In this document: piece by piece, positions 1-64,000 of the stretch
Position numbering within the stretch: position 1 is the first letter of the stretch
Layout of the letters: the number at the start of each line of letters is the position of its first letter
DNA from: Rhodobacterales bacterium HTCC2255
GTDB lineage: Bacteria; Pseudomonadota; Alphaproteobacteria; Rhodobacterales; Rhodobacteraceae
Direction: 5' to 3'
Length of the DNA: 64,000 nt
Assembly (NCBI GenBank): GCA_000153745.1
Contig: DS022282.1
Span: forward strand, 2,164,783-2,228,782
Notes under the pieces: generated by a model
Databases searched by the model: none
The model's input: the letters and a program-made list of their open reading frames with translations, nothing else
What the model was told of the DNA's origin: nothing
Position numbers and translations under genes: made by a program

Positions 1-162
1 TTAAACAAAAACAAATTCCTAACAAGCAACGATAATTATTATTACAAAAACTATTTTACTGTCTTTAAAAAATATTTATTAGTAAAAAAAGAAAAATTAG
101 TACATCCTTATTGGAATCTTCAAAATCGCACTGAACCAATCAGAAAAGAAGCAGGCAATTAA
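1..162 (+). CDS. C-terminal end of an unidentified protein (cut by window edge)
   Basis: Frame 1 is open from the first base to a TAA at 160-162, which touches the ATG of the next gene. The 53 visible residues are rich in Lys, Asn and Tyr and end in a more protein-like tail (LVHPYWNLQNRTEPIRKEAG). So long an open frame is not expected by chance in sequence this AT-rich, and the TAA-ATG junction with the amidotransferase suggests a translationally coupled pair. I do not recognise the family. Confidence 0.45.
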   Translation, partial: LNKNKFLTSNDNYYYKNYFTVFKKYLLVKKEKLVHPYWNLQNRTEPIRKEAGN

Positions 163-840
163 ATGAAAATAGGCATATTACAAACCGGTATTGCAGCAGA
201 CGCTTTAATTACAAAACACGGTGATTACCCTGATAATTTTAAAAACTTTTTACAAAACCGTGGATTTGAGTTTGAAATATATGAAGTAATAAATAATATC
301 TTTCCTGATGGTATTAACGATTGCGATGGCTGGTTAGTGACAGGCTCAAGACATGGAGCATATGAAAAGCATGATTGGATACCACCTTTAGAAAAGTTTA
401 TTTGTGATTTATATGAAGCAGACATACCTCTAATTGGTGTTTGTTTTGGTCATCAGATAATTGCTCAAGCATTGGGTGGTATCGTTGAAAAGTTCAAAGG
501 TGGATGGACAGTAGGCCGCCAAGTATATGAAAGTGATAACGGAAATAAAATTAAATTAAATGCCTATCATCAAGATCAGGTGATATCTGCACCTAAGTGT
601 GCAACAAAAATTTCTGGCAATGAAAATTGTAAAAATGCTATTATAACTTACGGGCAAAAAGCTTTCACAATGCAACCTCACCCAGAATTTTCAAACACAT
701 ATATACGCGAATTAATCGATGCTAGAGGCATTGGATTAATCGACGACAAAATCTTAGAGAATGCCCGTAATAACCTAATGGAAGACCTTGATGCAAAAGA
801 AATAGCTAATCAATTTGAAGCATTTTACAAAAGAGCCTAA
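163..840 (+). CDS. Type 1 glutamine amidotransferase
   Basis: A free-standing class I glutamine amidotransferase domain of 225 residues, of the GMP-synthase-like type. The triad is visible: nucleophile C94 in GVCFGHQ, H173 and E175 in QPHPEF. The family hydrolyses glutamine, or gamma-glutamyl compounds, and passes ammonia to a partner. No synthetase domain is fused and no partner is identifiable here, because the upstream gene is cut off. The ATG directly abuts the upstream stop codon, so the two are probably co-transcribed. It converges with the LysR gene with 24 bases between. Substrate unknown; a gamma-glutamyl hydrolase role in polyamine or amine catabolism is possible. Confidence 0.85.
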   Translation: MKIGILQTGIAADALITKHGDYPDNFKNFLQNRGFEFEIYEVINNIFPDGINDCDGWLVTGSRHGAYEKHDWIPPLEKFICDLYEADIPLIGVCFGHQIIAQALGGIVEKFKGGWTVGRQVYESDNGNKIKLNAYHQDQVISAPKCATKISGNENCKNAIITYGQKAFTMQPHPEFSNTYIRELIDARGIGLIDDKILENARNNLMEDLDAKEIANQFEAFYKRA

Positions 841-864
841 GAAATCTTTTTATTTAAAATAAAA

Positions 865-1833
865 TCAATCTAATAATCGAAAACTTTCTTTCAACCATGG
901 CATTCTATTAGTTAGCGAAGCTACTACCTGTTCCTGAATAATGGGTCTAAGTATCTTTGCAACTTCTTGAGGCATTCTTACCATAGCATCCTTTCTTGCA
1001 GTTAAAGAAATCGTTCGGGACATTTTTTCAAATGGCAATGGTATTAATTCAACATTCTCTTGAAATCTTTGTGCTCTCAAAAAACCAAGAGGAGTAGTTA
1101 TAGTCCACCCTGTTTTATCTGCAACCATCGATAAAATGGCGTGGTAGTTATTAAACTCAAATTGATTTGGTAATCTTATCCTCTGACGGGTCAAATGACT
1201 CTCAATTTGGCGACCCATTACAGTTCTTGCGGAGTAGTGGATAAATGGTAAATCAAATAATTGTTTTTGGATATTTTGATTGTGATCAATAGTACCTTTT
1301 GCAACAGCAACAACGAATGGTTCTGTAAGAACAGGGTGAACTTCCATCCAATCTGGCGCGCGTTCTAAATCTGCACAAATTACCATATCTAATGTTCTTG
1401 CATGGAGTTCTTCTGACAACGCGTAACTTTGACCACTTTGTAATAGGAATTGGCAATTTTTCATTCTTTTTGCTAAATTCTTCATCAAACTTGGTGTAAC
1501 ATCAGCATCGAAATCATCTATTACACCTAATCGCAACCGAACCATCTGACTATGATCAAATTGGGCTAATTCAGATTTAGCTTGCATAACTTCCGATAAG
1601 ATAGCTCGAGCTCTATGCAAAAATAATTGCCCAGTTGGCTTTAACTTCATTGGCCGAGTTGATCTATCTAGTAACTCACTTCCCAGTGCAGCCTCAAGAT
1701 TTGTTAATTGCTGGGAAATGGTAGAATTACTTGAATTCAACCTTTTTGCAGCAGCAGAGATAGAACCTTCCTCAACTGATGCTACAAATATTTCTATTGC
1801 CCAAAGAGAAAATTTGTTTGCAGTATCGACCAA
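865..1833 (-). CDS. LysR-family transcriptional regulator
   Basis: A 322-residue LysR-type regulator. An N-terminal winged helix-turn-helix (about residues 10-70, with the typical GSISAAAKRLNSSNSTISQQ pattern) is followed by a two-lobed effector-binding domain. It is transcribed away from the DadA-like oxidase, with 102 bases between the two starts, the classical layout for a LysR regulator of its divergent neighbour. A 12-bp perfect palindrome lies in that gap. The likely effector is the substrate of the neighbouring oxidase, probably an amino acid or amine, but that is inference. Confidence 0.88.
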   Translation of the reverse strand: MVDTANKFSLWAIEIFVASVEEGSISAAAKRLNSSNSTISQQLTNLEAALGSELLDRSTRPMKLKPTGQLFLHRARAILSEVMQAKSELAQFDHSQMVRLRLGVIDDFDADVTPSLMKNLAKRMKNCQFLLQSGQSYALSEELHARTLDMVICADLERAPDWMEVHPVLTEPFVVAVAKGTIDHNQNIQKQLFDLPFIHYSARTVMGRQIESHLTRQRIRLPNQFEFNNYHAILSMVADKTGWTITTPLGFLRAQRFQENVELIPLPFEKMSRTISLTARKDAMVRMPQEVAKILRPIIQEQVVASLTNRMPWLKESFRLLD

Positions 1834-1892
1834 AATAAACTCCTAATTTAATTTACAATATTATTATTAATTTATTAATGTAAATAACATCA

Positions 1893-1904
1893 AACTTATA
1901 AGTT
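1893..1904. promoter_or_regulatory. Palindrome AACTTATAAGTT, candidate LysR operator
   Basis: A perfect 12-bp dyad in the 102-bp gap between the divergent lysR and dadA-like genes. It lies 32 bases upstream of the dadA-like ATG. Position and symmetry suit a LysR site, but AT-rich palindromes arise easily in this genome, so this is tentative. Confidence 0.35.
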
Positions 1905-1935
1905 AATAATGATTTGCTAAGTAGGTTTTATACTA

Positions 1936-3183
1936 ATGATAAAGAATATGAAACAATCAGTTATAGTTATTGGCTCAGGGATTACTGGTGTGAGTTGCGC
2001 AGAGGAGCTTAGAAGATCAGGTGCCAAAGTAACATTAATTGATCGTGTTAAAGCAGGAGATCCATCGCAAACATCTTTTGGTAATGCTGGCATATTGGCT
2101 CGTGAAGGTATTATGCCAATAGCAAACCCATCAATGTTAAAAATGATACCTCAAATTTTATTATCTCCAAGTAGTCCTGTTTACTTAAAGTGGTCATACT
2201 TAGCTAAATTTTCTCCTTGGGCTCTTCAGTTCATAATGAATGGAACTAGGCCCAAAGCACTGCCAATAATATTAGCTTTGAACGAATTAATTTATGATAC
2301 TGTTGAAAACCATATTCAATTGTCAAAAAATACAGACGCAGCTCGATTTATTGAAAAAGGTGATATGACTTTACTTTATAGAAACCGAAAGCAATTTAGT
2401 TCTGACAAATTTGCAAATCAAGCAAGAAGGAATTTGGGTATTATTTGGGAAGAATTATCACGCAATGAATTATTAGACCGAGACCCTCATATATCTAAAC
2501 TTTATCAATTTGGCTTAGCCTATAAAAATCATGGTTGGATAACTAATCCTGCAGCATATGTCTCAAGCTTAGCTAAACATTTTCAAAAAAATGGTGGGAA
2601 AATTTTAATTGGTGAGGTTTCAAAAATTAATGGAAATAATGTTGAATTAAAGGGTGGCATTATACTTAAGGCAGAAAATATTGTTCTAGCAACTGGTGCA
2701 TGGTCAAAGAATTTAACATCACAATTAGGCCATAATATTCCACTTCAAGCTGAAAGAGGCTATCACTTATCTTTAAAAAATGCTTCTCACATGCCACCAA
2801 ATACCTACTTAATTACCGATAAAAAATTTGGATTAACTCCAATGGACGGTTTTTTACGCTGCGCTGGACAATCAGAGTTTGCACCACTTGAAATGCCGCC
2901 AAACCCAAAAGCAATAAAGAATTTGCGCAAATTTTTATTCAGGCTTTATCCAAAGCTTGCATATGAAACTGAAACAATTTGGCAAGGTACTAGACCCACA
3001 CTACCAGATAGTCTTCCTGTGATTGGGAGAAGTAGTAAAAATCCTTCTGTTATATTTGCATTTGGAGGACAACATTTAGGGCTGACTATGGGCCCAAAAA
3101 TTGGGAAAATGGTACGCGATATTATTTTTGAAAGACAAAGTAATATTAACATGAAACCATATTCATCTGACAGGTTCGGTTAG
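1936..3183 (+). CDS. DadA-like FAD-dependent amino-acid oxidoreductase
   Basis: A 415-residue flavoprotein of the DAO/DadA family. The N-terminal dinucleotide-binding motif is clear (VIVIGSGITG, about residues 10-19), with an acidic/basic strand end at TLIDR. The C-terminal FAD-contact region reads FGGQHLGLTMGPK. Length matches D-amino acid dehydrogenase (about 415). Such enzymes deaminate D-amino acids or related secondary amines and pass electrons to the quinone pool at the inner membrane face. An alternative ATG lies four codons downstream (1948). It is divergent from a LysR gene and followed by a hairpin terminator, so it is probably monocistronic. Exact substrate not determined. Confidence 0.82.
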   Translation: MIKNMKQSVIVIGSGITGVSCAEELRRSGAKVTLIDRVKAGDPSQTSFGNAGILAREGIMPIANPSMLKMIPQILLSPSSPVYLKWSYLAKFSPWALQFIMNGTRPKALPIILALNELIYDTVENHIQLSKNTDAARFIEKGDMTLLYRNRKQFSSDKFANQARRNLGIIWEELSRNELLDRDPHISKLYQFGLAYKNHGWITNPAAYVSSLAKHFQKNGGKILIGEVSKINGNNVELKGGIILKAENIVLATGAWSKNLTSQLGHNIPLQAERGYHLSLKNASHMPPNTYLITDKKFGLTPMDGFLRCAGQSEFAPLEMPPNPKAIKNLRKFLFRLYPKLAYETETIWQGTRPTLPDSLPVIGRSSKNPSVIFAFGGQHLGLTMGPKIGKMVRDIIFERQSNINMKPYSSDRFG

Positions 3184-3218
3184 TTTAAATATCACACAAT
3201 TTGATACTTATTAAATTC

Positions 3219-3245
3219 AAGGGTTTTCTCAATCGAAAACCCCTT
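3219..3245 (+). terminator. Rho-independent terminator after the dadA-like gene
   Basis: The stem AAGGGTTTTC (3219-3228) pairs with GAAAACCC (3235-3242) across a short loop, followed by TTATATA. It separates the oxidase gene from the his genes. Confidence 0.6.
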
Positions 3246-3281
3246 ATATAAGCAACATATCAACACAAGAGGAAAAGTGTG

Positions 3282-3875
3282 ATGCGTACAGCAAATATTA
3301 GCCGCAATACGGCTGAAACAAAGATTTTGGTTGAAATCAACCTTGATGGAACAGGCCAATATGATAACAAAACTGGCATAGGTTTTTTTGACCATATGCT
3401 AGATCAATTATCACGTCATTCTTTGATTGATATTAAAGTACATGCAAATGGTGATTTGCACATTGATGACCATCACACAGTTGAAGATGTAGGAATTGCT
3501 TTAGGTAAAGCTCTTAGTAAAGCATCTGGTGAAAAACGTGGTATTAACCGTTATGGATCAAGCTTGTTAGCAATGGATGATGCATTAGTTAGATGCGCCT
3601 TAGATATGTCTGGGCGACCTTTTTTGGTATGGAATGTTGAAATTCCAAATTCTAAAATAGGAACTTTTGATACAGAACTTGTTAGAGAGTTTTTTACTGC
3701 TTTTTCAACGCAGGCTGGGTTAACACTTAATATTAATTCACTTGATGGCTTTAATAGCCACCATATTGTTGAAGCAATATTTAAATCAGTTGCGCAAGCA
3801 TTAAGAACTGCGGTTGAAACAGATCCAAGAAAAGCAACCGAGATACCTTCTACAAAGGGCACACTTTCTGAATGA
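3282..3875 (+). CDS. hisB: Imidazoleglycerol-phosphate dehydratase
   Basis: The sixth step of histidine synthesis: dehydration of imidazole glycerol phosphate to imidazole acetol phosphate, Mn-dependent, cytoplasmic. The protein has 197 residues, the monofunctional bacterial form without the phosphatase domain. Both diagnostic His clusters are present: DDHHTVED in the N-terminal half and [10 protein letters not shown] in the C-terminal half. I take the ATG at 3282 because AGAGGA sits 8 bases upstream; an in-frame GTG lies one codon earlier (3279). The stop overlaps the hisH start as ATGA, so the two are translationally coupled. Confidence 0.96.
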
Positions 3876-4507
3876 CAACAGTTATAATTGATTATAATTC
3901 TGGAAACTTAAGATCAGCCGAGAAAAGTTTCCAGCTTATGTCTGAAGAACTTAATGTGGGACAAGTCAAAGTTTCCAACAAGCCTGAGGATGTCGTTAAT
4001 GCTGATAGAGTTGTTTTACCAGGCGTAGGAGCATTTGCTGATTGCAAACACGAGTTAAGTTCAATTATGGGCTTATACGAAGCAATAGAAGCCCACGTAA
4101 AAACAGGCAAACCATTTATGGGAATCTGTGTGGGCATGCAGATGATGGCTACTTGTGGACACGAACATGGATATCACGAAGGTTTTAATTGGATACATGG
4201 TGACGTTAAGATAATGGAACCTAATGACAAAAATTTAAAAATACCTCACATGGGCTGGAACAATTTAAATATCTTAAATAGCCACCCAGTATTTGATAAT
4301 ATAAATGAAAATGATCATGTATACTTTGTTCATTCATATCATTTTGAGGTTGAAAATAATAATAATTTATTAGCAAGTGTAGATTATGGTGGCAAAGTAA
4401 CTGCTGCTGTCGCCCATGAAAATATAATAGGAACTCAATTCCATCCAGAAAAAAGCCAGTCAGTAGGCTTACAGATAATTAAAAACTTTTTGCAGTGGAA
4501 CCCTTAA
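3872..4507 (+). CDS. hisH: Imidazole glycerol phosphate synthase, glutaminase subunit
   Basis: HisH hydrolyses glutamine and channels ammonia to HisF, which forms the imidazole ring and releases AICAR. The 211-residue class I amidotransferase shows the nucleophile C86 in GICVGMQ and the catalytic His and Glu in FHPEK near the C-terminus. It overlaps hisB by four bases. Its partner hisF lies two genes downstream, the usual alphaproteobacterial order hisB-hisH-hisA-hisF-hisE. The 87-base gap to hisA holds only a weak 5-bp hairpin followed by Ts. Confidence 0.96.
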
Positions 4508-4594
4508 AATATAATTTTTTACTTTTCGCATTGCTTTGCAATTTTTGCTCCACAAGAGTAAGCCCTAAATATAATTCTGATATGGAAACTGATT

Positions 4595-5317
4595 ATGATA
4601 CTCTACCCTGCAATTGATTTAAAAGATGGAAAATGCGTTCGGCTTTATAAAGGAAGAATGGAACAAGAAACTGTTTTTAATGACAGTCCTTCCGATCAAG
4701 CAATTAAATTTGCAAATGATGGATGTGAGTGGTTGCATTTAGTAGATTTAAATGGAGCCTTTGCAGGTAGTCCAATAAATTCATCTCCAGTTGAAGAAAT
4801 CTTAAAATCTGTGGATGTTCCCGTACAATTAGGTGGGGGAATTAGAAGTCTTCAAACTATAGAAAGCTGGCTAAGCAAAGGATTATCACGAGTGATACTC
4901 GGGACAGTCGCCGTAGAAGATCCAAGCTTGGTAAAACAAGCAGCATCTGAGTTTCCTGGAAAAGTTGCAGTCGGGTTGGATGCTCGCAATGGAATGATAG
5001 CAACGCGAGGCTGGGCAGAAGAAACGGATATAAATATTATAGAATTAGCAAAAAAGTTTGAAGATGTTGGAATATCAGCAATAATTTATACAGATATAAA
5101 TCGTGATGGAGCTATGCAAGGCCCCAACATAGAAGCAACTGCAGCATTAGCAAACGCTGTCCATATTCCAATAATTGCATCAGGAGGCGTATCCTCAATG
5201 GATGATCTAAAAGCATTAAAATCATGTGGTGCTAAGTTAGATGGCGCTATTTCGGGGCGTGCACTCTATGATGGTGTCATAAATGTTCCTGAAGCAGCCG
5301 CATTTTTAAAATCCTGA
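4595..5317 (+). CDS. hisA: ProFAR isomerase
   Basis: HisA converts ProFAR to PRFAR in histidine synthesis. It is a 240-residue TIM barrel built of two half-barrels. The catalytic Asp lies in [13 protein letters not shown], and the phosphate-binding loops read LGGGIR in the first half and ASGGVSS in the second. Start, length and the N-terminal MILYPAIDL are typical. Its substrate is made by HisG/HisI or HisE, and its product goes to HisFH. Paralogous to the next gene. Confidence 0.96.
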
Positions 5318-5387
5318 CTATATTAAATATAATTTTTGATTTAAATTATCTCTATGTCTTTAGTATTAAGAAAGTTTACAAGATATC

Positions 5388-6146
5388 ATGTTAAAAACTC
5401 GAATAATACCATGCTTAGATGTTAAAGACGGACGCGTTGTAAAAGGTGTAAATTTTGTAGATCTAATAGATGCTGGTGACCCAGTTGAAAGCGCAAAAGC
5501 CTATGATATCGCAGGAGCTGATGAATTATGTTTTTTAGATATTGCAGCAACTATTGAAAACCGCAGTACGATGTTTGACGTTGCAAGACGTACTGCAGAA
5601 CAATGCTTCATGCCACTTACAATAGGTGGCGGAGTTAGGGTTCCAGAAGATGTCAGAAAACTCTTACTTGCTGGAGCGGATAAAGTTAGCTTTAATTCAG
5701 CCGCTGTTGCAAACCCAGATGTTGTATCAGAAAGCGCAAACAAATTTGGATCACAATGTATTGTTGTAGCAATAGATGCAAAAACTGTAAGCCCAGGAAA
5801 ATGGGAAATATTTACTCACGGTGGGCGTAAAAATACAGGTATTGATGCTGTAGAATTCGCAAAACTTGTTGAAAGTAAAGGCGCTGGCGAGATTTTATTA
5901 ACATCAATGGATCGTGATGGTACAAGAGATGGTTATAATTTAGCGCTAACACGTGCTATAAGTAGTGCAGTAAACATACCAGTTATAGCATCTGGAGGGG
6001 TTGGAAATTTGGACCATCTTGTAGAAGGTGTTAAAAAAGGTGGAGCATCTGCGGTTTTGGCTGCTTCTATTTTTCATTTTGGCGATTATACAATTAAACA
6101 AGCAAAAGCGCACATGCAAAATGCTGGCGTAGCAATGAGAATTTAA
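5388..6146 (+). CDS. hisF: Imidazole glycerol phosphate synthase, cyclase subunit
   Basis: HisF closes the imidazole ring from PRFAR and ammonia delivered by HisH, giving IGP and AICAR. It is a 252-residue TIM barrel. The two catalytic aspartates are in the expected places: [14 protein letters not shown] at the N-terminus and the second half-barrel [11 protein letters not shown]. Phosphate loops TIGGGVR and ASGGVGN are intact. The hisE start follows its stop by one base, so the two are coupled. Confidence 0.97.
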
Positions 6147-6147
6147 A

Positions 6148-6465
6148 ATGACAGATATATTAATACGATTAGCGCAAACAATAGAAAATCGCAAAAACGG
6201 TGGTGATGAAAAATCATATGTGTCTGAATTAATCCAAAGTGGTTCTGAAAAATGTGCTGAAAAATTTGGTGAAGAAGCGGTTGAAGCTATCATAGCTGCA
6301 GCTAAACGTGATAAGAAAAATTTAACTGAAGAGTCTGCTGATGTTCTTTTTCACATGCTTGTCATGCTTTCATCATGTGATGTTGATTTCAAATCTGTAC
6401 TAAAAGAACTTGAACGTCGCGAAGGAAAGTCTGGCTTAATTGAAAAGTCTGAACGTAAAAATTAA
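6148..6465 (+). CDS. hisE: Phosphoribosyl-ATP pyrophosphatase
   Basis: HisE cleaves PR-ATP to PR-AMP and pyrophosphate, the second step of histidine synthesis. This is a stand-alone 105-residue all-alpha MazG-like protein, not fused to HisI. Metal-binding acidic motifs are visible (EKFGEEAVEAIIAA and EESADVLFHMLVML). It is the last gene of the his run and converges with the PhyH gene. Confidence 0.94.
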   Translation: MTDILIRLAQTIENRKNGGDEKSYVSELIQSGSEKCAEKFGEEAVEAIIAAAKRDKKNLTEESADVLFHMLVMLSSCDVDFKSVLKELERREGKSGLIEKSERKN

Positions 6466-6518
6466 TAATTATTATATAGTTATGCGATAAAGCTAATGTA
6501 TTTACTGATCGTTAATCA

Positions 6519-7316
6519 TTAATTTTTCTCATATATTACCGGAAACCAATCAGTTCTTATTTCATCACCTGCTTTCATTCCATGATTTGGAAATGGTGGG
6601 GATGTTGGACCTGGACGATCAATATATCTGGCATCATCACCTAGAAATCGCAAAGAAAATGCTCGGCGTCGCAAATTAGTTTTATTACCTCGCGCTCCAT
6701 GTAATATTCCATAATTAAATGCGACCGCATCACCGGGCTCCATTTCCCATTCCTTAATATCCATACCTTCCACATCGGGATCAGGTACTTTCATATATTT
6801 ATCATCATCAGGGTAGAAATTTGTCTCCGCAAGCCATCTGGTAGGTAAAACAGGCTTATCCCACAAATGACTCCCCGAGACGCATCTCAAACTTGCATCT
6901 TTGACGATATCAAGTGGTGACCAAAGACTAACATTCTGAATACCATCTATAAAGTAATATGGCCCATCTTGATGCCATGGAGTTGCTTTTGAAGTACCAG
7001 GCTCTTTAACCAAGACGTGATCATGAAAAAATTGCGCTCGATTAGATTCCATGAGGTTGGCCGCGATTTCAGCAGCAGGGGAATTCCAAATTACATCTTC
7101 AAATTCTAAGATACGGTTCCAATTGCAGTAATCATCAAAAAAACGTCCATCCTCGCCTTCTTTTAAGTTTTCTGCTGCATATGGCCCAGGAAATGACATG
7201 TTATACTCTATACCTGATCGAATTATATCAATATAATCAGCAAAAAGGCCTTTTATCAGGACAACACCATCTCTTTGGAAGCTTTGAACATGCTTATTTG
7301 TTATGAGTTTATGCAT
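6519..7316 (-). CDS. Phytanoyl-CoA dioxygenase (PhyH) family oxygenase
   Basis: A 265-residue Fe(II)/2-oxoglutarate-dependent dioxygenase of the PhyH family. The facial triad is visible: H115 and D117 in TPWHQDGP, and the distal H206 in GILHGARGN, with a basic cluster LRRRAFSLRF for 2-oxoglutarate. I prefer the ATG at 7316 to an in-frame TTG at 7334. The family hydroxylates very different small molecules (phytanoyl-CoA, ectoine, alkylphosphonates), so the substrate cannot be read from the sequence. It is divergent from the GMC oxidoreductase by about 100 bases and may share its regulation and pathway. Confidence 0.85.
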   Translation of the reverse strand: MHKLITNKHVQSFQRDGVVLIKGLFADYIDIIRSGIEYNMSFPGPYAAENLKEGEDGRFFDDYCNWNRILEFEDVIWNSPAAEIAANLMESNRAQFFHDHVLVKEPGTSKATPWHQDGPYYFIDGIQNVSLWSPLDIVKDASLRCVSGSHLWDKPVLPTRWLAETNFYPDDDKYMKVPDPDVEGMDIKEWEMEPGDAVAFNYGILHGARGNKTNLRRRAFSLRFLGDDARYIDRPGPTSPPFPNHGMKAGDEIRTDWFPVIYEKN

Positions 7317-7415
7317 CTTTGAAATACCTATCAATTTTATATGTATTTATAACAAGATTAAAAAATATAGGAAGAGTAGTGGTGCCGTCAGACAAATAAG
7401 CTAGAGTAATTTATT

Positions 7416-9086
7416 ATGAAAAAAATTGATATTGAATATGATTATATTATTGTTGGCGCTGGTTCGGCAGGATGTGTATTAGCAAATAGATTATCAAAAA
7501 ATCCAAAAAATCGTGTCCTTTTACTTGAAGCAGGCAGGGAAGATAAATCTATAACTTTAAAAATGCCAGCAGCTTGTTTAATGAACCTAAAAAGCACTAA
7601 ACATAATTGGGCATTTAAAGGCGAACCAGAACCTGAGCTTGAAGGTCGGCAACTGCAACATGACCGTGGTAAAGCTCTCGGTGGGTCATCTTCAATTAAT
7701 GGAATGGTATTTATTAGAGGAAACTCACTAGACTATGAAGGCTGGAGGCAAATGGGATGTGAAGGCTGGGGATACGCCGATGTTTTACCTTATTTTAAAA
7801 AAATGGAAACCTATAGTGATGGAGGGGATGATTTTCGAGGTAAATCAGGCCCGTTAAAAGTGCATAGAAGCATACCTAAAGATCCACTTTCTCTAGCTTT
7901 TATCAAAGCAGGAAAAGAAGCTGGATATAAAGAAACCGATGATATTAGCGGGTTTTGCCAAGAAGGTTTTGGTATTTTTGACCGGACTGTATTTAAAGGA
8001 GAGCGTTGGAGTACATCACGGGGATATCTTGAACCAGTGCGTGATAGGAAAAATTTAACAATTATAACTAAAGCGCTTGTTTGCAAATTAATCATTGAAA
8101 ACAAGACTGCAAAAGGTGTTTGTTTTAAAAATAATAAAGGTGAAATGAATAATATAAAGGCAAAAAAGGAAGTAATCCTAAGTGCTGGCGCAGTTGGATC
8201 CCCACATATACTCATGCTCTCAGGAATTGGACCAAAAGATCATTTAGGATCAATGGGAATTGAACTTAAAGCTGATTTGCCTGGAGTTGGTCAAAATCTT
8301 AACGATCACCCAGACTTTATGATTAAATATAAATGTTTAAAACCAGTTACAATTTGGCCAAAAACAAAAACCTTAAACAGCATAGGCGCTGGCATTCAAT
8401 GGCTATTAACTAAAGAAGGTATGTGTGCATCTAACCATTTTGATGTAGTTGCGTGCGTAAGATCCGGGCCAGGCGTTGAGTATCCAGATCTACAATTATG
8501 TATTTCACCAATTGCAATGGATGATAATACTTGGGAGCCCTTGCAAGAGCATGCATTTCAAGTTCATGTAGGTTTAATGCGTGCTCACAGTCGTGGTAAA
8601 ATTGAATTGCGCTCTAGAAATCCTGCTGACCCACCTCGTATTTTAGTGAATTATCTCAAAGACAAACGTGACAGAGAATTACTACGTAAAGGAATTCATT
8701 TGGTGCGCGAATTACTTGATCAACCTTCCTTTTCTGACTTAAAGGGCAAAGAAATTTTTCCTGGTGAAAGTTGTAAATCAGATTCTGACCTTGATAAAAA
8801 ATTAAATTCCCATATTTCAAGTCAATGGCATTTGTCTTGCACAGCGCGGATGGGACTAAAAACAGACAAACACGCAGTCGTTGATAATTCAGGCAGAGTT
8901 CACGGTTTCACTGGTTTAAGAGTTGTAGATGCTTCCATCATGCCTTTTGTCACTAATGGCAATACAAATGCTCCTACAATAATGATTGCTGAAAAAATTA
9001 GTGATAAAATTTTAGGTTCTAAACCTTTGCCCAGAATGGAGTTGCAAACTTGGCAGAGCTCAAATTATCAAACTCATCAACGGTAA
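7416..9086 (+). CDS. GMC-family FAD alcohol dehydrogenase (choline dehydrogenase-like)
   Basis: A 556-residue GMC oxidoreductase. FAD-binding motif GAGSAGCVLANRL is at about residues 14-26, and family signature 1 (DRGKALGGSSSINGM) is near residue 85. The catalytic His region (SSQWHLSCTARMG) and the C-terminal GNTNAPTIMIAEK are intact. Relatives oxidise primary alcohols such as choline or polyethylene glycol to aldehydes. A last 15 to 20 residues beyond the usual GMC end look unstructured. The betaine genes betB/betI are not adjacent, so a choline role is not supported by context. The stop codon marks the left edge of a compositionally different block. Confidence 0.86.
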   Translation: MKKIDIEYDYIIVGAGSAGCVLANRLSKNPKNRVLLLEAGREDKSITLKMPAACLMNLKSTKHNWAFKGEPEPELEGRQLQHDRGKALGGSSSINGMVFIRGNSLDYEGWRQMGCEGWGYADVLPYFKKMETYSDGGDDFRGKSGPLKVHRSIPKDPLSLAFIKAGKEAGYKETDDISGFCQEGFGIFDRTVFKGERWSTSRGYLEPVRDRKNLTIITKALVCKLIIENKTAKGVCFKNNKGEMNNIKAKKEVILSAGAVGSPHILMLSGIGPKDHLGSMGIELKADLPGVGQNLNDHPDFMIKYKCLKPVTIWPKTKTLNSIGAGIQWLLTKEGMCASNHFDVVACVRSGPGVEYPDLQLCISPIAMDDNTWEPLQEHAFQVHVGLMRAHSRGKIELRSRNPADPPRILVNYLKDKRDRELLRKGIHLVRELLDQPSFSDLKGKEIFPGESCKSDSDLDKKLNSHISSQWHLSCTARMGLKTDKHAVVDNSGRVHGFTGLRVVDASIMPFVTNGNTNAPTIMIAEKISDKILGSKPLPRMELQTWQSSNYQTHQR

Positions 9087-9277
9087 ATCATTGCCTCAGC
9101 TGAAGCATCACACAAAACGCACGCCTGTATCTCGCTGAAACAACGCGTTTATTCACACAAATATGGGCTAGTTTACAATCTGGGGAAGCAGATGGCGGTG
9201 TCTTCTGACAAAATAAATCAAGCATTTCTTTCACTTTTTCGCTCAGATTTTGGTACCAGCTAGGTTGCCCGTCAAGT

Positions 9278-10237
9278 TTATCTGACAATACCATCAAAAG
9301 TATCTGTGACCTCATCGATACGAGGTATGATAGCTCCACGATAACCGATTACCTTCAACGAGCACTCATGCCCCGCTTTCATCGCCGCGCCATGATCATT
9401 ATGTGTGAGGTAACTAGCCAAAAAAGCACCGTCAAATGAATCTCCTGCGGCTGTAGTATCGACGACGTGCCTTGCAACTGGATAATCTATTTGATCCATC
9501 CCTTGAAAGGAAATTGCCAACGGTCCCTTAGCCCCGCGCTTCAACGCACCCAAACGAACTCCGGACGCGCGCAGGCGCCCCAAAACTGCCTCTTCATCAA
9601 TATCAAGAAATATACCCATTTCATCATCGACCGAGGGCAATGCAATATCAGTTACAGACCATGCACGCGTCACTTCTGTTTGAGTAGTTTCAATATTTTC
9701 CCAAAGCGATGGTCGAAAATTGCTGTCAAATGCGATGCGTCCACCGCGTGTTCGAAACCCTGAAATCCAATCAAACAAACCATCACGAACAGGTTGGGGC
9801 AAAATAGCCAATGTTATTGCCGAAAAAAATACCACATCGTACCCATTAAGTGATGAAAAATCTGGACCTTGTGGAGTGGAAAACATAGTACGAGCTGCTG
9901 AATCATTACGCCAATAACAAAAAGAACGTTCGCCATCCGCAGCTGTTTGGATTGAATAAATCCCTGGCACCTTGTGTGGATGACGCTGTAGGTTTTGTGT
10001 TGAAATACCCTCAGATTGAACCCGTTCAACAATATGATCTGACATTGTATCAGTACCAACCGTAGAAAAGAAAGAAACCGTGTGTTTTGCATCTAAGTTT
10101 CGGCGCAAATAAATGCTTACATTCAAGACATCCCCTGCAACATCTAAGTTAGCAGTGAACGTCTCTGGATTCACAATCATCTCGATCATCGCCTCACCAA
10201 TGCAGGCAATTTTTAACGGTTTCTCATTCACAGACAT
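9278..10237 (-). CDS. kdgK: 2-keto-3-deoxygluconate kinase (PfkB family sugar kinase)
   Basis: A 319-residue ribokinase/PfkB-family kinase. Substrate-binding start is ACIGEAMIEM; the ATP/anion-hole signature TTAAGDSFDGAFLASY carries the catalytic Asp. The best match by pattern is KDG kinase, which phosphorylates 2-keto-3-deoxygluconate to KDPG, the common end of hexuronate and aldonate catabolism. It lies 8 bases downstream of dctM in the same direction, so it is the last gene of a transporter-kinase operon. No KDPG aldolase or uronate dehydratase is in the window. Fructokinase-like specificity is an alternative. Confidence 0.8.
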   Translation of the reverse strand: MSVNEKPLKIACIGEAMIEMIVNPETFTANLDVAGDVLNVSIYLRRNLDAKHTVSFFSTVGTDTMSDHIVERVQSEGISTQNLQRHPHKVPGIYSIQTAADGERSFCYWRNDSAARTMFSTPQGPDFSSLNGYDVVFFSAITLAILPQPVRDGLFDWISGFRTRGGRIAFDSNFRPSLWENIETTQTEVTRAWSVTDIALPSVDDEMGIFLDIDEEAVLGRLRASGVRLGALKRGAKGPLAISFQGMDQIDYPVARHVVDTTAAGDSFDGAFLASYLTHNDHGAAMKAGHECSLKVIGYRGAIIPRIDEVTDTFDGIVR

Positions 10238-10245
10238 CTTATTAA

Positions 10246-11556
10246 TTATCTGAAAATATCAGGCATTATGGTTTTTGGTAACCACAGCGCAATTTCAGGG
10301 AACAATATAATGAGTATCAGGATAACCAGCATTGGGATTAAAATAATCACAACGTCACGCATGACCTGCACCACATTCAAACCACTGATAGAGGCGGCAA
10401 TTAATAAGCAGAGCCCATAAGGTGGTGTCACCAATCCGAATGCCAGTGAAACGATACCGATGATGGCGAATACAACAGGATGAATATCTGCACCAGTAGC
10501 TACAGGCAACAGAACTGTCCCCAAAATAATAATGGTCGGAATAGCATCGATAAACAGCCCAAAGAATAAGAAGAGGCCTGCAATAACCAGTGCTGTTCCA
10601 AATGGTCCAAACTCCAACGCTGTCATCGTATCTACAATTAAACGTGGGACGTTATAAAACGCCAGCATCCAACCAAATGCGGATGCAGTGCCAATAGCAA
10701 ACAACGAAATCGAAGCAAACCGTCCTGTATCATAGAAAATATGGCCCAAATCACGCACGGTCACGGTACGATACACAAACATACCCAAAATCAGTGAATA
10801 CCCTGCCGCGATTATCGCGCTCTCGGTTGGGGTTACTAGACCTCCAACAATTCCACCTATTACCAGTAATGGGGTTAACATCGCGAGGCTTGCACCCTTT
10901 AGTGCGCTCCAGAATTCAGTCAAAGACGGCTTACCTGCAGTGGGGTAATCATATACTTTGGCATAGCCATATACAGTTGCCATTAGCGTCAGGCCAATCA
11001 TCAAACCAGGAATGGCTCCTGCCAAGAACAGTGCACCAACCGACACCTGCATCACGCCGCCCCAAACAACCATCAAAATACTTGGTGGGATAATAACTCC
11101 CATCACAGAAGAGCAAGCGGTTATGGCGACGGCGAAACGCGTGTCGTACCCTTCTTTCACCATCGCTGGGATCAGAATTTTACCACAACCAGCCGCATCA
11201 GCAGTAGAGGAGCCAGAAATGCCTGCAAACAACATTGACACAGCCACATTCACATGTCCTAAGCCACCTGGCATCCAGCCGGTTATTACTCGCGCCAATT
11301 CGATTAACTTATCAGTAATTTTACCAGAATTCATTAGGTTGGCCGCCAATAAGAAAAATGGAACGGCCAGTAAGATGAACGAGTTGTATGATTGAAACAT
11401 ACGATCAAGGATGATGAACGGTGTAAGGCGTATATCAAACATTACAATCGGGATAATTGCGATACCCAATGCAAATGCAACGGGAATTCGAAGTATAACA
11501 AGCAACAGAAAGCCACCGACTAGGATAGCACATGCTAGACCCGTTGAAATAATCAT
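10246..11556 (-). CDS. dctM: TRAP transporter large permease (DctM)
   Basis: The 436-residue, about 12-helix ion-coupled subunit of a tripartite periplasmic transporter. Hallmarks are the family stretches FAGISGSSTADAAG and VIIPPSILMVVWG, with a GLVTPPYGLC motif near the C-terminus. It works with the small DctQ subunit, whose end it overlaps by four bases, and with the binding protein encoded upstream. TRAP systems import organic acids, including sugar acids, with a sodium gradient. Coupling to kdgK suggests a gluconate-, uronate- or KDG-like substrate. Confidence 0.93.
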   Translation of the reverse strand: MIISTGLACAILVGGFLLLVILRIPVAFALGIAIIPIVMFDIRLTPFIILDRMFQSYNSFILLAVPFFLLAANLMNSGKITDKLIELARVITGWMPGGLGHVNVAVSMLFAGISGSSTADAAGCGKILIPAMVKEGYDTRFAVAITACSSVMGVIIPPSILMVVWGGVMQVSVGALFLAGAIPGLMIGLTLMATVYGYAKVYDYPTAGKPSLTEFWSALKGASLAMLTPLLVIGGIVGGLVTPTESAIIAAGYSLILGMFVYRTVTVRDLGHIFYDTGRFASISLFAIGTASAFGWMLAFYNVPRLIVDTMTALEFGPFGTALVIAGLFLFFGLFIDAIPTIIILGTVLLPVATGADIHPVVFAIIGIVSLAFGLVTPPYGLCLLIAASISGLNVVQVMRDVVIILIPMLVILILIILFPEIALWLPKTIMPDIFR

Positions 11557-12059
11557 TGCGAAACCTCATTTGTTGCGCGGTATTGTTCAAATGCCTCGTA
11601 TAAACGATAGGTTGTGAAGGCCGTCCAGATAGCACCCGCAATTGGCACTGATACAAATGTTATTGCCAAATTGGCCCGCATCATAACCGAGTTTTGAAGA
11701 TAACCAAATTTAGCATACTCAATGCCGTACCATGCGAACAGTACAGCGAAGACGCCGATCAAAATCAAGACCACTGCTTTTTGTAAAAAAATCATAAATG
11801 GTTGGTTGGCATCAGGAATTACACGCACATCAAAATGGGTCCCTTCCCAGACTGCGACCATTGAGCCAATCATCACAACCCAAACAAAAATAAAAGTTGA
11901 GAGTTCCTCTGTCCACAAATATACAGGAATGATCCCTGTATAACGTGCAATTACCTGCATACCAACGGGAATGGCCAGGATTCCAACCAGAAAACCCATC
12001 AAATATCTTAGCCCTTGGCAAAAGGTTTCAAGCCAACGTCCAATCATAATTGCTCCCAC
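11553..12059 (-). CDS. dctQ: TRAP transporter small permease (DctQ)
   Basis: A 168-residue membrane protein with four predicted helices; the second begins in the family-typical VIARYTGIIPVYLWTEELSTFIFVWV. It forms the membrane complex with DctM. Its stop overlaps the dctM start as ATGA, showing translational coupling. A strong hairpin separates it from dctP upstream. Confidence 0.92.
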   Translation of the reverse strand: MGAIMIGRWLETFCQGLRYLMGFLVGILAIPVGMQVIARYTGIIPVYLWTEELSTFIFVWVVMIGSMVAVWEGTHFDVRVIPDANQPFMIFLQKAVVLILIGVFAVLFAWYGIEYAKFGYLQNSVMMRANLAITFVSVPIAGAIWTAFTTYRLYEAFEQYRATNEVSQ

Positions 12060-12084
12060 AGTTAATTATATACAGAATACACAA

Positions 12085-12114
12085 AACCATCAGCAGTCGG
12101 AACTGCTGATGGTT
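12085..12114 (-). terminator. 13-bp hairpin between dctP and dctQ (attenuator)
   Basis: A perfect 13-bp stem (AACCATCAGCAGT at 12085-12097, ACTGCTGATGGTT at 12102-12114) closes a 4-base loop. It lies 13 bases beyond the dctP stop and is followed on the minus strand by TTGTG, not a strong T-run. In binding-protein operons such a structure typically stabilises or partly terminates the message so that the binding protein is made in excess. Confidence 0.7.
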
Positions 12115-12127
12115 TGATTTATAATGA

Positions 12128-13132
12128 TTACTTGACCCGGATTGCAGCCAACAAATCAGTGGCTTCTATAGTAGAAGCATAATCGTTTTGAACAGGGATA
12201 ACCATTTCAAGCAATTTTTCGCGGTTTGCAAATTCTTGAACAGTCAACTGACCAGCGTCTACCATTTCTTGTAGTTTCACTGCATCTTCGCTTGATTCCA
12301 GCTCACGACCAAAAGCGCCTGCTTCTTTACCTGCTGCGAGAACGGCTGTTTGCAATGCCTCAGGTAATTTACGGAATGTTTTGCCGCTCATTACGATAGG
12401 ACGCACAGTGATTGTATGTTTGGTCAACGTCAGGTGCGGAGCAACTTCGTAAAACTTCAAGTTTTGGATACTTGCAGCTTCGTTTTCGAAACCAGCAATA
12501 ACACCTGTTTGGATCGCGTTGTATACTTCATTATACGCAATCGCAGATGGAGCAGCCGTCAAAGCAGCAAAGATTTGTGCTTGGATTGGGGCACCCATAA
12601 CGCGCATTTTGTGACCCTTAAGCTCGTCCAAATTCCCAATTGGGTTTTTAGACAACAAGTTACGTGTACCACCACCAGTGTAGCCAATGATTTTGATGTC
12701 TGCTTTTTCCAAAAGTTCTATTTCAAGTGGAGCCATAACATCGCTAGACAATGCCGCATTCCAATGCGCCAAGTCGCGGAACAAGAATGGCATATCCATC
12801 AAAGGAATTGATGGTGAAAATTTGGCCATGTTGGACGGAGCCATAATTGCATAATCAATCGCAACACCTTGTTGTAGGAATGATACGTAATCTTTTTCAA
12901 CACCTAATTCGCCGTTCAAGCGCATATCAAATTTTATTTCGCCATCATATTTTGCGGCAATTAATTCCTCGAATTTAACCATAGTTTTGGTAAATGCGTG
13001 GTTCTCATCAAACTGGCTAGCGCCGCGAAGTGTTATGTCCTGTGCAAAGCTGGCTGACGCACTTACGGCAACCAAACCAGACGCAAGCACAACAGTTTTA
13101 GTTAATTTCTTAACAGTGTTCACTAATGTCAT
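12128..13132 (-). CDS. dctP: TRAP transporter periplasmic binding protein (DctP)
   Basis: A 334-residue substrate-binding protein with an N-terminal Sec signal (about residues 1-30, ending ASASFAQ). The conserved DctP region GYTGGGTRNLLSKNPIGNLDELKGHKMRVM runs in mid-protein, where a conserved Arg binds substrate carboxylates. It is first in the transport operon, followed by a hairpin and then dctQ-dctM-kdgK. It is divergent from the gntR regulator. A C-terminal stretch past residue 300 fits the long swapped helix of this fold. Confidence 0.92.
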   Translation of the reverse strand: MTLVNTVKKLTKTVVLASGLVAVSASASFAQDITLRGASQFDENHAFTKTMVKFEELIAAKYDGEIKFDMRLNGELGVEKDYVSFLQQGVAIDYAIMAPSNMAKFSPSIPLMDMPFLFRDLAHWNAALSSDVMAPLEIELLEKADIKIIGYTGGGTRNLLSKNPIGNLDELKGHKMRVMGAPIQAQIFAALTAAPSAIAYNEVYNAIQTGVIAGFENEAASIQNLKFYEVAPHLTLTKHTITVRPIVMSGKTFRKLPEALQTAVLAAGKEAGAFGRELESSEDAVKLQEMVDAGQLTVQEFANREKLLEMVIPVQNDYASTIEATDLLAAIRVK

Positions 13133-13268
13133 AATTCATCCTCCCAGATGTTAAGTCTCCACAATCCGTTTAGTAATGGATGGTGGAATCGTTGGAACAC
13201 CTAATTCGTAGGTCGAGAATTCTCTTGCGTCAAGTAAAATGTTGACTAGTATGGTAATTATAATTTAC

Positions 13269-13284
13269 TTCATATAAATATGAA
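13269..13284. promoter_or_regulatory. Palindrome TTCATAT-AA-ATATGAA, candidate GntR operator
   Basis: Perfect 7-bp arms around two bases, between the divergent dctP and gntR genes (137 bases from the dctP start, 138 from gntR). One regulator binding here could control both directions. The rest of the 289-base gap shows no gene. Confidence 0.45.
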
Positions 13285-13421
13285 TTATATGCAAGAAGTT
13301 GAGTCTTTAGGCAGAAGAGTATATTTACATATTAGATTGTGGTGATAATTTAGTGCAATGCATTTGTAAGGTGCATTCTGCGAAATCTAACATCAAGTGC
13401 AGACCAACACAAAGGACCGAA

Positions 13422-14111
13422 ATGAATTTGAACGCGACAATTAAGAACCCTAAGCGACAAACCGTCGCCGAAGACATCTTTCAAGATTTGCGTGCGGATA
13501 TAATCGCCTTGCGTTTGATACCCAACACCAAATTGTCTGAGGTTGAAGTTGCTAAAAAATTTCAAGTGTCCCGTCAACCTGTCCGTGAGGCATTTTTACG
13601 CCTTGGCGAAATGAATATGCTACAAATCAGACCACAAATGGCCACACGAGTTTGTAAGATTTCAATCCAAGAGATTCTAAACATTCGATTCTTACGCACT
13701 GCAGTAGAGGTAGAAGTTTGTCGTAGAATTTGCGAAACAGCTACGACCGAAGACCTAGAACCCATTCAATTAAATCTAGATCGTCAAAAACATGTCATAG
13801 AACATGGCACCTTTGACCAGTTTCAAGAACTGGATTATGAATTCCATGAACTGCTGTGCATAGCTGCAGGTGTTGGAGCCGCTTTTAAAATGATATTAGA
13901 AACCAAATCACATGTTGATCGATTGTGCACGTTGGCCCTGGCGGACATCGCCGGGATGGAAGAAATTTATAAGGATCATATTCAGATATTTAACGCTCTT
14001 AATTCTAAGGAGAGTGCAGATGCCATCAAATTAATGCGGTTCCATTTGGAACGTTTGAATGAAACAATCACTAAAGCTCGCGCATATCACATTGACTATT
14101 TTTTAGATTAG
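13422..14111 (+). CDS. GntR-family (FadR-type) transcriptional regulator
   Basis: A 229-residue regulator. The N-terminal winged helix-turn-helix (VAEDIFQDLRADIIALRL to KKFQVSRQPVREAFLRL, about residues 15-70) is followed by an all-helical FCD effector domain with the metal-type His positions (EFHELL, DHIQIFNAL, RFHLERL). The start at 13422 is preferred because AAAGGA lies 5 bases upstream; the frame is open further upstream. FadR-type FCD members usually sense sugar acids or carboxylates, which fits control of the divergent TRAP-kdgK operon. Confidence 0.88.
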   Translation: MNLNATIKNPKRQTVAEDIFQDLRADIIALRLIPNTKLSEVEVAKKFQVSRQPVREAFLRLGEMNMLQIRPQMATRVCKISIQEILNIRFLRTAVEVEVCRRICETATTEDLEPIQLNLDRQKHVIEHGTFDQFQELDYEFHELLCIAAGVGAAFKMILETKSHVDRLCTLALADIAGMEEIYKDHIQIFNALNSKESADAIKLMRFHLERLNETITKARAYHIDYFLD

Positions 14112-14383
14112 ATTCTATCAAATGCGGGAATGGTCCAGACGATTGGTCTAGACGGGGTGCGTTCAGACAAAAGAGACTAGATATCAGCTTGCTGAATATT
14201 ATTTCGGGTAGAAAAGAAGCGGCTATCTGAAGGCGAACCAAGTATTAATAAATTAAGACTTCCATATGAGTAAGATTACATATTAAAATTTAGTATGCAA
14301 AACAGATAAATTTTACACTTTTTTAATGAAAATTTCTTTTGGTTTTTATCTAAACCATCAAAATTTAACCGCCTGGGAGTAAG
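14112..14383. other. Intergenic stretch with a near-tandem 11-bp repeat
   Basis: No gene visible in 272 bases. TGGTCCAGACG (14131-14141) is repeated with one change as TGGTCTAGACG (14144-14154). The first part has the higher GC of the kdgK-TRAP block and the last 130 bases revert to AT-rich sequence, so the right edge of that block falls here. Confidence 0.4.
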
Positions 14384-14467
14384 TGGTGGGCGACCCTGGA
14401 ATCGAACCAGGCGTGCGTCTCCGCGAGGGAGTTACAGTCCCCTGCCACACCTTGCGGCCTGTCGCCC
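14384..14467 (-). tRNA. tRNA-Tyr (GTA)
   Basis: The minus strand folds as a class II tRNA of 84 nt including an encoded CCA. The acceptor stem GGGCGAC/GTCGCCC, anticodon loop CTGTAAC with GTA, a long variable arm, and the T-arm GGTTCGATTCC are all present. Confidence 0.96.
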
Positions 14468-14604
14468 GTAGATATGTAAACATAGCTAACGAGAGACTGA
14501 ATAGGCCTACATCAGACGTTCGTCAACATCAAAAAACAACAAAGTGAACTTGCAGTGTTAGCTTAAGCAGTGCAAAGAGGAATAAATTGATAAGGACATC
14601 CCAA

Positions 14605-15399
14605 ATGGCACCAAGATCAAAGAAAAAACCACTTTGGATAGTGGAAAAAGAACGTCAAAAAAGCGCTGGCTCTGCTGACACGGTATGGTTATTTGGCTTA
14701 CACGCAGTTCGAGATGCTTTGGAGAACCCATTGCGAGAACGAATTCGCTTAATGGTAACAAAAAATGCGAGTGATAAACTTTCTTCTTCGATTATAACAT
14801 CAGGTATTGATGCAGAAATCATCGATCCTCGTAAATTTAATCCACCAATTGATCCTCAATCAGTTCACCAAGGAGCAGCGCTTGAAGTGATGCCATTAGA
14901 CTGGGGAAATATGTCAACCGTTTGCGCTCCACGTAATGATAAAAAAGCTAGATTAGTAATATTAGACAGAGTAACTGATCCACATAATGTAGGCGCAATA
15001 TTACGATCAGCTGAAGTTTTTGGAGCTCGTGCAGTAATTGCCACAGCACGAAATTCTGCACCAGAAACTGGTGCTTTGGCTAAAACAGCATCAGGCGCCC
15101 TCGAGCGACAGCCATATTTACGCGTAAGAAATCTTGCTACTTCAATTAAATCATTACAAGAAATGGGTTACTATGTTGTGGGCCTTGATGGAACGGCTAA
15201 AAATAGCATTGATGACATTGCAGAATTACATCAAAATTCTCCCCTAGCTATAGTACTTGGGGCCGAAGGACCTGGCTTGAGAGAATTGACCAAACAAACA
15301 TGTGATGAACTAGTTAAAATTGACTATGCAGCCACATTTGGCTCTCTCAATGTTTCAAATGCCACTGCTGTTGCACTATACGCAACAAAGCCAAAGTAA
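14605..15399 (+). CDS. rlmB: 23S rRNA 2'-O-methyltransferase (TrmH/SpoU family)
   Basis: A 264-residue SpoU methyltransferase. A basic N-terminal extension and an L30-like RNA-binding domain (about 35-110, beginning WLFGLHAVRDAL) precede the knotted catalytic domain. Its three motifs are seen: LDRVTDPHNVGAILRSAEVFG, VLGAEGPGLR and the C-terminal SLNVSNATAVALY. RlmB methylates G2251 of 23S rRNA; other TrmH members act on tRNA or other rRNA positions. ATG 14605 has AAGGA 8 bases upstream; an earlier in-frame TTG (14587) also has a plausible ribosome site. Confidence 0.9.
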   Translation: MAPRSKKKPLWIVEKERQKSAGSADTVWLFGLHAVRDALENPLRERIRLMVTKNASDKLSSSIITSGIDAEIIDPRKFNPPIDPQSVHQGAALEVMPLDWGNMSTVCAPRNDKKARLVILDRVTDPHNVGAILRSAEVFGARAVIATARNSAPETGALAKTASGALERQPYLRVRNLATSIKSLQEMGYYVVGLDGTAKNSIDDIAELHQNSPLAIVLGAEGPGLRELTKQTCDELVKIDYAATFGSLNVSNATAVALYATKPK

Positions 15400-15520
15400 T
15401 CGCAAATTGTGTAACTTTATTTCTACGTTTAATTGCCTAGTAAGCTTATTTAAAATACAAAGGCTTGTTAAAAAAAAATAATTTAATAATCTAAAATAAA
15501 TAATATGGTGACTTAACCAA

Positions 15521-16183
15521 ATGAGCATTAAAATCTTTTATATTCATGAATTTAATAATAGCTCAAGATATATCTTATATGTGAAATCAAAATTTATTTT
15601 GAAAGTTATTCTTTGTATTCTAATTGCATTATTTATTTCAAGCTTTCCAAATAAAGTAATTTCCTCTGATCTTAATGCCTCAATTGTTTCCAATAATATA
15701 TTCCCAGAAAATACAGATATTTTCGAGCCAAAGCTACGGCCAACAAATTTATCTTCTAGAAATTTAGATTTAAATTTAATTATTAATTCAAAAAACGATT
15801 TAATTTTACCTCCATTAAAACCAAGAAACTTTGATGAAATTGTATCACAAGCGCATAAATCACATGAAAATTATGACACAATTTCTTTTAATGGATTTGT
15901 TAAGACAAATAAAAAAAATGGTGTCTTAAAATTAAAAACAGATAATCAAAAATTTAATTTTATTAATAAATTTGATTTCAACCATTATGCTCTAGTAGCA
16001 ACTTTTGGGCCTGACAAATATAGAACTGCATTATTTAGAAAAGCCAATGGGAGTTATCAATCCATTAGGATTAATCAAGAAATAGATGGATGGAAAATAT
16101 TAGAGATAAATTTAAAAAACATAAAAATTCAAAAAGGTTTGCAATCAGAAGTAGTAAAAATATCAGGTAAATCTCTACAATAA
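15521..16183 (+). CDS. Membrane-anchored protein of unknown function, PilP/GspC-like C-terminus
   Basis: A 220-residue protein with one hydrophobic segment at about residues 27-46, probably a signal anchor. A Pro/Asn/Lys-rich linker follows. The last 55 residues (YRTALFRKANGSYQSIRI, then a D-G-W-K turn and short strands) resemble the small beta domain of PilP/GspC-type periplasmic proteins; this is pattern resemblance only. No secretion or pilus genes adjoin it. It overlaps the convergent mgtE gene by 9 bases. Confidence 0.6.
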   Translation: MSIKIFYIHEFNNSSRYILYVKSKFILKVILCILIALFISSFPNKVISSDLNASIVSNNIFPENTDIFEPKLRPTNLSSRNLDLNLIINSKNDLILPPLKPRNFDEIVSQAHKSHENYDTISFNGFVKTNKKNGVLKLKTDNQKFNFINKFDFNHYALVATFGPDKYRTALFRKANGSYQSIRINQEIDGWKILEINLKNIKIQKGLQSEVVKISGKSLQ

Positions 16184-17557
16184 AATAGCAGCGGCTAATC
16201 CTAAAAATGCAAAAAACCCAACTATATCAGTTACTGTAGTTACTAAAGCACTCGAACCTAATGCAGGATCTAAATTAAATTTATCGAGTAACAATGGCAC
16301 CAAAATTCCAGCTAGTCCTGCCATTAATAAATTCAAAATCATCGCCATAGCCAATACAGCTCCTAACATTGGAAAACCATACCAATAGTACCCAATCAGA
16401 CCAATAATGATTGCAAAAATTAACCCATTTAACAATCCAACTATTGCTTCACGCCTGATGACCCGCCATGCATTTGCGGATGTTAAATCTTTTGTAGCTA
16501 GTGCTCGAACGGCAACAGTTAAAGTTTGCGTTCCAGCATTACCCCCCATAGAAGCTACAATTGGCATTAAAACTGCAAGAGCAACAATAGCTTCAATAGT
16601 TGATGAGAATTGAGCAATAACAATTGATGCTAAAATTGATGTTAGTAAATTAAACCCCAACCATGGGAACCTTTGTCTGACAGTAACAAATATAGTATCA
16701 GTCAGACTTTCATCTCCAACACCACCAAGTAGCTTAATATCTTCATCAGCTTCATCACCTAAAACCTCCATAGCATCATCCATAGTAATAACACCAACCA
16801 AACGGTTTTCGTCATCGACAACTGGGGCAGAGACCATATTATATTGATTAAATGCGTATGCTACGTCTTCTTGAGATTGCGTTACTGGAATTGTTCTAAA
16901 TTCATCATCAACCAATTCTATCAATGGAATTGACCGTCGCGCACGTAAAAGAGTAGACAATGTAACTTTTCCAATAGGTTTGGACATAGGATCAACGACA
17001 ACAACATCATAAAATTGAGCAGGTAAATTTTTACTTTTTCTCAAATTATCAATTGTCTGACCCACGTTCCAATGCGTTGGTGCCATAACTAACTCTCTAG
17101 CCATTAACCGACCCGCAGTTCCTTCTGGGTATTTTAATGAATTTAGTACAGCAATTTGGTCAACTGCATCTAATGCTTCGATGATACGGCTTTGTTCATC
17201 TTTTTCTAAATCTTCAACTAAATCAACAACATCATCTGTTTCTAAATCTTTTAATACTGACGAAACAACTTCATCTGGCATTTCTTCAATTAGATCACCA
17301 GAAAGCCCCTCATCCATTTCTGCAAATACTTCCCCATCCATTTCTTTGCCCCAAAGCTCTATTAGGGCAGATCGACTATTAGGATTTATTTGCTCAAAAA
17401 GGTCAGCAATATCAGCAGCATGGTATTCATTTAACAACGCAATCAGACCACGTTTATTTTGAGATTCAATAAACGAAAGAACGTTATCTACTAAAGTAGA
17501 ATCCATTTCATAGGCGCGATCTGTAAATTCTTTTTCGTTTTCTAGATTCTGATCCAT
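16175..17557 (-). CDS. mgtE: Magnesium transporter MgtE
   Basis: A 460-residue Mg2+ channel/transporter. Its domains in order are the acidic MgtE N-domain (about 20-135, EMPDEVVSSVLKDLETDDVVDLVEDL), a pair of CBS domains (about 140-260) that close the gate when Mg2+ is high, and five membrane helices. The pore signature MGGNAGTQTLTVAVRALA is intact. ATG 17557 has GAGG at suitable distance; a TTG four codons earlier is less likely. Length is normal for the family. Confidence 0.95.
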   Translation of the reverse strand: MDQNLENEKEFTDRAYEMDSTLVDNVLSFIESQNKRGLIALLNEYHAADIADLFEQINPNSRSALIELWGKEMDGEVFAEMDEGLSGDLIEEMPDEVVSSVLKDLETDDVVDLVEDLEKDEQSRIIEALDAVDQIAVLNSLKYPEGTAGRLMARELVMAPTHWNVGQTIDNLRKSKNLPAQFYDVVVVDPMSKPIGKVTLSTLLRARRSIPLIELVDDEFRTIPVTQSQEDVAYAFNQYNMVSAPVVDDENRLVGVITMDDAMEVLGDEADEDIKLLGGVGDESLTDTIFVTVRQRFPWLGFNLLTSILASIVIAQFSSTIEAIVALAVLMPIVASMGGNAGTQTLTVAVRALATKDLTSANAWRVIRREAIVGLLNGLIFAIIIGLIGYYWYGFPMLGAVLAMAMILNLLMAGLAGILVPLLLDKFNLDPALGSSALVTTVTDIVGFFAFLGLAAAILL

Positions 17558-17657
17558 AAAACGCCTCAAGTAATAAAGTGATTTAGATTAAAATTAAACT
17601 AAGGATTATTCCTTAAATTCACAACACATCAAATCCATAATGAAATTATCAAATATA

Positions 17658-19550
17658 CTATAGTTTTGGATATCCAATATTTTTTAAAGCTAAAGTTATT
17701 TCCTCAAGTATCTTTGGATCATCTATTGTAGCTGGTGCTTTATAAGGATTTCCATCTGCAATTTTAACTATTGTACCTCTTAAAATCTTACCTGAGCGCG
17801 TTTTAGGAAGGCGATCCACTATGATTGCTATTTTAAAAGCTGCTACCGGGCCAATTTTTGTTCTTACTAGCTTAATACATTCATTAATAATTTCTTCATT
17901 AGACTTTTCAGTATCTACATTTGTACACATAATTCCAATTGGCAATTGTCCCTTAAGTGCATCTGCTGCCCCAATGACAGCACATTCAGCAATGTCGGGA
18001 TGACTTGCTAAAACTTCTTCCATTTGACCTGAAGACAGTCTGTGTCCTGCAACATTCATTACGTCATCAGTTCGAGCCATGATATATAAATAATCATCAT
18101 CATCTTTATAACCTGCATCACCTGTTTCATAGTATCCACTAAATGATTTCAGGTATGAGCTTTCATAACGGTGATCAGCATTCCAAATAGTACTAAGTGT
18201 GCCGGGTGGAAGTGGTAATTTTATGGCAATTGCTCCTAAATTTCCATTTGGGAGTTCTTTGCCAAATTCATCAAGTATCTGAATGTTGTATCCAGGCATC
18301 GAAACAGTTGGAGAACCTAATTTGATGGGTAATTTTTCAATTCCCCAGGGATTTGATGCAATTGCATAACCAGTTTCTGTTTGCCACCAATGGTCAATTA
18401 CAGGAATATTCAAATGTAATTTCGCCCACTCAATAGTATCTGGATCTGCACGTTCGCCAGCAAGGAACAAACTCTCAAGGGAGTTCAGATTATATTTTTT
18501 TATATATTCTCCTTTTGGATCTACTCTCTTGATTGCTCGAAATGCTGTAGGTGCTGTGAATAATACTTTTATTTTATATTCTTCAATTACTCGCCAAAAT
18601 GTACCTGGATCCGGAGTGCCTATAGGCTTACCTTCAAATACGACTGTCGTATTTCCATTAAATAATGGAGCATAGCAAATGTAAGAATGCCCCACTATCC
18701 AGCCAACATCTGATGCAGCCCAAAATACCTCACCTGGATTTACATCATAAACGTTCTTCATAGTCCAAGTCAGAGCTACAATATGACCTGCAATAGGCCT
18801 TAATACACCTTTAGGCTGACCAGTTGTTCCAGAAGTATAAAGAATATAGGCAGGATCTGATCCATTCATTTTTTCACATTCAGCAGGAATAATTCCATGC
18901 TGTGCTTTGACCCAATCTAAATCACGCCCTTCTATTAATTCTGCATGTAATATTTCACGCTGATATATGATACATTTTTCTGGCTTGTGTGTTGCTATAT
19001 CAATCGCAGCATTAATCAATGGTTTGTATGCAATTATACCAGATGGTTCAACGCCACATGATCCCGCAAGAATGACTTTTGGGGTACAATCATCAATTCT
19101 TGTTGCTAATTCGTTGGCCGCAAAACCTCCAAATACAACTGAGTGAATTGCACCAATTCTTGCGCATGCAAGCATTGCTATAATGGCTTCAGGTATCATC
19201 GGCATATAGATTATAATTCTATCACCTTTTTGGACACCTTGGCTTTTTAACAACCCACCTAATTTCGCAGTTTTCTCTTTAAGCTCCAAATATGAAATTT
19301 TACTTTTTTTGCCCGTTATTGGGCTGTCATAGATAATAGCAGTTTGCTTACCATTGCCTGCTATTACATGGCGATCAACAGCATTAAAGCAAGTGTTCAC
19401 TTCTGCATCACTAAACCACTCGTAAAAGGGAGCATTATCATCAAAAAGAGCTTTAGAAGGTGGGGTGATCCAATCAACTTTTTCAGCAGCTTCCATCCAA
19501 AATTTTTCTGGGTTTAATTTAGCAGCATCGTATGTGGCTTTATATGACAT
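17658..19550 (-). CDS. prpE: Propionyl-CoA synthetase
   Basis: A 630-residue acyl-CoA synthetase. The N-terminus YKATYDAAKLNPEKFW and overall length match PrpE better than acetyl-CoA synthetase (about 650). AMP-binding motif is YTSGTTGQPKG; the catalytic, acetylation-controlled Lys is in PKTRSGKILRGT near the end. It activates propionate to propionyl-CoA through an adenylate. No methylcitrate or methylmalonyl genes adjoin it. Acetate or 3-hydroxypropionate as substrate is possible. Confidence 0.9.
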   Translation of the reverse strand: MSYKATYDAAKLNPEKFWMEAAEKVDWITPPSKALFDDNAPFYEWFSDAEVNTCFNAVDRHVIAGNGKQTAIIYDSPITGKKSKISYLELKEKTAKLGGLLKSQGVQKGDRIIIYMPMIPEAIIAMLACARIGAIHSVVFGGFAANELATRIDDCTPKVILAGSCGVEPSGIIAYKPLINAAIDIATHKPEKCIIYQREILHAELIEGRDLDWVKAQHGIIPAECEKMNGSDPAYILYTSGTTGQPKGVLRPIAGHIVALTWTMKNVYDVNPGEVFWAASDVGWIVGHSYICYAPLFNGNTTVVFEGKPIGTPDPGTFWRVIEEYKIKVLFTAPTAFRAIKRVDPKGEYIKKYNLNSLESLFLAGERADPDTIEWAKLHLNIPVIDHWWQTETGYAIASNPWGIEKLPIKLGSPTVSMPGYNIQILDEFGKELPNGNLGAIAIKLPLPPGTLSTIWNADHRYESSYLKSFSGYYETGDAGYKDDDDYLYIMARTDDVMNVAGHRLSSGQMEEVLASHPDIAECAVIGAADALKGQLPIGIMCTNVDTEKSNEEIINECIKLVRTKIGPVAAFKIAIIVDRLPKTRSGKILRGTIVKIADGNPYKAPATIDDPKILEEITLALKNIGYPKL

Positions 19551-19604
19551 TTATACTCATTTATCCTGTCTTTTTTGAATAATACCTAGATGTTTAATAG
19601 TTTT

Positions 19605-19961
19605 TTATTCATATTCTTCGGTAAAAATTTTAGAAAAGCTAACCATAGTTTTACTAAGGTCAATCTTCATCCTAGCTTCATAATCACATGGATCAAATGG
19701 ATCATCAACTGCTAGGACTTCACGTCCAAATAACCAGCTTAATCTTCCAGCATCTAAATTTCCTCTTACAAAAGGATCTTCTCCAAAATTTTCAATTAAT
19801 GATAACATGAAAACTTCATCAGCTTTTCGATCTACGTTTCTTCTATCAGCATATCTTTCGCGACGGATTATAGGTGTTGGCCCTTTTTTATTAGGCCGCC
19901 TGATTGTAAACTGAAAATCAGATCCAGGTAATCTCGATGGAAATCCTCTATGTTTATGCAT
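19605..19961 (-). CDS. Conserved-looking hypothetical protein
   Basis: About 118 residues from an ATG at 19961 (GGGG five bases upstream); the frame also opens at a GTG at 20000. The composition is soluble and charged. The N-terminal third is rich in Arg/Lys (MHKHRGFPSRLPG, TIRRPNKKGPTP) and the remainder is acidic and helical. No signal peptide or membrane segment. It is the first gene upstream of prpE in the same direction, with a 54-base gap. I do not recognise the family. Confidence 0.6.
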   Translation of the reverse strand: MHKHRGFPSRLPGSDFQFTIRRPNKKGPTPIIRRERYADRRNVDRKADEVFMLSLIENFGEDPFVRGNLDAGRLSWLFGREVLAVDDPFDPCDYEARMKIDLSKTMVSFSKIFTEEYE

Positions 19962-20000
19962 TTTAGCCCCGTATGATTTTTCTTTTTCAATGCAATGCAC

Positions 20001-20251
20001 AATAAAACAACAATACTAAATGCATTCTGTTAATGGATTACTATTATATTTACTCCAAAAGTTGATTTATCGTCAATATCCTGATGATTAATCAAAATTA
20101 ATTATTAGAAAATAATTTTTTAAATTATACCCAGTAAATAGATTTAAGAAACTAACAATAAATCATAAATAATTACTGCTAGGTTAAATGTTTATAAAAA
20201 GATTCCAATATAGACAAATTAAATGTTTAATTAAAAATTAACATTTCTTCG
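20001..20251. other. AT-rich intergenic stretch without a gene
   Basis: Between pntB and the hypothetical gene. Very AT-rich, with several short T and A runs, and no convincing hairpin, ORF or RNA. It probably contains the promoter for the hypothetical-prpE pair and the end of the pnt transcript. Confidence 0.4.
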
Positions 20252-21631
20252 TTAACTAAGTGATTGTAATATTTGGTCCAAACTTGCCTTTGCATCACCA
20301 TATAACATTCTTGTATTTTCTTTAAAGAATAATGGATTTTCAATTCCTGAATATCCTGTTCCTTGGCCACGCTTAGATACTATAACAGATTTTGCCTTCC
20401 AGCACTCAAGAACTGGCATGCCAGCAATTGGGCTATTTGGATCTTCTTGAGCAGCAGGATTTACAATGTCATTTGATCCAATCACAATTGCAATATCTGT
20501 TTCTGGGAAATCATCATTAATCTCATCCATTTCTAGGACAATGTCATAAGGAACTTTTGCCTCTGCCAATAAAACATTCATATGCCCGGGCAATCTGCCC
20601 GCTACTGGATGAATTGCAAAACGTACATTTTTTCCTTTATCTCTTAATCTTCTTGTTAGTTCTGAAACAGATTGCTGTGCTTGGGCGACTGCCATTCCAT
20701 ATCCAGGAATTATGACAATAGATTTAGCGTCATTTAATTGAGCCACAACTGTATTTACATCCGTAGCTATCATCTCTCCATCAATCTCCATGGCAGGACC
20801 TTTTGAGCCTCCAAATCCACCTAGAATAACAGATATAAATGATCGGTTCATTGCTTTGCACATGATGTATGACAAAATAGCGCCAGATGAGCCAACTAAA
20901 GCACCTGTTACAATGAGCAAATCGTTACCTAATAGAAAGCCTGTGGCAGCAGCAGCCCATCCAGAGTAACTATTCAACATTGAAACGACTACAGGCATAT
21001 CAGCACCTCCTATCGCAGCCACCAAATGCGCACCTAATGCAAATGCAATTATCATCATTAAATATAAAGTCCACGATCCAGAATGGTTCATGTACATTAA
21101 CAACAATATTAAACTGAATATTATTGCTGCAATATTAAGAAGATGCCTGAATGGCAAAACCAAGGCTTTACCATCAATTTTTCCCGCTAATTTTCCATAT
21201 GCGATGATTGATCCAGTGAATGTAATCGCACCAATAAATACGCCTAGAAATACTTCAACTTCGTGTATTGCAATTTCAGCACCAACTAATCCGTGAGTGC
21301 CAAGAATGTCAGAGTTCAAACCTATGAAAACTGCAGCTAATCCTACGAATGAGTGCAATGCCGCAACAAGTTGGGGCATTTCTGTCATTTCAACTCTTTG
21401 GGCAACAACCATGCCAATAAAAGCACCTACCCCTAACAATGGTATTAGAAGTATAATAGACCAACCGCCAACTCCTGGGCCAAACATTGTTGCAACTACG
21501 GCTAAAGCCATACCAACAATACCATACCAAACAGCTCGTTTTGCTTTTTCTTGATTACTCAAACCACCAAGTGCAAGAATGAATAAAACTGATGCGGCAA
21601 TATATGTAGCAGTCACAATACCGATACCCAT
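20252..21631 (-). CDS. pntB: NAD(P) transhydrogenase subunit beta
   Basis: The membrane and NADP(H)-binding subunit of proton-translocating transhydrogenase, which makes NADPH from NADH using the proton gradient. It has 459 residues: eight to nine membrane helices (about 1-260), then the dIII domain with the NADP-binding signature [13 protein letters not shown] and the [12 protein letters not shown] loop. pntA lies 11 bases upstream in the same direction, forming one operon. Confidence 0.96.
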
Positions 21632-21642
21632 AATTATCCCCC

Positions 21643-23211
21643 CTAAGATTTCTGAAACATTTGCAACATTCGCCTTGTAACCATGAAGCCACCTACGATG
21701 TTAATCATGGCAATAAGTACTGAAATACTAGCCAAAATAGTTATGATGAATCCACTACTGCCGATCTGAAGCAATGCACCCAAAATTATTATGCCTGAAA
21801 TAGCATTTGTGATTGCCATCAATGGAGTGTGAAGTGAATGGCTCACATTCCAGATAACTTGAAAACCAATAAAACAAGATAATACAAAAACAATAAAATG
21901 CTGCATAAAAGATGATGGAGCATAAGCTCCAATTAAGAGCATGAGTAATCCCCCAAATACTAGCAATGCTGTTTGTTGCGAGCCAGCTTTCTTTAATTTA
22001 AGCGCTTCTAATGCTAATAACTCTTCAGCTGAAGGTTCTGGAGCCACTGGAGCCTTTGCTGCTATTGCTGCTATTTTTGGAGGTGGTGGTGGAAAAGTGA
22101 TTTTTCCTTTATGAGATGCAGTAGCACCTCGTATCACATCATCCTTCATATCATGTTTTAGTTTTCCATCCTTATCAGGAGTTAGATCAGTCATCATATG
22201 TCGAATATTTGTTGAATATAATGTTGATGATTGGGCTGCCATTTGGCTTGGAAAATCAGTATATCCAACAATTGTAACACCATTTTCTGAAACAATCTTT
22301 TTATCCATAACAGTCAAGTCACAATTTCCACCACGCTCAGCAGCCAAATCGACTACTACTGACCCTGGTTTTTGTAAACTGACCATATCTTCGAGCCAGA
22401 GCTTTGGGGCGTCTCTTCCAGGTATCAAAGCGGTTGTGATTACGATGTCCATTTCGGGAGCTAACTCTCGAAATTTGGCAAGCTGTTTCTCTCTAAATTC
22501 AGGACTTGATGGAGCAGCATATCCACCAGTTTCTGCACCATCAGATTGTTCCTGCTCAAAGTCCAAGAACACAAACTCTGCCCCCATACTCTCAATTTGT
22601 TCTGCTACTTCTGGTCTGACATCAAATGCATAAACCATAGCACCTAGTGAAGTTGCAGCACCAATTGCTGCAAGACCCGCAACGCCAGCACCTACTATTA
22701 AAACCTTAGCGGGTGGAACTTTTCCTGCAGCAGTTACTTGTCCAGTAAAAAATCGTCCAAAATTATTTCCAGCTTCCATAACTGATCGATAGCCCGCAAT
22801 GTTTGCCATCGATGAAAGAGCATCCATTTTCTGAGCACGGCTAATACGAGGCACCATATCCATTGCAATAATATGTGCACCTTTTTTATTTGCAGCCTCT
22901 AAAAGAGTCGTATTTTGGCCTGGATAAAAAAAGGAAATTAATGTTTGCCCCTTTTTCAATCGCTTTATCTCAATATCTTCCGGAGGTCGCACCTTTGCAA
23001 CAATGTCAACTTCTTTGTACAAAGAAGCAGCACTATTTAAAACTTTAACTCCAGCATTTTTGTAGTCTTTATCAGAAAACCTAGCTGCTTCCCCCGCTCC
23101 CTTTTCAATGAAGCATTCATAGCCTAATTTTTGCATCTGAAGAGCCGACTCAGGCGTCATTGCCACTCGGTTTTCACCAAGGAAAATTTCTTTAGGTGTC
23201 CCTATGCGCAT
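21643..23211 (-). CDS. pntA: NAD(P) transhydrogenase subunit alpha
   Basis: A 522-residue alpha subunit. An alanine-dehydrogenase-like NAD domain (about 1-370; [22 protein letters not shown]) joins a Pro-rich linker (FPPPPPK) and four C-terminal membrane helices. It is the fused PntA form, not the split PntAA/PntAB form. It works with PntB encoded directly downstream. Confidence 0.96.
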
Positions 23212-23338
23212 GACAAACCTCCTTTGTTCAAGCGTCGCCGGAATCAGATTCGGCAGATTTATACATTATAGGTAAATACATTAGCATCAATAAAAATTAA
23301 CGCCAGATGTCATCAATAAATAATTAAAGGTTTAGATT

Positions 23339-23379
23339 ACACAAAACTAAATTCCATTTTTTTGGATTTAGTTTTGTGT
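23339..23379 (-). terminator. Long hairpin between yebC and pntA
   Basis: The arms ACACAAAACTAAATTCC (23339-23355) and GGATTTAGTTTTGTGT (23364-23379) pair over 16 bp with one bulged T, around an 8-base loop. It lies about 50 bases past the yebC stop. It is probably the yebC terminator, though no clean T-run follows on the minus strand. Confidence 0.5.
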
Positions 23380-23427
23380 GATTAATAAAACATACTTGAG
23401 TATAGCAATAAAAATTTAGGATGAAAA

Positions 23428-24168
23428 TTATAACTGAGACATGATTTCATCAGATACATCCATGTTTGTTGTTACATTTTGGATATCATCATCGTCTTCT
23501 AAGTTTTCAATTAATCTCATTATTTTTTCAGCACCACTTAAATCTAATTCAGTCATTGTAGTAGGCTTCCATATTAATTTTGTCGTTTCACTCTCTCCCA
23601 ATGCCAATTCTAGCGCTTTTGACACATCATTAAGATCTGTTGATGCACAATAAATATCATGCCCATCTTCTGTTGATTCAACATCTTCTGCGCCTGCATC
23701 AATTGCATGTTCAAACATTGCATCAACATTGCCAGCTTCTGCGCCGTATACGACTAAGCCTTTTCGTTCGAACATAAATGAAACAGCTCCTGTTTCAGCT
23801 AAATTACCACCCGACTTAGTAAACAAGGATCGAACAGAAGATGCTGTTCTATTTTTATTATCAGTCATTGCTTCAACGATAACTGCTACTCCATTGGGGC
23901 CATATCCTTCATAACGAATTTCATCATAATTTTCGTCATCGCCTCCAGTCGCTTTTCCGATAGCTCTATCAATTACATCTTTTGGGACTGAATTTGATTT
24001 TGCTTCTTTAACTGCCAAACGAAGTCTTGGGTTTTTTTCTGGATCAGGATCCCCCATCTTCGCAGCAACAGTTATTTCCTTGGATAATTTAGAAAATAGC
24101 TTTGAACGGAGTTTGTCTTGGCGACCTTTGCGATGTTGGATGTTTGCCCACTTGGAATGGCCTGCCAT
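23428..24168 (-). CDS. yebC: YebC/PmpR-family protein
   Basis: A 246-residue YebC-family protein. The universal N-terminus [18 protein letters not shown] is followed by the three-domain fold with the conserved [20 protein letters not shown]. The family includes DNA-binding regulators, and recent work ties several members to relief of ribosome stalling at proline-rich stretches. It stands alone between the EamA gene and pntA. Confidence 0.95.
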
Positions 24169-24284
24169 AATATAAATCCTTTAAAATAATCATTACAATT
24201 GCTTCATACAAATAAGGTACATATTTTTCAATACCAAGCAGATCTATTTTAAAAATTCATATCAAAAAAATTTAGATATCTAAT

Positions 24285-25175
24285 TTAATGAGTATCTACT
24301 CTTGGACGCACTAAAAACATTCCTAGACACATTATTATAAATGCTGCCCAAATAAAACTTGAGTAAGTTTCTTTTAACAAAATCATCGACCAAATAACTC
24401 CAAAAAAAGTTACTAAATACGCAACTAGCCCCGCAAACACGGGCCCACCTTTTCCAATAAGCCAAATAAATCCAGCATAAGCAAATCCAGTAGTAAAACC
24501 AATTGCTAGAATTGCATAGTCTGCTTGTTCAAGTCCGTCTTCCCAAATTGGAATAAATGACCCTTGCGATGCTACAAAAATACCAAGCACAATAGAACCT
24601 AACACTGCAGAGCCCAACAAAGTTTCAACCGATGTCATTCCATCTAAGCCGAAATATGCTATAAAATTATCTTCAAGCGCATAACAAAGTGGAGAAAGAA
24701 TTGCTAATAATACAAATCCAGCCTTTGATTGGTCTGGTAAACTTGCTTCAGGCCCAATTAAAAGAATTATTGCTATAGCACCCATCAAAACACCTAATGC
24801 TCGCGTTTTTTGAAAAGTCTCGTGACCTATCAAAATTGCAATAGGCATAATAAAAATTGGAACCATTGCTATTGTTATTGCCATGACACCCGCTGGAAGA
24901 TGAAAAGCGGCCGTGTAAGTTATTATTCCAGGTAATATTGTTCCAAATGCCATTATCCAACCAAATAAAATCAACCTTTTCTTTGTTAACCTTAAAGCAC
25001 GTCGTTTTGGTAAAAAAAGGATTAAAGCTACAAATGCCGCAAGGAATACTTGCCAAAACAAGACCCCTAAAACTGGATAGCCAACTGATACAGCAATTTT
25101 AATAGCTGGAATTGTTAAACCCCATGTTGCGCCTATCACAACAAGCGGTAAAAATAGCCATGTCTTACTATTCAT
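24285..25175 (-). CDS. DMT-superfamily transporter (EamA)
   Basis: A 296-residue membrane protein with ten predicted helices arranged as two EamA repeats, starting WLFLPLVVIGATWGLTIPAIK. Members export amino acids and other metabolites, or import nucleotide sugars; the substrate is not predictable here. It overlaps the ymdB stop by four bases (ATGA), so it belongs to the fthC-ymdB transcript. Confidence 0.85.
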   Translation of the reverse strand: MNSKTWLFLPLVVIGATWGLTIPAIKIAVSVGYPVLGVLFWQVFLAAFVALILFLPKRRALRLTKKRLILFGWIMAFGTILPGIITYTAAFHLPAGVMAITIAMVPIFIMPIAILIGHETFQKTRALGVLMGAIAIILLIGPEASLPDQSKAGFVLLAILSPLCYALEDNFIAYFGLDGMTSVETLLGSAVLGSIVLGIFVASQGSFIPIWEDGLEQADYAILAIGFTTGFAYAGFIWLIGKGGPVFAGLVAYLVTFFGVIWSMILLKETYSSFIWAAFIIMCLGMFLVRPRVDTH

Positions 25176-25987
25176 ACTGGTTCCGATTGTTGCAATCTGC
25201 CACCATTACGTATTTGCACAACATTTTTTGCTAAGCCAGTTGCATTATCAGTTTCTACGAATATGCCACACAATGTTGCTTCATCTACTGCTGGCGTAAA
25301 TCTTTCTTTGTTCATTCCCGTTATAAACCGGCGCAATGGCTCATCTTTTTGCATTCCAATAATACTATTATAATCCCCACACATTCCTGCATCAGATTGA
25401 TGTGCAGTACCTTTTGGAAGGATCTGAGCATCAGCAGTTGGGATATGAGTATGAGTTCCAACAACTAATGAAGCGCGACCATCCAACCAATGTCCAATCG
25501 CAACTTTCTCAGAAGTGGCTTCAGCATGAAAGTCCACAATAACTGCATCAGCCATTCCACCCAATGGAGCATTTTTTAATGCTGTATCTAGTGCCGAAAA
25601 GGGATCATCAAATGGCTTTTTCATAAAAACTTGTCCTAAAGCCTGTGCAACTAAAACTTTTTTCCCATTTCGAGCTTTTATGAGACGAAAGCCTTTTCCG
25701 GGTGCAGTTTTTGCAAAATTTAAGGGGCGAATAATTCTTGGTTCTTGCTCGCAGAATGTTAACATGTCTCTTTGATCAAAAGCATGATCACCTAAAGTTA
25801 TACAATCCACCCCAGAATCAATCAAAGCTTTTGCATGACTTGCAGATAAACCCATCCCACCAGTAGCGTTTTCGCCATTTACAACTACAAAATCTAAACG
25901 CCATTTTTCTCGCAAGCGATTTAATCGTTCACTTATAGCTTTACGGCCAGAGCGGCCCATGATGTCACCTAGAAATAAAAGTCTCAT
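25172..25987 (-). CDS. YmdB-family metallophosphoesterase (TIGR00282)
   Basis: A 271-residue phosphodiesterase. Metal motifs are visible from the N-terminus: GDIMGRSGR, VVNGENATGG, GDHAFDQ, VDFHAEATSE and VGTHTHIPTADAQ. The family hydrolyses cyclic nucleotides in vitro; its role in alphaproteobacteria is not established. It lies 23 bases after fthC and overlaps the EamA gene, consistent with a conserved neighbourhood. Confidence 0.92.
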   Translation of the reverse strand: MRLLFLGDIMGRSGRKAISERLNRLREKWRLDFVVVNGENATGGMGLSASHAKALIDSGVDCITLGDHAFDQRDMLTFCEQEPRIIRPLNFAKTAPGKGFRLIKARNGKKVLVAQALGQVFMKKPFDDPFSALDTALKNAPLGGMADAVIVDFHAEATSEKVAIGHWLDGRASLVVGTHTHIPTADAQILPKGTAHQSDAGMCGDYNSIIGMQKDEPLRRFITGMNKERFTPAVDEATLCGIFVETDNATGLAKNVVQIRNGGRLQQSEPV

Positions 25988-26010
25988 TTAACCCCGATAA
26001 CGGCATTGTC

Positions 26011-26577
26011 TCAAAAGGACAAGATGCCCTGCTCCGTTATTATTTGGTCTAGCTTATAATCTGTTGGCTCACTTGGCACCGCCAAGACTTCTTGAGAACT
26101 ATACGCAAAACCAACAGCAGTAATTTCTTTTAATTTTGTAATTTCTTCAAAAGAACGATCATAGAAACCACCCCCATATCCTAATCGATATCCATTCATA
26201 TCAAACGCTGCCAATGGTGTGATTATTATATCAGGTATAAGTCGATTACTTTTTTCAGGAATAAGCGCACCAAAAGCACCAGAAACCATTTTTGTTTCAG
26301 GTGTCCATTCAAAAAATTTAAGTGGTGTGCCATCCTTCACAACAACCGGAACACAAATTTTATGACCACGCTTTGAAATTTTTGTCATTGCAGGTAGAGG
26401 ACTTATTTCAGTCCGTATTGGCATGTACGCTGCAATGACAAGATTAGAATCTTGTGTTTTTAAATAATTATACAGTTGAGCATTAGCTTTATTATCATGC
26501 CCAGCCACGTGAGCTTCTGCTCTCGCCTTAAATGCTGCTTTTCTGCAAAGGGATTTTAGATTCTGTATATTTTTCAT
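26011..26577 (-). CDS. fthC: 5-formyltetrahydrofolate cyclo-ligase
   Basis: A 188-residue enzyme that converts 5-formyl-THF to 5,10-methenyl-THF using ATP. The family motif LGYGGGFYDR is intact, and an N-terminal basic helix with CRKAAFKARAEAH is present. In E. coli (ygfA) it is encoded just downstream of 6S RNA. Here too a 6S-like RNA lies immediately upstream on the same strand. Confidence 0.93.
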   Translation of the reverse strand: MKNIQNLKSLCRKAAFKARAEAHVAGHDNKANAQLYNYLKTQDSNLVIAAYMPIRTEISPLPAMTKISKRGHKICVPVVVKDGTPLKFFEWTPETKMVSGAFGALIPEKSNRLIPDIIITPLAAFDMNGYRLGYGGGFYDRSFEEITKLKEITAVGFAYSSQEVLAVPSEPTDYKLDQIITEQGILSF

Positions 26578-26616
26578 TTTTATATTTCATTCATCAGCAA
26601 TGCTTAAACCAACTAA

Positions 26617-26820
26617 TAGGCGGCGGGCCCACATCAGAACGCGATATCATTGCAATCGCATTCAACGCAGCGGTGGAAGGGGTTAATTTCCCGGAGCCTG
26701 TGTAATACAGGTGGGTACCGGATATGATATACCAGGGTAAGTCACAGAGCCAGTTCCCTCAAGAAAGCTTATCGGCCACTGAAATTGAGCTTCTCACAAG
26801 AAGGGCAGAACCCGCCTGAT
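26617..26820 (-). ncRNA. ssrS: 6S RNA (SsrS), candidate
   Basis: About 200 nt on the minus strand folds as a rod. A closing stem joins GGCGGG near the 5' end to CCCGCC near the 3' end, then paired arms flank a central bubble, and an apical hairpin CCTGT-ATTAC-ACAGG sits inside CCGG/CCGG. This promoter-mimic shape, the length and the position directly upstream of fthC all match 6S RNA, which sequesters sigma-70 RNA polymerase. The ends are approximate. The gap otherwise has no ORF. Confidence 0.72.
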
Positions 26821-26875
26821 ATGTAGATAGTAAATTTAAAACAAATCTTCAAGTAGCCAAGTTGCATATTTGAGG

Positions 26876-27067
26876 TTATTTCTTGGAATTTGCTCGAGCT
26901 GAAGCTGCAGCAGAACGAATCTCTTCCGCTATTTCATCTGCTTCTTCAGGATCAAAATCTAAAGGTACCTCGATTCCTTTTGCTTCAATAAACAATCTAA
27001 CCATTCCATCACTGGTTGGACCAATTTGTAAATTAGCTTCAATTTCAACTTCTGAATTAATTCCCAT
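26876..27067 (-). CDS. Small acidic protein (DUF6324-like)
   Basis: A 63-residue protein beginning MGINSEVEIEANLQIGP and ending in an acidic then Ala/Arg-rich helix (FDPEEADEIAEEIRSAAASA). It closely resembles a short Rhodobacterales family that I recall as DUF6324; the function is unknown. It lies upstream of 6S RNA in the same direction. The codon use and the even spread of charged residues argue that it is a real gene. Confidence 0.75.
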   Translation of the reverse strand: MGINSEVEIEANLQIGPTSDGMVRLFIEAKGIEVPLDFDPEEADEIAEEIRSAAASARANSKK

Positions 27068-27186
27068 GATTTATTACCATATCTGTTTTTATTTGTTTAT
27101 TTTTTCTTGGCTATCAAGAGAAAGTCGTAATTTCAAGTATGATCGGACTTGCCAGCCCTGAATGCATAAGCTAAATGACGCAAAGT

Positions 27187-27263
27187 GCCGGCGTAGCTCA
27201 GTAGGTTAGAGCGCTTGATTGTGGATCAAGAGGCCCCCCGTTCGAGCCGGGGCGCTGGTACCA
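27187..27263 (+). tRNA. tRNA-His (GTG), no encoded G-1
   Basis: 77 nt including CCA. The anticodon stem-loop is CTTGA-TTGTGGA-TCAAG, the T-arm is CCCCG-TTCGAGC-CGGGG, and the acceptor GCCGGCG pairs with CGCTGGT. The base before position 1 is T, so the usual extra G-1 is not encoded. The discriminator is A and pair 1-72 is G-U. This matches the unusual tRNA-His of a derived alphaproteobacterial clade. Confidence 0.95.
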
Positions 27264-27289
27264 TTTAAACTCAATATCATTTTTGTGAT

Positions 27290-28840
27290 TCAAAAATCTG
27301 TTGGCGCTCCACCTTCAGATTTTCTTCTTGCTACAAAGCTTTTTAATTCTTCTTTGATGGCTTCATCTATTGGAGGAGGCTGAAAATCTTTTATTATTTG
27401 TTTATACATTTTATGAGCTCTTTGAGCCGTCCAGTTACCCCCATTCAAATTCCATGCCTCATAATTTGTCCAATCAGATATTAGAGGAGAGTAAAAGGCA
27501 TTTTCATATCTTTCTTGAGTATGTTTAGCCGAAAAATAGTTGGCACCAGGTAAATGTCCAACCTCTTTTATAGCGCTAATAGCAATATCCTCAGTATTGG
27601 TTTCACATAAAGATGTATCCATATACCGCTGTATATGTTGTAATATTTCACAATCCATAATAAACTTTTCTGGACTTGCTATGAGACCTCCTTCAAGCCA
27701 TCCAGCAGCATGATAAACAAGATTAGTACCTGATTGTACAGCTGCCCATAAAGAGTTGGACGTTTCCCAAATAGCCTGACCATCTGGTACATTTGCAGTA
27801 CATACTCCCGATGATCTCATCGGTAACCCATAGAATCTTGCTAATTGACCAGTCATCTGAGTAGCTCTCATATATTCAGGCGTACCAAATGCAGGCGCAC
27901 CTGATTTCATATCTACATTAGAAGTAAATGTGCCAATCATTGATGGGCAACCTTTACGGATCATTTGAATCATAACTATTGCCGCTAATCCTTCAGCTAA
28001 TGACAATGTAACCGCACCAGACATTGTTACTGGTGCCATTGCACCTGCTAATGTAAACGGTGTCACTACAATCGGTTGACCACGCTTGGCCAAGCGAATC
28101 GTACCATCCAACATTGGGAAATCATGTTTCAAAGGTGAAACCGAATTAATATTTGTATACATTCTCGGCTTTTCCTCAAACTCTTCATGAGTTAAGCCTC
28201 CCGCAATTCTAACCATCTCCATGACATCCTCTACACGCTCTTTTCCAAGGGAATATGCATGAACAACTTTGTCGGTTAAAATTAACTTCTCGTATAAACA
28301 ATCAAGGTGCCTAACTGATGCATGGATATCGACAGGTTCAACTGGATACCCACCTGCCACATGGATACAGTTAAAAAACTGTGTAAGCTTCATGAAATCC
28401 TTAAAACCTTCAAAATCACCTGCGCGTTTTCCTCGCTCCAAATCCCACATGTTTGGTGGCGATGATACGTTTACAAACGCCATATTCCTTCCGCCAAGTG
28501 TAATTTTTCGATTAGGGTTTCGTGGAGTTATGGTAAATTCTTGCGGTACGTAAGTCAGCATTTCTGCCAAGAGATCGCGACCAATACGGACATTTTCTCC
28601 ACGAACACTCGCACCGCCTTTTTTTAAAATTTGCAGTGCTTCAGGATTCATAAACTCAATGCCTATATTCTCCAATATTTCCAAGACACCTTCGTGAATA
28701 TTCTGAATACCATCTTCCGAAAGGGGTTCAATTGGATCATCAATATTTACAACTTGCTGCCAAGGCATCTGATTAATTGAAGAACTCGAATTACGGTGAT
28801 TGCCAGCTCTACCACCAGATCTTTTTCGCCTAGATGCCAT
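27290..28840 (-). CDS. MttB-family methyltransferase (non-pyrrolysine)
   Basis: A 516-residue protein of the trimethylamine methyltransferase (MttB) superfamily; motifs include QIIKDFQPPP near the end and a central GTFTSNVDMKSGAPAFGTPEY. It is read through without an internal stop, so it lacks the amber-encoded pyrrolysine of true MttB. Such non-Pyl members (MtgB, MtpB types) demethylate quaternary amines such as glycine betaine or proline betaine onto a corrinoid protein. No corrinoid protein or MtgA partner is adjacent. AGGAG lies 8 bases before ATG 28840. The N-terminal 25 residues are basic and Gly-rich. Confidence 0.85.
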   Translation of the reverse strand: MASRRKRSGGRAGNHRNSSSSINQMPWQQVVNIDDPIEPLSEDGIQNIHEGVLEILENIGIEFMNPEALQILKKGGASVRGENVRIGRDLLAEMLTYVPQEFTITPRNPNRKITLGGRNMAFVNVSSPPNMWDLERGKRAGDFEGFKDFMKLTQFFNCIHVAGGYPVEPVDIHASVRHLDCLYEKLILTDKVVHAYSLGKERVEDVMEMVRIAGGLTHEEFEEKPRMYTNINSVSPLKHDFPMLDGTIRLAKRGQPIVVTPFTLAGAMAPVTMSGAVTLSLAEGLAAIVMIQMIRKGCPSMIGTFTSNVDMKSGAPAFGTPEYMRATQMTGQLARFYGLPMRSSGVCTANVPDGQAIWETSNSLWAAVQSGTNLVYHAAGWLEGGLIASPEKFIMDCEILQHIQRYMDTSLCETNTEDIAISAIKEVGHLPGANYFSAKHTQERYENAFYSPLISDWTNYEAWNLNGGNWTAQRAHKMYKQIIKDFQPPPIDEAIKEELKSFVARRKSEGGAPTDF

Positions 28841-28896
28841 ATTACGCTCTCCTATCATCTAAAGAATGCAATATAAAATAAAGTAGGCTTATTCAT

Positions 28897-29616
28897 TTAC
28901 GACAAAAAAGTCGGTCTTGTCTCTTTTTCTAATATTTCCGGTAGCCCCAATATATCATCCAAGATTATATCAGCTAAACCTGACATTTGATCAATAGTAG
29001 CTGGACCAGATAAGACACCGACATTCATACCTACTCCAGCTTCACGGCCAGCGTTTAAATCGTGAGTACTGTCTCCAACCATTGCTATTTGATCTGGCTT
29101 CAAACCTATTGCATTACAAAAACCTAAAATTGTATCCCCAGATGGCTTGGGGTTAAAACCACTATCACATCCAATAACTGCATCCAATAAATGCAAACAG
29201 CCAAGCTTTTCCAATTGTATTAGCGTCGGAGCTTCTGCAGCATTGGTAATTACACTTAAAAAATAACCTTTTTCCTTTAAATTCGACATAAAGATCTCAA
29301 GATTACACAATGGTATTGGTTCCAAATTTCTAAATGCCATTTCACTTTTCTGTTTAATGTCTTCTGTGATTAGTTCAGGAAAATGTTTTTTCCAAACATC
29401 AATAACATCATCAGTTGTACCGTTAACAAAGACTGATCCACCAACAAATTTTTCAAAAACTAAATTGAAGCCTATTTCTTCTGCCAAAACTTGCTGTTTA
29501 TCTGTTTGATTAGGAAATATGGATTCAATCAACGAAATTAATCCTTTTGACCAACTAGCCTCAAAATCAATTAATGTTCCATCTTTATCAAAAGCTATTC
29601 CTTTAATTTTGCTCAT
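28897..29616 (-). CDS. HAD-family phosphatase (Gph-like)
   Basis: A 239-residue HAD hydrolase. Motif I is FDKDGTLIDF near the N-terminus (nucleophile and acid Asp), motif II is SVITNAA, and motifs III/IV are KPSGDTILGF and MVGDSTHDLNAG. A helical cap sits between I and II. It resembles phosphoglycolate phosphatase, but HAD specificity cannot be read from motifs. The start at 29616 lies one base after the DUF3572 stop, so the two are coupled. Confidence 0.85.
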   Translation of the reverse strand: MSKIKGIAFDKDGTLIDFEASWSKGLISLIESIFPNQTDKQQVLAEEIGFNLVFEKFVGGSVFVNGTTDDVIDVWKKHFPELITEDIKQKSEMAFRNLEPIPLCNLEIFMSNLKEKGYFLSVITNAAEAPTLIQLEKLGCLHLLDAVIGCDSGFNPKPSGDTILGFCNAIGLKPDQIAMVGDSTHDLNAGREAGVGMNVGVLSGPATIDQMSGLADIILDDILGLPEILEKETRPTFLS

Positions 29617-29617
29617 T

Positions 29618-29902
29618 TTATGTCCAATTTGGTAAGTCTCCACCCGGTAAAAACTGCCTAGCTAGGAATGGTTCATTAAATTCAAAGGATTTTGACTCAC
29701 AAAACGCTTTTACCCAATCATCATCCATAAGAATGAAATCAAGCACAGAGCCCAAGAACATATTATCCTTCGCTCCAGCTTTAACATCATTTAAATCTGC
29801 ACCCGAACTACCTAAAAAAATCTCAAATAACTCATTATCAGCAGCTATCCAATCTATCGCCTTAATTGCTAAAATTTCAGCTGATGCTAGATCAAAAACC
29901 AT
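29618..29902 (-). CDS. DUF3572 family protein
   Basis: A 94-residue, acidic, helical protein; its C-terminus FLARQFLPGGDLPNW is the typical end of DUF3572, an alphaproteobacterial family of unknown function. It is upstream of and coupled to the HAD phosphatase gene. It is divergent from the DUF983 gene by 136 bases. Confidence 0.85.
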   Translation of the reverse strand: MVFDLASAEILAIKAIDWIAADNELFEIFLGSSGADLNDVKAGAKDNMFLGSVLDFILMDDDWVKAFCESKSFEFNEPFLARQFLPGGDLPNWT

Positions 29903-30038
29903 TTATTTCTCTACGTTTAGTTACTTAAATAAAATTATTTGAACAAAACAATTAAGTTACAACAAAATTATGCGACATCCCGCCACTAGGTCAACTTGTC
30001 ACTTTTAAATTTTTACTGCAATAAACTAATTATACAAT

Positions 30039-30413
30039 ATGGAATTAAATGCATCTAAATACGATAGACCCGTGAAACAAGCATTAATACATGGTTGGAA
30101 ACGGAAATGTCCAAACTGTGGCTCTGGACCTATGATGGATGGATATTTAGCAATTAGAAACGAATGTGCATTTTGCTCACAAGCATTTCATCATCAAAGG
30201 GCAGATGATGGCCCAGCATATATTACAATATTGATTTCTGGTCACTTATTAGCACCATTAATGTTAATTATATTTGAATGGTATCGTCCCGACCCTTTAG
30301 TTTTAGCGGTCAGTTTCATTCTTATTTTTATAACTATTGCTTTATTTCTCTTACCCCGCGTGAAAGGTGCCTTCATTGGTTTGCAGTGGGCTAAAAGAAT
30401 GCATGGATTTTAA
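30039..30413 (+). CDS. DUF983 family membrane protein
   Basis: A 124-residue protein. An N-terminal zinc-ribbon-like part (RKCPNCGSG at about 21-29 and CAFC at about 44-47) is followed by two membrane helices; the linking motif RADDGPAYITILISGH is family-typical. The function is unknown. It converges with the aldo-keto reductase gene (12-base gap). Confidence 0.85.
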   Translation: MELNASKYDRPVKQALIHGWKRKCPNCGSGPMMDGYLAIRNECAFCSQAFHHQRADDGPAYITILISGHLLAPLMLIIFEWYRPDPLVLAVSFILIFITIALFLLPRVKGAFIGLQWAKRMHGF

Positions 30414-30425
30414 TTAAATCTATAT

Positions 30426-31469
30426 TTAAAATGGCATCGGGTGTTTTTTGTGAACCATTTCGATAGCACGCAAACAATCATCTGATAAATCCACATTTAC
30501 TGAAGCAAGTGCGTTTGATAATTGTTCCTTTGTTCTCGCCCCAAATATTGCCGAAGCCATAAAAGGACGCGTCCTACACCAAGCAAGTGCCATCTGACAG
30601 GTGTCTAAACCGTAATTTTCTGCAACTTCCATATACGCGCGTGTTGCTGCATCAATTCTTGAAGTCATCCTACCTGATAATCCATTTACAATAGAGCCCC
30701 TTGACCCTTCTGGTATGGCACCATCTAAATATTTGCCTGATAAAATACCTGTAGCTAATGGCGAGAATGACAATAATCCAACATTTTCATTATGACAAAG
30801 TTCAGCCAAATCAGTATCAAAAATTCTACACATCAAGCTATATTCGTTTTGAATACTATCCATTCGAGGTAAATCTTTCTCTTCTGAAATACGCAGCCAT
30901 TGCGCTGTACCCCAAGCACTTTCGTTTGATAATCCAAAAGCGCGTACCTTGCCTTCTTTTTTTAGCGTATCACAGGCTTGAAGAACCTCATTCATGTGAT
31001 CTAAAACTATATTTTTATCTTGGCTTGTTGGATCAAATCGCCAATTTTGGCGGAAATGATAAGAACCGCGGTTTGGCCAGTGAAGTTGATACAAATCAAT
31101 ATAATCAGTTTTCAAAAGATTCAGTGAAGCATTTATAGCAGTAAACAATGATTTTTTGGTAATTCCTTCACCATTACGAATATGCTTTGGCCCATTTCCA
31201 GCAATTTTTGTAGCAATGATTAGTTCGTCTCTACAATTTGATTTATTAAGCCATTCCCCTAAAATACGTTCACTTTCACCTTGCGTTGCTCCACTAATTG
31301 GGTTCACTGGATATAACTCTGCAGTGTCTATAAAGTTAATACCTGCATCTATTGATTTTTCAATTTGGTAAAATGCATCTTCAGCTGAATTTTGTGTACC
31401 CCAAGTCATAGTACCCAGACAAAGTTCACTCACAACCAAATCTGTTTGGCCTAACTTATTATATTTCAT
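30426..31469 (-). CDS. Aldo/keto reductase (Tas-like)
   Basis: A 347-residue TIM-barrel NADP(H) oxidoreductase. The N-terminus MKYNKLGQTDLVVSELCLGTMTWG is characteristic of the Tas subgroup. Catalytic Asp and Tyr are in FIDTAELYPVNP, and Lys and His in IATKIAG and YQLHWPNRG. The start at 31469 is used in preference to one nine codons upstream. The physiological substrate is unknown. Confidence 0.88.
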   Translation of the reverse strand: MKYNKLGQTDLVVSELCLGTMTWGTQNSAEDAFYQIEKSIDAGINFIDTAELYPVNPISGATQGESERILGEWLNKSNCRDELIIATKIAGNGPKHIRNGEGITKKSLFTAINASLNLLKTDYIDLYQLHWPNRGSYHFRQNWRFDPTSQDKNIVLDHMNEVLQACDTLKKEGKVRAFGLSNESAWGTAQWLRISEEKDLPRMDSIQNEYSLMCRIFDTDLAELCHNENVGLLSFSPLATGILSGKYLDGAIPEGSRGSIVNGLSGRMTSRIDAATRAYMEVAENYGLDTCQMALAWCRTRPFMASAIFGARTKEQLSNALASVNVDLSDDCLRAIEMVHKKHPMPF

Positions 31470-31669
31470 TTTTTTTCCTCGATTTAAACTGATCATTACT
31501 TATTTATTTAAAGTGTCAATAATATCGATACAAATGTTCTTAATAACTGCTCATGATTAGCTAATTATCAGAAAATTTCACATTTTTACTTAGTAATTAT
31601 GAGAGATATAAATTGCTTTCAGTTTTCTATTTGCGTACTTAATTCTACAGCGAATCTAAGGAGCTTGTT

Positions 31670-33499
31670 ATGTTTAAATCTTTTCAATTACCTCAAATTA
31701 ATTTTGACTCTCATGACACCGTGACAGGTGACTTTGGAGACTTGCCAAATTGGGATTTGAATGATCTCTATCCATCACCAGATGGGGAAGAAATCACAAA
31801 AGATTTAAAAGCGCTTGAAAGTAACTGTAGTAGTTTCGCATCTGAGTATCAGGGCCAACTAGATGGTCTCACAGCTGAAGGCCTCTTGAACTGCATAGAA
31901 AGGTATGAAGATATTCAAAACGTTGCAGGACGCGTTATGTCTTTTGCTGGATTAAGTTATTACCAAAATACAAGTGATGCCAATCGTAGTAAATTTATGG
32001 CAGATATGCAGTCAAAAATCACAGACTTCACAACACCTTTGGTATTTTTTAGCTTAGAAATTAATAATATAGACGATGAACATATACAAAATTTATTAAA
32101 TTCAAACCACAAACTATCACGCTACAAACCTATAATAGATAACTTACGCAAAATGAAACCGCATCAATTATCAGATGAATTGGAGCAGTTTTTACACGAC
32201 CAATCTGTTGTAGGAACAGCTGCATGGAATCGTTTATTTGACGAAACAATGGCTTCTTTAAAATTTAATGTGGATGATGAATTGCTCAGCTTAGAGGCTA
32301 CACTAAATTTACTTTCTGATAAAAATCGCGAAACTAGAGAAAAAGGAACACGCGCACTAATAAAAGTTTTTGGAGAAAATATTTCATTATTTTCTAGAAT
32401 TACCAACACTTTAGCAAAAGAAAAAGAAGTGGAAGACCGTTGGCGCAAAATGCCTACACCTCAATTTAGTCGCCACCTTGCAAATCAAGTAGAGCCCGAG
32501 GTCGTAGAAGCACTTCGAAACGCAGTAGTTACTGCATACCCAAAACTTTCACACCGTTATTATGCATTAAAAGCAAAATGGATGAACTTAGATTCATTGG
32601 AAGTATGGGATAGAAATGCACCATTAGACAGCGATAATAGTTCAGATATTCAGTGGGAGGATGCAAAAAAAATAGTTTTGGATGCATATTCAGACTTTTC
32701 ACCAAAGATGGCAAATATAGCCGAGCCATTTTTTACAAAAGGATGGATTGATGCTGGGGTTAAGCCTGGCAAAGCACCTGGTGCCTTTGCCCATCCAACA
32801 GTAACTAATGTACACCCATATGTAATGTTAAATTATATGGGTAAACAACGGGATGTAATGACTTTGGCTCATGAACTTGGCCACGGAGTACATCAAGTTT
32901 TAGCAGCATCTCAGGGCGAACTTCTTTCATCAACACCATTAACTTTGGCTGAAACTGCTTCAGTTTTTGGAGAAATGTTAACATTTAGAAAAATGTTGGA
33001 TAAAACTACGGATCCAGTAAAAAGAAAACACTTACTCGCGAATAAAGTTGAAGACATGATCAATACGGTTGTTCGCCAAATTGCTTTTTATGATTTTGAA
33101 TGCAAACTACATGCCGCAAGAGCTAATGGAGAATTAACTCCAGATCAAATAAACGAAATATGGATGTCGATTCAGGCTGAAAGTTTAGGCCCAATATTCA
33201 ATTTTGTTGAGGGTTATGAGACCTTCTGGACATATATACCACATTTTATTCATTCACCTTTTTATGTGTACGCGTATGCATTCGGAGATGGGTTAGTAAA
33301 TGCGTTATATGCAGTTTACGAAGAAGGGAATATTGACTTCCAAGATAAATATTTTGATATGCTTTCTGCTGGTGGCTCAATGCATCATAAAGAGTTACTT
33401 GCACCTTTTGGATTAGACGCAAGTGATCCTAAATTTTGGGATAAAGGCTTAAGTTTAATAAGTTCAATGATTGATGAATTAGAAGCCATGGAAAGTTAA
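31670..33499 (+). CDS. pepF: Oligoendopeptidase F (M3 family)
   Basis: A 609-residue cytoplasmic zinc peptidase of the M3B family. The thermolysin-like motif HELGHGVHQ is in the last third, with the third ligand Glu in LAETASVFGE about 25 residues later. An N-terminal all-helical domain fills the first 330 residues. It breaks down oligopeptides of roughly 6-17 residues. GGAG lies upstream of the ATG. It is divergent from the aldo-keto reductase. Confidence 0.92.
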   Translation: MFKSFQLPQINFDSHDTVTGDFGDLPNWDLNDLYPSPDGEEITKDLKALESNCSSFASEYQGQLDGLTAEGLLNCIERYEDIQNVAGRVMSFAGLSYYQNTSDANRSKFMADMQSKITDFTTPLVFFSLEINNIDDEHIQNLLNSNHKLSRYKPIIDNLRKMKPHQLSDELEQFLHDQSVVGTAAWNRLFDETMASLKFNVDDELLSLEATLNLLSDKNRETREKGTRALIKVFGENISLFSRITNTLAKEKEVEDRWRKMPTPQFSRHLANQVEPEVVEALRNAVVTAYPKLSHRYYALKAKWMNLDSLEVWDRNAPLDSDNSSDIQWEDAKKIVLDAYSDFSPKMANIAEPFFTKGWIDAGVKPGKAPGAFAHPTVTNVHPYVMLNYMGKQRDVMTLAHELGHGVHQVLAASQGELLSSTPLTLAETASVFGEMLTFRKMLDKTTDPVKRKHLLANKVEDMINTVVRQIAFYDFECKLHAARANGELTPDQINEIWMSIQAESLGPIFNFVEGYETFWTYIPHFIHSPFYVYAYAFGDGLVNALYAVYEEGNIDFQDKYFDMLSAGGSMHHKELLAPFGLDASDPKFWDKGLSLISSMIDELEAMES

Positions 33500-33510
33500 T
33501 ACCCTCACAT

Positions 33511-33547
33511 ACTCATGCCATGATTTCTTTGCATTTATGGCATGAGT
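33511..33547. terminator. Bidirectional terminator between pepF and rluD
   Basis: A perfect 11-bp stem, ACTCATGCCAT (33511-33521) with ATGGCATGAGT (33537-33547), lies between the two convergent genes. T-rich sequence follows about 10 bases later on the plus strand. Confidence 0.75.
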
Positions 33548-33560
33548 AAATTTGTGATAT

Positions 33561-34586
33561 TTATTTTTTTCTCAGTATTTCAATTAATTCAATCAAATCA
33601 GAAGGTATATCAGAGTCAAAATTCATATATTCTTTTGTAATTGGGTGTATGAAACCAATTGATTTTGCATGAAGCGCTTGGCGAGAAAACCCTTTTACAA
33701 TAACCATATCTTCAGGTTCGAAGACTGATCCAGGCATTGCTTTGCGTAAGCCATAAATAGGGTCACCAATCAAGCCATGCCCAATGTGAGAAAAGTGTAC
33801 ACGTATTTGATGTGTTCTACCAGTTTCCAACCAGCATTCCATAAGAGCTGAATGAGCAAAATTTTCAAGTACAGTTGCGCGAGTAATTGCATGTCTTCCA
33901 GCATCTTGAACTACTGCCATACGCTTTCTATCAGTTTTATGCCGAGCTATATTTGTTGCAACTCTTATTACACCTCCATCTTCAAAATTAACACCACGCA
34001 AGCCTGCAAGCCTAGGATCACTTTTTTGGGGCACACCTTTTGAAACAGCTAAATATCTTCGAGAAATTGAATGGTCAGCAAATTGCTTAGCCAATCCCGC
34101 ATGAGCTGAGTCAGACTTTGCGACTACTAAAAGGCCCGATGTATCTTTATCAATTCGGTGAACTATACCAGGCCTTTTTTCTCCACCAACACCAGATAAA
34201 TTACCGTCAAAATAATACAATAATGCATTAACTAAAGTTCCATTTTCAGAACCAGGAGCTGGATGAACAACCATGCCTGCAGGTTTATTAACAATAATCA
34301 AATGATCATCTTCAAATACTATATCTAATGGTATGTTTTCAGGCTGTGCATTTTCATAGTCTTGCACCGGAGGCATAACTATCCTAAAAATACTCCCTGC
34401 TGGAGCCTTATACTTTAGTTTGGTTATAGGCTCGCCTGCCAGAGTAACAGCACCTTCAGCTATTAACTTTGTAATACGAGAACGGCTCAATGTAACTTCG
34501 GCTGGAACAACAGAAGCTAATGCCTTATCTAGGCGGGGTGCAGGGTTTTCACCCAAAGTCAATTCAACTACGTAAGGTGCAGACAT
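33561..34586 (-). CDS. rluD: 23S rRNA pseudouridine synthase (RluA family, RluD-like)
   Basis: A 341-residue RluA-family enzyme. An S4 RNA-binding domain (RLDKALASVVPAEVTLSRSRITKLI, about 18-75) precedes the catalytic domain with the Asp motif HRIDKDTSGLLV. RluD modifies 1911, 1915 and 1917 in helix 69 of 23S rRNA. The ATG at 34586 has AAAGGA six bases upstream. That ribosome site lies inside the divergent gene, whose own start codon overlaps this one by two bases. The frame is open further upstream but that part is antisense to the neighbour. Confidence 0.92.
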   Translation of the reverse strand: MSAPYVVELTLGENPAPRLDKALASVVPAEVTLSRSRITKLIAEGAVTLAGEPITKLKYKAPAGSIFRIVMPPVQDYENAQPENIPLDIVFEDDHLIIVNKPAGMVVHPAPGSENGTLVNALLYYFDGNLSGVGGEKRPGIVHRIDKDTSGLLVVAKSDSAHAGLAKQFADHSISRRYLAVSKGVPQKSDPRLAGLRGVNFEDGGVIRVATNIARHKTDRKRMAVVQDAGRHAITRATVLENFAHSALMECWLETGRTHQIRVHFSHIGHGLIGDPIYGLRKAMPGSVFEPEDMVIVKGFSRQALHAKSIGFIHPITKEYMNFDSDIPSDLIELIEILRKK

Positions 34587-34890
34587 GGATGATCCTTTAG
34601 AATATTCAGCAGAGCCAGCTAATTTAAAATTATTACGCAGATTAGTAACAACCTTATTAGCAATAATGATCATAGGGTTCATAACCTTAATATTTATGTT
34701 TGTCATGCGTTTCTCAAATAATAACCAAACATTTCAAGTAAATGATATAACTTTACCAATTGGAGTTTCTGCAACTGCATACACTCAAGGCGACAACTGG
34801 TATGCAATAGTTGACAATACAAACAAAATTTTAATTTTCAATAAATCAGATAATACTTTACGCCAAACAATCATAATTAAACAACAATGA
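34585..34890 (+). CDS. Small single-pass membrane protein (DUF6476-like)
   Basis: A 101-residue protein. A short acidic N-terminus (MDDPLEYSAEPANLKLLRRL) is followed by one hydrophobic helix at about 20-43 and a small periplasmic beta part (SATAYTQGDNWYAIVDN, KILIFNK). It resembles the family I recall as DUF6476 beside rluD in Rhodobacterales; the function is unknown. AAGG lies 7 bases before the ATG, inside rluD. Start codons of the two divergent genes overlap. Confidence 0.75.
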   Translation: MDDPLEYSAEPANLKLLRRLVTTLLAIMIIGFITLIFMFVMRFSNNNQTFQVNDITLPIGVSATAYTQGDNWYAIVDNTNKILIFNKSDNTLRQTIIIKQQ

Positions 34891-34975
34891 AGATACAAAA
34901 GACCTATTTATTCATAATGCTAAAAAAGGCATATATTTACTTGCTTAAAAGTATGTGCGTGAGCATTATATACAC

Positions 34976-36946
34976 ATGAGTCTGCCTCCTGGTTTTTTAG
35001 AAGAATTACGAAATCGTTCGTCCCTATCACAAGTTGTTGGGCGCAAAGTTACGTGGGAACAAAAGAAAACAAATATAGCAAAAGGTGATTACTGGGCACC
35101 ATGCCCATTTCATTCAGAAAAAACTGCATCTTTCCATGTAGACGATAAAAAGGGGTTTTATTACTGCTTTGGATGCCATGAAAAAGGTGATGCAATTTCA
35201 TTCATACGCAATTCTGAAAATGTCAGTTTTATTGAAGCGGTGGAGATTCTAGCACGTGAAGCTGGTCTAACCATGCCTGCCAGAGATCCTAAGGCTCAAG
35301 AAAAAATTGACATAAATAAAGAATTAGCAAGCATAATGGAAAATGCCGTTCAATTCTATAAAATGCAATTCAATGGATCAAATGCAAAAAACGCTAAAGA
35401 TTATATAAAATCACGTGGATTAACCGCAGATATTATAAATACTTTTGAAATCGGATTTGCTCCAGGTGATAGAACTTCTTTGTCTCAATTTCTTTTAAAT
35501 AAAGGAATTAAAGAAAACAAAATAATCGATGCGGGACTTGCAATCAAACCAGATGATGGTGGTAATATTTTTGATCGCTTTAGAGGGCGAATAATGTTTC
35601 CAATTAGAAACACACAAGGTCGATGCATAGCTTTTGGTGGAAGAGCAATGGATCCAAACGCCCGAGCTAAATATTTAAATTCAAATGAAACAGCCTTATT
35701 TGATAAAGGTAGAAGTCTATATAACCACGCTCCGGCACGCGAAGCATCAGGGAAGGCTAATTCTCTGATAGTTGCAGAGGGATATATGGATGTAATTGCT
35801 CTTTCTCAATTTGGTTTTAAACATGCAGTAGCACCTCTTGGGACTGCAATAACTGAAAATCAATTAGCATTAATTTGGCGTATTCATCATGAACCTATTA
35901 TTGCACTTGATGGAGATACCGCAGGCTTGAGAGCTGCCATGAGGCTTATAGATTTGGCACTACCTTTGCTTGAGGCAGGTAAGTCACTTCGATTTTGTAT
36001 ATTACCGCTTGGCCAAGACCCCGATGATATTTTAAAAGATAAAGGGGCAACCTTTTTGCAAGAACTGTTAGATAATTCTGTTTCTATGGTAAATCTTTTA
36101 TGGCAACGTGAAACTGAAGGCAAAAATTTTGACAGTCCAGAAAGGCGAGCTCTATTAGATAAATCCTTGAGGGCTGCAGTACTGACCATTCGCGACAAGT
36201 CAATCCGACACCATTATGGCCAGGCCATAAAAGAATTACGCTATCAATTATTTTCACCAATAAATAATAACATGAATTTAGCGAATAAATCTAAATCTTA
36301 TGGATCTTCACAAAGTTGGGGTAAAAAGCCAAAATTATTAGCATCACCTAATACAAAATCATCCATGCTCGCAATGCAATCTGATGAAACAAACTGGCGC
36401 CTTAGAGAAAGCCTCATCTTGGTTTCTGCAATTAAAAATCAATCTGCTGCACTTAAAAATGAAAGTGCCCTGGAAAGATGTCCAATTACCACTCCAGATT
36501 TGGTAGAAATTATGAACGCTGTATTAATAAATTTACACGTCAAGAAAACAGATGCAGGCATAAAAGATAATTTTGCAATCAATATCCAAAACTCATTAGG
36601 TTATTCGCCCTTAGATAAATTAATGAAATTAAAACCAATAAAAAATCATCCATACTTGAAAAAAAACTCACCCCCAGACCTTGTCGAACAAACTTTAGAG
36701 GAAGAGTTAGCAAAACACGTCGCATTAATTGGTGCTTTCAATGAAATTAAAGAAGCAGAACAAGATTTAACGGGTTTGGTTGATGAAGGACTAACATGGC
36801 GACTTCAACAAGCAGCAATTGCAAAGGCAAAAGCAACTCGAGCGGTGGAGGAAGAGTACTCAGAAACTGATGAAAACGCTTCGGAAATGTCAAAAAATCT
36901 ACAAAATATGCTAGATAACCAAATTTGGGTCAAAAAAACACGTTAA
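34976..36946 (+). CDS. dnaG: DNA primase
   Basis: A 656-residue primase that makes RNA primers at the replication fork. The CHC2 zinc ligands C43, H46, C64 and C67 are in place. The TOPRIM core follows (VAEGYMDVIAL and IALDGDTAGLRAAMR), then the C-terminal DnaB-interaction region. ATG 34976 is the natural start (MSLPPGFLEELRNR); the frame opens seven codons earlier at a GTG. It is followed by rpoD, the remnant of the macromolecular-synthesis operon without rpsU. Confidence 0.96.
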   Translation: MSLPPGFLEELRNRSSLSQVVGRKVTWEQKKTNIAKGDYWAPCPFHSEKTASFHVDDKKGFYYCFGCHEKGDAISFIRNSENVSFIEAVEILAREAGLTMPARDPKAQEKIDINKELASIMENAVQFYKMQFNGSNAKNAKDYIKSRGLTADIINTFEIGFAPGDRTSLSQFLLNKGIKENKIIDAGLAIKPDDGGNIFDRFRGRIMFPIRNTQGRCIAFGGRAMDPNARAKYLNSNETALFDKGRSLYNHAPAREASGKANSLIVAEGYMDVIALSQFGFKHAVAPLGTAITENQLALIWRIHHEPIIALDGDTAGLRAAMRLIDLALPLLEAGKSLRFCILPLGQDPDDILKDKGATFLQELLDNSVSMVNLLWQRETEGKNFDSPERRALLDKSLRAAVLTIRDKSIRHHYGQAIKELRYQLFSPINNNMNLANKSKSYGSSQSWGKKPKLLASPNTKSSMLAMQSDETNWRLRESLILVSAIKNQSAALKNESALERCPITTPDLVEIMNAVLINLHVKKTDAGIKDNFAINIQNSLGYSPLDKLMKLKPIKNHPYLKKNSPPDLVEQTLEEELAKHVALIGAFNEIKEAEQDLTGLVDEGLTWRLQQAAIAKAKATRAVEEEYSETDENASEMSKNLQNMLDNQIWVKKTR

Positions 36947-37038
36947 AGCCATTGCGAATCACCCCATCAATGTGTTGATTCGTGCAAGTATCAACTGATT
37001 CGCCGAATCACTTGAGAGATCCATTTAAGGAGCTTCCA

Positions 37039-39009
37039 ATGGCCGCTAAAGAAGATAGTTCAAAAAAAGGTGAAGTTAACGAAGGCATGGGCGATATGAG
37101 CCAAGCTGCAGTTAAAAAGATGATCGCAGTTGCTCGCGAACGAGGCTACATAACGTATGATGAGCTTAACGATGTAATGCCACCAGACCAGGTTGCTTCA
37201 GAACAGATAGAAGACGTAATGTCTATGCTTTCTGAAATGGGTATAAATATTATTGAAGCCGATGAAGTTGAAGACGAAGGCCCAACAGATGTAACTGTTG
37301 TTGCTAACGACGCTAAAGAAGTGACTTTAGCTGCAACAGGCAAAGAAACCTTAGACAGAACTGATGATCCTGTTCGCATGTACCTGAGAGAAATGGGTTC
37401 AGTAGAATTATTGTCTCGCGAAGGTGAGATTGCCATAGCAAAAAGAATTGAAGCTGGGCGTAAAACAATGATTGAAGGGTTATGTGAAAGCCCCTTAACA
37501 TTCCAAGCTATTACAATCTGGCGCGATGAACTTTTAGAGGAAGAAATTCTTCTTCGTGATGTGATCGATCTAGAGACTACATTTAGTGACACGCTAGATG
37601 ATGATGAAGATCCAATGGTTGGCCCTCTTACTGGAGCTCCAAAACCTTCATCTTCGCCAGCCCACGAATTAGATGCTGATGGCAATCGCTTAAATGATGA
37701 TGAAGATGAAGATGAAGATGAAGATGATGCTGCAAATATTTCTCTTGCAGCAATGGAAGAAACACTTAAGCCAGATGTTCTAGCCACATTAGCAAAAATA
37801 GCTAAAGATTATAATAAATTGGCAAGTATGCAGGATGAAAGAATATCTGCAACTATTAATGAAGATGATACATTCTCTGATAAATCAGAAAAATCATACC
37901 AGAAATTACGCAATAGTCTTGTTGAACAAGTGAACGCATTGCATTTTCATAACAATCGAATTGATGCTCTTATCGACCAACTTTATGGGATAAACAGAAA
38001 AATTATGTCTATCGATTCAGGCATGGTTAAAATAGCTGACCAATCTCGTATCAATCGACGCGAATTTGTTGATAAATACCGTGGTCAAGAATTAGACCCT
38101 ATGTGGTTGGATAAGATAGCTGAAAATGAAGATGGACGTGGTTGGAAAACTTTCATTGAAAAACACCGTGAAAAAGCTGAAGAACTACGAGCTGATATGG
38201 CACAAGTTGGCCATTATGTTGGTGTAGACATTCCAGAATTTCGAAGAATTGTTAATCAGGTTCAAAAAGGCGAAAAAGAAGCACGAAGTGCTAAAAAAGA
38301 AATGGTCGAAGCAAATTTGCGCTTGGTTATCTCAATTGCGAAAAAATACACAAATCGTGGATTGCAATTCTTGGATTTGATTCAAGAAGGTAATATTGGA
38401 CTCATGAAAGCTGTTGATAAATTTGAGTACCGCCGCGGTTATAAATTTAGCACTTATGCTACATGGTGGATCAGACAAGCAATAACTCGTTCAATTGCAG
38501 ACCAAGCACGTACTATTCGTATTCCTGTTCACATGATTGAAACAATTAATAAGTTGGTACGAACAGGTCGCCAAATGCTACATGAAATTGGACGTGAACC
38601 CACGCCTGAAGAGTTAGCTTCAAAGCTACAAATGCCTTTGGATAAAGTCCGTAAGGTAATGAAAATAGCAAAAGAGCCCATCTCATTAGAAACACCAATT
38701 GGGGACGAAGAAGACTCTCAATTAGGTGATTTCATAGAAGACAAAAATGCTATTTTACCATTGGAATCTGCAATCCAAGGAAACCTCAAAGAAACTACTA
38801 CAAGGGTATTAGCCTCACTTACTCCTCGAGAAGAGCGCGTATTACGCATGCGATTTGGCATTGGAATGAACACAGACCATACGCTTGAAGAAGTTGGACA
38901 ACAATTTAGCGTCACAAGAGAACGTATTCGACAGATTGAAGCAAAAGCTTTGAGGAAATTAAAACATCCAAGTCGTAGCCGAAAATTAAGAAGTTTCTTA
39001 GATCAATAA
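37039..39009 (+). CDS. rpoD: RNA polymerase sigma factor RpoD (sigma-70)
   Basis: A 656-residue housekeeping sigma factor. Domains in order: region 1.1 (about 20-90), region 1.2 ([22 protein letters not shown]), a long non-conserved region with an Asp/Glu run encoded by GATGAA repeats (37690-37730), region 2 ([35 protein letters not shown]), region 3, and region 4 with the helix-turn-helix [23 protein letters not shown] lies 6 bases before the ATG. A strong terminator follows. Confidence 0.97.
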
Positions 39010-39010
39010 A

Positions 39011-39035
39011 TTAAAGGCGCTAACTGCGCCTTTAA
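39011..39035. terminator. Terminator after rpoD
   Basis: A perfect 10-bp stem, TTAAAGGCGC (39011-39020) with GCGCCTTTAA (39026-39035), around TAACT. It begins one base after the rpoD stop, and the stop codon of the convergent DUF302 gene lies within it, so it can serve both strands. Confidence 0.85.
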
Positions 39036-39463
39036 AAGTCCAAGGCTTGGCTTATTATATCAGTTAACAGTTCATGGACCATTTGCATTGGGCCATCAGG
39101 ATAACTTCGATGCCCAATATGCACACCATTATCGTTCTCAAAAACAAAAATATTATATGGACAATGGGCAATGTTTAGAGGGTTAGCTTCCATGACTTTT
39201 CTAGAAATTGCAGCTGAACAAAACAAAAAGATATCAGCAGATTTAAAAATTTCTATATCTGAACCAACATCGTTTGCAGTTCGTGAAAGCATATCACCTG
39301 TATGACTGATATGATCGATAACAAGACCCTTACCTAATATTGCACCTTCAACACTAAATGTCGCGTCATCAAAAGTACCCTCATAATTATATAAAATAGC
39401 AGTTTGAGCTTTTACAATACTAGCAAAAAAAACCGAAACAGCGAATAAGATCAAAAATCGCAT
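39032..39463 (-). CDS. Secreted DUF302-like protein of the sox locus
   Basis: A 143-residue protein with a Sec signal (MRFLILFAVSVFFASIVKAQ). The mature part has the DUF302 pattern: FDDATFSVEGAILGKGLVI near the start, a central IFLFCSA with one Cys, and a final CPYNIFVFENDNG. DUF302 proteins often accompany sulfur and redox clusters; the function is unknown. It is divergent from soxC with a 193-base gap containing a SoxR-type palindrome, so it is probably co-regulated. Confidence 0.75.
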   Translation of the reverse strand: MRFLILFAVSVFFASIVKAQTAILYNYEGTFDDATFSVEGAILGKGLVIDHISHTGDMLSRTANDVGSDIEIFKSADIFLFCSAAISRKVMEANPLNIAHCPYNIFVFENDNGVHIGHRSYPDGPMQMVHELLTDIISQALDF

Positions 39464-39572
39464 AATTAACTTCCTATAAATATAATGAACACTTACAATG
39501 ATTAGCACTTAAGCATTTTTATCACTAATTTATATTATCTAATATACAATAAAAAATTTAATGAAATGTTAT

Positions 39573-39588
39573 ATTCAATAATATGAAT
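39573..39588. promoter_or_regulatory. ATTC-N8-GAAT site 1 (candidate SoxR operator) upstream of soxC
   Basis: The sequence is ATTCAATAATATGAAT. It lies 68 bases before the soxC ATG and 109 bases from the DUF302 start, in the gap between those divergent genes. It shares the exact half-sites and spacing with two other sites in the locus. Confidence 0.7.
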
Positions 39589-39656
39589 TTAATATTGTTA
39601 AATCTATATTATATGATAACATAAGCTTGAATTAATTCCGAAAGGACTTCTTAGCG

Positions 39657-40931
39657 ATGAGTAATAATAAAAAAGCACCGTCACGTCGTGCATTTTTAAG
39701 CGGCTCAGCAGCTGCAATAACAGGCACCTTAGCATCTGCCTCAACTGCGAATGAAGCCGATCCATTAATCACCAATGTCCAAGATTGGGCATCTTTCACT
39801 GGAGATGGTGTTGATGAAACACCATATGGTTTACCAATAGAATTTGAAAATGATGTTATTAGACGAAATGTACCTTGGTTAACTGCTGGCCCGATTTCAT
39901 CAATAAATTTTACACCAATACATGCCTTAGAAGGCACCATTACACCACAAGGCTGTGCTTTTGAGCGCCACCATTCAGGTGCAATTGAATTACAAAAGAA
40001 AGACTACAGGCTAATGATTAATGGGTTAGTAGATAACCCACTTATTTTTACCTATGAAGATCTTGAAAGATTTCCAAGACAAAATCATGTCTACTTTTGT
40101 GAATGTGCTGCTAATACTGGTATGGAATGGGCTGGGGCACAATTAAATGGAGCACAGTTTACTCATGGAATGATTCATAACATGGAGTATACAGGTGTAC
40201 CTTTGAGATTATTATTAAATGAAGCAGGTTTAAATAAAGCACAGGATCTAAAAGATAAATGGGTTTATGTTGAGGGTGCTGATGCTTCATCCAACGGACG
40301 CTCAATTCCAATGGAAAAAGCACTTGATGACGTTTTAGTAGCCTTTAAAGCGAATGGCGAGGCACTTAGAAAAGAACATGGTTACCCCGTACGTCTTGTT
40401 GTTCCAGGTTGGGAAGGCAACATGTGGGTAAAATGGATCCGAAGAATAGAAGTATCCGATACTCCTGTTGAAAGTAGGGAGGAAACATCTAAATATACAG
40501 ATGTGTTAGCAAACGGCATCGCACGAAAATGGACTTGGGTAATGGATGCCAAATCTATTATAACATCTCCTAGCCCGCAGAAACCAGTTACACATGGAAA
40601 TGGTCCTTTAGTAATATCGGGATTAGCTTGGTCAGGTCATGGAAAAATCACAAGAGTTGATATCTCTAAAGATGGTGGAATTACATGGGAAACAGCACGC
40701 CTAGGCAATCAAAGTGAAACGAAAGCACTAACACGATTTTACTTAGATACTGAATGGAGCGGCGAAGAATGGCTTCTCCAGGCACGAGCAATTGATGAAA
40801 CAGGTTATATTCAACCTACCAAACATCAACTCCGTGAAATTCGAGGTGAAAACTCTGTTTATCATAATAATTGCATACAAACATGGAATTTAAAAGCTAC
40901 AGGTGAGGTCGAAAATGTTGAAGTATCTTAG
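39657..40931 (+). CDS. soxC: Sulfite dehydrogenase molybdenum subunit SoxC
   Basis: SoxC carries the molybdenum cofactor of the SoxCD sulfane dehydrogenase, which removes six electrons from the sulfane sulfur bound to SoxY in the periplasm. The 424-residue protein has a Tat signal (SRRAFLSG, about 9-16), the sulfite-oxidase Mo domain with the ligand Cys in FCECAANTG, and a C-terminal dimerisation domain. AAAGGA precedes the ATG. The soxD start overlaps its end, so SoxC and SoxD are coupled. Its direction is opposite to soxXYZAB. Confidence 0.96.
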   Translation: MSNNKKAPSRRAFLSGSAAAITGTLASASTANEADPLITNVQDWASFTGDGVDETPYGLPIEFENDVIRRNVPWLTAGPISSINFTPIHALEGTITPQGCAFERHHSGAIELQKKDYRLMINGLVDNPLIFTYEDLERFPRQNHVYFCECAANTGMEWAGAQLNGAQFTHGMIHNMEYTGVPLRLLLNEAGLNKAQDLKDKWVYVEGADASSNGRSIPMEKALDDVLVAFKANGEALRKEHGYPVRLVVPGWEGNMWVKWIRRIEVSDTPVESREETSKYTDVLANGIARKWTWVMDAKSIITSPSPQKPVTHGNGPLVISGLAWSGHGKITRVDISKDGGITWETARLGNQSETKALTRFYLDTEWSGEEWLLQARAIDETGYIQPTKHQLREIRGENSVYHNNCIQTWNLKATGEVENVEVS

Positions 40932-41928
40932 CTTAATAATAGTGAGTATTCTGGCAACAACACCAATTTTTGCTGACAGTAAGCTTGGTTTAGGAAGAAC
41001 CGCATTGCCGTCTGAAATTACTGCATGGGATGTTGATATTTTACCTGATGGCCGTGGTTTACCTGTTGGAAATGGCGACGCTATAGTAGGCGAGGAGACC
41101 TTTGCCAACAAATGTGCATCTTGTCATGGTGACTTTGCTGAAGGTGTTGGTAACTGGCCAGCACTTGCTGGAGGATTTGATACTCTAGCAGATGAAGATC
41201 CTGTTAAGACAGTTGGATCTTATTGGCCATATCTTTCAACACTTTGGGACTATATAAATAGATCAATGCCATTTGGGGGAGCTCAAACTCTTACAAGTGA
41301 TGAAGTTTATTCAATAGTTGCCTACATACTATACTCAAATGATTTAATCGAAGATGATTTCGTGTTGAACGAAAAGAATTTTCAAGAATTTAATATGTAC
41401 AATAGTAACGGTTTTATTATTGATGATAGGAAAATTAGCGAATATCCAATTTGGTCAAAAGAGCCATGTATGGAAAATTGTAAAAAATCTACATCAATAA
41501 CTAAGCGTGCAAGTATTATTGATGTTACTCCCGAAGAAACTTCTACTGAAGTGGAGATAAAACAATCTGCGTTGAGTCCAGTCGAAAAAGATACGGCTTC
41601 TATTGATCCCAAATTAATAAATGCTGGGAAAAAAGTATTCAAAAAATGTAAAGCCTGCCATGCAGTTGGTGAAGGCGCTAAAAATAAATCAGGGCCTCAA
41701 TTATATGAAATTATTGGTCGCAAAATGGGCACGGCAAATAGATATAAATACTCAAAGGGCTTTAAAGTAGCTGCAGAAGAAGGTCGAATCTGGACTGAAG
41801 AACTCATGGTTGAATTCTTAAGAAAACCAAAAAAATTCATCAAAGGCACTAAAATGTCTTTTGGTGGACTGAAGAAAGATAAAGACTTAAACGCAATTGT
41901 AGCTTACTTAAAAACACAAGATAATTAA
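40915..41928 (+). CDS. soxD: Sulfane dehydrogenase diheme cytochrome SoxD
   Basis: A 337-residue periplasmic cytochrome c, electron-accepting partner of SoxC. Sec signal at about 1-20 (ending IFAD). Two class I heme domains: CASCH at 67-71 and CKACH at 245-249, with Met314 as a likely axial ligand of the second. The linker (about 180-235) is low-complexity and acidic. It overlaps the end of soxC by 17 bases from ATG 40915; a GTG lies four codons earlier. It converges on soxB. Confidence 0.94.
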   Translation: MLKYLSLIIVSILATTPIFADSKLGLGRTALPSEITAWDVDILPDGRGLPVGNGDAIVGEETFANKCASCHGDFAEGVGNWPALAGGFDTLADEDPVKTVGSYWPYLSTLWDYINRSMPFGGAQTLTSDEVYSIVAYILYSNDLIEDDFVLNEKNFQEFNMYNSNGFIIDDRKISEYPIWSKEPCMENCKKSTSITKRASIIDVTPEETSTEVEIKQSALSPVEKDTASIDPKLINAGKKVFKKCKACHAVGEGAKNKSGPQLYEIIGRKMGTANRYKYSKGFKVAAEEGRIWTEELMVEFLRKPKKFIKGTKMSFGGLKKDKDLNAIVAYLKTQDN

Positions 41929-41975
41929 TTTAATTTAAAAATAAAATTATGTGTAATTAAAAATAATTAAAATAT

Positions 41976-43658
41976 TTATATTCCTGAAACTTTTACAGAA
42001 GTGTTTGGGTCTATACTCACAGATTCTTGCTTTTTGATCCAACTCTCGGCAACATCCCAAATTGCTGGGCCTTCAGTATTTTCATTAACTGAAGCCCATC
42101 CTGCAACTTGGTAAGATTTATTTGCTTCAACTTTTTCACCAGTTTTAAGAATTGTCATATCTGTTATTCTTGAACCTTGAGGCTTTGATACATCAATTGA
42201 ATAGCCCATACCACCAACTCTAACCATATCGCCTCCTTGTTGATAATATGGATCAGGATTAAATAGGTTATCAGCTACATCTTCTAAAATTACATGTAAG
42301 AATTCACCAGTCATTTCCGTTCTATATGCCTCTGGATAAGACATTGCAGTGGCATTAAATAAGTCTTCACGGGTAATATCTTGACCCGGCAACAAACTAG
42401 GTCCCCATCTAAAACCTGGCGATAGGGCAATGTCAGCTTCGCGTTCATCTATTAATGCATTGCATAGTAAATCATCCCAAGTACCATTAAAATTTCCACG
42501 TCTATATAACTCTTGATCAGTAGTGCCTAAAACCTCTTTTAGCTGATCTGAAAATGGTGCTCTTTGTTCATCTATTAACGCTCTTACATATGGATCAGGG
42601 GCAATAACATCACTGAAAATTGGAATTAATTTGTGGGAGAACCCTTTCACTTCACCTTCCCTAACATCTAAATCTAATCGAGTTACAAATTTTCCATTTG
42701 AACCAGAAGCAATTAACATTGTTGAACCCACTAAGACGGGTTCTGGCAATGCATCGTGGGTGTGCCCTGTAAGAATAACATCGATACCATTCACTCGACT
42801 TGCTAATTTTCTATCTACATCAAATCCATTATGAGATAATAAAACCACAAGTTCTGCACCCAAAGCCTGAACTTCATTTACAACTTCAACCATTCTTTCT
42901 TCACGGATTCCAAATGATAGATTTGGGAACATCCATCCAGGATTTGCAATTGGCATATAAGGGAATGCTTGCCCTATTACTGCAATCTTAACTCCGCCTC
43001 GCTCAAACATTTTATAAGGTTCATAAGCTGGCTCTTCCCATTCATTATCAAAAATGTTTGCCCCCAAAAATGGAAAGTCTAAGGAATCTACAATTTCAGT
43101 CACTCGATCAATACCCAATGTGAATTCCCAATGAGATGTCATGGCATCAGGCTTCAAAGCATTCATAACATTTACCATATCTTGACCTTGGGTGTGATGC
43201 GTCGTGTAAGATCCTTGCCAAGTATCACCGCCATCAAGCAGTAATGCATCTGGTCTATCTGAACGGATTGAATTTATTACAGTTGCAACACGATCTAATC
43301 CACCCATTCGACCATAGGTTTTTGCAAGTGCGCTAAAATCATTATAAGTAAGTGCATAGGCTTCTGGTGTTCCAGGCGTCATATTAAATAAATTTAAAAA
43401 ATCTTTACCAGTCACATGTGGTGGCAAGCCATTTACAGAACCGATGCCTAAATTTATCTCTGGTTCACGAAAGTAAACAGGATTCAATTGTCCATGAATA
43501 TCAGTAATATGAATTAATGTTACATTACCAGTAGTATCAAATTTTAAGAGTTCATTTTGAGATAAACTTTGCTGGGCTGATGCTCGAGTAAAGCCCCCTG
43601 CACCGTAAATAGCAGATGCAGCAACAGTTGCTTGTAAAAAATCACGTCGTGAAATCAT
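41976..43658 (-). CDS. soxB: Thiosulfohydrolase SoxB
   Basis: A dinuclear Mn enzyme that hydrolytically releases sulfate from SoxY-bound thiosulfonate. Metallophosphoesterase motifs: HITDIHGQLNP, DGGDTWQGS, the SoxB-specific TSHWEFT, LSHNG and GHTHD, then a 5'-nucleotidase C-terminal domain. It has 560 residues from ATG 43658, which has GAGGG 8 bases upstream and opens a Tat signal MISRRDFLQ. The frame continues upstream but runs into a hairpin and a palindrome, so I reject the longer form. It is separated from soxA by that hairpin. Confidence 0.96.
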   Translation of the reverse strand: MISRRDFLQATVAASAIYGAGGFTRASAQQSLSQNELLKFDTTGNVTLIHITDIHGQLNPVYFREPEINLGIGSVNGLPPHVTGKDFLNLFNMTPGTPEAYALTYNDFSALAKTYGRMGGLDRVATVINSIRSDRPDALLLDGGDTWQGSYTTHHTQGQDMVNVMNALKPDAMTSHWEFTLGIDRVTEIVDSLDFPFLGANIFDNEWEEPAYEPYKMFERGGVKIAVIGQAFPYMPIANPGWMFPNLSFGIREERMVEVVNEVQALGAELVVLLSHNGFDVDRKLASRVNGIDVILTGHTHDALPEPVLVGSTMLIASGSNGKFVTRLDLDVREGEVKGFSHKLIPIFSDVIAPDPYVRALIDEQRAPFSDQLKEVLGTTDQELYRRGNFNGTWDDLLCNALIDEREADIALSPGFRWGPSLLPGQDITREDLFNATAMSYPEAYRTEMTGEFLHVILEDVADNLFNPDPYYQQGGDMVRVGGMGYSIDVSKPQGSRITDMTILKTGEKVEANKSYQVAGWASVNENTEGPAIWDVAESWIKKQESVSIDPNTSVKVSGI

Positions 43659-43673
43659 ATCAAAATCCCTCAT

Positions 43674-43689
43674 ATTCATTATTTTGAAT
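43674..43689. promoter_or_regulatory. ATTC-N8-GAAT site 2 (candidate SoxR operator) upstream of soxB
   Basis: The sequence is ATTCATTATTTTGAAT. It lies 15 bases upstream of the soxB ATG, between the soxA terminator-like hairpin and the soxB ribosome site. This suggests that soxB has its own repressible promoter. Confidence 0.65.
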
Positions 43690-43705
43690 GTTATAAAATA
43701 AATAA

Positions 43706-43733
43706 ACCCCACAACGAATTAACATTGTGGGGT
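43706..43733 (-). terminator. Terminator-like hairpin between soxA and soxB
   Basis: A perfect 9-bp stem, ACCCCACAA (43706-43714) with TTGTGGGGT (43725-43733). On the minus strand it begins 13 bases after the soxA stop and is followed by TTATTTATTTT, as in an intrinsic terminator. It would end or reduce transcription before soxB. Confidence 0.75.
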
Positions 43734-43746
43734 AAAAAACTTAAAC

Positions 43747-44592
43747 TTAGTTACGTACTGATGGGCTTTCCACTGATAGACCATTTCCTCTAGATGCAAC
43801 ATAAAGCTCTAGAGCACGAAATTCGTCTGAACCTTCTTTAAAAGGTGTCGCTCTAATATTTTTCATACAACCTTTGAAGCGCGCATGAATAGAATTCATT
43901 TTGGCATTCTTTAACCTGTATGTTGGAAAACCATTTATTTGCCCTTGAGAAAGGTGGTCAGCACGTATCATGTTACCATAGTTATCTTCATGACAATTTG
44001 CACATGACATATCCAATTGACCAACTCTCGTGTAATACAACTCTTTACCTAAATCATATGCACCAGCAGCTTCACCATCTGTTTTAACATTTATTGGCAT
44101 GCCACGAGATTGTAATGAAATTAATGATGTCATGGCAGTCATCTTACCTTTTGACCATTTCCAAGGCTCAGCACCCATTCTCTCAGTGCGGCAATCATTT
44201 ACTAATGTTTCCATTGTATCTAATTTTCCAGTTGTTGCATTATGTCGAGGCAGTGTTGACTTTAAACCTTCAAATGATGCTACATCTTCATGACATGATG
44301 CACATGACTTACCCTCAGATCCATCGACTTTTGCATATAGATCTTCGCCTTGTTCAATAAATATAAACGATGGGTTATCAAAATCATCCATTTGCAATGC
44401 TTGAGTTTCATTAGTTCTAAAACGCCAGCCAGATATCAATTCATCTAATGCACTATCAGCGGGTGCTGCAGCCTTAGTTGATATGTTTAGATCTCCGTTT
44501 ATTACCAACTCAGCGTCTTCATCAGCAATTGCCACTGTTGTGATAGTAGACAAAGCCAAAATACATGTCAGAGTTCTTGTGAACTTCTTCAT
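43747..44592 (-). CDS. soxA: L-cysteine S-thiosulfotransferase SoxA, diheme
   Basis: SoxA with SoxX attaches thiosulfate to the SoxY swinging-arm cysteine. The 281-residue protein has a Sec signal (MKKFTRTLTCILALSTITTVAIA). Two c-type hemes: CASCH 97-101 and CANCH 197-201; the likely distal ligand is C134, and the active-site cysteine ligand is C242 in RFKGCM. This is the diheme form known from Paracoccus and Rhodovulum. ATG 44592 opens the signal peptide; longer readings overlap soxZ. Confidence 0.96.
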   Translation of the reverse strand: MKKFTRTLTCILALSTITTVAIADEDAELVINGDLNISTKAAAPADSALDELISGWRFRTNETQALQMDDFDNPSFIFIEQGEDLYAKVDGSEGKSCASCHEDVASFEGLKSTLPRHNATTGKLDTMETLVNDCRTERMGAEPWKWSKGKMTAMTSLISLQSRGMPINVKTDGEAAGAYDLGKELYYTRVGQLDMSCANCHEDNYGNMIRADHLSQGQINGFPTYRLKNAKMNSIHARFKGCMKNIRATPFKEGSDEFRALELYVASRGNGLSVESPSVRN

Positions 44593-44617
44593 TATAGTAT
44601 CCTCCCTTTTTTGCGCA

Positions 44618-44938
44618 TTAAGCGACAGTAATGGTTTTTGTTTGTTCAACAGTTGAACCATCATCATCAGTCCATTTCATCACTAGATCACCAGTGGCTG
44701 GTACATTAAAACTAAATTGAAAATATGGATTTGTTGAGATTGCAGGTTCAAACTTTGCAGATACAACTTCCTCACCCCCAAACGTTGCTGAGAATGCATT
44801 GATAATTTTACGAGGAATTAAGTTTCCATCACCATCCTTACGACGGCCAGATTCCATTTTATGATTAACTAATGTTTTGATTGTCACCAATTCTCCTGCT
44901 GCTGCAGTTTTTGGTGCTTTTACACGTGCTTTTGCCAT
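44618..44938 (-). CDS. soxZ: Thiosulfate oxidation carrier SoxZ
   Basis: A 106-residue immunoglobulin-like partner of SoxY. Typical features are the start KARVKAPKTAAAGELVTIKTLVNHKMESG and the strand end KWTDDDGSTVEQTKTI. It has no signal peptide, as expected, since SoxZ rides out of the cell with Tat-exported SoxY. It lies 18 bases after soxY. Confidence 0.96.
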   Translation of the reverse strand: MAKARVKAPKTAAAGELVTIKTLVNHKMESGRRKDGDGNLIPRKIINAFSATFGGEEVVSAKFEPAISTNPYFQFSFNVPATGDLVMKWTDDDGSTVEQTKTITVA

Positions 44939-44956
44939 GTGAACTCTCCTTTTCTG

Positions 44957-45379
44957 CTAGCCGCCGCAGCCGCCAATTGTTACTTTTACTGTTTTTGCTA
45001 CTTGAGCGTATGATCCATCAGCCATTTCAGCTACTGCAATTACTTCTTGTGTTCCAGCAAGGCGAATTCTGGTTGAACCAGATGCATCACTTAATTTTCC
45101 AAAATTAAATGTTCCAACTCCAGGAGTTGGGTTTCCATCAGCTAACAACATCACACGTTTTGCTCCAGGTGCAGAGAACTGTACTGGTACAGTATTTCCA
45201 TTTTCTGCAATTTCTGGAGTTGTTAGATTAATACCACCATCACTTACAGCGGCTCCATTAGTAAATGCGTTAATAACAGCCATTGTTTCATCTTTTGCTG
45301 CAAATGCATTTAGAGGCATGAGTGTTACAACAAATGATGCTGAACCTAATGCTAAAGCATTTCTACGAGTTAATGACAT
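44957..45379 (-). CDS. soxY: Sulfur carrier protein SoxY
   Basis: The carrier on which all intermediates are bound. 140 residues with a Tat signal (TRRNALALGSASF) and the diagnostic C-terminal swinging arm GGCGG (136-140), whose C138 binds the sulfur chain. It starts 3 bases after the soxX stop, so it is coupled to it. Confidence 0.97.
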   Translation of the reverse strand: MSLTRRNALALGSASFVVTLMPLNAFAAKDETMAVINAFTNGAAVSDGGINLTTPEIAENGNTVPVQFSAPGAKRVMLLADGNPTPGVGTFNFGKLSDASGSTRIRLAGTQEVIAVAEMADGSYAQVAKTVKVTIGGCGG

Positions 45380-45382
45380 TCT

Positions 45383-45841
45383 CTACTCCTCTTTTAATGT
45401 TAATATATATGCCACAACATCTTCAACTTGTTGTGCTGATAAAATTGTTTTACCGACAAATTTCTTTAATGTTCTCACACCATTTTGCGTACTGTAAAAT
45501 GCTGGCATTATTGTTCCTTCAAAGGTATTTTTTGAATTTACAACAATTCCTCTTAACTCTTCTTCACTCCAACGAGAACCTGCACCATTCAATTCAGGGC
45601 CAACTTCTCCGTGAAAAGATTGAGCTGATGCGTCATCATTGACATGACAGGCCAAACAATTACCTAGCTTACGATTTGTTGAAACTTTTTTCCCTGCGAC
45701 TGGATCACCAGCAACACCAGTAAGTGAGCCCGAAATTCCCCCATACTCTCCAAACGATACGTCAGTTGGTGAAATGTCTCCAGCAATAACGGATGTGGAT
45801 ATTAACGTTGCCGAAACGGCAATAAGACTGCGAAGCAGCAT
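45383..45841 (-). CDS. soxX: Monoheme cytochrome SoxX
   Basis: The electron-accepting partner of SoxA. 152 residues with a Sec signal (about 1-21, ending VIAG). One class I heme: CLACH at 62-66 with the axial Met112 in TIMPAFYS. It heads the soxXYZA transcript; GGAGGAAAT lies before the ATG. An ATTC-N8-GAAT palindrome lies 68 bases upstream of its start. Confidence 0.95.
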   Translation of the reverse strand: MLLRSLIAVSATLISTSVIAGDISPTDVSFGEYGGISGSLTGVAGDPVAGKKVSTNRKLGNCLACHVNDDASAQSFHGEVGPELNGAGSRWSEEELRGIVVNSKNTFEGTIMPAFYSTQNGVRTLKKFVGKTILSAQQVEDVVAYILTLKEE

Positions 45842-45895
45842 ATGATTTCCTCCCTAATCCTTAAATTCTATAGATAGGTTAGTCGTATAAACTGA

Positions 45896-45907
45896 GTCTT
45901 GCAAGAC
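45896..45907. promoter_or_regulatory. Palindrome GTCTTGCAAGAC upstream of soxX
   Basis: A perfect 12-bp dyad, two bases from the ATTC-N8-GAAT site on the soxX side. On the minus strand a TTGCAA within it could serve as a -35 element with a weak TAACCT 17 bases on. It could be a second regulator site. Confidence 0.35.
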
Positions 45908-45909
45908 AA

Positions 45910-45925
45910 ATTCTATTTTTTGAAT
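45910..45925. promoter_or_regulatory. ATTC-N8-GAAT site 3 (candidate SoxR operator) upstream of soxX
   Basis: The sequence is ATTCTATTTTTTGAAT; the dyad extends to six bases per arm (AAATTC/GAATTT). It lies in the 124-base soxW-soxX gap, where Paracoccus and Pseudaminobacter have a SoxR operator by established work, as I recall. Confidence 0.75.
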
Positions 45926-45965
45926 TTATTTAGTAAAATGTTCCAACTTATGGGTTAGAATTAAA

Positions 45966-46523
45966 TTATTTTTTTTGTTCAGCAAATTTTCTGGCATGAT
46001 ATTTTTGGAAGTGTTCACCACTATTATAACCCTTTTCCAAAACATAATTTAATAAATTTTTAGTAGTATATTTACCAAATGCACCAGGCATTGTAATGAC
46101 TGCATTTTGTGAAGCAGATTTCATTAAATCGATATTTTCTGGCATAAACATAAGTGTAGGAGTAAAAACCACACCCCAAGCTTTGGCGATTTCCTTCTCA
46201 GTCATTACATTACCATTGAAGTCAATAACTTCATTATCACCAAATAAATTCAGTTGAACGACAAAGTAATCTTCTGAAAGGATTTTGTCTATTTCATGGT
46301 TGGGATAAACATCTTCATGCATTTTAGTACAATAAATACACCCTCTTTGTTCAAACATTATTAACAAACGCTTGCCTTCTGAGCTTGCTTCTTCAAAATC
46401 TTCAGCCATATCATTAAATGTAAATCTTAACCAATCAGGCTTGTGAAGACCATCATCACCAAGTGGGGCAGCATTTGCAGAGCCTACAAAAACAAAAATT
46501 AGAAATAATATAATTTTTTTCAT
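45966..46523 (-). CDS. soxW: Periplasmic thioredoxin SoxW
   Basis: A 185-residue thioredoxin-fold protein with a Sec signal (about 1-19) and redox pair C62/C65 in GCIYC. SoxW takes electrons from SoxV and keeps periplasmic Sox thiols, notably on SoxY, reduced. It lies 9 bases after soxV. The thioredoxin domain is of the YyaL/DUF255-like type (RLLIMFEQRGCIYCTKMHED) rather than TlpA. Confidence 0.88.
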   Translation of the reverse strand: MKKIILFLIFVFVGSANAAPLGDDGLHKPDWLRFTFNDMAEDFEEASSEGKRLLIMFEQRGCIYCTKMHEDVYPNHEIDKILSEDYFVVQLNLFGDNEVIDFNGNVMTEKEIAKAWGVVFTPTLMFMPENIDLMKSASQNAVITMPGAFGKYTTKNLLNYVLEKGYNSGEHFQKYHARKFAEQKK

Positions 46524-46532
46524 TGCTTCTAT

Positions 46533-47270
46533 CTATCCTATTAATGAGAACCAGGGTACATATTCTATCATTATATTTGCTAAATAATTTACGCTGTTAG
46601 TTGCTATTAATACTGCAAAAATAATTAACATCACACCCATAATTTTTTCAACATATGCAATATAATTACTATTTCGCTGAATCCAACGTAAAAATGGTTT
46701 GGCAAAAGTTGCCGCTAAAACAAAGGGCAAAGTCATCGACAGGCCATAAACTAATAATAACAATGTTCCTTGAAATGTATCACCCATCCCTCCAGCAATC
46801 ATAAGAATTGATGCCAGCGCAGGACCAACACATGGCGTCCATCCAAAGCCAAATGCCAAACCCATTACATAAGATCCTACCAAAGTTGAAGAATCTGCTT
46901 TTGAAGTTATTTTTGTCTCCCTATAAAATAATCCCACACGAATGACTCCAAGAAAATGTAACCCAAAAGCAAATAAAAATGCAGCTGCGAAGTATGACAA
47001 TTCTTGCTTCCAAACTCTTAACATCTGCCCCAAAAATGATGCACCTAAGCCTAAAAATACAAAAATTGTGGTTGTACCCAGAGCGAAAAACACACTAGCC
47101 AAAATAAGTTTACGATGTGTGCCAGATGGAATCTCTTCAGAATTCCTTAATTCATTCATGCTTATTCCTGCAAGATAGCATAAATAAAACGGCACCATCG
47201 GAAGAATGCATGGAGACAAGAAACTTAAAAGTCCGGCAATAATTGCGCCCGTATATGTTATGTCTAACAT
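46533..47270 (-). CDS. soxV: CcdA/DsbD-like membrane thiol transporter SoxV
   Basis: A 245-residue protein with six membrane helices; its two redox cysteines are in LSFLSPCILPMVPFY (helix 1) and FGWTPCVGPAL (helix 4). It moves reducing equivalents from cytoplasmic thioredoxin to SoxW. By fold it is a CcdA protein; the sox context supports SoxV. It is divergent from soxS with a 65-base gap. Confidence 0.93.
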   Translation of the reverse strand: MLDITYTGAIIAGLLSFLSPCILPMVPFYLCYLAGISMNELRNSEEIPSGTHRKLILASVFFALGTTTIFVFLGLGASFLGQMLRVWKQELSYFAAAFLFAFGLHFLGVIRVGLFYRETKITSKADSSTLVGSYVMGLAFGFGWTPCVGPALASILMIAGGMGDTFQGTLLLLVYGLSMTLPFVLAATFAKPFLRWIQRNSNYIAYVEKIMGVMLIIFAVLIATNSVNYLANIMIEYVPWFSLIG

Positions 47271-47335
47271 CTAAAGCCTTGTCCTTTGAATTAAAACACA
47301 TTACATTTTTGATATATGTTAAGAAGGTATCTGAA

Positions 47336-47707
47336 ATGAAGTCAATGCTATTAGCGGCAATATTATATTTTATTGCAAATATGACTTTGGCTCAAAGCAT
47401 CAAATTATTAATGTTTGAGCAAGATGGTTGCTACTGGTGCGAAATCTGGGATGATGAAATATCAGAAATTTACCCAAAAACTTTAGAAGGGCATGTTGCC
47501 CCGCTACATAGAATTAATATTCATTCAAAACAATCAAATGAGATTATTTTAAATAGCACTCCACAATTTACACCTACATTTATAATAATTAATAATAACA
47601 AAGAAGTTGGCCGCATCGAAGGTTACCCTGGCGATGATTTTTTCTGGGCACTTATTGACAAAATTTTATCAAAAATTCCTGAATACTCTCAAAAGAAAGG
47701 TGCATGA
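47336..47707 (+). CDS. soxS: Thioredoxin-like SoxS
   Basis: A 123-residue periplasmic thioredoxin with a Sec signal (about 1-19, ending TLAQ). The redox pair C32/C35 sits in GCYWCEIWDDEI, the SoxS signature. In Paracoccus SoxS keeps SoxY active by reducing mixed disulfides. ATG 47336 opens the signal peptide; an upstream in-frame start would run into soxV. Its stop overlaps the next gene's ATG. Confidence 0.9.
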   Translation: MKSMLLAAILYFIANMTLAQSIKLLMFEQDGCYWCEIWDDEISEIYPKTLEGHVAPLHRINIHSKQSNEIILNSTPQFTPTFIIINNNKEVGRIEGYPGDDFFWALIDKILSKIPEYSQKKGA

Positions 47708-48210
47708 TGAAAAAAATTATTTTACTAATTATTCTAGGCATTATCCCAACATTCTTTGTACAAGCAGCTGAAGATGATGCATTTGTTGAATTTAAAGTTC
47801 TAAAGCCAGAGATAGCCATAAAAGCTGCGATCTCAGCTATGAATTTTTGCCAAGATGAGGGCTATCAAGTAGGTGTGAGTGTAGTAGACAGATTTGGTCT
47901 TACACAAGCATTCATCAAATCTCGATACGCAGGGTTACATGTTCAAGAAACGGCAACGCGCAAAGCTTGGACTTCAGTAAGCTTTAGAACGCCAACATTG
48001 TCTCTTGATGAGAGTACACAACCAGGAAAAGAAGCGTTTGGAATAAGATTTATATCTACGCCACTTCCATTAGGTGGTGGTGTGCCAATTGAAGCAGAGG
48101 GTTCCATTGTTGCAGGAATTGGAGTATCTGGAGCACCAGGTACTGATATAGACGATGAATGTGCAAGGGCAGGAATTGCCGCAATTGAAGATGATTTGTT
48201 AGGATTTTAA
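47704..48210 (+). CDS. Secreted GlcG/HbpS-like protein (DUF336)
   Basis: A 168-residue protein with a Sec signal (about 1-22). The mature domain is of the GlcG/HbpS fold: repeated helices with VSVVDRFGLTQAF, ending in PIEAEGSIVAGIGVSGAPGTDIDDECARAGI. Relatives bind heme or act as accessory redox sensors. It lies between soxS (4-base overlap) and soxR (1-base gap), so it is made with them. Its role in thiosulfate metabolism is not established. Confidence 0.85.
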   Translation: MMKKIILLIILGIIPTFFVQAAEDDAFVEFKVLKPEIAIKAAISAMNFCQDEGYQVGVSVVDRFGLTQAFIKSRYAGLHVQETATRKAWTSVSFRTPTLSLDESTQPGKEAFGIRFISTPLPLGGGVPIEAEGSIVAGIGVSGAPGTDIDDECARAGIAAIEDDLLGF

Positions 48211-48211
48211 T

Positions 48212-48544
48212 ATGAAATTGGCTGAAGAACTATCTAGTAAATTTGACATTGACGAAATGTTTGAAAAAGGCCGTGGAGCTGCAAACTTTCTTAAAGCTAT
48301 GGCGCATGAAGGTCGCCTAATGATACTTTGTCATTTAGTTATGGGCGAAAAATCAGTCACAGAACTAGAGAACTTGTTGTCCTCACGACAAGCCGCAGTA
48401 AGCCAACAGCTCGCTCGATTACGTATCGAGGGAATCGTTAGCTTTAGAAGAGATGGAAAAGCAATTTATTACTCAATCAAAGATGAGAAAGTACTTAAGC
48501 TGGTATCCCTCTTGTACGAGGAATTCTGCGCAAAAGATAATTAA
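48212..48544 (+). CDS. soxR: ArsR-family sulfur-responsive repressor SoxR
   Basis: A 110-residue ArsR-fold dimeric repressor. Winged helix-turn-helix at about 45-85 (SVTELENLLSSRQAAVSQQLARLR). Two cysteines, C40 in MILCHLV and C106 in EEFCAKDN, occupy the places of the redox pair in SoxR, SqrR and BigR, which form a polysulfide bridge and release DNA. This supports persulfide sensing rather than metal sensing. Three matching operator-like palindromes lie in the locus. Confidence 0.92.
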   Translation: MKLAEELSSKFDIDEMFEKGRGAANFLKAMAHEGRLMILCHLVMGEKSVTELENLLSSRQAAVSQQLARLRIEGIVSFRRDGKAIYYSIKDEKVLKLVSLLYEEFCAKDN

Positions 48545-48553
48545 GGCCCCTAT

Positions 48554-49588
48554 ATGGAACCCACAGCACTTGCTACTTTATTAGGCCTTGGTACAGGAAT
48601 TGTTTTGGGGTTAGCCGCAAGATTGGGGCAGTTTTGTACATTTGGAGCCATTGAAAGTGCTTATCTAGGGAATGACCAGCGCCGCATACGCCTTTGGGGC
48701 TTAGTCTTAGGTACTGCAATTATTACAATTTATGGCTTAGATTTTCTTGGACAATTTAATATTTCTGATACTTCGTATCATAGAATTAATTGGAATCCCA
48801 TTGGAAGTATAATTGGAGGCCTACTATTTGGATATGGCATGGGATTAGCTGGAAACTGTGGGTTTGGTGCACTGGCAAAACTTGCAGGCGGTGATTTAAG
48901 ATCATTGGTTATTTTAATTGTTATGGCTTTGGCAAGTTATTTTATACTGAGCGGACCGTTAGCAAGTCTTAGAATTATTCTCTTTCCTGTCGAAATATCA
49001 ACTGGTAATGCAGGTATTCCATATTTTATTGAATATTTCTTTGGTATTGCACCAATTATTGTTGCTTTGATTATTGGTCTTTTGTTTTGTATCTGGGCAT
49101 TATTATACGCACCACTTCGACAAGATTTCACAATGATTATTTGGTCAGTATTAGCGGGGCTATCAATTACAGCAGCATTTTGGGGAAATTATTCATTAAA
49201 TATAAGCAGCTTGAATGAAATTCCAATACAGAGTCATACATTCACAGCCCCACTTGGAAAAACATTACTGTATATGATGACTTCTTCCAGCAGCACTCTT
49301 AGCTTTCCTATAGGCAGTGTTTTTGGTGTAATTGCTGGTGCCTTTATCGGAAGTAAGATTAAAGGCCACTTTAGATGGGAAGCTTGTGATGATGCCCGCG
49401 AATTAGGGCGCCAAATGTTAGGTGCTGTTTTGATGGGATTTGGTAGTGTAATTGCTATGGGTTGCTCAATTGGCCAAGGAGTTAGTGCATTTTCAACATT
49501 AGCAATTAGTGGCCCGACCACCTTAGCCGCAATAATTATTGGCAGCATCATAGCCATACGGCAAATATTAACTGGGTATCAGCCATAA
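48554..49588 (+). CDS. soxT: YeeE/YedE-family transporter, SoxT-like (1)
   Basis: A 344-residue membrane protein with about nine to ten helices in two related halves. Conserved Cys motifs along the pore: GQFCTFGAIE (near 28), GNCGFGALAKLAGG (near 102), and GCSIGQGVSAFST near the C-terminus. The family includes the thiosulfate importer TsuA and sox-linked SoxT. It starts 9 bases after soxR. Possible roles are thiosulfate import for sensing or sulfur-compound export. Confidence 0.85.
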   Translation: MEPTALATLLGLGTGIVLGLAARLGQFCTFGAIESAYLGNDQRRIRLWGLVLGTAIITIYGLDFLGQFNISDTSYHRINWNPIGSIIGGLLFGYGMGLAGNCGFGALAKLAGGDLRSLVILIVMALASYFILSGPLASLRIILFPVEISTGNAGIPYFIEYFFGIAPIIVALIIGLLFCIWALLYAPLRQDFTMIIWSVLAGLSITAAFWGNYSLNISSLNEIPIQSHTFTAPLGKTLLYMMTSSSSTLSFPIGSVFGVIAGAFIGSKIKGHFRWEACDDARELGRQMLGAVLMGFGSVIAMGCSIGQGVSAFSTLAISGPTTLAAIIIGSIIAIRQILTGYQP

Positions 49589-49788
49589 AATATAAATTTT
49601 ATGAATTTAAGATTTAATTACTTACTTTACAGCCCAGAAGAGCATTTTGTTCCAAAATTATTTTAAATAAGCGATATAGTTCCATAGTCAAGATATTCAA
49701 AAGAACATGGTTTCTTTTAGGCTGGTTGCAAAAAATTTTATTCCATTACAAAGAATATAAAATAGAATTGGCGCACAGGGCAATAAAC

Positions 49789-50841
49789 ATGTTTGAACAA
49801 TTAGGATATGAAAATTTAACCCCAAAAATGGCTTCTGTGATTTTTGCATTGGCTATTGGACTAATATTTGGCTCTGTAAGTCAGCATATAAAATTTTGCT
49901 TCCGACGCAGTATTGTTGGAACTCCACAAGAACGAAAATCCGCTCGTGGAGTATGGTTTGCAGCTTTAGCCTCAGCAACATTAGGCACTCAATTATTGAT
50001 ATTCTATGATTTTTTTTCATTTGCTGAACATCGATTTTTTAATTCAGACATACCGATATTAGCTATAGCAATGGGCGGCATTATGTTTGGCGTTGGAATG
50101 GTGCTAACAAGAGGATGTATTTCGCGGTTAGTAGTTCTAACAGGGTCAGGAAATATTAGAGCTTTAATAGTTTTTGTTATTTTTGCAATTACAGCCCATG
50201 CAACTCTTAAAGGTGTCTTTGCCCCTGTAAGAGTTTGGATAGGATCATTCACTCTAAATTTAGGTGAAATAACTGGATTTTCAGAACTTATTGGCGGACC
50301 GATATTATGGAGTATATTAATTATATTTGTATCAATTTTTATCGCTTATAAATCGAGTTCTAGAATTTCTCATCTAATTTTAGCTATATTCATTGGTTTG
50401 TTAGTTCCATTATCATGGCTTGGAACTGGTTTTATTTTATTTGATGAATTTGATCCTATTCCATTACAGTCTTTATCATTTACTTCCCCAAGTTCAGATT
50501 TGTTATTTTGGTCCATTGCATCAACATCAATTCCAGCTGGGTTTGGAGTTGGCCTAATTGGAGGTGTTATACTAGGTTCATTTACCGCTGCTATATCCAA
50601 GAACGAGTTCCAATGGAGAACTTTCGAGAATCATCAGCAAACTAAACAATATTTACTTGGAGCCGTATTAATGGGTTCAGGAGGAGTGCTCGCTGGAGGT
50701 TGTACGGTTGGTGCAGGACTTGCCGGTATTCCTACATTAAGCTTTGCAGCTATATCAGCATTAATTTGTGTGGTGATTGGTGCTTTGATGACAAAATATA
50801 TCACAAATGTTTTTGTAAATTCTAATTACTCTTATGCTTAA
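49789..50841 (+). CDS. YeeE/YedE-family transporter, SoxT-like (2)
   Basis: A 350-residue paralog of the preceding transporter: the same two-half layout with Cys motifs IKFCFRRSI, TRGCISRLVVLTGSGNIR and GGCTVGAGLAGIP. The ATG at 49789 is preferred to a TTG 21 codons earlier; CAGGG lies upstream. About 200 bases separate it from the first transporter, so it may have its own promoter. It is probably a second importer or exporter of a sulfur species. Confidence 0.83.
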   Translation: MFEQLGYENLTPKMASVIFALAIGLIFGSVSQHIKFCFRRSIVGTPQERKSARGVWFAALASATLGTQLLIFYDFFSFAEHRFFNSDIPILAIAMGGIMFGVGMVLTRGCISRLVVLTGSGNIRALIVFVIFAITAHATLKGVFAPVRVWIGSFTLNLGEITGFSELIGGPILWSILIIFVSIFIAYKSSSRISHLILAIFIGLLVPLSWLGTGFILFDEFDPIPLQSLSFTSPSSDLLFWSIASTSIPAGFGVGLIGGVILGSFTAAISKNEFQWRTFENHQQTKQYLLGAVLMGSGGVLAGGCTVGAGLAGIPTLSFAAISALICVVIGALMTKYITNVFVNSNYSYA

Positions 50842-50950
50842 TGTTGTAAATCTTACACACTGTATATAGCTCAATAAACAAGTCTCTATCCAAATCTAGT
50901 TTATGAGTATATATGTGGTTTAATATGATTAAACACACGAGGATAAGTTT

Positions 50951-51415
50951 ATGAGATGTCCATTTTGCGGCAACACAGACACACAAGTTAAAGATAGTCG
51001 CCCTGCTGAAGATCATGTGGCCATTAGACGAAGGCGCTTCTGTTCATCCTGTGGAGGGCGATTTACAAGTTACGAACGCGTACAACTTCGTGATTTAGTA
51101 GTTATCAAAAAAAATGGTAAACGTGAGGACTTTGATCGTGAAAAACTTTCGCGTTCAATCAGAATGGCATTGCAAAAACGTCCCGTAGAAGTTGATAGAA
51201 TTGATCAATTAATTTCAGGGATTGTCCGAAGATTGGAAAGTATGGGAGAATCTGACATAGCAAGTGATAAAATTGGTTCAATTGTTATGGATACTTTAGC
51301 ACGAATAGATACCGTAGCTTACGTTAGATTTGCATCAGTTTATAAAAACTTTCAAGATGCTGATGACTTTGAAGACTTTGTCCACCAGCTACGACCTCCA
51401 GAGCCTTCTGAATAA
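50951..51415 (+). CDS. nrdR: Transcriptional repressor NrdR
   Basis: A 154-residue ATP/dATP-sensing repressor of ribonucleotide reductase genes. N-terminal zinc ribbon with C3, C6, C31 and C34, then an ATP-cone ([21 protein letters not shown], about 49-140). It is followed after 2 bases by ribD, the standard alphaproteobacterial order. GAGGATAA precedes the ATG. Confidence 0.96.
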
Positions 51416-51417
51416 AA

Positions 51418-52515
51418 ATGATTAATAAAAATACAGACGAGCGCTGGATGCGTCTTGCCTTATCTCTGGGAGCAAGAGGCGCTGGACGAACATGGCCAAA
51501 TCCTTTTGTAGGCTGTGTTATTGTAAAAAACTCTTTAGTCATTGGGCGCGGGTACACTCAACAAGGTGGGCGCCCACATGCTGAAACTGTAGCCTTACAA
51601 CAAGCTTCTAATGATGCTGAAAACTCTACAGTTTATGTGACTTTAGAGCCATGTGCCCATACCGGTAAAACTCCCCCCTGTGTTAATAATTTAATAAAGG
51701 CTGGCATTAAGAGAGTTGTCATTGCAGCAATTGATCCAGACCATCGAGTATCAGGTAAAGGCATCCAAATTTTAAAAAATGCAGGTATTGAAGTATCAGT
51801 AGGTATTTTGAAAGAAGAAGCAGAAAAAGCTCATGCTGGGTTTTTCTCAATATTAAACAAAAAAAGACCGTTCCTGTCACTTAAGATTGCAACCAGCATA
51901 GATGGTCGAATTGCAACCCAAACTGGCAATAGTAAATGGTTAACAGGCGCTGAATCACGGCAGTTTGTACACTATCTGCGCGCAACACATGATGCAGTAT
52001 TAGTTGGTCGAGGAACAGTGGAAGCTGACAATCCCAGTTTAAATGTGCGTGGGTTTGGTAGAGCTGTTAATCAACCTGTAAGAATTGTGATGGATAGCAA
52101 TTTAAAAATAGACACAAAAAGTAATCTTATAAATTCAGCTAAGGAAATTCCGTTATGGATTTGTCACGCAAAAGAATCTGAATTTTCTAAATTATCAAAA
52201 ACTGGCGCTATGAGTATAGCCTGCAAACATAAAAATGGTGGGATTGATTTGCAGGACGCTATGGAGAACCTCGCAAAAAATGGTTTAACTCGAATTTTAT
52301 GTGAAGGTGGGGGCAAATTAGCTGCTTCATTACTCAACGAAAATCTTGTCGATGAATTAATCGTTATGCAGGCAGGGTTGGTAATTGGCAAAGAAGGGAC
52401 AGCCGCAGTAAGTGGACTGGGAATTGACGCCTTAGTTGATGCACCAAATTTTGATATGCTTGAAACAAAAAGAATTGGTAATGATGTATTGAGTATATGG
52501 TCTCGCGCCACTTAA
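51418..52515 (+). CDS. ribD: Bifunctional riboflavin biosynthesis protein RibD
   Basis: A 365-residue deaminase/reductase that carries out the second and third steps of riboflavin synthesis. The N-terminal deaminase has zinc ligands H54, C79 and C88 with the catalytic E56 (HAE...PCAHTGKTPPC). The C-terminal reductase starts near 150 (FLSLKIATSIDGRIA) and ends in LCEGGGKLAASLL. It is coupled to nrdR. A 133-base gap without an FMN riboswitch precedes ribE. Confidence 0.95.
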   Translation: MINKNTDERWMRLALSLGARGAGRTWPNPFVGCVIVKNSLVIGRGYTQQGGRPHAETVALQQASNDAENSTVYVTLEPCAHTGKTPPCVNNLIKAGIKRVVIAAIDPDHRVSGKGIQILKNAGIEVSVGILKEEAEKAHAGFFSILNKKRPFLSLKIATSIDGRIATQTGNSKWLTGAESRQFVHYLRATHDAVLVGRGTVEADNPSLNVRGFGRAVNQPVRIVMDSNLKIDTKSNLINSAKEIPLWICHAKESEFSKLSKTGAMSIACKHKNGGIDLQDAMENLAKNGLTRILCEGGGKLAASLLNENLVDELIVMQAGLVIGKEGTAAVSGLGIDALVDAPNFDMLETKRIGNDVLSIWSRAT

Positions 52516-52648
52516 CATTAACCAAAATAGTAATTATATATCAATATTGATAAATATCATTTGCTAATCTGCTGTACTTTTACTAGCTCTCTTTAATGAA
52601 TTTTATGAATCTTTGGCCCATTAGATAAAAAATGAATAAGGTATCTTT

Positions 52649-53269
52649 ATGTTTACAGGAATAATAACAGACATTGGAACGATTGCTGAATTAAAACAAG
52701 CAGGTGATCTGAAGGCGCGTATTAATACTTCTTATGATGTAGATAATATTGATATAGGTGCTTCGATTGCATGTAATGGAGTTTGCCTAACTGTCATAAC
52801 TAAAGGACGCATTGAAGAGCAGAATTGGTTTGATGTGGAAATATCTGCCGAATCCATTTCAATAACTAATATCAGCTCTGGAAGAAAAGCATGGTCTATT
52901 GGTCAAAGTGTAAATTTAGAGCGTGCTTTAAAAATGGGTGATGAACTTGGTGGCCATATTGTTTCTGGTCATGTAGATGGTGTGGCAGTTATTACTGATA
53001 TTAAAACTTCTGGAGATAGTACTGTTGTAAACTTTCAAATACCCAATGACCTGTCACATTTTATTGCACAAAAGGGATCAGTTACTTTAGATGGCACATC
53101 ACTTACAGTAAACGATGTTTCGGCTAATACATTTAAAGTGAATTTAATATCGCACACTAAAGACAATACAACTTGGAATGATATAGAAGTTGGTGATCAA
53201 ATTAACCTAGAAATTGATACTCTTGCAAGGTATGTGGCGCGTCTTGCTGATGTAAGAAACTCAAAATAA
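52649..53269 (+). CDS. ribE: Riboflavin synthase, alpha subunit
   Basis: A 206-residue enzyme that dismutates two lumazines to riboflavin. Its two similar barrels both carry the lumazine-binding signature: MFTGIITDIGTIAEL with GASIACNGVCLTV in the first, and GGHIVSGHVDGVAVI with GSVTLDGTSLTVNDV in the second. Length is normal. In relatives ribB often follows; here ribH comes next after 23 bases. Confidence 0.95.
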   Translation: MFTGIITDIGTIAELKQAGDLKARINTSYDVDNIDIGASIACNGVCLTVITKGRIEEQNWFDVEISAESISITNISSGRKAWSIGQSVNLERALKMGDELGGHIVSGHVDGVAVITDIKTSGDSTVVNFQIPNDLSHFIAQKGSVTLDGTSLTVNDVSANTFKVNLISHTKDNTTWNDIEVGDQINLEIDTLARYVARLADVRNSK

Positions 53270-53292
53270 TTTATATTAATCAGGATATAAAA

Positions 53293-53835
53293 ATGCCTTC
53301 TGAATTAAAAGATAATAACTATAGTTATAAATTTAATAATGACTTGCCAAAAATTGCTATAGTAACTTCAAGATACCATAATGAAATAAGTTATGAACTC
53401 GATAAACAAGTCATTAATGTAATGAATAGTCTAGGTATCGCCTATGATATTTTTGAGGTTTCCGGTGCTTTAGAATTACCAATAGCACTAAAATTAGCAA
53501 TTAATTCAAGCAGATATGATGGATACGTAACTCTAGGATCAATTATTATTGTAGGGAATGACTTACCATCAAAAACTATTTATGCAGAAACGCTAAGAGG
53601 TATTGGAGATATATCTAATCAAGGTTATCCAACTGGCAAAGCAATAATAACAGCGCAAAGTGAAATTGAATTGAAAGAAATATCCTTAAAAAGTGATTAT
53701 GGCTCAGCTGCAGCTCATGCAGTTTTAAAGTTAATAACGTTGTCACGTAAATTAACTGGAGATATTAATAATATTGGGTTCAAACCTGCTTCCAAACACA
53801 ATCAAACAGTCGGTGAGGCCGAAGAAACATTATGA
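53293..53835 (+). CDS. ribH: Divergent 6,7-dimethyl-8-ribityllumazine synthase (RibH)
   Basis: A 180-residue lumazine-synthase-fold protein recognisable by IAIVTSRYHNEIS, VSGALELPIALKLA and RYDGYVTLGS. The usual GxVIRGETxHxD active-site stretch is replaced by GSIIIVGNDLPSKTIYAE, with no catalytic His and no GET. The phosphate-binding Arg region also lacks the Arg (IELKEISLKSDYG). A 25-residue C-terminal tail is extra. It may be inactive or altered. Position between ribE and nusB is as expected for ribH, and it overlaps nusB by four bases. Confidence 0.82.
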   Translation: MPSELKDNNYSYKFNNDLPKIAIVTSRYHNEISYELDKQVINVMNSLGIAYDIFEVSGALELPIALKLAINSSRYDGYVTLGSIIIVGNDLPSKTIYAETLRGIGDISNQGYPTGKAIITAQSEIELKEISLKSDYGSAAAHAVLKLITLSRKLTGDINNIGFKPASKHNQTVGEAEETL

Positions 53836-54287
53836 CATCAAAGAAACAAATGAAATCTGCATCAAGACTATATGCAGTTCAAGCACTTTTCCAAATGGAA
53901 GCATCTGAACAAGGGATGAATGAGGTTCGTGATCAATTTGTAAACCATCGCTTTGGCGCGACTTTAGAGGGTGAAGAATATGTAGAGGGTAATGTTGAAT
54001 TATTTGAACAATTGCTTTTTACAGCTGTAAATCAGCAAGCTGCAATTGATCAAATGACTGATCGTGCTTTAGTAGCAAAATGGCCTATTGATAGAATTGA
54101 CCCAACACTAAGGGCATTATTCCGAACAGCTGGAGCGGAATTCATTATTGATGATACTCCGCCAAAGGTTGCTATTGTTGAGTTTGTAGATGTTGCAAAA
54201 GCTTTTTTTCCAGATGGGAATGAAACACGTTTTGTGAATGCAATATTAGACCATATGGCAAGAGAAGTTCACCCAGATAAATTTTGA
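53832..54287 (+). CDS. nusB: Transcription antitermination factor NusB
   Basis: A 151-residue all-helical protein that with NusE binds boxA in rRNA leaders. Motifs ASRLYAVQALFQMEAS at the start, AKWPIDRIDPTLRALFRTAGAEF and ETRFVNAILDHMARE at the end. It overlaps ribH by four bases, as in other alphaproteobacteria. Confidence 0.95.
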   Translation: MTSKKQMKSASRLYAVQALFQMEASEQGMNEVRDQFVNHRFGATLEGEEYVEGNVELFEQLLFTAVNQQAAIDQMTDRALVAKWPIDRIDPTLRALFRTAGAEFIIDDTPPKVAIVEFVDVAKAFFPDGNETRFVNAILDHMAREVHPDKF

Positions 54288-54409
54288 ATTTCTGAAATAT
54301 AATACAAAAATATTACTTTTCTAAACTTTGTCAGAAAACTATGTTAAAATTGATTATCAGATCATCAAACTTTGATATAAACCAAAAATAATAAAACGAG
54401 AGTAGACCC

Positions 54410-56122
54410 ATGAATAGGACACTAATTACTTCCGCACTGCCCTATATCAATGGTGTAAAACATCTTGGTAATTTAATAGGTAGCCAATTGCCATCTGATG
54501 TTTATGCACGTTTTTGTCGTGCAAAAGGTCATGAAGTTATGTTTATTTGCGCAACAGATGAACATGGCACACCAGCTGAATTAGCTGCAGCAAAAGCCGG
54601 AAAAAACGTAGCAGACTATTGTATGGAAATGCATGATGTTCAATTTGAATTGGCCCGTGGATTTCGGTTGTCGTTTGACCACTTTGGTCGCTCTTCGAGT
54701 GAACAAAACCATCTACTCACGCAATACTTTGCAGGTAAATTAGCTGAAAATGGACTAATAGAAGAAATAAGTGAAAAACAAGTCTATTCAAATACTGATA
54801 AACGATATTTACCAGATCGCTATATCGAGGGTGAATGCCCAAACTGCGGTTCCCCAGATGCACGTGGAGACCAGTGTGAGAATTGTACAAAACAATTGGA
54901 GCCCACTGATTTAATTAATCCTAGATCGGCCATTTCTGGTTCAACAGACTTAGAAGTTCGTGAAACAAAGCATCTTTATCTTAAACAGTCAAAAATGCGG
55001 GAAAAATTAGACAATTGGATTAAGCAAAAATCTGATTGGCCAATACTTACTACATCTATAGCCAAAAAATGGCTTCATGATGGAGATGGGCTCCAAGACC
55101 GTGGTATAACTCGTGATTTAGATTGGGGGGTCCCAGTAAAGAAAGGGGCAGTGGACTGGGGCGGCATGGAAGGTAAAGTCTTCTATGTCTGGTTTGATGC
55201 TCCTATTGAATATATAGCCGCTACAGCTGAGTGGGCAGCCAAAAACAACAAACCTAAAGAAGAATGGGAGCGTTGGTGGAGAACTGACAAAGGGGCAGAA
55301 AACGTCAACTATGTACAGTTCATGGGCAAGGATAATGTTCCATTTCACACATTGTCTTTTCCAGCAACAATTATGGGTGCAGATGATAATTGGAAATTAG
55401 TCGACTTTATAAAATCATTTAACTATTTAAATTATGATGGGGGTCAATTTTCGACGTCCAAAGGCCGAGGCGTTTTTATGAACCAGGCATTAGATATTTT
55501 ACCATCTGATTATTGGAGGTGGTGGCTGTTATCTAATGTACCAGAAAGTTCAGATTCAGAATTCACTTGGGATAGTTTTCAACAAGGTGTAAATAAAGAT
55601 CTTGCCGATGTCCTAGGTAATTTTGTTTCTCGAATAACAAAATTTTGCCGCTCTAAATTTGGTGAAATTATCCCAGAGGGCAACGAGTATGGCCCTCGAG
55701 AATTTACAGTAATTAATCAGCTTGAAGAGCGCATTGCTTCTTATGAAAATAATATGGCAAAAATGGAAGTACGAAAATCTGCTGCAGATTTACGCGCGAT
55801 ATGGTCCATTGGAAACGAATATCTACAAGATGCAGCACCTTGGACATTATTTAAAGAAGATCCTCAATCATCAGCAACAATCGTTCGTTTTGCGTTAAAT
55901 TTAATTCCACTTTACGCAGCACTATCTGAGCCTTTTATTCCAGATGCTACTGATACTATGGTTACTGCAATGAATGTAGATAAACTTTGGCCTGAGAATA
56001 TAAGCAATTCTTTAACTTTGTTAAAAGCTGGCCATAAGTTTAGTGTACCAGAAGTTATGTTTGCAAAAATAACTGACGAAGCACGGGAAGAAATGAATGA
56101 GAAGTTTTCTGGTAAAAAATAA
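54410..56122 (+). CDS. metG: Methionyl-tRNA synthetase
   Basis: A 570-residue class I synthetase. The HIGH-equivalent is in [14 protein letters not shown], the zinc insert is [17 protein letters not shown], and the KMSKS-equivalent is FSTSKG. A C-terminal anticodon-binding helical domain ends the protein; the EMAP/dimerisation extension is absent, so this is the shorter form. GAGAG lies upstream of the ATG. It converges with the acyl-CoA synthetase gene. Confidence 0.96.
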
Positions 56123-56141
56123 TGCTGAAATTTCTCTCAAC

Positions 56142-58037
56142 TTAATTCCAAGCCCATGGGGTAATAAATTCTCCTAAGGCATCATGAATTTTTTGATCTG
56201 AAATTTTACTATCAGTTTTATCCAATCTAGCCACTAAACCAAGTTTTTTATCCTCAACGACACTTTGTACTTCAATACTAATATCATTTTTAGCCAGAGC
56301 TTCGTTAAAAGTACGAATTATTGCGAAGCGCCTCAAGTCAGGCTTGAAGACTTTTCCAATTGCCGTTTTTGGCATCTCTTTTAAAATTTCAATATATTTT
56401 GGACACGCTGTATGATCTGACACATTTTTTTGAGCGTAATCCATAAGCTCCTCAACAGATGTTTCAGAACCACTAATAAGCTCAACATACGCACACGGCA
56501 ATTCTCCTGCGTAAATATCAGGTTGCCCTATTGCACCAGTTAAACTTACTGATGGATGCCCTGCTAAAACCTCTTCAATTATTAAAGGATCAATATTATG
56601 TCCTCCACGCATGATTACATCCTTAGCTCTTCCAGTAAGCCATAAATAACCATCCTCATCCAAATAGCCAATATCACCTGTTCTTAGAAATTTCTCATTC
56701 ACATATAATGATTTATTTTTATATGGGTCCGTATAAGTTGATCCAACAACTATTCCAGGATTATTAATGCAAACTTCACCTGGTTCTTCAGATTTACATT
56801 CTTTTACGATTTCATCATTACGGTTTATTTCTAGAATTTTTACATCTGTGTAAGGCAAAGGTAACCCAACAGACCCAATCTTACGTTCTCCGTCAGGAGG
56901 GTTGCACGAAACAAGGCATGTTGCCTCAGTCATTCCATATCCTTCAATGATAGATACACCCGTTTCTTTTTGAAATTTTTCAAAAAGTTTTGTTGGCATA
57001 GGAGCAGAACCACAAAAAATATTTTTAAGTGAAGATATGTCTGCATTAACTGGATGATTCATTAATGCAGCTGCCGCAGTTGGAACAGTAATAACAAATG
57101 TGCCTTTGTATCGTTCAACTAATTTCCAAAAGTTTTTAAATACACCGTCTCCTCTGTATCCTGCAGGAGTTGGCATGACCATATGAGACCCTGCAGACAT
57201 TACACAAAGCCAAGCTGGATAAGCTGCGAATACATGAAATAGAGGCATTGGACAAATTATTACATCATATTCATCCATGAGTATTTCTGAGCCCAACCAA
57301 CCATTATATAAAGCTCCAGAATGTCGATGTTGCACTATTTTTGGCATTCCAGTAGTTCCACCAGTATGGAAATATGCGCAATACGGATCATTATCCTTCT
57401 CAGTAAAATTTAATTTTTTATTTTGTTTAGATGTTTCTAAATTAAATTCTATTATCTTAGCATTATGCTCAATGTTTAATTTTGGACGCAATAAGGGTAC
57501 GAGTAAATTTAACGGTAAACTTACATGTGGTAAAAGATCTATTTCCACAACAGTTTCAACACATTGTGCATTTTGAACTGCAGTATGAGCAAGTTGTGCA
57601 ACTTGCGTCTTTGGGAAAGGTTTTAGTGTTACCAAAACCTTAGCATTAACTTCTTTTAGAAGAGCACTTATGTGATCAGCTGAAAGTGTTGGATTGATTG
57701 GAGCTACAATTCCAGCAGTCATACCAGCCATTAGAGTAATTAAAGTTTCATGGCTAGTTGGCAATAAATAAGCCACAACATCATCTGGCCCAATCCCTAA
57801 AGAACGAAATAAATTTGCTGTTTGCGCAACACGGTCAGTTAATTGATTATAAGTTAAAGTTATATTTTTGTCTTTGTTCCCTGATTTTAACTGAAAACTT
57901 ACTGCAGGCCTCTCACCATGAATATCTCTAGTTTGACATAATCTTTGATATACTGTCTTAACATCCAATCGTTCAGTTATTGGCATCTCAAGTTCTAAGT
58001 TTAAAAAATCAGATCGATCAGAAAATGTTTTACTCAT
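56142..58037 (-). CDS. AMP-dependent acyl-CoA synthetase
   Basis: A 631-residue ANL-superfamily enzyme. Core motifs: YFHTGGTTGMPKIVQHRHSG (P-loop), GYGMTEAT, TGDIGYLDEDGYLWLTGRAKDVI, and the C-terminal catalytic Lys in PKTAIGKVFK. Adenylates a carboxylic acid and transfers it to CoA. The substrate is not determined; medium or long fatty or aromatic acids are possible. It is followed upstream by the ABC exporter gene in the same direction with a 73-base gap. Confidence 0.87.
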   Translation of the reverse strand: MSKTFSDRSDFLNLELEMPITERLDVKTVYQRLCQTRDIHGERPAVSFQLKSGNKDKNITLTYNQLTDRVAQTANLFRSLGIGPDDVVAYLLPTSHETLITLMAGMTAGIVAPINPTLSADHISALLKEVNAKVLVTLKPFPKTQVAQLAHTAVQNAQCVETVVEIDLLPHVSLPLNLLVPLLRPKLNIEHNAKIIEFNLETSKQNKKLNFTEKDNDPYCAYFHTGGTTGMPKIVQHRHSGALYNGWLGSEILMDEYDVIICPMPLFHVFAAYPAWLCVMSAGSHMVMPTPAGYRGDGVFKNFWKLVERYKGTFVITVPTAAAALMNHPVNADISSLKNIFCGSAPMPTKLFEKFQKETGVSIIEGYGMTEATCLVSCNPPDGERKIGSVGLPLPYTDVKILEINRNDEIVKECKSEEPGEVCINNPGIVVGSTYTDPYKNKSLYVNEKFLRTGDIGYLDEDGYLWLTGRAKDVIMRGGHNIDPLIIEEVLAGHPSVSLTGAIGQPDIYAGELPCAYVELISGSETSVEELMDYAQKNVSDHTACPKYIEILKEMPKTAIGKVFKPDLRRFAIIRTFNEALAKNDISIEVQSVVEDKKLGLVARLDKTDSKISDQKIHDALGEFITPWAWN

Positions 58038-58110
58038 AATTAACTTTCTTAAATATGTACTTAATAGAGTTAATAAAACAGATAATGAATAAATTCAAAT
58101 AATTGAAAAT

Positions 58111-59901
58111 TTAATTATTCTCATCTGTAAATTGCAACTTGGCTAATCTTGCATAAAGACCACCTTGCATAACTAATTCACTGTGCGTTCCATGAGCTAC
58201 TATACTACCTTCATCAATTACTATTATTCTATCTGCTTTTTTAACAGTTGCTAATCTGTGCGCTATAATGATTGTTGTACGTGTTTTTGCTAATGCCTCA
58301 ACAGCCTCTTGAACAGCAAATTCACTTTCAGCATCAAGTGCACTTGTTGCTTCATCCAACAATAAAACAGGTGCATCACGCAATATTGCTCTCGCTATTG
58401 CCAATCTTTGTTTCTGTCCACCTGATAACATAACACCTTGTTCACCAACAAAACTCTCATATCCATCTGGTAATAATTCGAGAAAATCATGTGCTGCAGC
58501 TGCTTTAGCAGCTTTTACTACTTCTTCATCAGTTGCTTCCGGTCTGCCAAAGCGAATATTTTCTAAAGCTGAAGTACCAAAAATTACAGGGTCTTGAGTT
58601 ACTATTGATATATGTTTTCTAAATTCTTCTCTTTCCAAAGAGATGATTGGCTTTCCATCAAGCATAATTTTACCTGATGTAGGATCAAAAAATCTCAATA
58701 ATAGTTGAAAGATTGTTGATTTTCCGGCACCAGACGGGCCGACTAGAGCAATTGTTTCTCCAGAATTAACTTTTAATGAGAAGTTATCCAAAGCAGCAAT
58801 ATTTGGACGAGATGGATAGAAAAAATCCACCTTCTCAAATTCAAGTACACCTTTAACAGGCATTACCAATTGATCAGGTACTTCTGGATCTTTCACAATA
58901 TCTTCTGAATTAAGCAACTCAATTAAGCGCTCTGTCGCACCCGCAGCTCTTTGCATTTCTCCCCAAAATTCAGCAAAAGCAGTTACAGATGAACCCACTA
59001 AAACAGCATAGATTACAAATTGCACTAACACCCCAGCAGTCATGTTTCCTGCTTTTACATCGCGTGCACCAATCCAAATAACTGCCACAACACCCGTGAA
59101 AATTAAAAATATCACAATTGCCGTCATCAAAGCTCTTATCGTTACCCTTTTCCTCGTCGCGTCATATGCTTCTTCTGTAAGCTTTGCGAAGAGAGACCTT
59201 GATACGGCTTCATGAGTGAATGCTTGAACAGTCTGGGAAGCTAATAGACTTTCAGAAGCATTCCCTGAGCTTTCAGCAATTTTATCTTGATTTATTTTAC
59301 TTAAAACTCTCACGCGTCGCCCAATTCCAAATATTGGAATTAAAATAAAGGGAACTATCAACAGTACTAATCCAGTTAGTTTTGCAGAAGTAATAAATAA
59401 TAGGATTAAACCTCCCGTAAACATTATCGCGTTACGTAATGCATAAGAAAGATATGAACCTATCACTGATAAAATTAAGGTAGTATCAGTAGTAATTCGG
59501 CTTAAAACTTCACCTGTCATGATACGCTCGTAAAAAGCAGGACTCATCCCAATCATTTTGTCGTATACTGCACGCCTTATATCGGCGACAACTCTCTCGC
59601 CCAGTCGAGTGACTAAAGCATATCTAACTGCTGATCCAACAGCTAAAAGTCCAGCGATAAAAATTGCGTAAACAAAATAATTATCCAAGATATCTAAATC
59701 TTCACTAAAACCATCAACAACACCGCGAACCGCCAAAGGTAAAATCAAAGATATGGCAGCAGTAAAAGTTAACATAAATAATGCTGCAGCAACCAGAATT
59801 TTATAAGGCTTTAAAAATGGAATAAGCCCACGCAATGCCGAAACATTTTTACCTTTTTTACGGTCTTGGGATATAGCACGAGTTGATTCAGGGGTAGACA
59901 T
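58111..59901 (-). CDS. ABC exporter (MsbA-like, fused membrane and ATPase domains)
   Basis: A 596-residue half-transporter. Six membrane helices (about 30-330), then an ATPase domain with Walker A GPSGAGKST, signature LSGGQKQRLAIARA, Walker B VLLLDEATSALD and the switch His in IIIAHRLAT. It dimerises and may export lipid A or other hydrophobic compounds; MsbA identity is a guess by resemblance. No accessory protein adjoins it. Confidence 0.9.
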   Translation of the reverse strand: MSTPESTRAISQDRKKGKNVSALRGLIPFLKPYKILVAAALFMLTFTAAISLILPLAVRGVVDGFSEDLDILDNYFVYAIFIAGLLAVGSAVRYALVTRLGERVVADIRRAVYDKMIGMSPAFYERIMTGEVLSRITTDTTLILSVIGSYLSYALRNAIMFTGGLILLFITSAKLTGLVLLIVPFILIPIFGIGRRVRVLSKINQDKIAESSGNASESLLASQTVQAFTHEAVSRSLFAKLTEEAYDATRKRVTIRALMTAIVIFLIFTGVVAVIWIGARDVKAGNMTAGVLVQFVIYAVLVGSSVTAFAEFWGEMQRAAGATERLIELLNSEDIVKDPEVPDQLVMPVKGVLEFEKVDFFYPSRPNIAALDNFSLKVNSGETIALVGPSGAGKSTIFQLLLRFFDPTSGKIMLDGKPIISLEREEFRKHISIVTQDPVIFGTSALENIRFGRPEATDEEVVKAAKAAAAHDFLELLPDGYESFVGEQGVMLSGGQKQRLAIARAILRDAPVLLLDEATSALDAESEFAVQEAVEALAKTRTTIIIAHRLATVKKADRIIVIDEGSIVAHGTHSELVMQGGLYARLAKLQFTDENN

Positions 59902-60003
59902 ACATTCAGCTTTCGGAATTTACTAATATCGATAGCGCGCAATAGCAAAAGCATCAAGACAACAATCTACACAAAAACAATTTTTTTATTTTTATTAAGA
60001 TTT

Positions 60004-60077
60004 TGGAGCGGATAGCGGGAATCGAACCCGCGTCATCAGCTTGGAAGGCTGAGGTCTTACCATTACACAATATCCGC
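60004..60077 (-). tRNA. tRNA-Gly (TCC)
   Basis: 74 nt including an encoded CCA. Acceptor GCGGATA/TATCCGC, anticodon loop CTTCCAA with TCC, and T-arm GGTTCGATTCC are all seen on the minus strand. The rest of the 264-base gap to the ABC exporter holds no gene. Confidence 0.96.
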
Positions 60078-60165
60078 GTCTGGAATTCATTTCCTATTTG
60101 AAACAATGTTTGGCGTCAATAAGTTAGTTCTATAATACCTGTACAAAATACATATTATTTATAAA

Positions 60166-61195
60166 TTACCAATTTCCAGTACAAAGCTCTTTGATTGAAT
60201 AAAGCTTTCCATCGTATCCTTGTAATGCAGATGTATCAATATTTTCTATAGAATTGGGGGATTTGGGAGTAAAATTTATAAATTTCTTCAATGCACCAGT
60301 GGTGATATATTCATCAACGAGTTTTATTGCTAACTGACCTTCATGTAGAGGAGATTGCAAAGTCGTGCCCATATTGTTTTCCATCATTAAATAAATTTCT
60401 ATTACCATTACATACTGCACCTATTGCAACGATATCTTCACCCATAATTTTTCCAGCATCTTCAAAAGCTTTTATGCCACCAGTCAAAATCGCATCATCC
60501 ATTCCAAAAACAAAATCAATGCTTTGGTTACCTATATCTCCAATTAAGTCTAAAGCTCCTTCATAACCATTCAGTCGCCCAAAACCCACTTCCACATCAC
60601 TTATTATATTAAGATCAGTTCCTAAAATTGCATTATTGAAGGCTTCAATTGTTAAATTGTACCCTTTAAAGTCATGTGGATAGGATAAGACAACTACATT
60701 AAATCCCGAACCACCACTTTTTTTCTTATTAGCAGCGGCTTCTCTCATCATATAGCCTGCACTACGACCTCGAAGGGAAAAGTCTGGTCCTGCAAAACCA
60801 AAAATATACTCCTTATCTAATTCATTTGGCAATTGATTAACTTTTAAAATTGGCACTCCTGTTTCAGCTAACAATTGTAATGCTTCCAAGCCTGAGACAT
60901 CATCAGTTGGAAACCAAATAAACGCACTAGGTAATTCACCCAATGCTAAATATTGTTGTATTTGTTGGTTTTGCTGAGCCTGGTTGAATTGATTTTCAAA
61001 TATACTTAATTCATAACCCTTTAATCCAGCCATATCTTTGAGACCTCTTACAAACTTTCCAATGTAAGCTTCTCGAACTGGTCCATTAAATGAAACTATC
61101 AATCCTTTTGCATCGTCCTGCGCATTCACAGGTACCGCAAGCATCATGAGCATAAACGTAGATAGCAAATTAAATATATTTCTAAATTTTTTCAT
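60166..61195 (-). pseudogene. Solute-binding protein of a sugar-type ABC importer, frameshifted
   Basis: A Sec signal (ending AVPVNAQD) and a periplasmic-binding-protein type I fold begin at 61195 and read to about 60370. There the frame breaks in a CCC run (60368-60370; GGG on the coding strand). The protein continues in another frame from TTLQSPLHEGQLAIKLVDEY to a stop at 60166. Removing one G restores a single protein of about 342 residues. It is either a real lesion or an assembly error. No ATPase or permease is adjacent. It is 54 bases after the M20 gene. Confidence 0.75.
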
Positions 61196-61249
61196 AGTTT
61201 TCTTTCATTTACTTTAGCTAATGGTATTTTTACGAACATACATTAAGTG

Positions 61250-62404
61250 TTAGATTAGTTCATTTGTAAGTCGATCTAGCATTTTAAGGCACAAAATAAG
61301 TTGGCTCTCTGAAACATATTCATCAGGTTTGTGAGCTTGTTCTATACTCCCAGGCCCACAAAGTACTGAACTGATTCCAGCTCGGCTAAACAATCCTGCC
61401 TCTGTCCCAAAAGCTACAACTTCTGTTGAATTGCCGCCAGTTAACTCTTGAACAATTTTCACAGCTTCACTATCAGGATCAGGCTCTAAGCCTTCTGTCT
61501 CAATACAAACAGTTTCCGTTATATCTGCTATTGGAGATATTCTTTTCATTTCAGGTCGTAAAACTTCATCCACATATTGTGCCATTTGGTAACGCAACCA
61601 TTCTCGATCACTTCGTTGAACTACTCGCATCTCCCATTCAACCTCTGCTTGGCTTGGTATGACATTATGGGTTGTCCCAGAATGGCATGCACAAATAGAA
61701 GATGTTGAGTATGGAGGGTTAAATCGCGAACCATCTGGAGCCATATTTTGTAATTCTTTTCTGACTTCCATTAATTTGTTAATGAAACGATGAGCATACT
61801 CTAATGCATTTACACATAAATCTGGCTGACTTGAATGCCCTTCCAAACCTCTAAATTCAGTTGTGTATTCACACATGCCTTTGTGACCCTCAATAATTCG
61901 CATTGAAGTTGGCTCTCCAACTATACAAGCACTTGGCTTCAAACCAGAGGCAATTAATTGATTAACAAGTACACGCGCGCCTAAGCACCCAACTTCTTCA
62001 TCATAAGTAAATGCAAAATGAAGTGGCCGCTTTAAAGTCATACCACTATATTTTGGAACCATTGCTAAAGTCGAAGCAATGAAACCTTTCATGTCACATG
62101 TTCCTCTACCATAAAAAGAGTCATTTTCACGTTTCATTTTAAATGGATCACTTGACCAATTTTGGCCTATCACTGGAACAACATCCGTATGACCAGATAA
62201 AATAATTCCACCATCAATGTCAGGACCTAATGTTGCAAAGATATTTGCTTTACCATCAGCCTCTGAAGATATTTTGCACTTAGCTCCATATGATTTTAAA
62301 TAGTCACTTATCCAATCTATGCAATCTCGATTACTTTCACTCGAAACGGTTGGAAAACTAATTAATTTATCAAGAATTTCTATAGTCTTTTGAATTTCAG
62401 TCAT
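61250..62404 (-). CDS. M20-family deacetylase (ArgE/acetylornithine deacetylase-like)
   Basis: A 384-residue zinc amidohydrolase. Metal ligands H72 and D74 in GHTDVVP, D104 in GTCDMKG and catalytic E136-E137 in DEEVG; a dimerisation domain is in the middle. The pattern is that of ArgE. It starts one base after the M24 gene's stop, so the two are coupled. Alphaproteobacteria usually make ornithine through ArgJ, so a catabolic deacetylase role is likely, possibly removing acetyl from the product of the M24 enzyme. Confidence 0.87.
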   Translation of the reverse strand: MTEIQKTIEILDKLISFPTVSSESNRDCIDWISDYLKSYGAKCKISSEADGKANIFATLGPDIDGGIILSGHTDVVPVIGQNWSSDPFKMKRENDSFYGRGTCDMKGFIASTLAMVPKYSGMTLKRPLHFAFTYDEEVGCLGARVLVNQLIASGLKPSACIVGEPTSMRIIEGHKGMCEYTTEFRGLEGHSSQPDLCVNALEYAHRFINKLMEVRKELQNMAPDGSRFNPPYSTSSICACHSGTTHNVIPSQAEVEWEMRVVQRSDREWLRYQMAQYVDEVLRPEMKRISPIADITETVCIETEGLEPDPDSEAVKIVQELTGGNSTEVVAFGTEAGLFSRAGISSVLCGPGSIEQAHKPDEYVSESQLILCLKMLDRLTNELI

Positions 62405-62405
62405 T

Positions 62406-63596
62406 TTAAGATTTCACAAATAATTTACGCGGTACATTAGCTAAAGGTTCAGCCACACCTTCTTCACGGATACGTAATGTTTCAGTTATTTCCAAGCCCC
62501 AATCCTTCATCCACAGCGCTGGCATAAAATGAAAAGTCATATTGGGTTTTAAAATAGTTTCATCAGTTGGCCGAATAGAATATGTTCTCTCACCCCAGTC
62601 TGGGGGATAACTAATTCCAATAGGATATCCACATCGCCCTTCTCTTTTAATGCCATGTTTTTCTAAGATAGTATAAAAAGCTTTTGCCACGTCCCCAGCA
62701 GTATTACCAGAAATTGCTTTAGAAATTCCTGCATCAATACCTTCAAGAACAACATCTTCTGCAAATGAAATGTCTCTTGGTGGCTCACCCAACCAAATGG
62801 TTCGCGATAATGGAACATGATAATGGCGATGAACTCCAGCTATTTCAAAAAAAGTACCCGAATTATTTGGAATCTTTTTATCATTCCATGTTAAGTGCGC
62901 AGCTGTTGCTTCTTTATTTGTTGGCAACAATGGGCAAATTGCAGCATAGTCACCACCAAATAATCCATCTTCATCTTCCCCGCCCCAAATACCAGTGTGA
63001 TATATTTCTGCAGCCACTTCATTTTTACGCCTACCAGGTTCAAATATATCAAAAATCTTAGCATGCATACGTTCAACTATTTGCCCTGCTCGGCGCATAT
63101 ATTTTAATTCTTGATCTGATTTTATAGCCCGGCACCAATTTATTAGTCCAGTTATATCTAGAATGTTACCATTATGATTTAATGAAAGTGTTTGATGAGC
63201 TTTTGCAGAATAATAATAATTATCTAACTCGACCCCAAGCCTAAGGTTGCTCCATCCATAATCAGATATAACATTAGACAAATCAAGCATTGCGTGTTTA
63301 TCAGACATAACAAAATCATCACTATATCCATGAATGCGATCATTATTCATATAGCACGTAAGCGTTGCACCAACTGCATCCATTTTGCGACCCCAAAATA
63401 TAGGATCACCTACGGGTCCAATTAAAACTCCTTGGTGCACATAAAAACTCCAACCGTCATACCCTGATAACCATGCCATATTGCTTGGATCACATGTGAA
63501 AAGAACTTCGATATTATTATCATCCATAGATTTTCGCACCAAGTCTAATCTTGTTGCATATTCAGATATAGAAAAAGGTAATTCTAAATTTGGCAC
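62406..63596 (-). CDS. doeA: Ectoine hydrolase-like M24 protein (DoeA/EutD)
   Basis: A 396-residue creatinase-fold protein. Its N-terminal half carries the stretch CDPSNMAWLSGYDGWSFYVH that I associate with ectoine hydrolase. The M24 metal ligands are not kept: GTFFEIAGVHRHYHVPLSRT stands where two Asp ligands would be, as in creatinase-type members. DoeA/EutD opens the ectoine ring to N-acetyl-diaminobutyrate. The known doeB/eutE partner, transaminase and transporter are not in the window; an M20 deacetylase follows instead. Confidence 0.78.
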   Translation of the reverse strand: MPNLELPFSISEYATRLDLVRKSMDDNNIEVLFTCDPSNMAWLSGYDGWSFYVHQGVLIGPVGDPIFWGRKMDAVGATLTCYMNNDRIHGYSDDFVMSDKHAMLDLSNVISDYGWSNLRLGVELDNYYYSAKAHQTLSLNHNGNILDITGLINWCRAIKSDQELKYMRRAGQIVERMHAKIFDIFEPGRRKNEVAAEIYHTGIWGGEDEDGLFGGDYAAICPLLPTNKEATAAHLTWNDKKIPNNSGTFFEIAGVHRHYHVPLSRTIWLGEPPRDISFAEDVVLEGIDAGISKAISGNTAGDVAKAFYTILEKHGIKREGRCGYPIGISYPPDWGERTYSIRPTDETILKPNMTFHFMPALWMKDWGLEITETLRIREEGVAEPLANVPRKLFVKS

Positions 63597-64000
63597 GATC
63601 TAATCTTCCATGAAATAGTCAAATAATTATTAAACCAGTTTTAAAAATTAGCAAAAGAAAATGTTCTTTAGCTTTATGAATTGAAACATATTTGAATTTA
63701 GCATGCCAATAATAAAATTTAATAAAAACTTTAACTAGACAGAATATAATTACTTTAAGATTCTTTTTTTTGGGGGATTTTTAATAATAAGATTAATATG
63801 CAAAAGAAATTAAACATGAATATGTTACAATCTTGCATTAGTTTTGAACAAAATCACGAAATATTAGGTAATTTCGCCTTTTAACCAATCAATTGACTTG
63901 ACCTAGGGACGTTCCCACTACATGACAGTTACATAAATTATAGGATAAATCCTAAGTTTAACTTATTATTTGGACAATAAAAGGACCAAAGACCATAGCT
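63597..64000. other. Intergenic stretch at the right edge with two palindromes
   Basis: No gene is visible in 404 bases. Palindromes GGGACGTTCCC (63906-63916) and TAGGATAAATCCTA (63941-63954) lie near the end. An AAGGACC run at about 63981-63987 could be a ribosome site for a gene starting beyond the window. Overlapping TTGAC motifs (63893-63902) are possible -35 elements, but I see no convincing -10. Confidence 0.35.

Follow-up and report, generated by a model that had tools for sequence, protein, structure and literature searches.

Three exact copies of the palindrome ATTC-N8-GAAT in the sox gene cluster are very probably operators for a repressor of the SqrR/SoxR type whose gene lies at 48212-48544 in the same window, the 64,000-nucleotide stretch of DNA that was analysed. 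The Rhodobacteraceae are important among marine sulfur oxidizers, and SoxR with its operators is a predicted persulfide-relieved repressor system of a known kind. The preliminary description of this DNA had placed the three copies at 39573-39588, 43674-43689 and 45910-45925, each in front of a different sox unit. A motif scan recovered all of them, preceding soxCD, soxB and soxXYZA (Table 1).

The sox cluster and its candidate operators

Table 1. Genes and regulatory features of the sox cluster; positions are those of the window
Feature	Position	Strand	Remarks
Candidate soxCD operator	39573..39588	+	ATTCAATAATATGAAT; upstream of soxCD; soxC ATG 68 nt on
soxC, sulfite dehydrogenase-type	39657..40931	+	TIGR04555
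soxD, two cytochrome c domains	40915..41928	+	named by its place after soxC
soxB, thiosulfohydrolase	41976..43658	-	TIGR04486; start MISRRDF fixed from relatives
Candidate soxB operator	43674..43689	-	reads ATTCAAAATAATGAAT; soxB ATG 15 nt on; abuts ribosome-binding region
Intrinsic terminator-like hairpin	43706..43733	-	between soxA and the soxB operator
soxA	43747..44592	-	
soxZ	44618..44938	-	
soxY	44957..45379	-	
soxX	45383..45841	-	
Candidate soxX operator	45910..45925	-	reads ATTCAAAAAATAGAAT; soxX ATG 68 nt on
soxW-like thioredoxin	45966..46523	-	
soxV / CcdA-type membrane protein	46533..47270	-	DsbD_TM
Operator-like 20-mer ATAT-N8-TAAT	47298..47317	-	conserved, strongly degenerate; soxS-soxV divergent promoter; uncertain
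soxS-like thioredoxin-fold protein	47336..47707	+	Thioredoxin_2 at only 21.8 bits (Pfam cut-off 27)
HbpS-like protein	47704..48210	+	between soxS and soxR
soxR, ArsR-family SqrR/SoxR-type repressor	48212..48544	+	C40 and C106
YeeE/SoxT-like sulfur transporter	48554..49588	+	Sulf_transp
Second YeeE/SoxT-like gene	49726..50841	+	from reading of the translation

The 8-base spacers consist of A and T alone in each of the three sites (39573, 43674 and 45910). The soxX operator is followed by TTGTCTTGC and by a promoter-like stretch that is kept in relatives, where TTGC or TTGT usually begins at the seventh base past GAAT; TTGT starts at that same place after the soxC operator. Across the related loci, a promoter-like pair followed 62 of 74 soxX operators, compared with 4.6 in shuffled sequences. 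A generic sigma-70 promoter scan of the sox region showed no excess (27 sites, 34.0 in shuffles) and was therefore not used.

The repressor encoded beside the cluster

The repressor with cysteines at positions 40 and 106 that had been reported at 48212-48544 is present and is SqrR-like. It matches the Pfam family HTH_5, and its top phmmer matches are PDB entries 13ct (E 3.5e-38) and 6o8k (E 1.3e-37), both named "Transcriptional regulator, ArsR family" in the PDB listing, which we take to be SqrR; on that assumption it is an ArsR-family protein with its closest similarity to SqrR. Like other SqrR/SoxR-type proteins it has two conserved sensing cysteines: position 40 was a cysteine in all 86 aligned loci and position 106 in all 83, window included. 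Of the 80 recognition helices listed, 78 contain the core QAAVSQQL. The genes are in the order soxSRT beside a full sox cluster, with the HbpS-like gene interposed (47336-49588). Against the NCBIfam BigR equivalog NF040642, SoxR scored 93.7, short of the 155-bit cut-off.

It is unlikely that the sites are operators of some regulator other than the neighbouring SoxR, even though the loci compared included only one cluster without soxR of sufficient extent for comparing operator presence. At E ≤ 0.001 no second homologue of this repressor was found in the genome, 79 of the 87 loci that have a soxW-soxX gap also encode soxR (a few of the remainder may end before reaching it), and the nearest solved relatives, presumably SqrR, would share the motif. 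The site deduced for Rhodobacter capsulatus SqrR in the available part of PMC9774250 is ATTC-N8-GAAT, the same motif as at the target promoters here, which upholds the SqrR/SoxR/BigR-like operator type proposed in the preliminary description.

Conservation and frequency of the motif

The comparison set was made up of 100 related loci, window included. In the soxW-soxX gap the site was found in exact form in 59 of 87 loci and as ATKC-N8-GMAT in 66; in the soxA-soxB gap the corresponding counts were 25 and 59 of 95 (window included in both). Shuffled sequences gave fewer than 1 such site, and control patterns with a different spacing gave 0-2. Both sites are present in, for example, Seohaeicola saemankumensis, Phaeobacter italicus and Shimia biformata. 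The extended pattern was absent from 36 of the 95 soxA-soxB gaps and from 21 of the 87 soxW-soxX gaps, although 8 of those 21 still scored at least 10 with a weight matrix. This matrix was trained on relatives alone, with the genome of the window and its two nearest relatives excluded.

Judged by raw frequency, the three sites could be random occurrences of an A/T-rich 8-letter pattern that is common. There were 5 exact copies in the 64-kb window, compared with a mean of 2.57 expected, and 11 of 100 shuffles reached 5, which is chance level; a one-mismatch scan of the window gave 51 matches where 58.7 were expected. The whole genome had 73 exact copies (26 for a reversed control pattern), and of the 72 that were listed and placed, 52 were coding, 16 intergenic and 4 start-proximal, in scanned stretches that were 91% coding. 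Counting exact motifs is therefore uninformative as evidence. While the motif count is not significant, the position and conservation of the sites are: the same position, spacing and sequence recur in dozens of relatives, some of which span 36-67% GC, and a model trained independently, on relatives, put the three sox sites at ranks 1-3 genome-wide among the 150 of 2262 first-look candidates that were scored, with modest E-values of 0.03-0.16. Chance is thus a very improbable explanation.

The relatives' matrix also placed the three sox sites at ranks 1-3 within the 64 kb, with scores of 20.1-21.3 and 15.8 for the next site. In 60 Markov-resampled windows, matches of at least 20 averaged 0.02 and never exceeded one per window. 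Ten copies genome-wide had an all-A/T spacer, including the three sox sites. On whether the motif is equally frequent in unrelated intergenic regions, a check set by the preliminary description, the result was mixed. No recognised sulfur gene lies beside 15 of the 20 non-coding copies, but the 5 that do lie beside sulfur genes include the five best-scoring non-coding copies by matrix. The window has two further exact copies, one in coding sequence at 16915 and one at 59904, shortly before an ABC transporter gene, as well as a near-site at 58091.

A 20-mer in the divergent soxS-soxV promoter occupies the place expected for an operator. Its matrix score in the window is only -10.5, which leaves its status uncertain. 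Among the loci compared, 15 of 87 soxS-soxV regions scored at least 10, and 62% beat 95% of their own shuffles.

A probable separate soxB unit

The statement that soxB has its own operator was borne out in one respect, as a terminator-like hairpin (43706-43733) followed by the operator indicates a separate unit. The arrangement is not special to this genome, since 59 of 95 soxA-soxB gaps have a site; many members of the family have a terminator-like hairpin followed by a putative soxB operator. Where the soxA-soxB gap holds the operator, a hairpin followed by a T-run was found in 51 of 57 cases, compared with 20 of 38 where it does not. A generic scan found 4 terminator-like sites in the region where shuffles gave 6.2, so the evidence for the hairpin is its conservation and not the scan. 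The need for an operator at soxB would arise because termination after soxA severs soxB from the soxX promoter. Of ten soxB-soxC sites, seven lie in loci that have no soxA-soxB site (Fisher p 0.03, 76 loci), which is only a lead because relatedness was uncorrected.

Given that the element is only 15 nt from the soxB start, beside the ribosome-binding region, it might be a small mRNA hairpin rather than a DNA operator, but this is hardly credible, as 32 of 56 relatives' soxA-soxB sites have T opposite C in one of the four pairs (position 3 with 14), which breaks the hairpin and leaves the DNA half-sites recognisable, the same palindrome lies upstream of soxX and soxC at other distances, and no Rfam family was found at gathering scores in 39000-50000.

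Candidate targets elsewhere in the genome

The regulon had been described as self-contained, which it does not appear to be, because the model hits at genome-wide ranks 4 and 5 (from the same 150 of 2262 candidates) precede unlinked sulfur genes, one for a Blh-type persulfide dioxygenase and one soxH-like. SoxR probably controls both. Of 19 soxH-like orthologues with at least 60% identity, 12 have the site, own copy included. The Blh-type operator was found in only 5 of 31 copies, own included, and 26 of 31 lacked a good site; the gene is therefore a candidate target at the level of a clade and not of the family. By matrix the Blh-type site scores 17.4, compared with 17.5 for a coding copy at 728962. 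A second site inside the coding part of the Blh-type gene is common to a close relative (L183) and weaker in another (L184).

Two other sites are probably chance occurrences. One before pdxJ, a 16-mer identical to the soxX site, recurs in just one relative out of 10 (L156), and one before a trimethylamine monooxygenase gene in just one of the 8 relatives with that gene (L275).

Proposed mechanism

From the features above we infer the direction of control. When no oxidizable sulfur is available, a SoxR dimer on each ATTC/GAAT pair would block the soxXYZA, soxB and soxCD promoters. Thiosulfate or sulfide would raise cellular persulfide or polysulfide, perhaps via the YeeE/SoxT-type transporter; C40 and C106 would then be bridged by sulfur, and SoxR would leave the DNA, allowing soxXYZA, soxB and soxCD to be transcribed. 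The unlinked soxH-like and Blh-type genes would probably be under the same SoxR. In related systems, polysulfide prevents SoxR binding in Hyphomicrobium denitrificans (available part of PMC10451225), and the tetrasulfide form of SqrR has lowered DNA binding (available part of PMC9995734).

The analysis maps concrete candidate operators through which SoxR would control thiosulfate oxidation across the Rhodobacteraceae, and names two further probable SoxR targets in this genome, the soxH-like hydrolase and the Blh-type persulfide dioxygenase. The general statement that SoxR binds sox promoters becomes a set of base-level predictions on half-sites, spacing and a second operator at soxB or soxC. 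It is conceivable, though doubtful, that Rhodobacteraceae sox clusters are two-step switches with graded release. One operator would lie just upstream of the soxX -35 region and a second behind a terminator, at the soxB start or, in other lineages, before soxC, and soxH-like and persulfide dioxygenase genes would have been recruited by gaining a site. If so, differing operator positions and affinities would release SoxXYZA, SoxB and SoxCD at different persulfide levels, and loading of the carrier would precede the hydrolase and dehydrogenase steps or be separate from them.

Comparison with known systems

The repressor resembles R. capsulatus SqrR in belonging to the ArsR family, in its aligned cysteine pair and in its near-identical recognition helix, with 13ct and 6o8k presumed to be SqrR. 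The deduced operator is also the same (PMC9774250, available part), but SqrR controls sqr, a rhodanese and other sulfide-responsive genes (PMC9995734, available part), whereas the sites here front sox units. The BigR/Blh operon has a repressor of the same family, and the present repressor probably has a Blh-type gene among its targets too; however, the BigR model scored below its cut-off and this Blh-type gene is not linked to soxR.

Neither ATTC nor GAAT appears in the main text of PMC10451225 or of PMC12423496. A literature search that covered few subscription journals found, in the portions of sources available, neither a family-wide map of ATTC-N8-GAAT in sox clusters nor a description of a SoxR operator specific to soxB, the available portions of PMC9143464 and PMC5343134 included.

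The closest parallels in gene arrangement are the SoxR systems of Paracoccus, Pseudaminobacter and Hyphomicrobium, which, in the accessible portions of PMC10451225 and PMC11582611, share the soxS-soxR-soxT order and a repressor of sox promoters with two sensing cysteines. Unlike those systems, soxB and soxCD here have candidate operators of their own.

Organization of the sox region

In the 2.30-Mb genome the window falls within one contig, and among the best 80 SoxB matches listed, the named relatives were mostly Rhodobacteraceae or Rhodobacterales, with the metagenome assembly UBA7416 the closest. Exact ATTC-N8-GAAT copies were found before soxC, soxB and soxX, as described in the preliminary description, which had read them as operators of the SqrR/SoxR type. 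The observation is real and this reading was largely correct. All three spacers contain only A and T.

Sites and genes of the sox region and other positions discussed (window positions, or contig positions marked G000:C1 in the genome containing the window)
Feature	Position	Strand	Remarks
soxC-soxD		+	leftmost in sox region
soxC site	39573-39588		68 nt from site end to start codon
soxV-soxW-soxX-soxY-soxZ-soxA and soxB		-	right of soxCD, in order of transcription
soxB site	43674-43689		15 nt from site end to start codon
Terminator-like hairpin	43706-43733		T-rich tail; between soxA and soxB operator
soxX site	45910-45925		68 nt from site end to start codon
soxS, HbpS-like gene, soxR, two YeeE-type genes		+	right end of sox region
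HbpS-like gene	47704-48210	+	between soxS and soxR; also in some relatives, absent from others
soxR	48212-48544	+	ArsR-family repressor
One-mismatch site	58093-58108		upstream of acyl-CoA ligase-like gene (translation read by eye)
Exact site	59904-59919		upstream of ABC transporter gene (translation read by eye)
YeeE-like and DUF6691 pair	G000:C1:435937-436776		unlinked; upstream ATTC-N8-ATAT, half-degenerate site
Exact site	G000:C1:877469-877484		before trimethylamine monooxygenase gene
Second Blh-type site	G000:C1:1593067-1593082		well scored, in coding part of the gene; kept in relative L183

In the window, as in its two closest relatives, soxCD is inverted relative to soxB and carries an exact site of its own. 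The window SoxC was 93-95% identical to those of the two nearest relatives, 62% identical to those of genus members L058 and L068, and 78-80% identical to those of three other related loci (L061, L070 and L074). On these values soxCD may have been swapped for a foreign copy at the time of the inversion.

Frequency and ranking of the sites

ATTC-N8-GAAT alone is a common motif. There were five copies in the window against 2.57 expected, a number reached in 11 of 100 shuffles, and 73 in the genome, against 26 for the reversed control pattern. Seventy-two of the genome copies were placed: 52 coding, 16 intergenic and 4 near a start, in stretches that were 91% coding by mechanical open reading frames. 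The coding-versus-intergenic count proposed as a check thus showed that the motif was not rare. Only 10 genome copies had an all-A/T spacer, including the three sox sites; of the other seven, read by eye, five were coding and two intergenic.

A weight matrix was built from 120 sites of relatives, excluding L055 and L056, the two nearest to the window, and the window itself. Over all window positions the three sites ranked first, second and third (20.1-21.3; next 15.8), and resampled windows gave a mean of 0.02 matches at that level. A sequence model made from a random draw of 60 of the 120 sites was searched against the whole genome, with 150 of 2262 first-look candidates scored. There were 16 matches at E ≤ 10, in 11 places, the top three being the soxX, soxB and soxC sites. 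At 0.03-0.16 their E-values were modest, in keeping with a motif of 24 bases, and the argument is therefore carried by ranking and conservation.

Conservation across related loci

The comparison covered 100 loci: the window, 20 soxR-centred stretches (drawn from the 38 further genomes that matched in a search of 60 relatives) and 79 of 80 named SoxB loci, L076 being omitted because it shares a contig with L057. Gaps were counted only if both flanking genes were found on the same strand with 10-700 bases between them. No pair of loci reached at least 97% identity for the soxA, soxB or soxR genes.

With the window included, the exact motif occurred in 59 of 87 soxW-soxX gaps and the extended pattern ATKC-N8-GMAT in 66 (0.38 and 0.72 in shuffled gaps); for soxA-soxB the counts were 25 and 59 of 95 (shuffled, 0.12 and 0.28). 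With L055, L056 and the window left out they were little changed, at 56 and 63 of 84, and 22 and 56 of 92. Spacings of 5, 6, 7, 9, 10 or 11 gave only 0-2 matches in either gap. Among the 21 soxW-soxX gaps lacking the extended pattern, eight had a matrix score of at least 10, and most of the other 13, read by eye, kept one intact half-site in their best-matching stretch. The motif was absent from soxX-soxY (0/78), soxY-soxZ (0/92) and soxZ-soxA (0/92), where the gaps are short (32-40 bases) and few matches are expected, and from soxR-YeeE (0/70); it occurred in 9/76 soxB-soxC and 3/87 soxS-soxV gaps, and in soxS-soxR in 0/81 (exact) and 1/81 (extended). It is this conservation, beyond the motif count, that decides in favor of the sites being more than chance copies.

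An exact site also preceded the second YeeE gene in three (L057, L061 and L062) of the eight loci, window included, that had both genes in place, and the window itself had none there. The sox cluster of L097, a record titled Oceanobacillus sp. HTM 045, was Rhodobacteraceae-like, so this record is probably mislabelled or contaminated.

Operator placement and soxB as a probable separate unit

Directly after the soxX operator, many relatives carry TTGTTGTTGC or a sequence closely resembling it. In 74 well-scored soxX sites, TTGC or TTGT started at the seventh base after GAAT in 53 and at the sixth in nine, and a promoter-like pair TTG...TAnnnT followed in 62, versus 4.6 in shuffles; on this evidence the operator appears to lie directly upstream of the -35 region. 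In the window itself, TTGC stands at the sixth base after the soxX operator, and the soxC operator has TTGT at the seventh. The soxB operator stands immediately before the ribosome-binding region, a position that would place it near the transcription start.

A GC-rich hairpin was found in soxA-soxB gaps with the operator (55/57) and without it (36/38). A hairpin followed by at least four T in the next eight bases was found in 51/57 versus 20/38 (Fisher p 8e-5, treating loci as unrelated), so placement of the soxB operator downstream of a putative terminator is widespread in the family. The separate soxB operator had been singled out as unusual; it is present in the window, but the family-wide counts show it to be common rather than peculiar. 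A well-scored site between soxB and soxC was seen in ten relatives, of which seven lacked one between soxA and soxB. A literature search of partial coverage found no published family-wide sox operator map of this kind, and the pattern of a soxX operator with a second one, frequently preceded by a terminator, at either soxB or soxC seems to be new.

Predicted targets outside the sox cluster

The regulon had been called self-contained, which is not supported, since the fourth and fifth model places precede unlinked genes. At the fourth place the site stands 46 nt before a Blh-type gene of the metallo-beta-lactamase fold, whose readable part scored 261.9 bits with the Blh sulfur transferase/dioxygenase model (against a cut-off of 625 set for the complete protein) and matched persulfide dioxygenase ETHE1 among PDB entries (E 5e-14), behind closer unnamed relatives. 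An operator-like site was found in 5 of 31 copies, its own included. The coding copy 728962 scored level with this site in the matrix (17.5), which makes the fourth target less secure than the three sox sites.

The fifth place precedes, by 16 nt, a gene for a SoxH-related metallohydrolase (TIGR04559, 130 bits, under the cut-off of 280). Its site was found in 12 of 19 orthologues at ≥60% identity, its own copy included, and in none of five more distant copies. As read by eye, three of the 12 (L220, L221 and L226) have the soxH-like gene between soxW/soxV and soxX, their site being the soxX operator read from the opposite side, and in the other nine the site is located elsewhere. The gene likewise adjoins soxX divergently in L059, L060 and L062 (by eye), and in all six loci a single operator appears to serve both genes.

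The remaining six places comprised three within genes and three before genes without a recognised sulfur link. One of the six, before pdxJ, was put down as a probable chance match, being kept only in the nearest relatives, and so was the exact site before the trimethylamine monooxygenase gene, which is shared with L275, the nearest relative, alone. Capture of the soxH-like and Blh-type genes by the same predicted regulon is probable and, within the partial literature coverage, also seems new.

The repressor and its known relatives

The system is of an already known type. The best solved relatives of the SoxR repressor are 13ct and 6o8k, which we take to be R. capsulatus SqrR. It was the sole match in the genome at E ≤ 0.001, and the cysteines attributed to it earlier were present and aligned throughout (C40 in 86/86 loci, C106 in 83/83).

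The operator type named for such repressors in the preliminary description agrees with the recognition site deduced for SqrR, ATTC-N8-GAAT, in PMC9774250, which also describes binding of E. coli YgaV to a katG fragment without this motif. Hyphomicrobium denitrificans SoxR is reported to bind sox promoter fragments but to be kept off them by polysulfide, and sulfur comes to bridge the protein's two cysteines (PMC10451225); a SoxT-type transporter takes part in signalling to this SoxR (PMC11582611). By analogy with these reports, the mechanism in the window's system would be that of SqrR and H. denitrificans SoxR.
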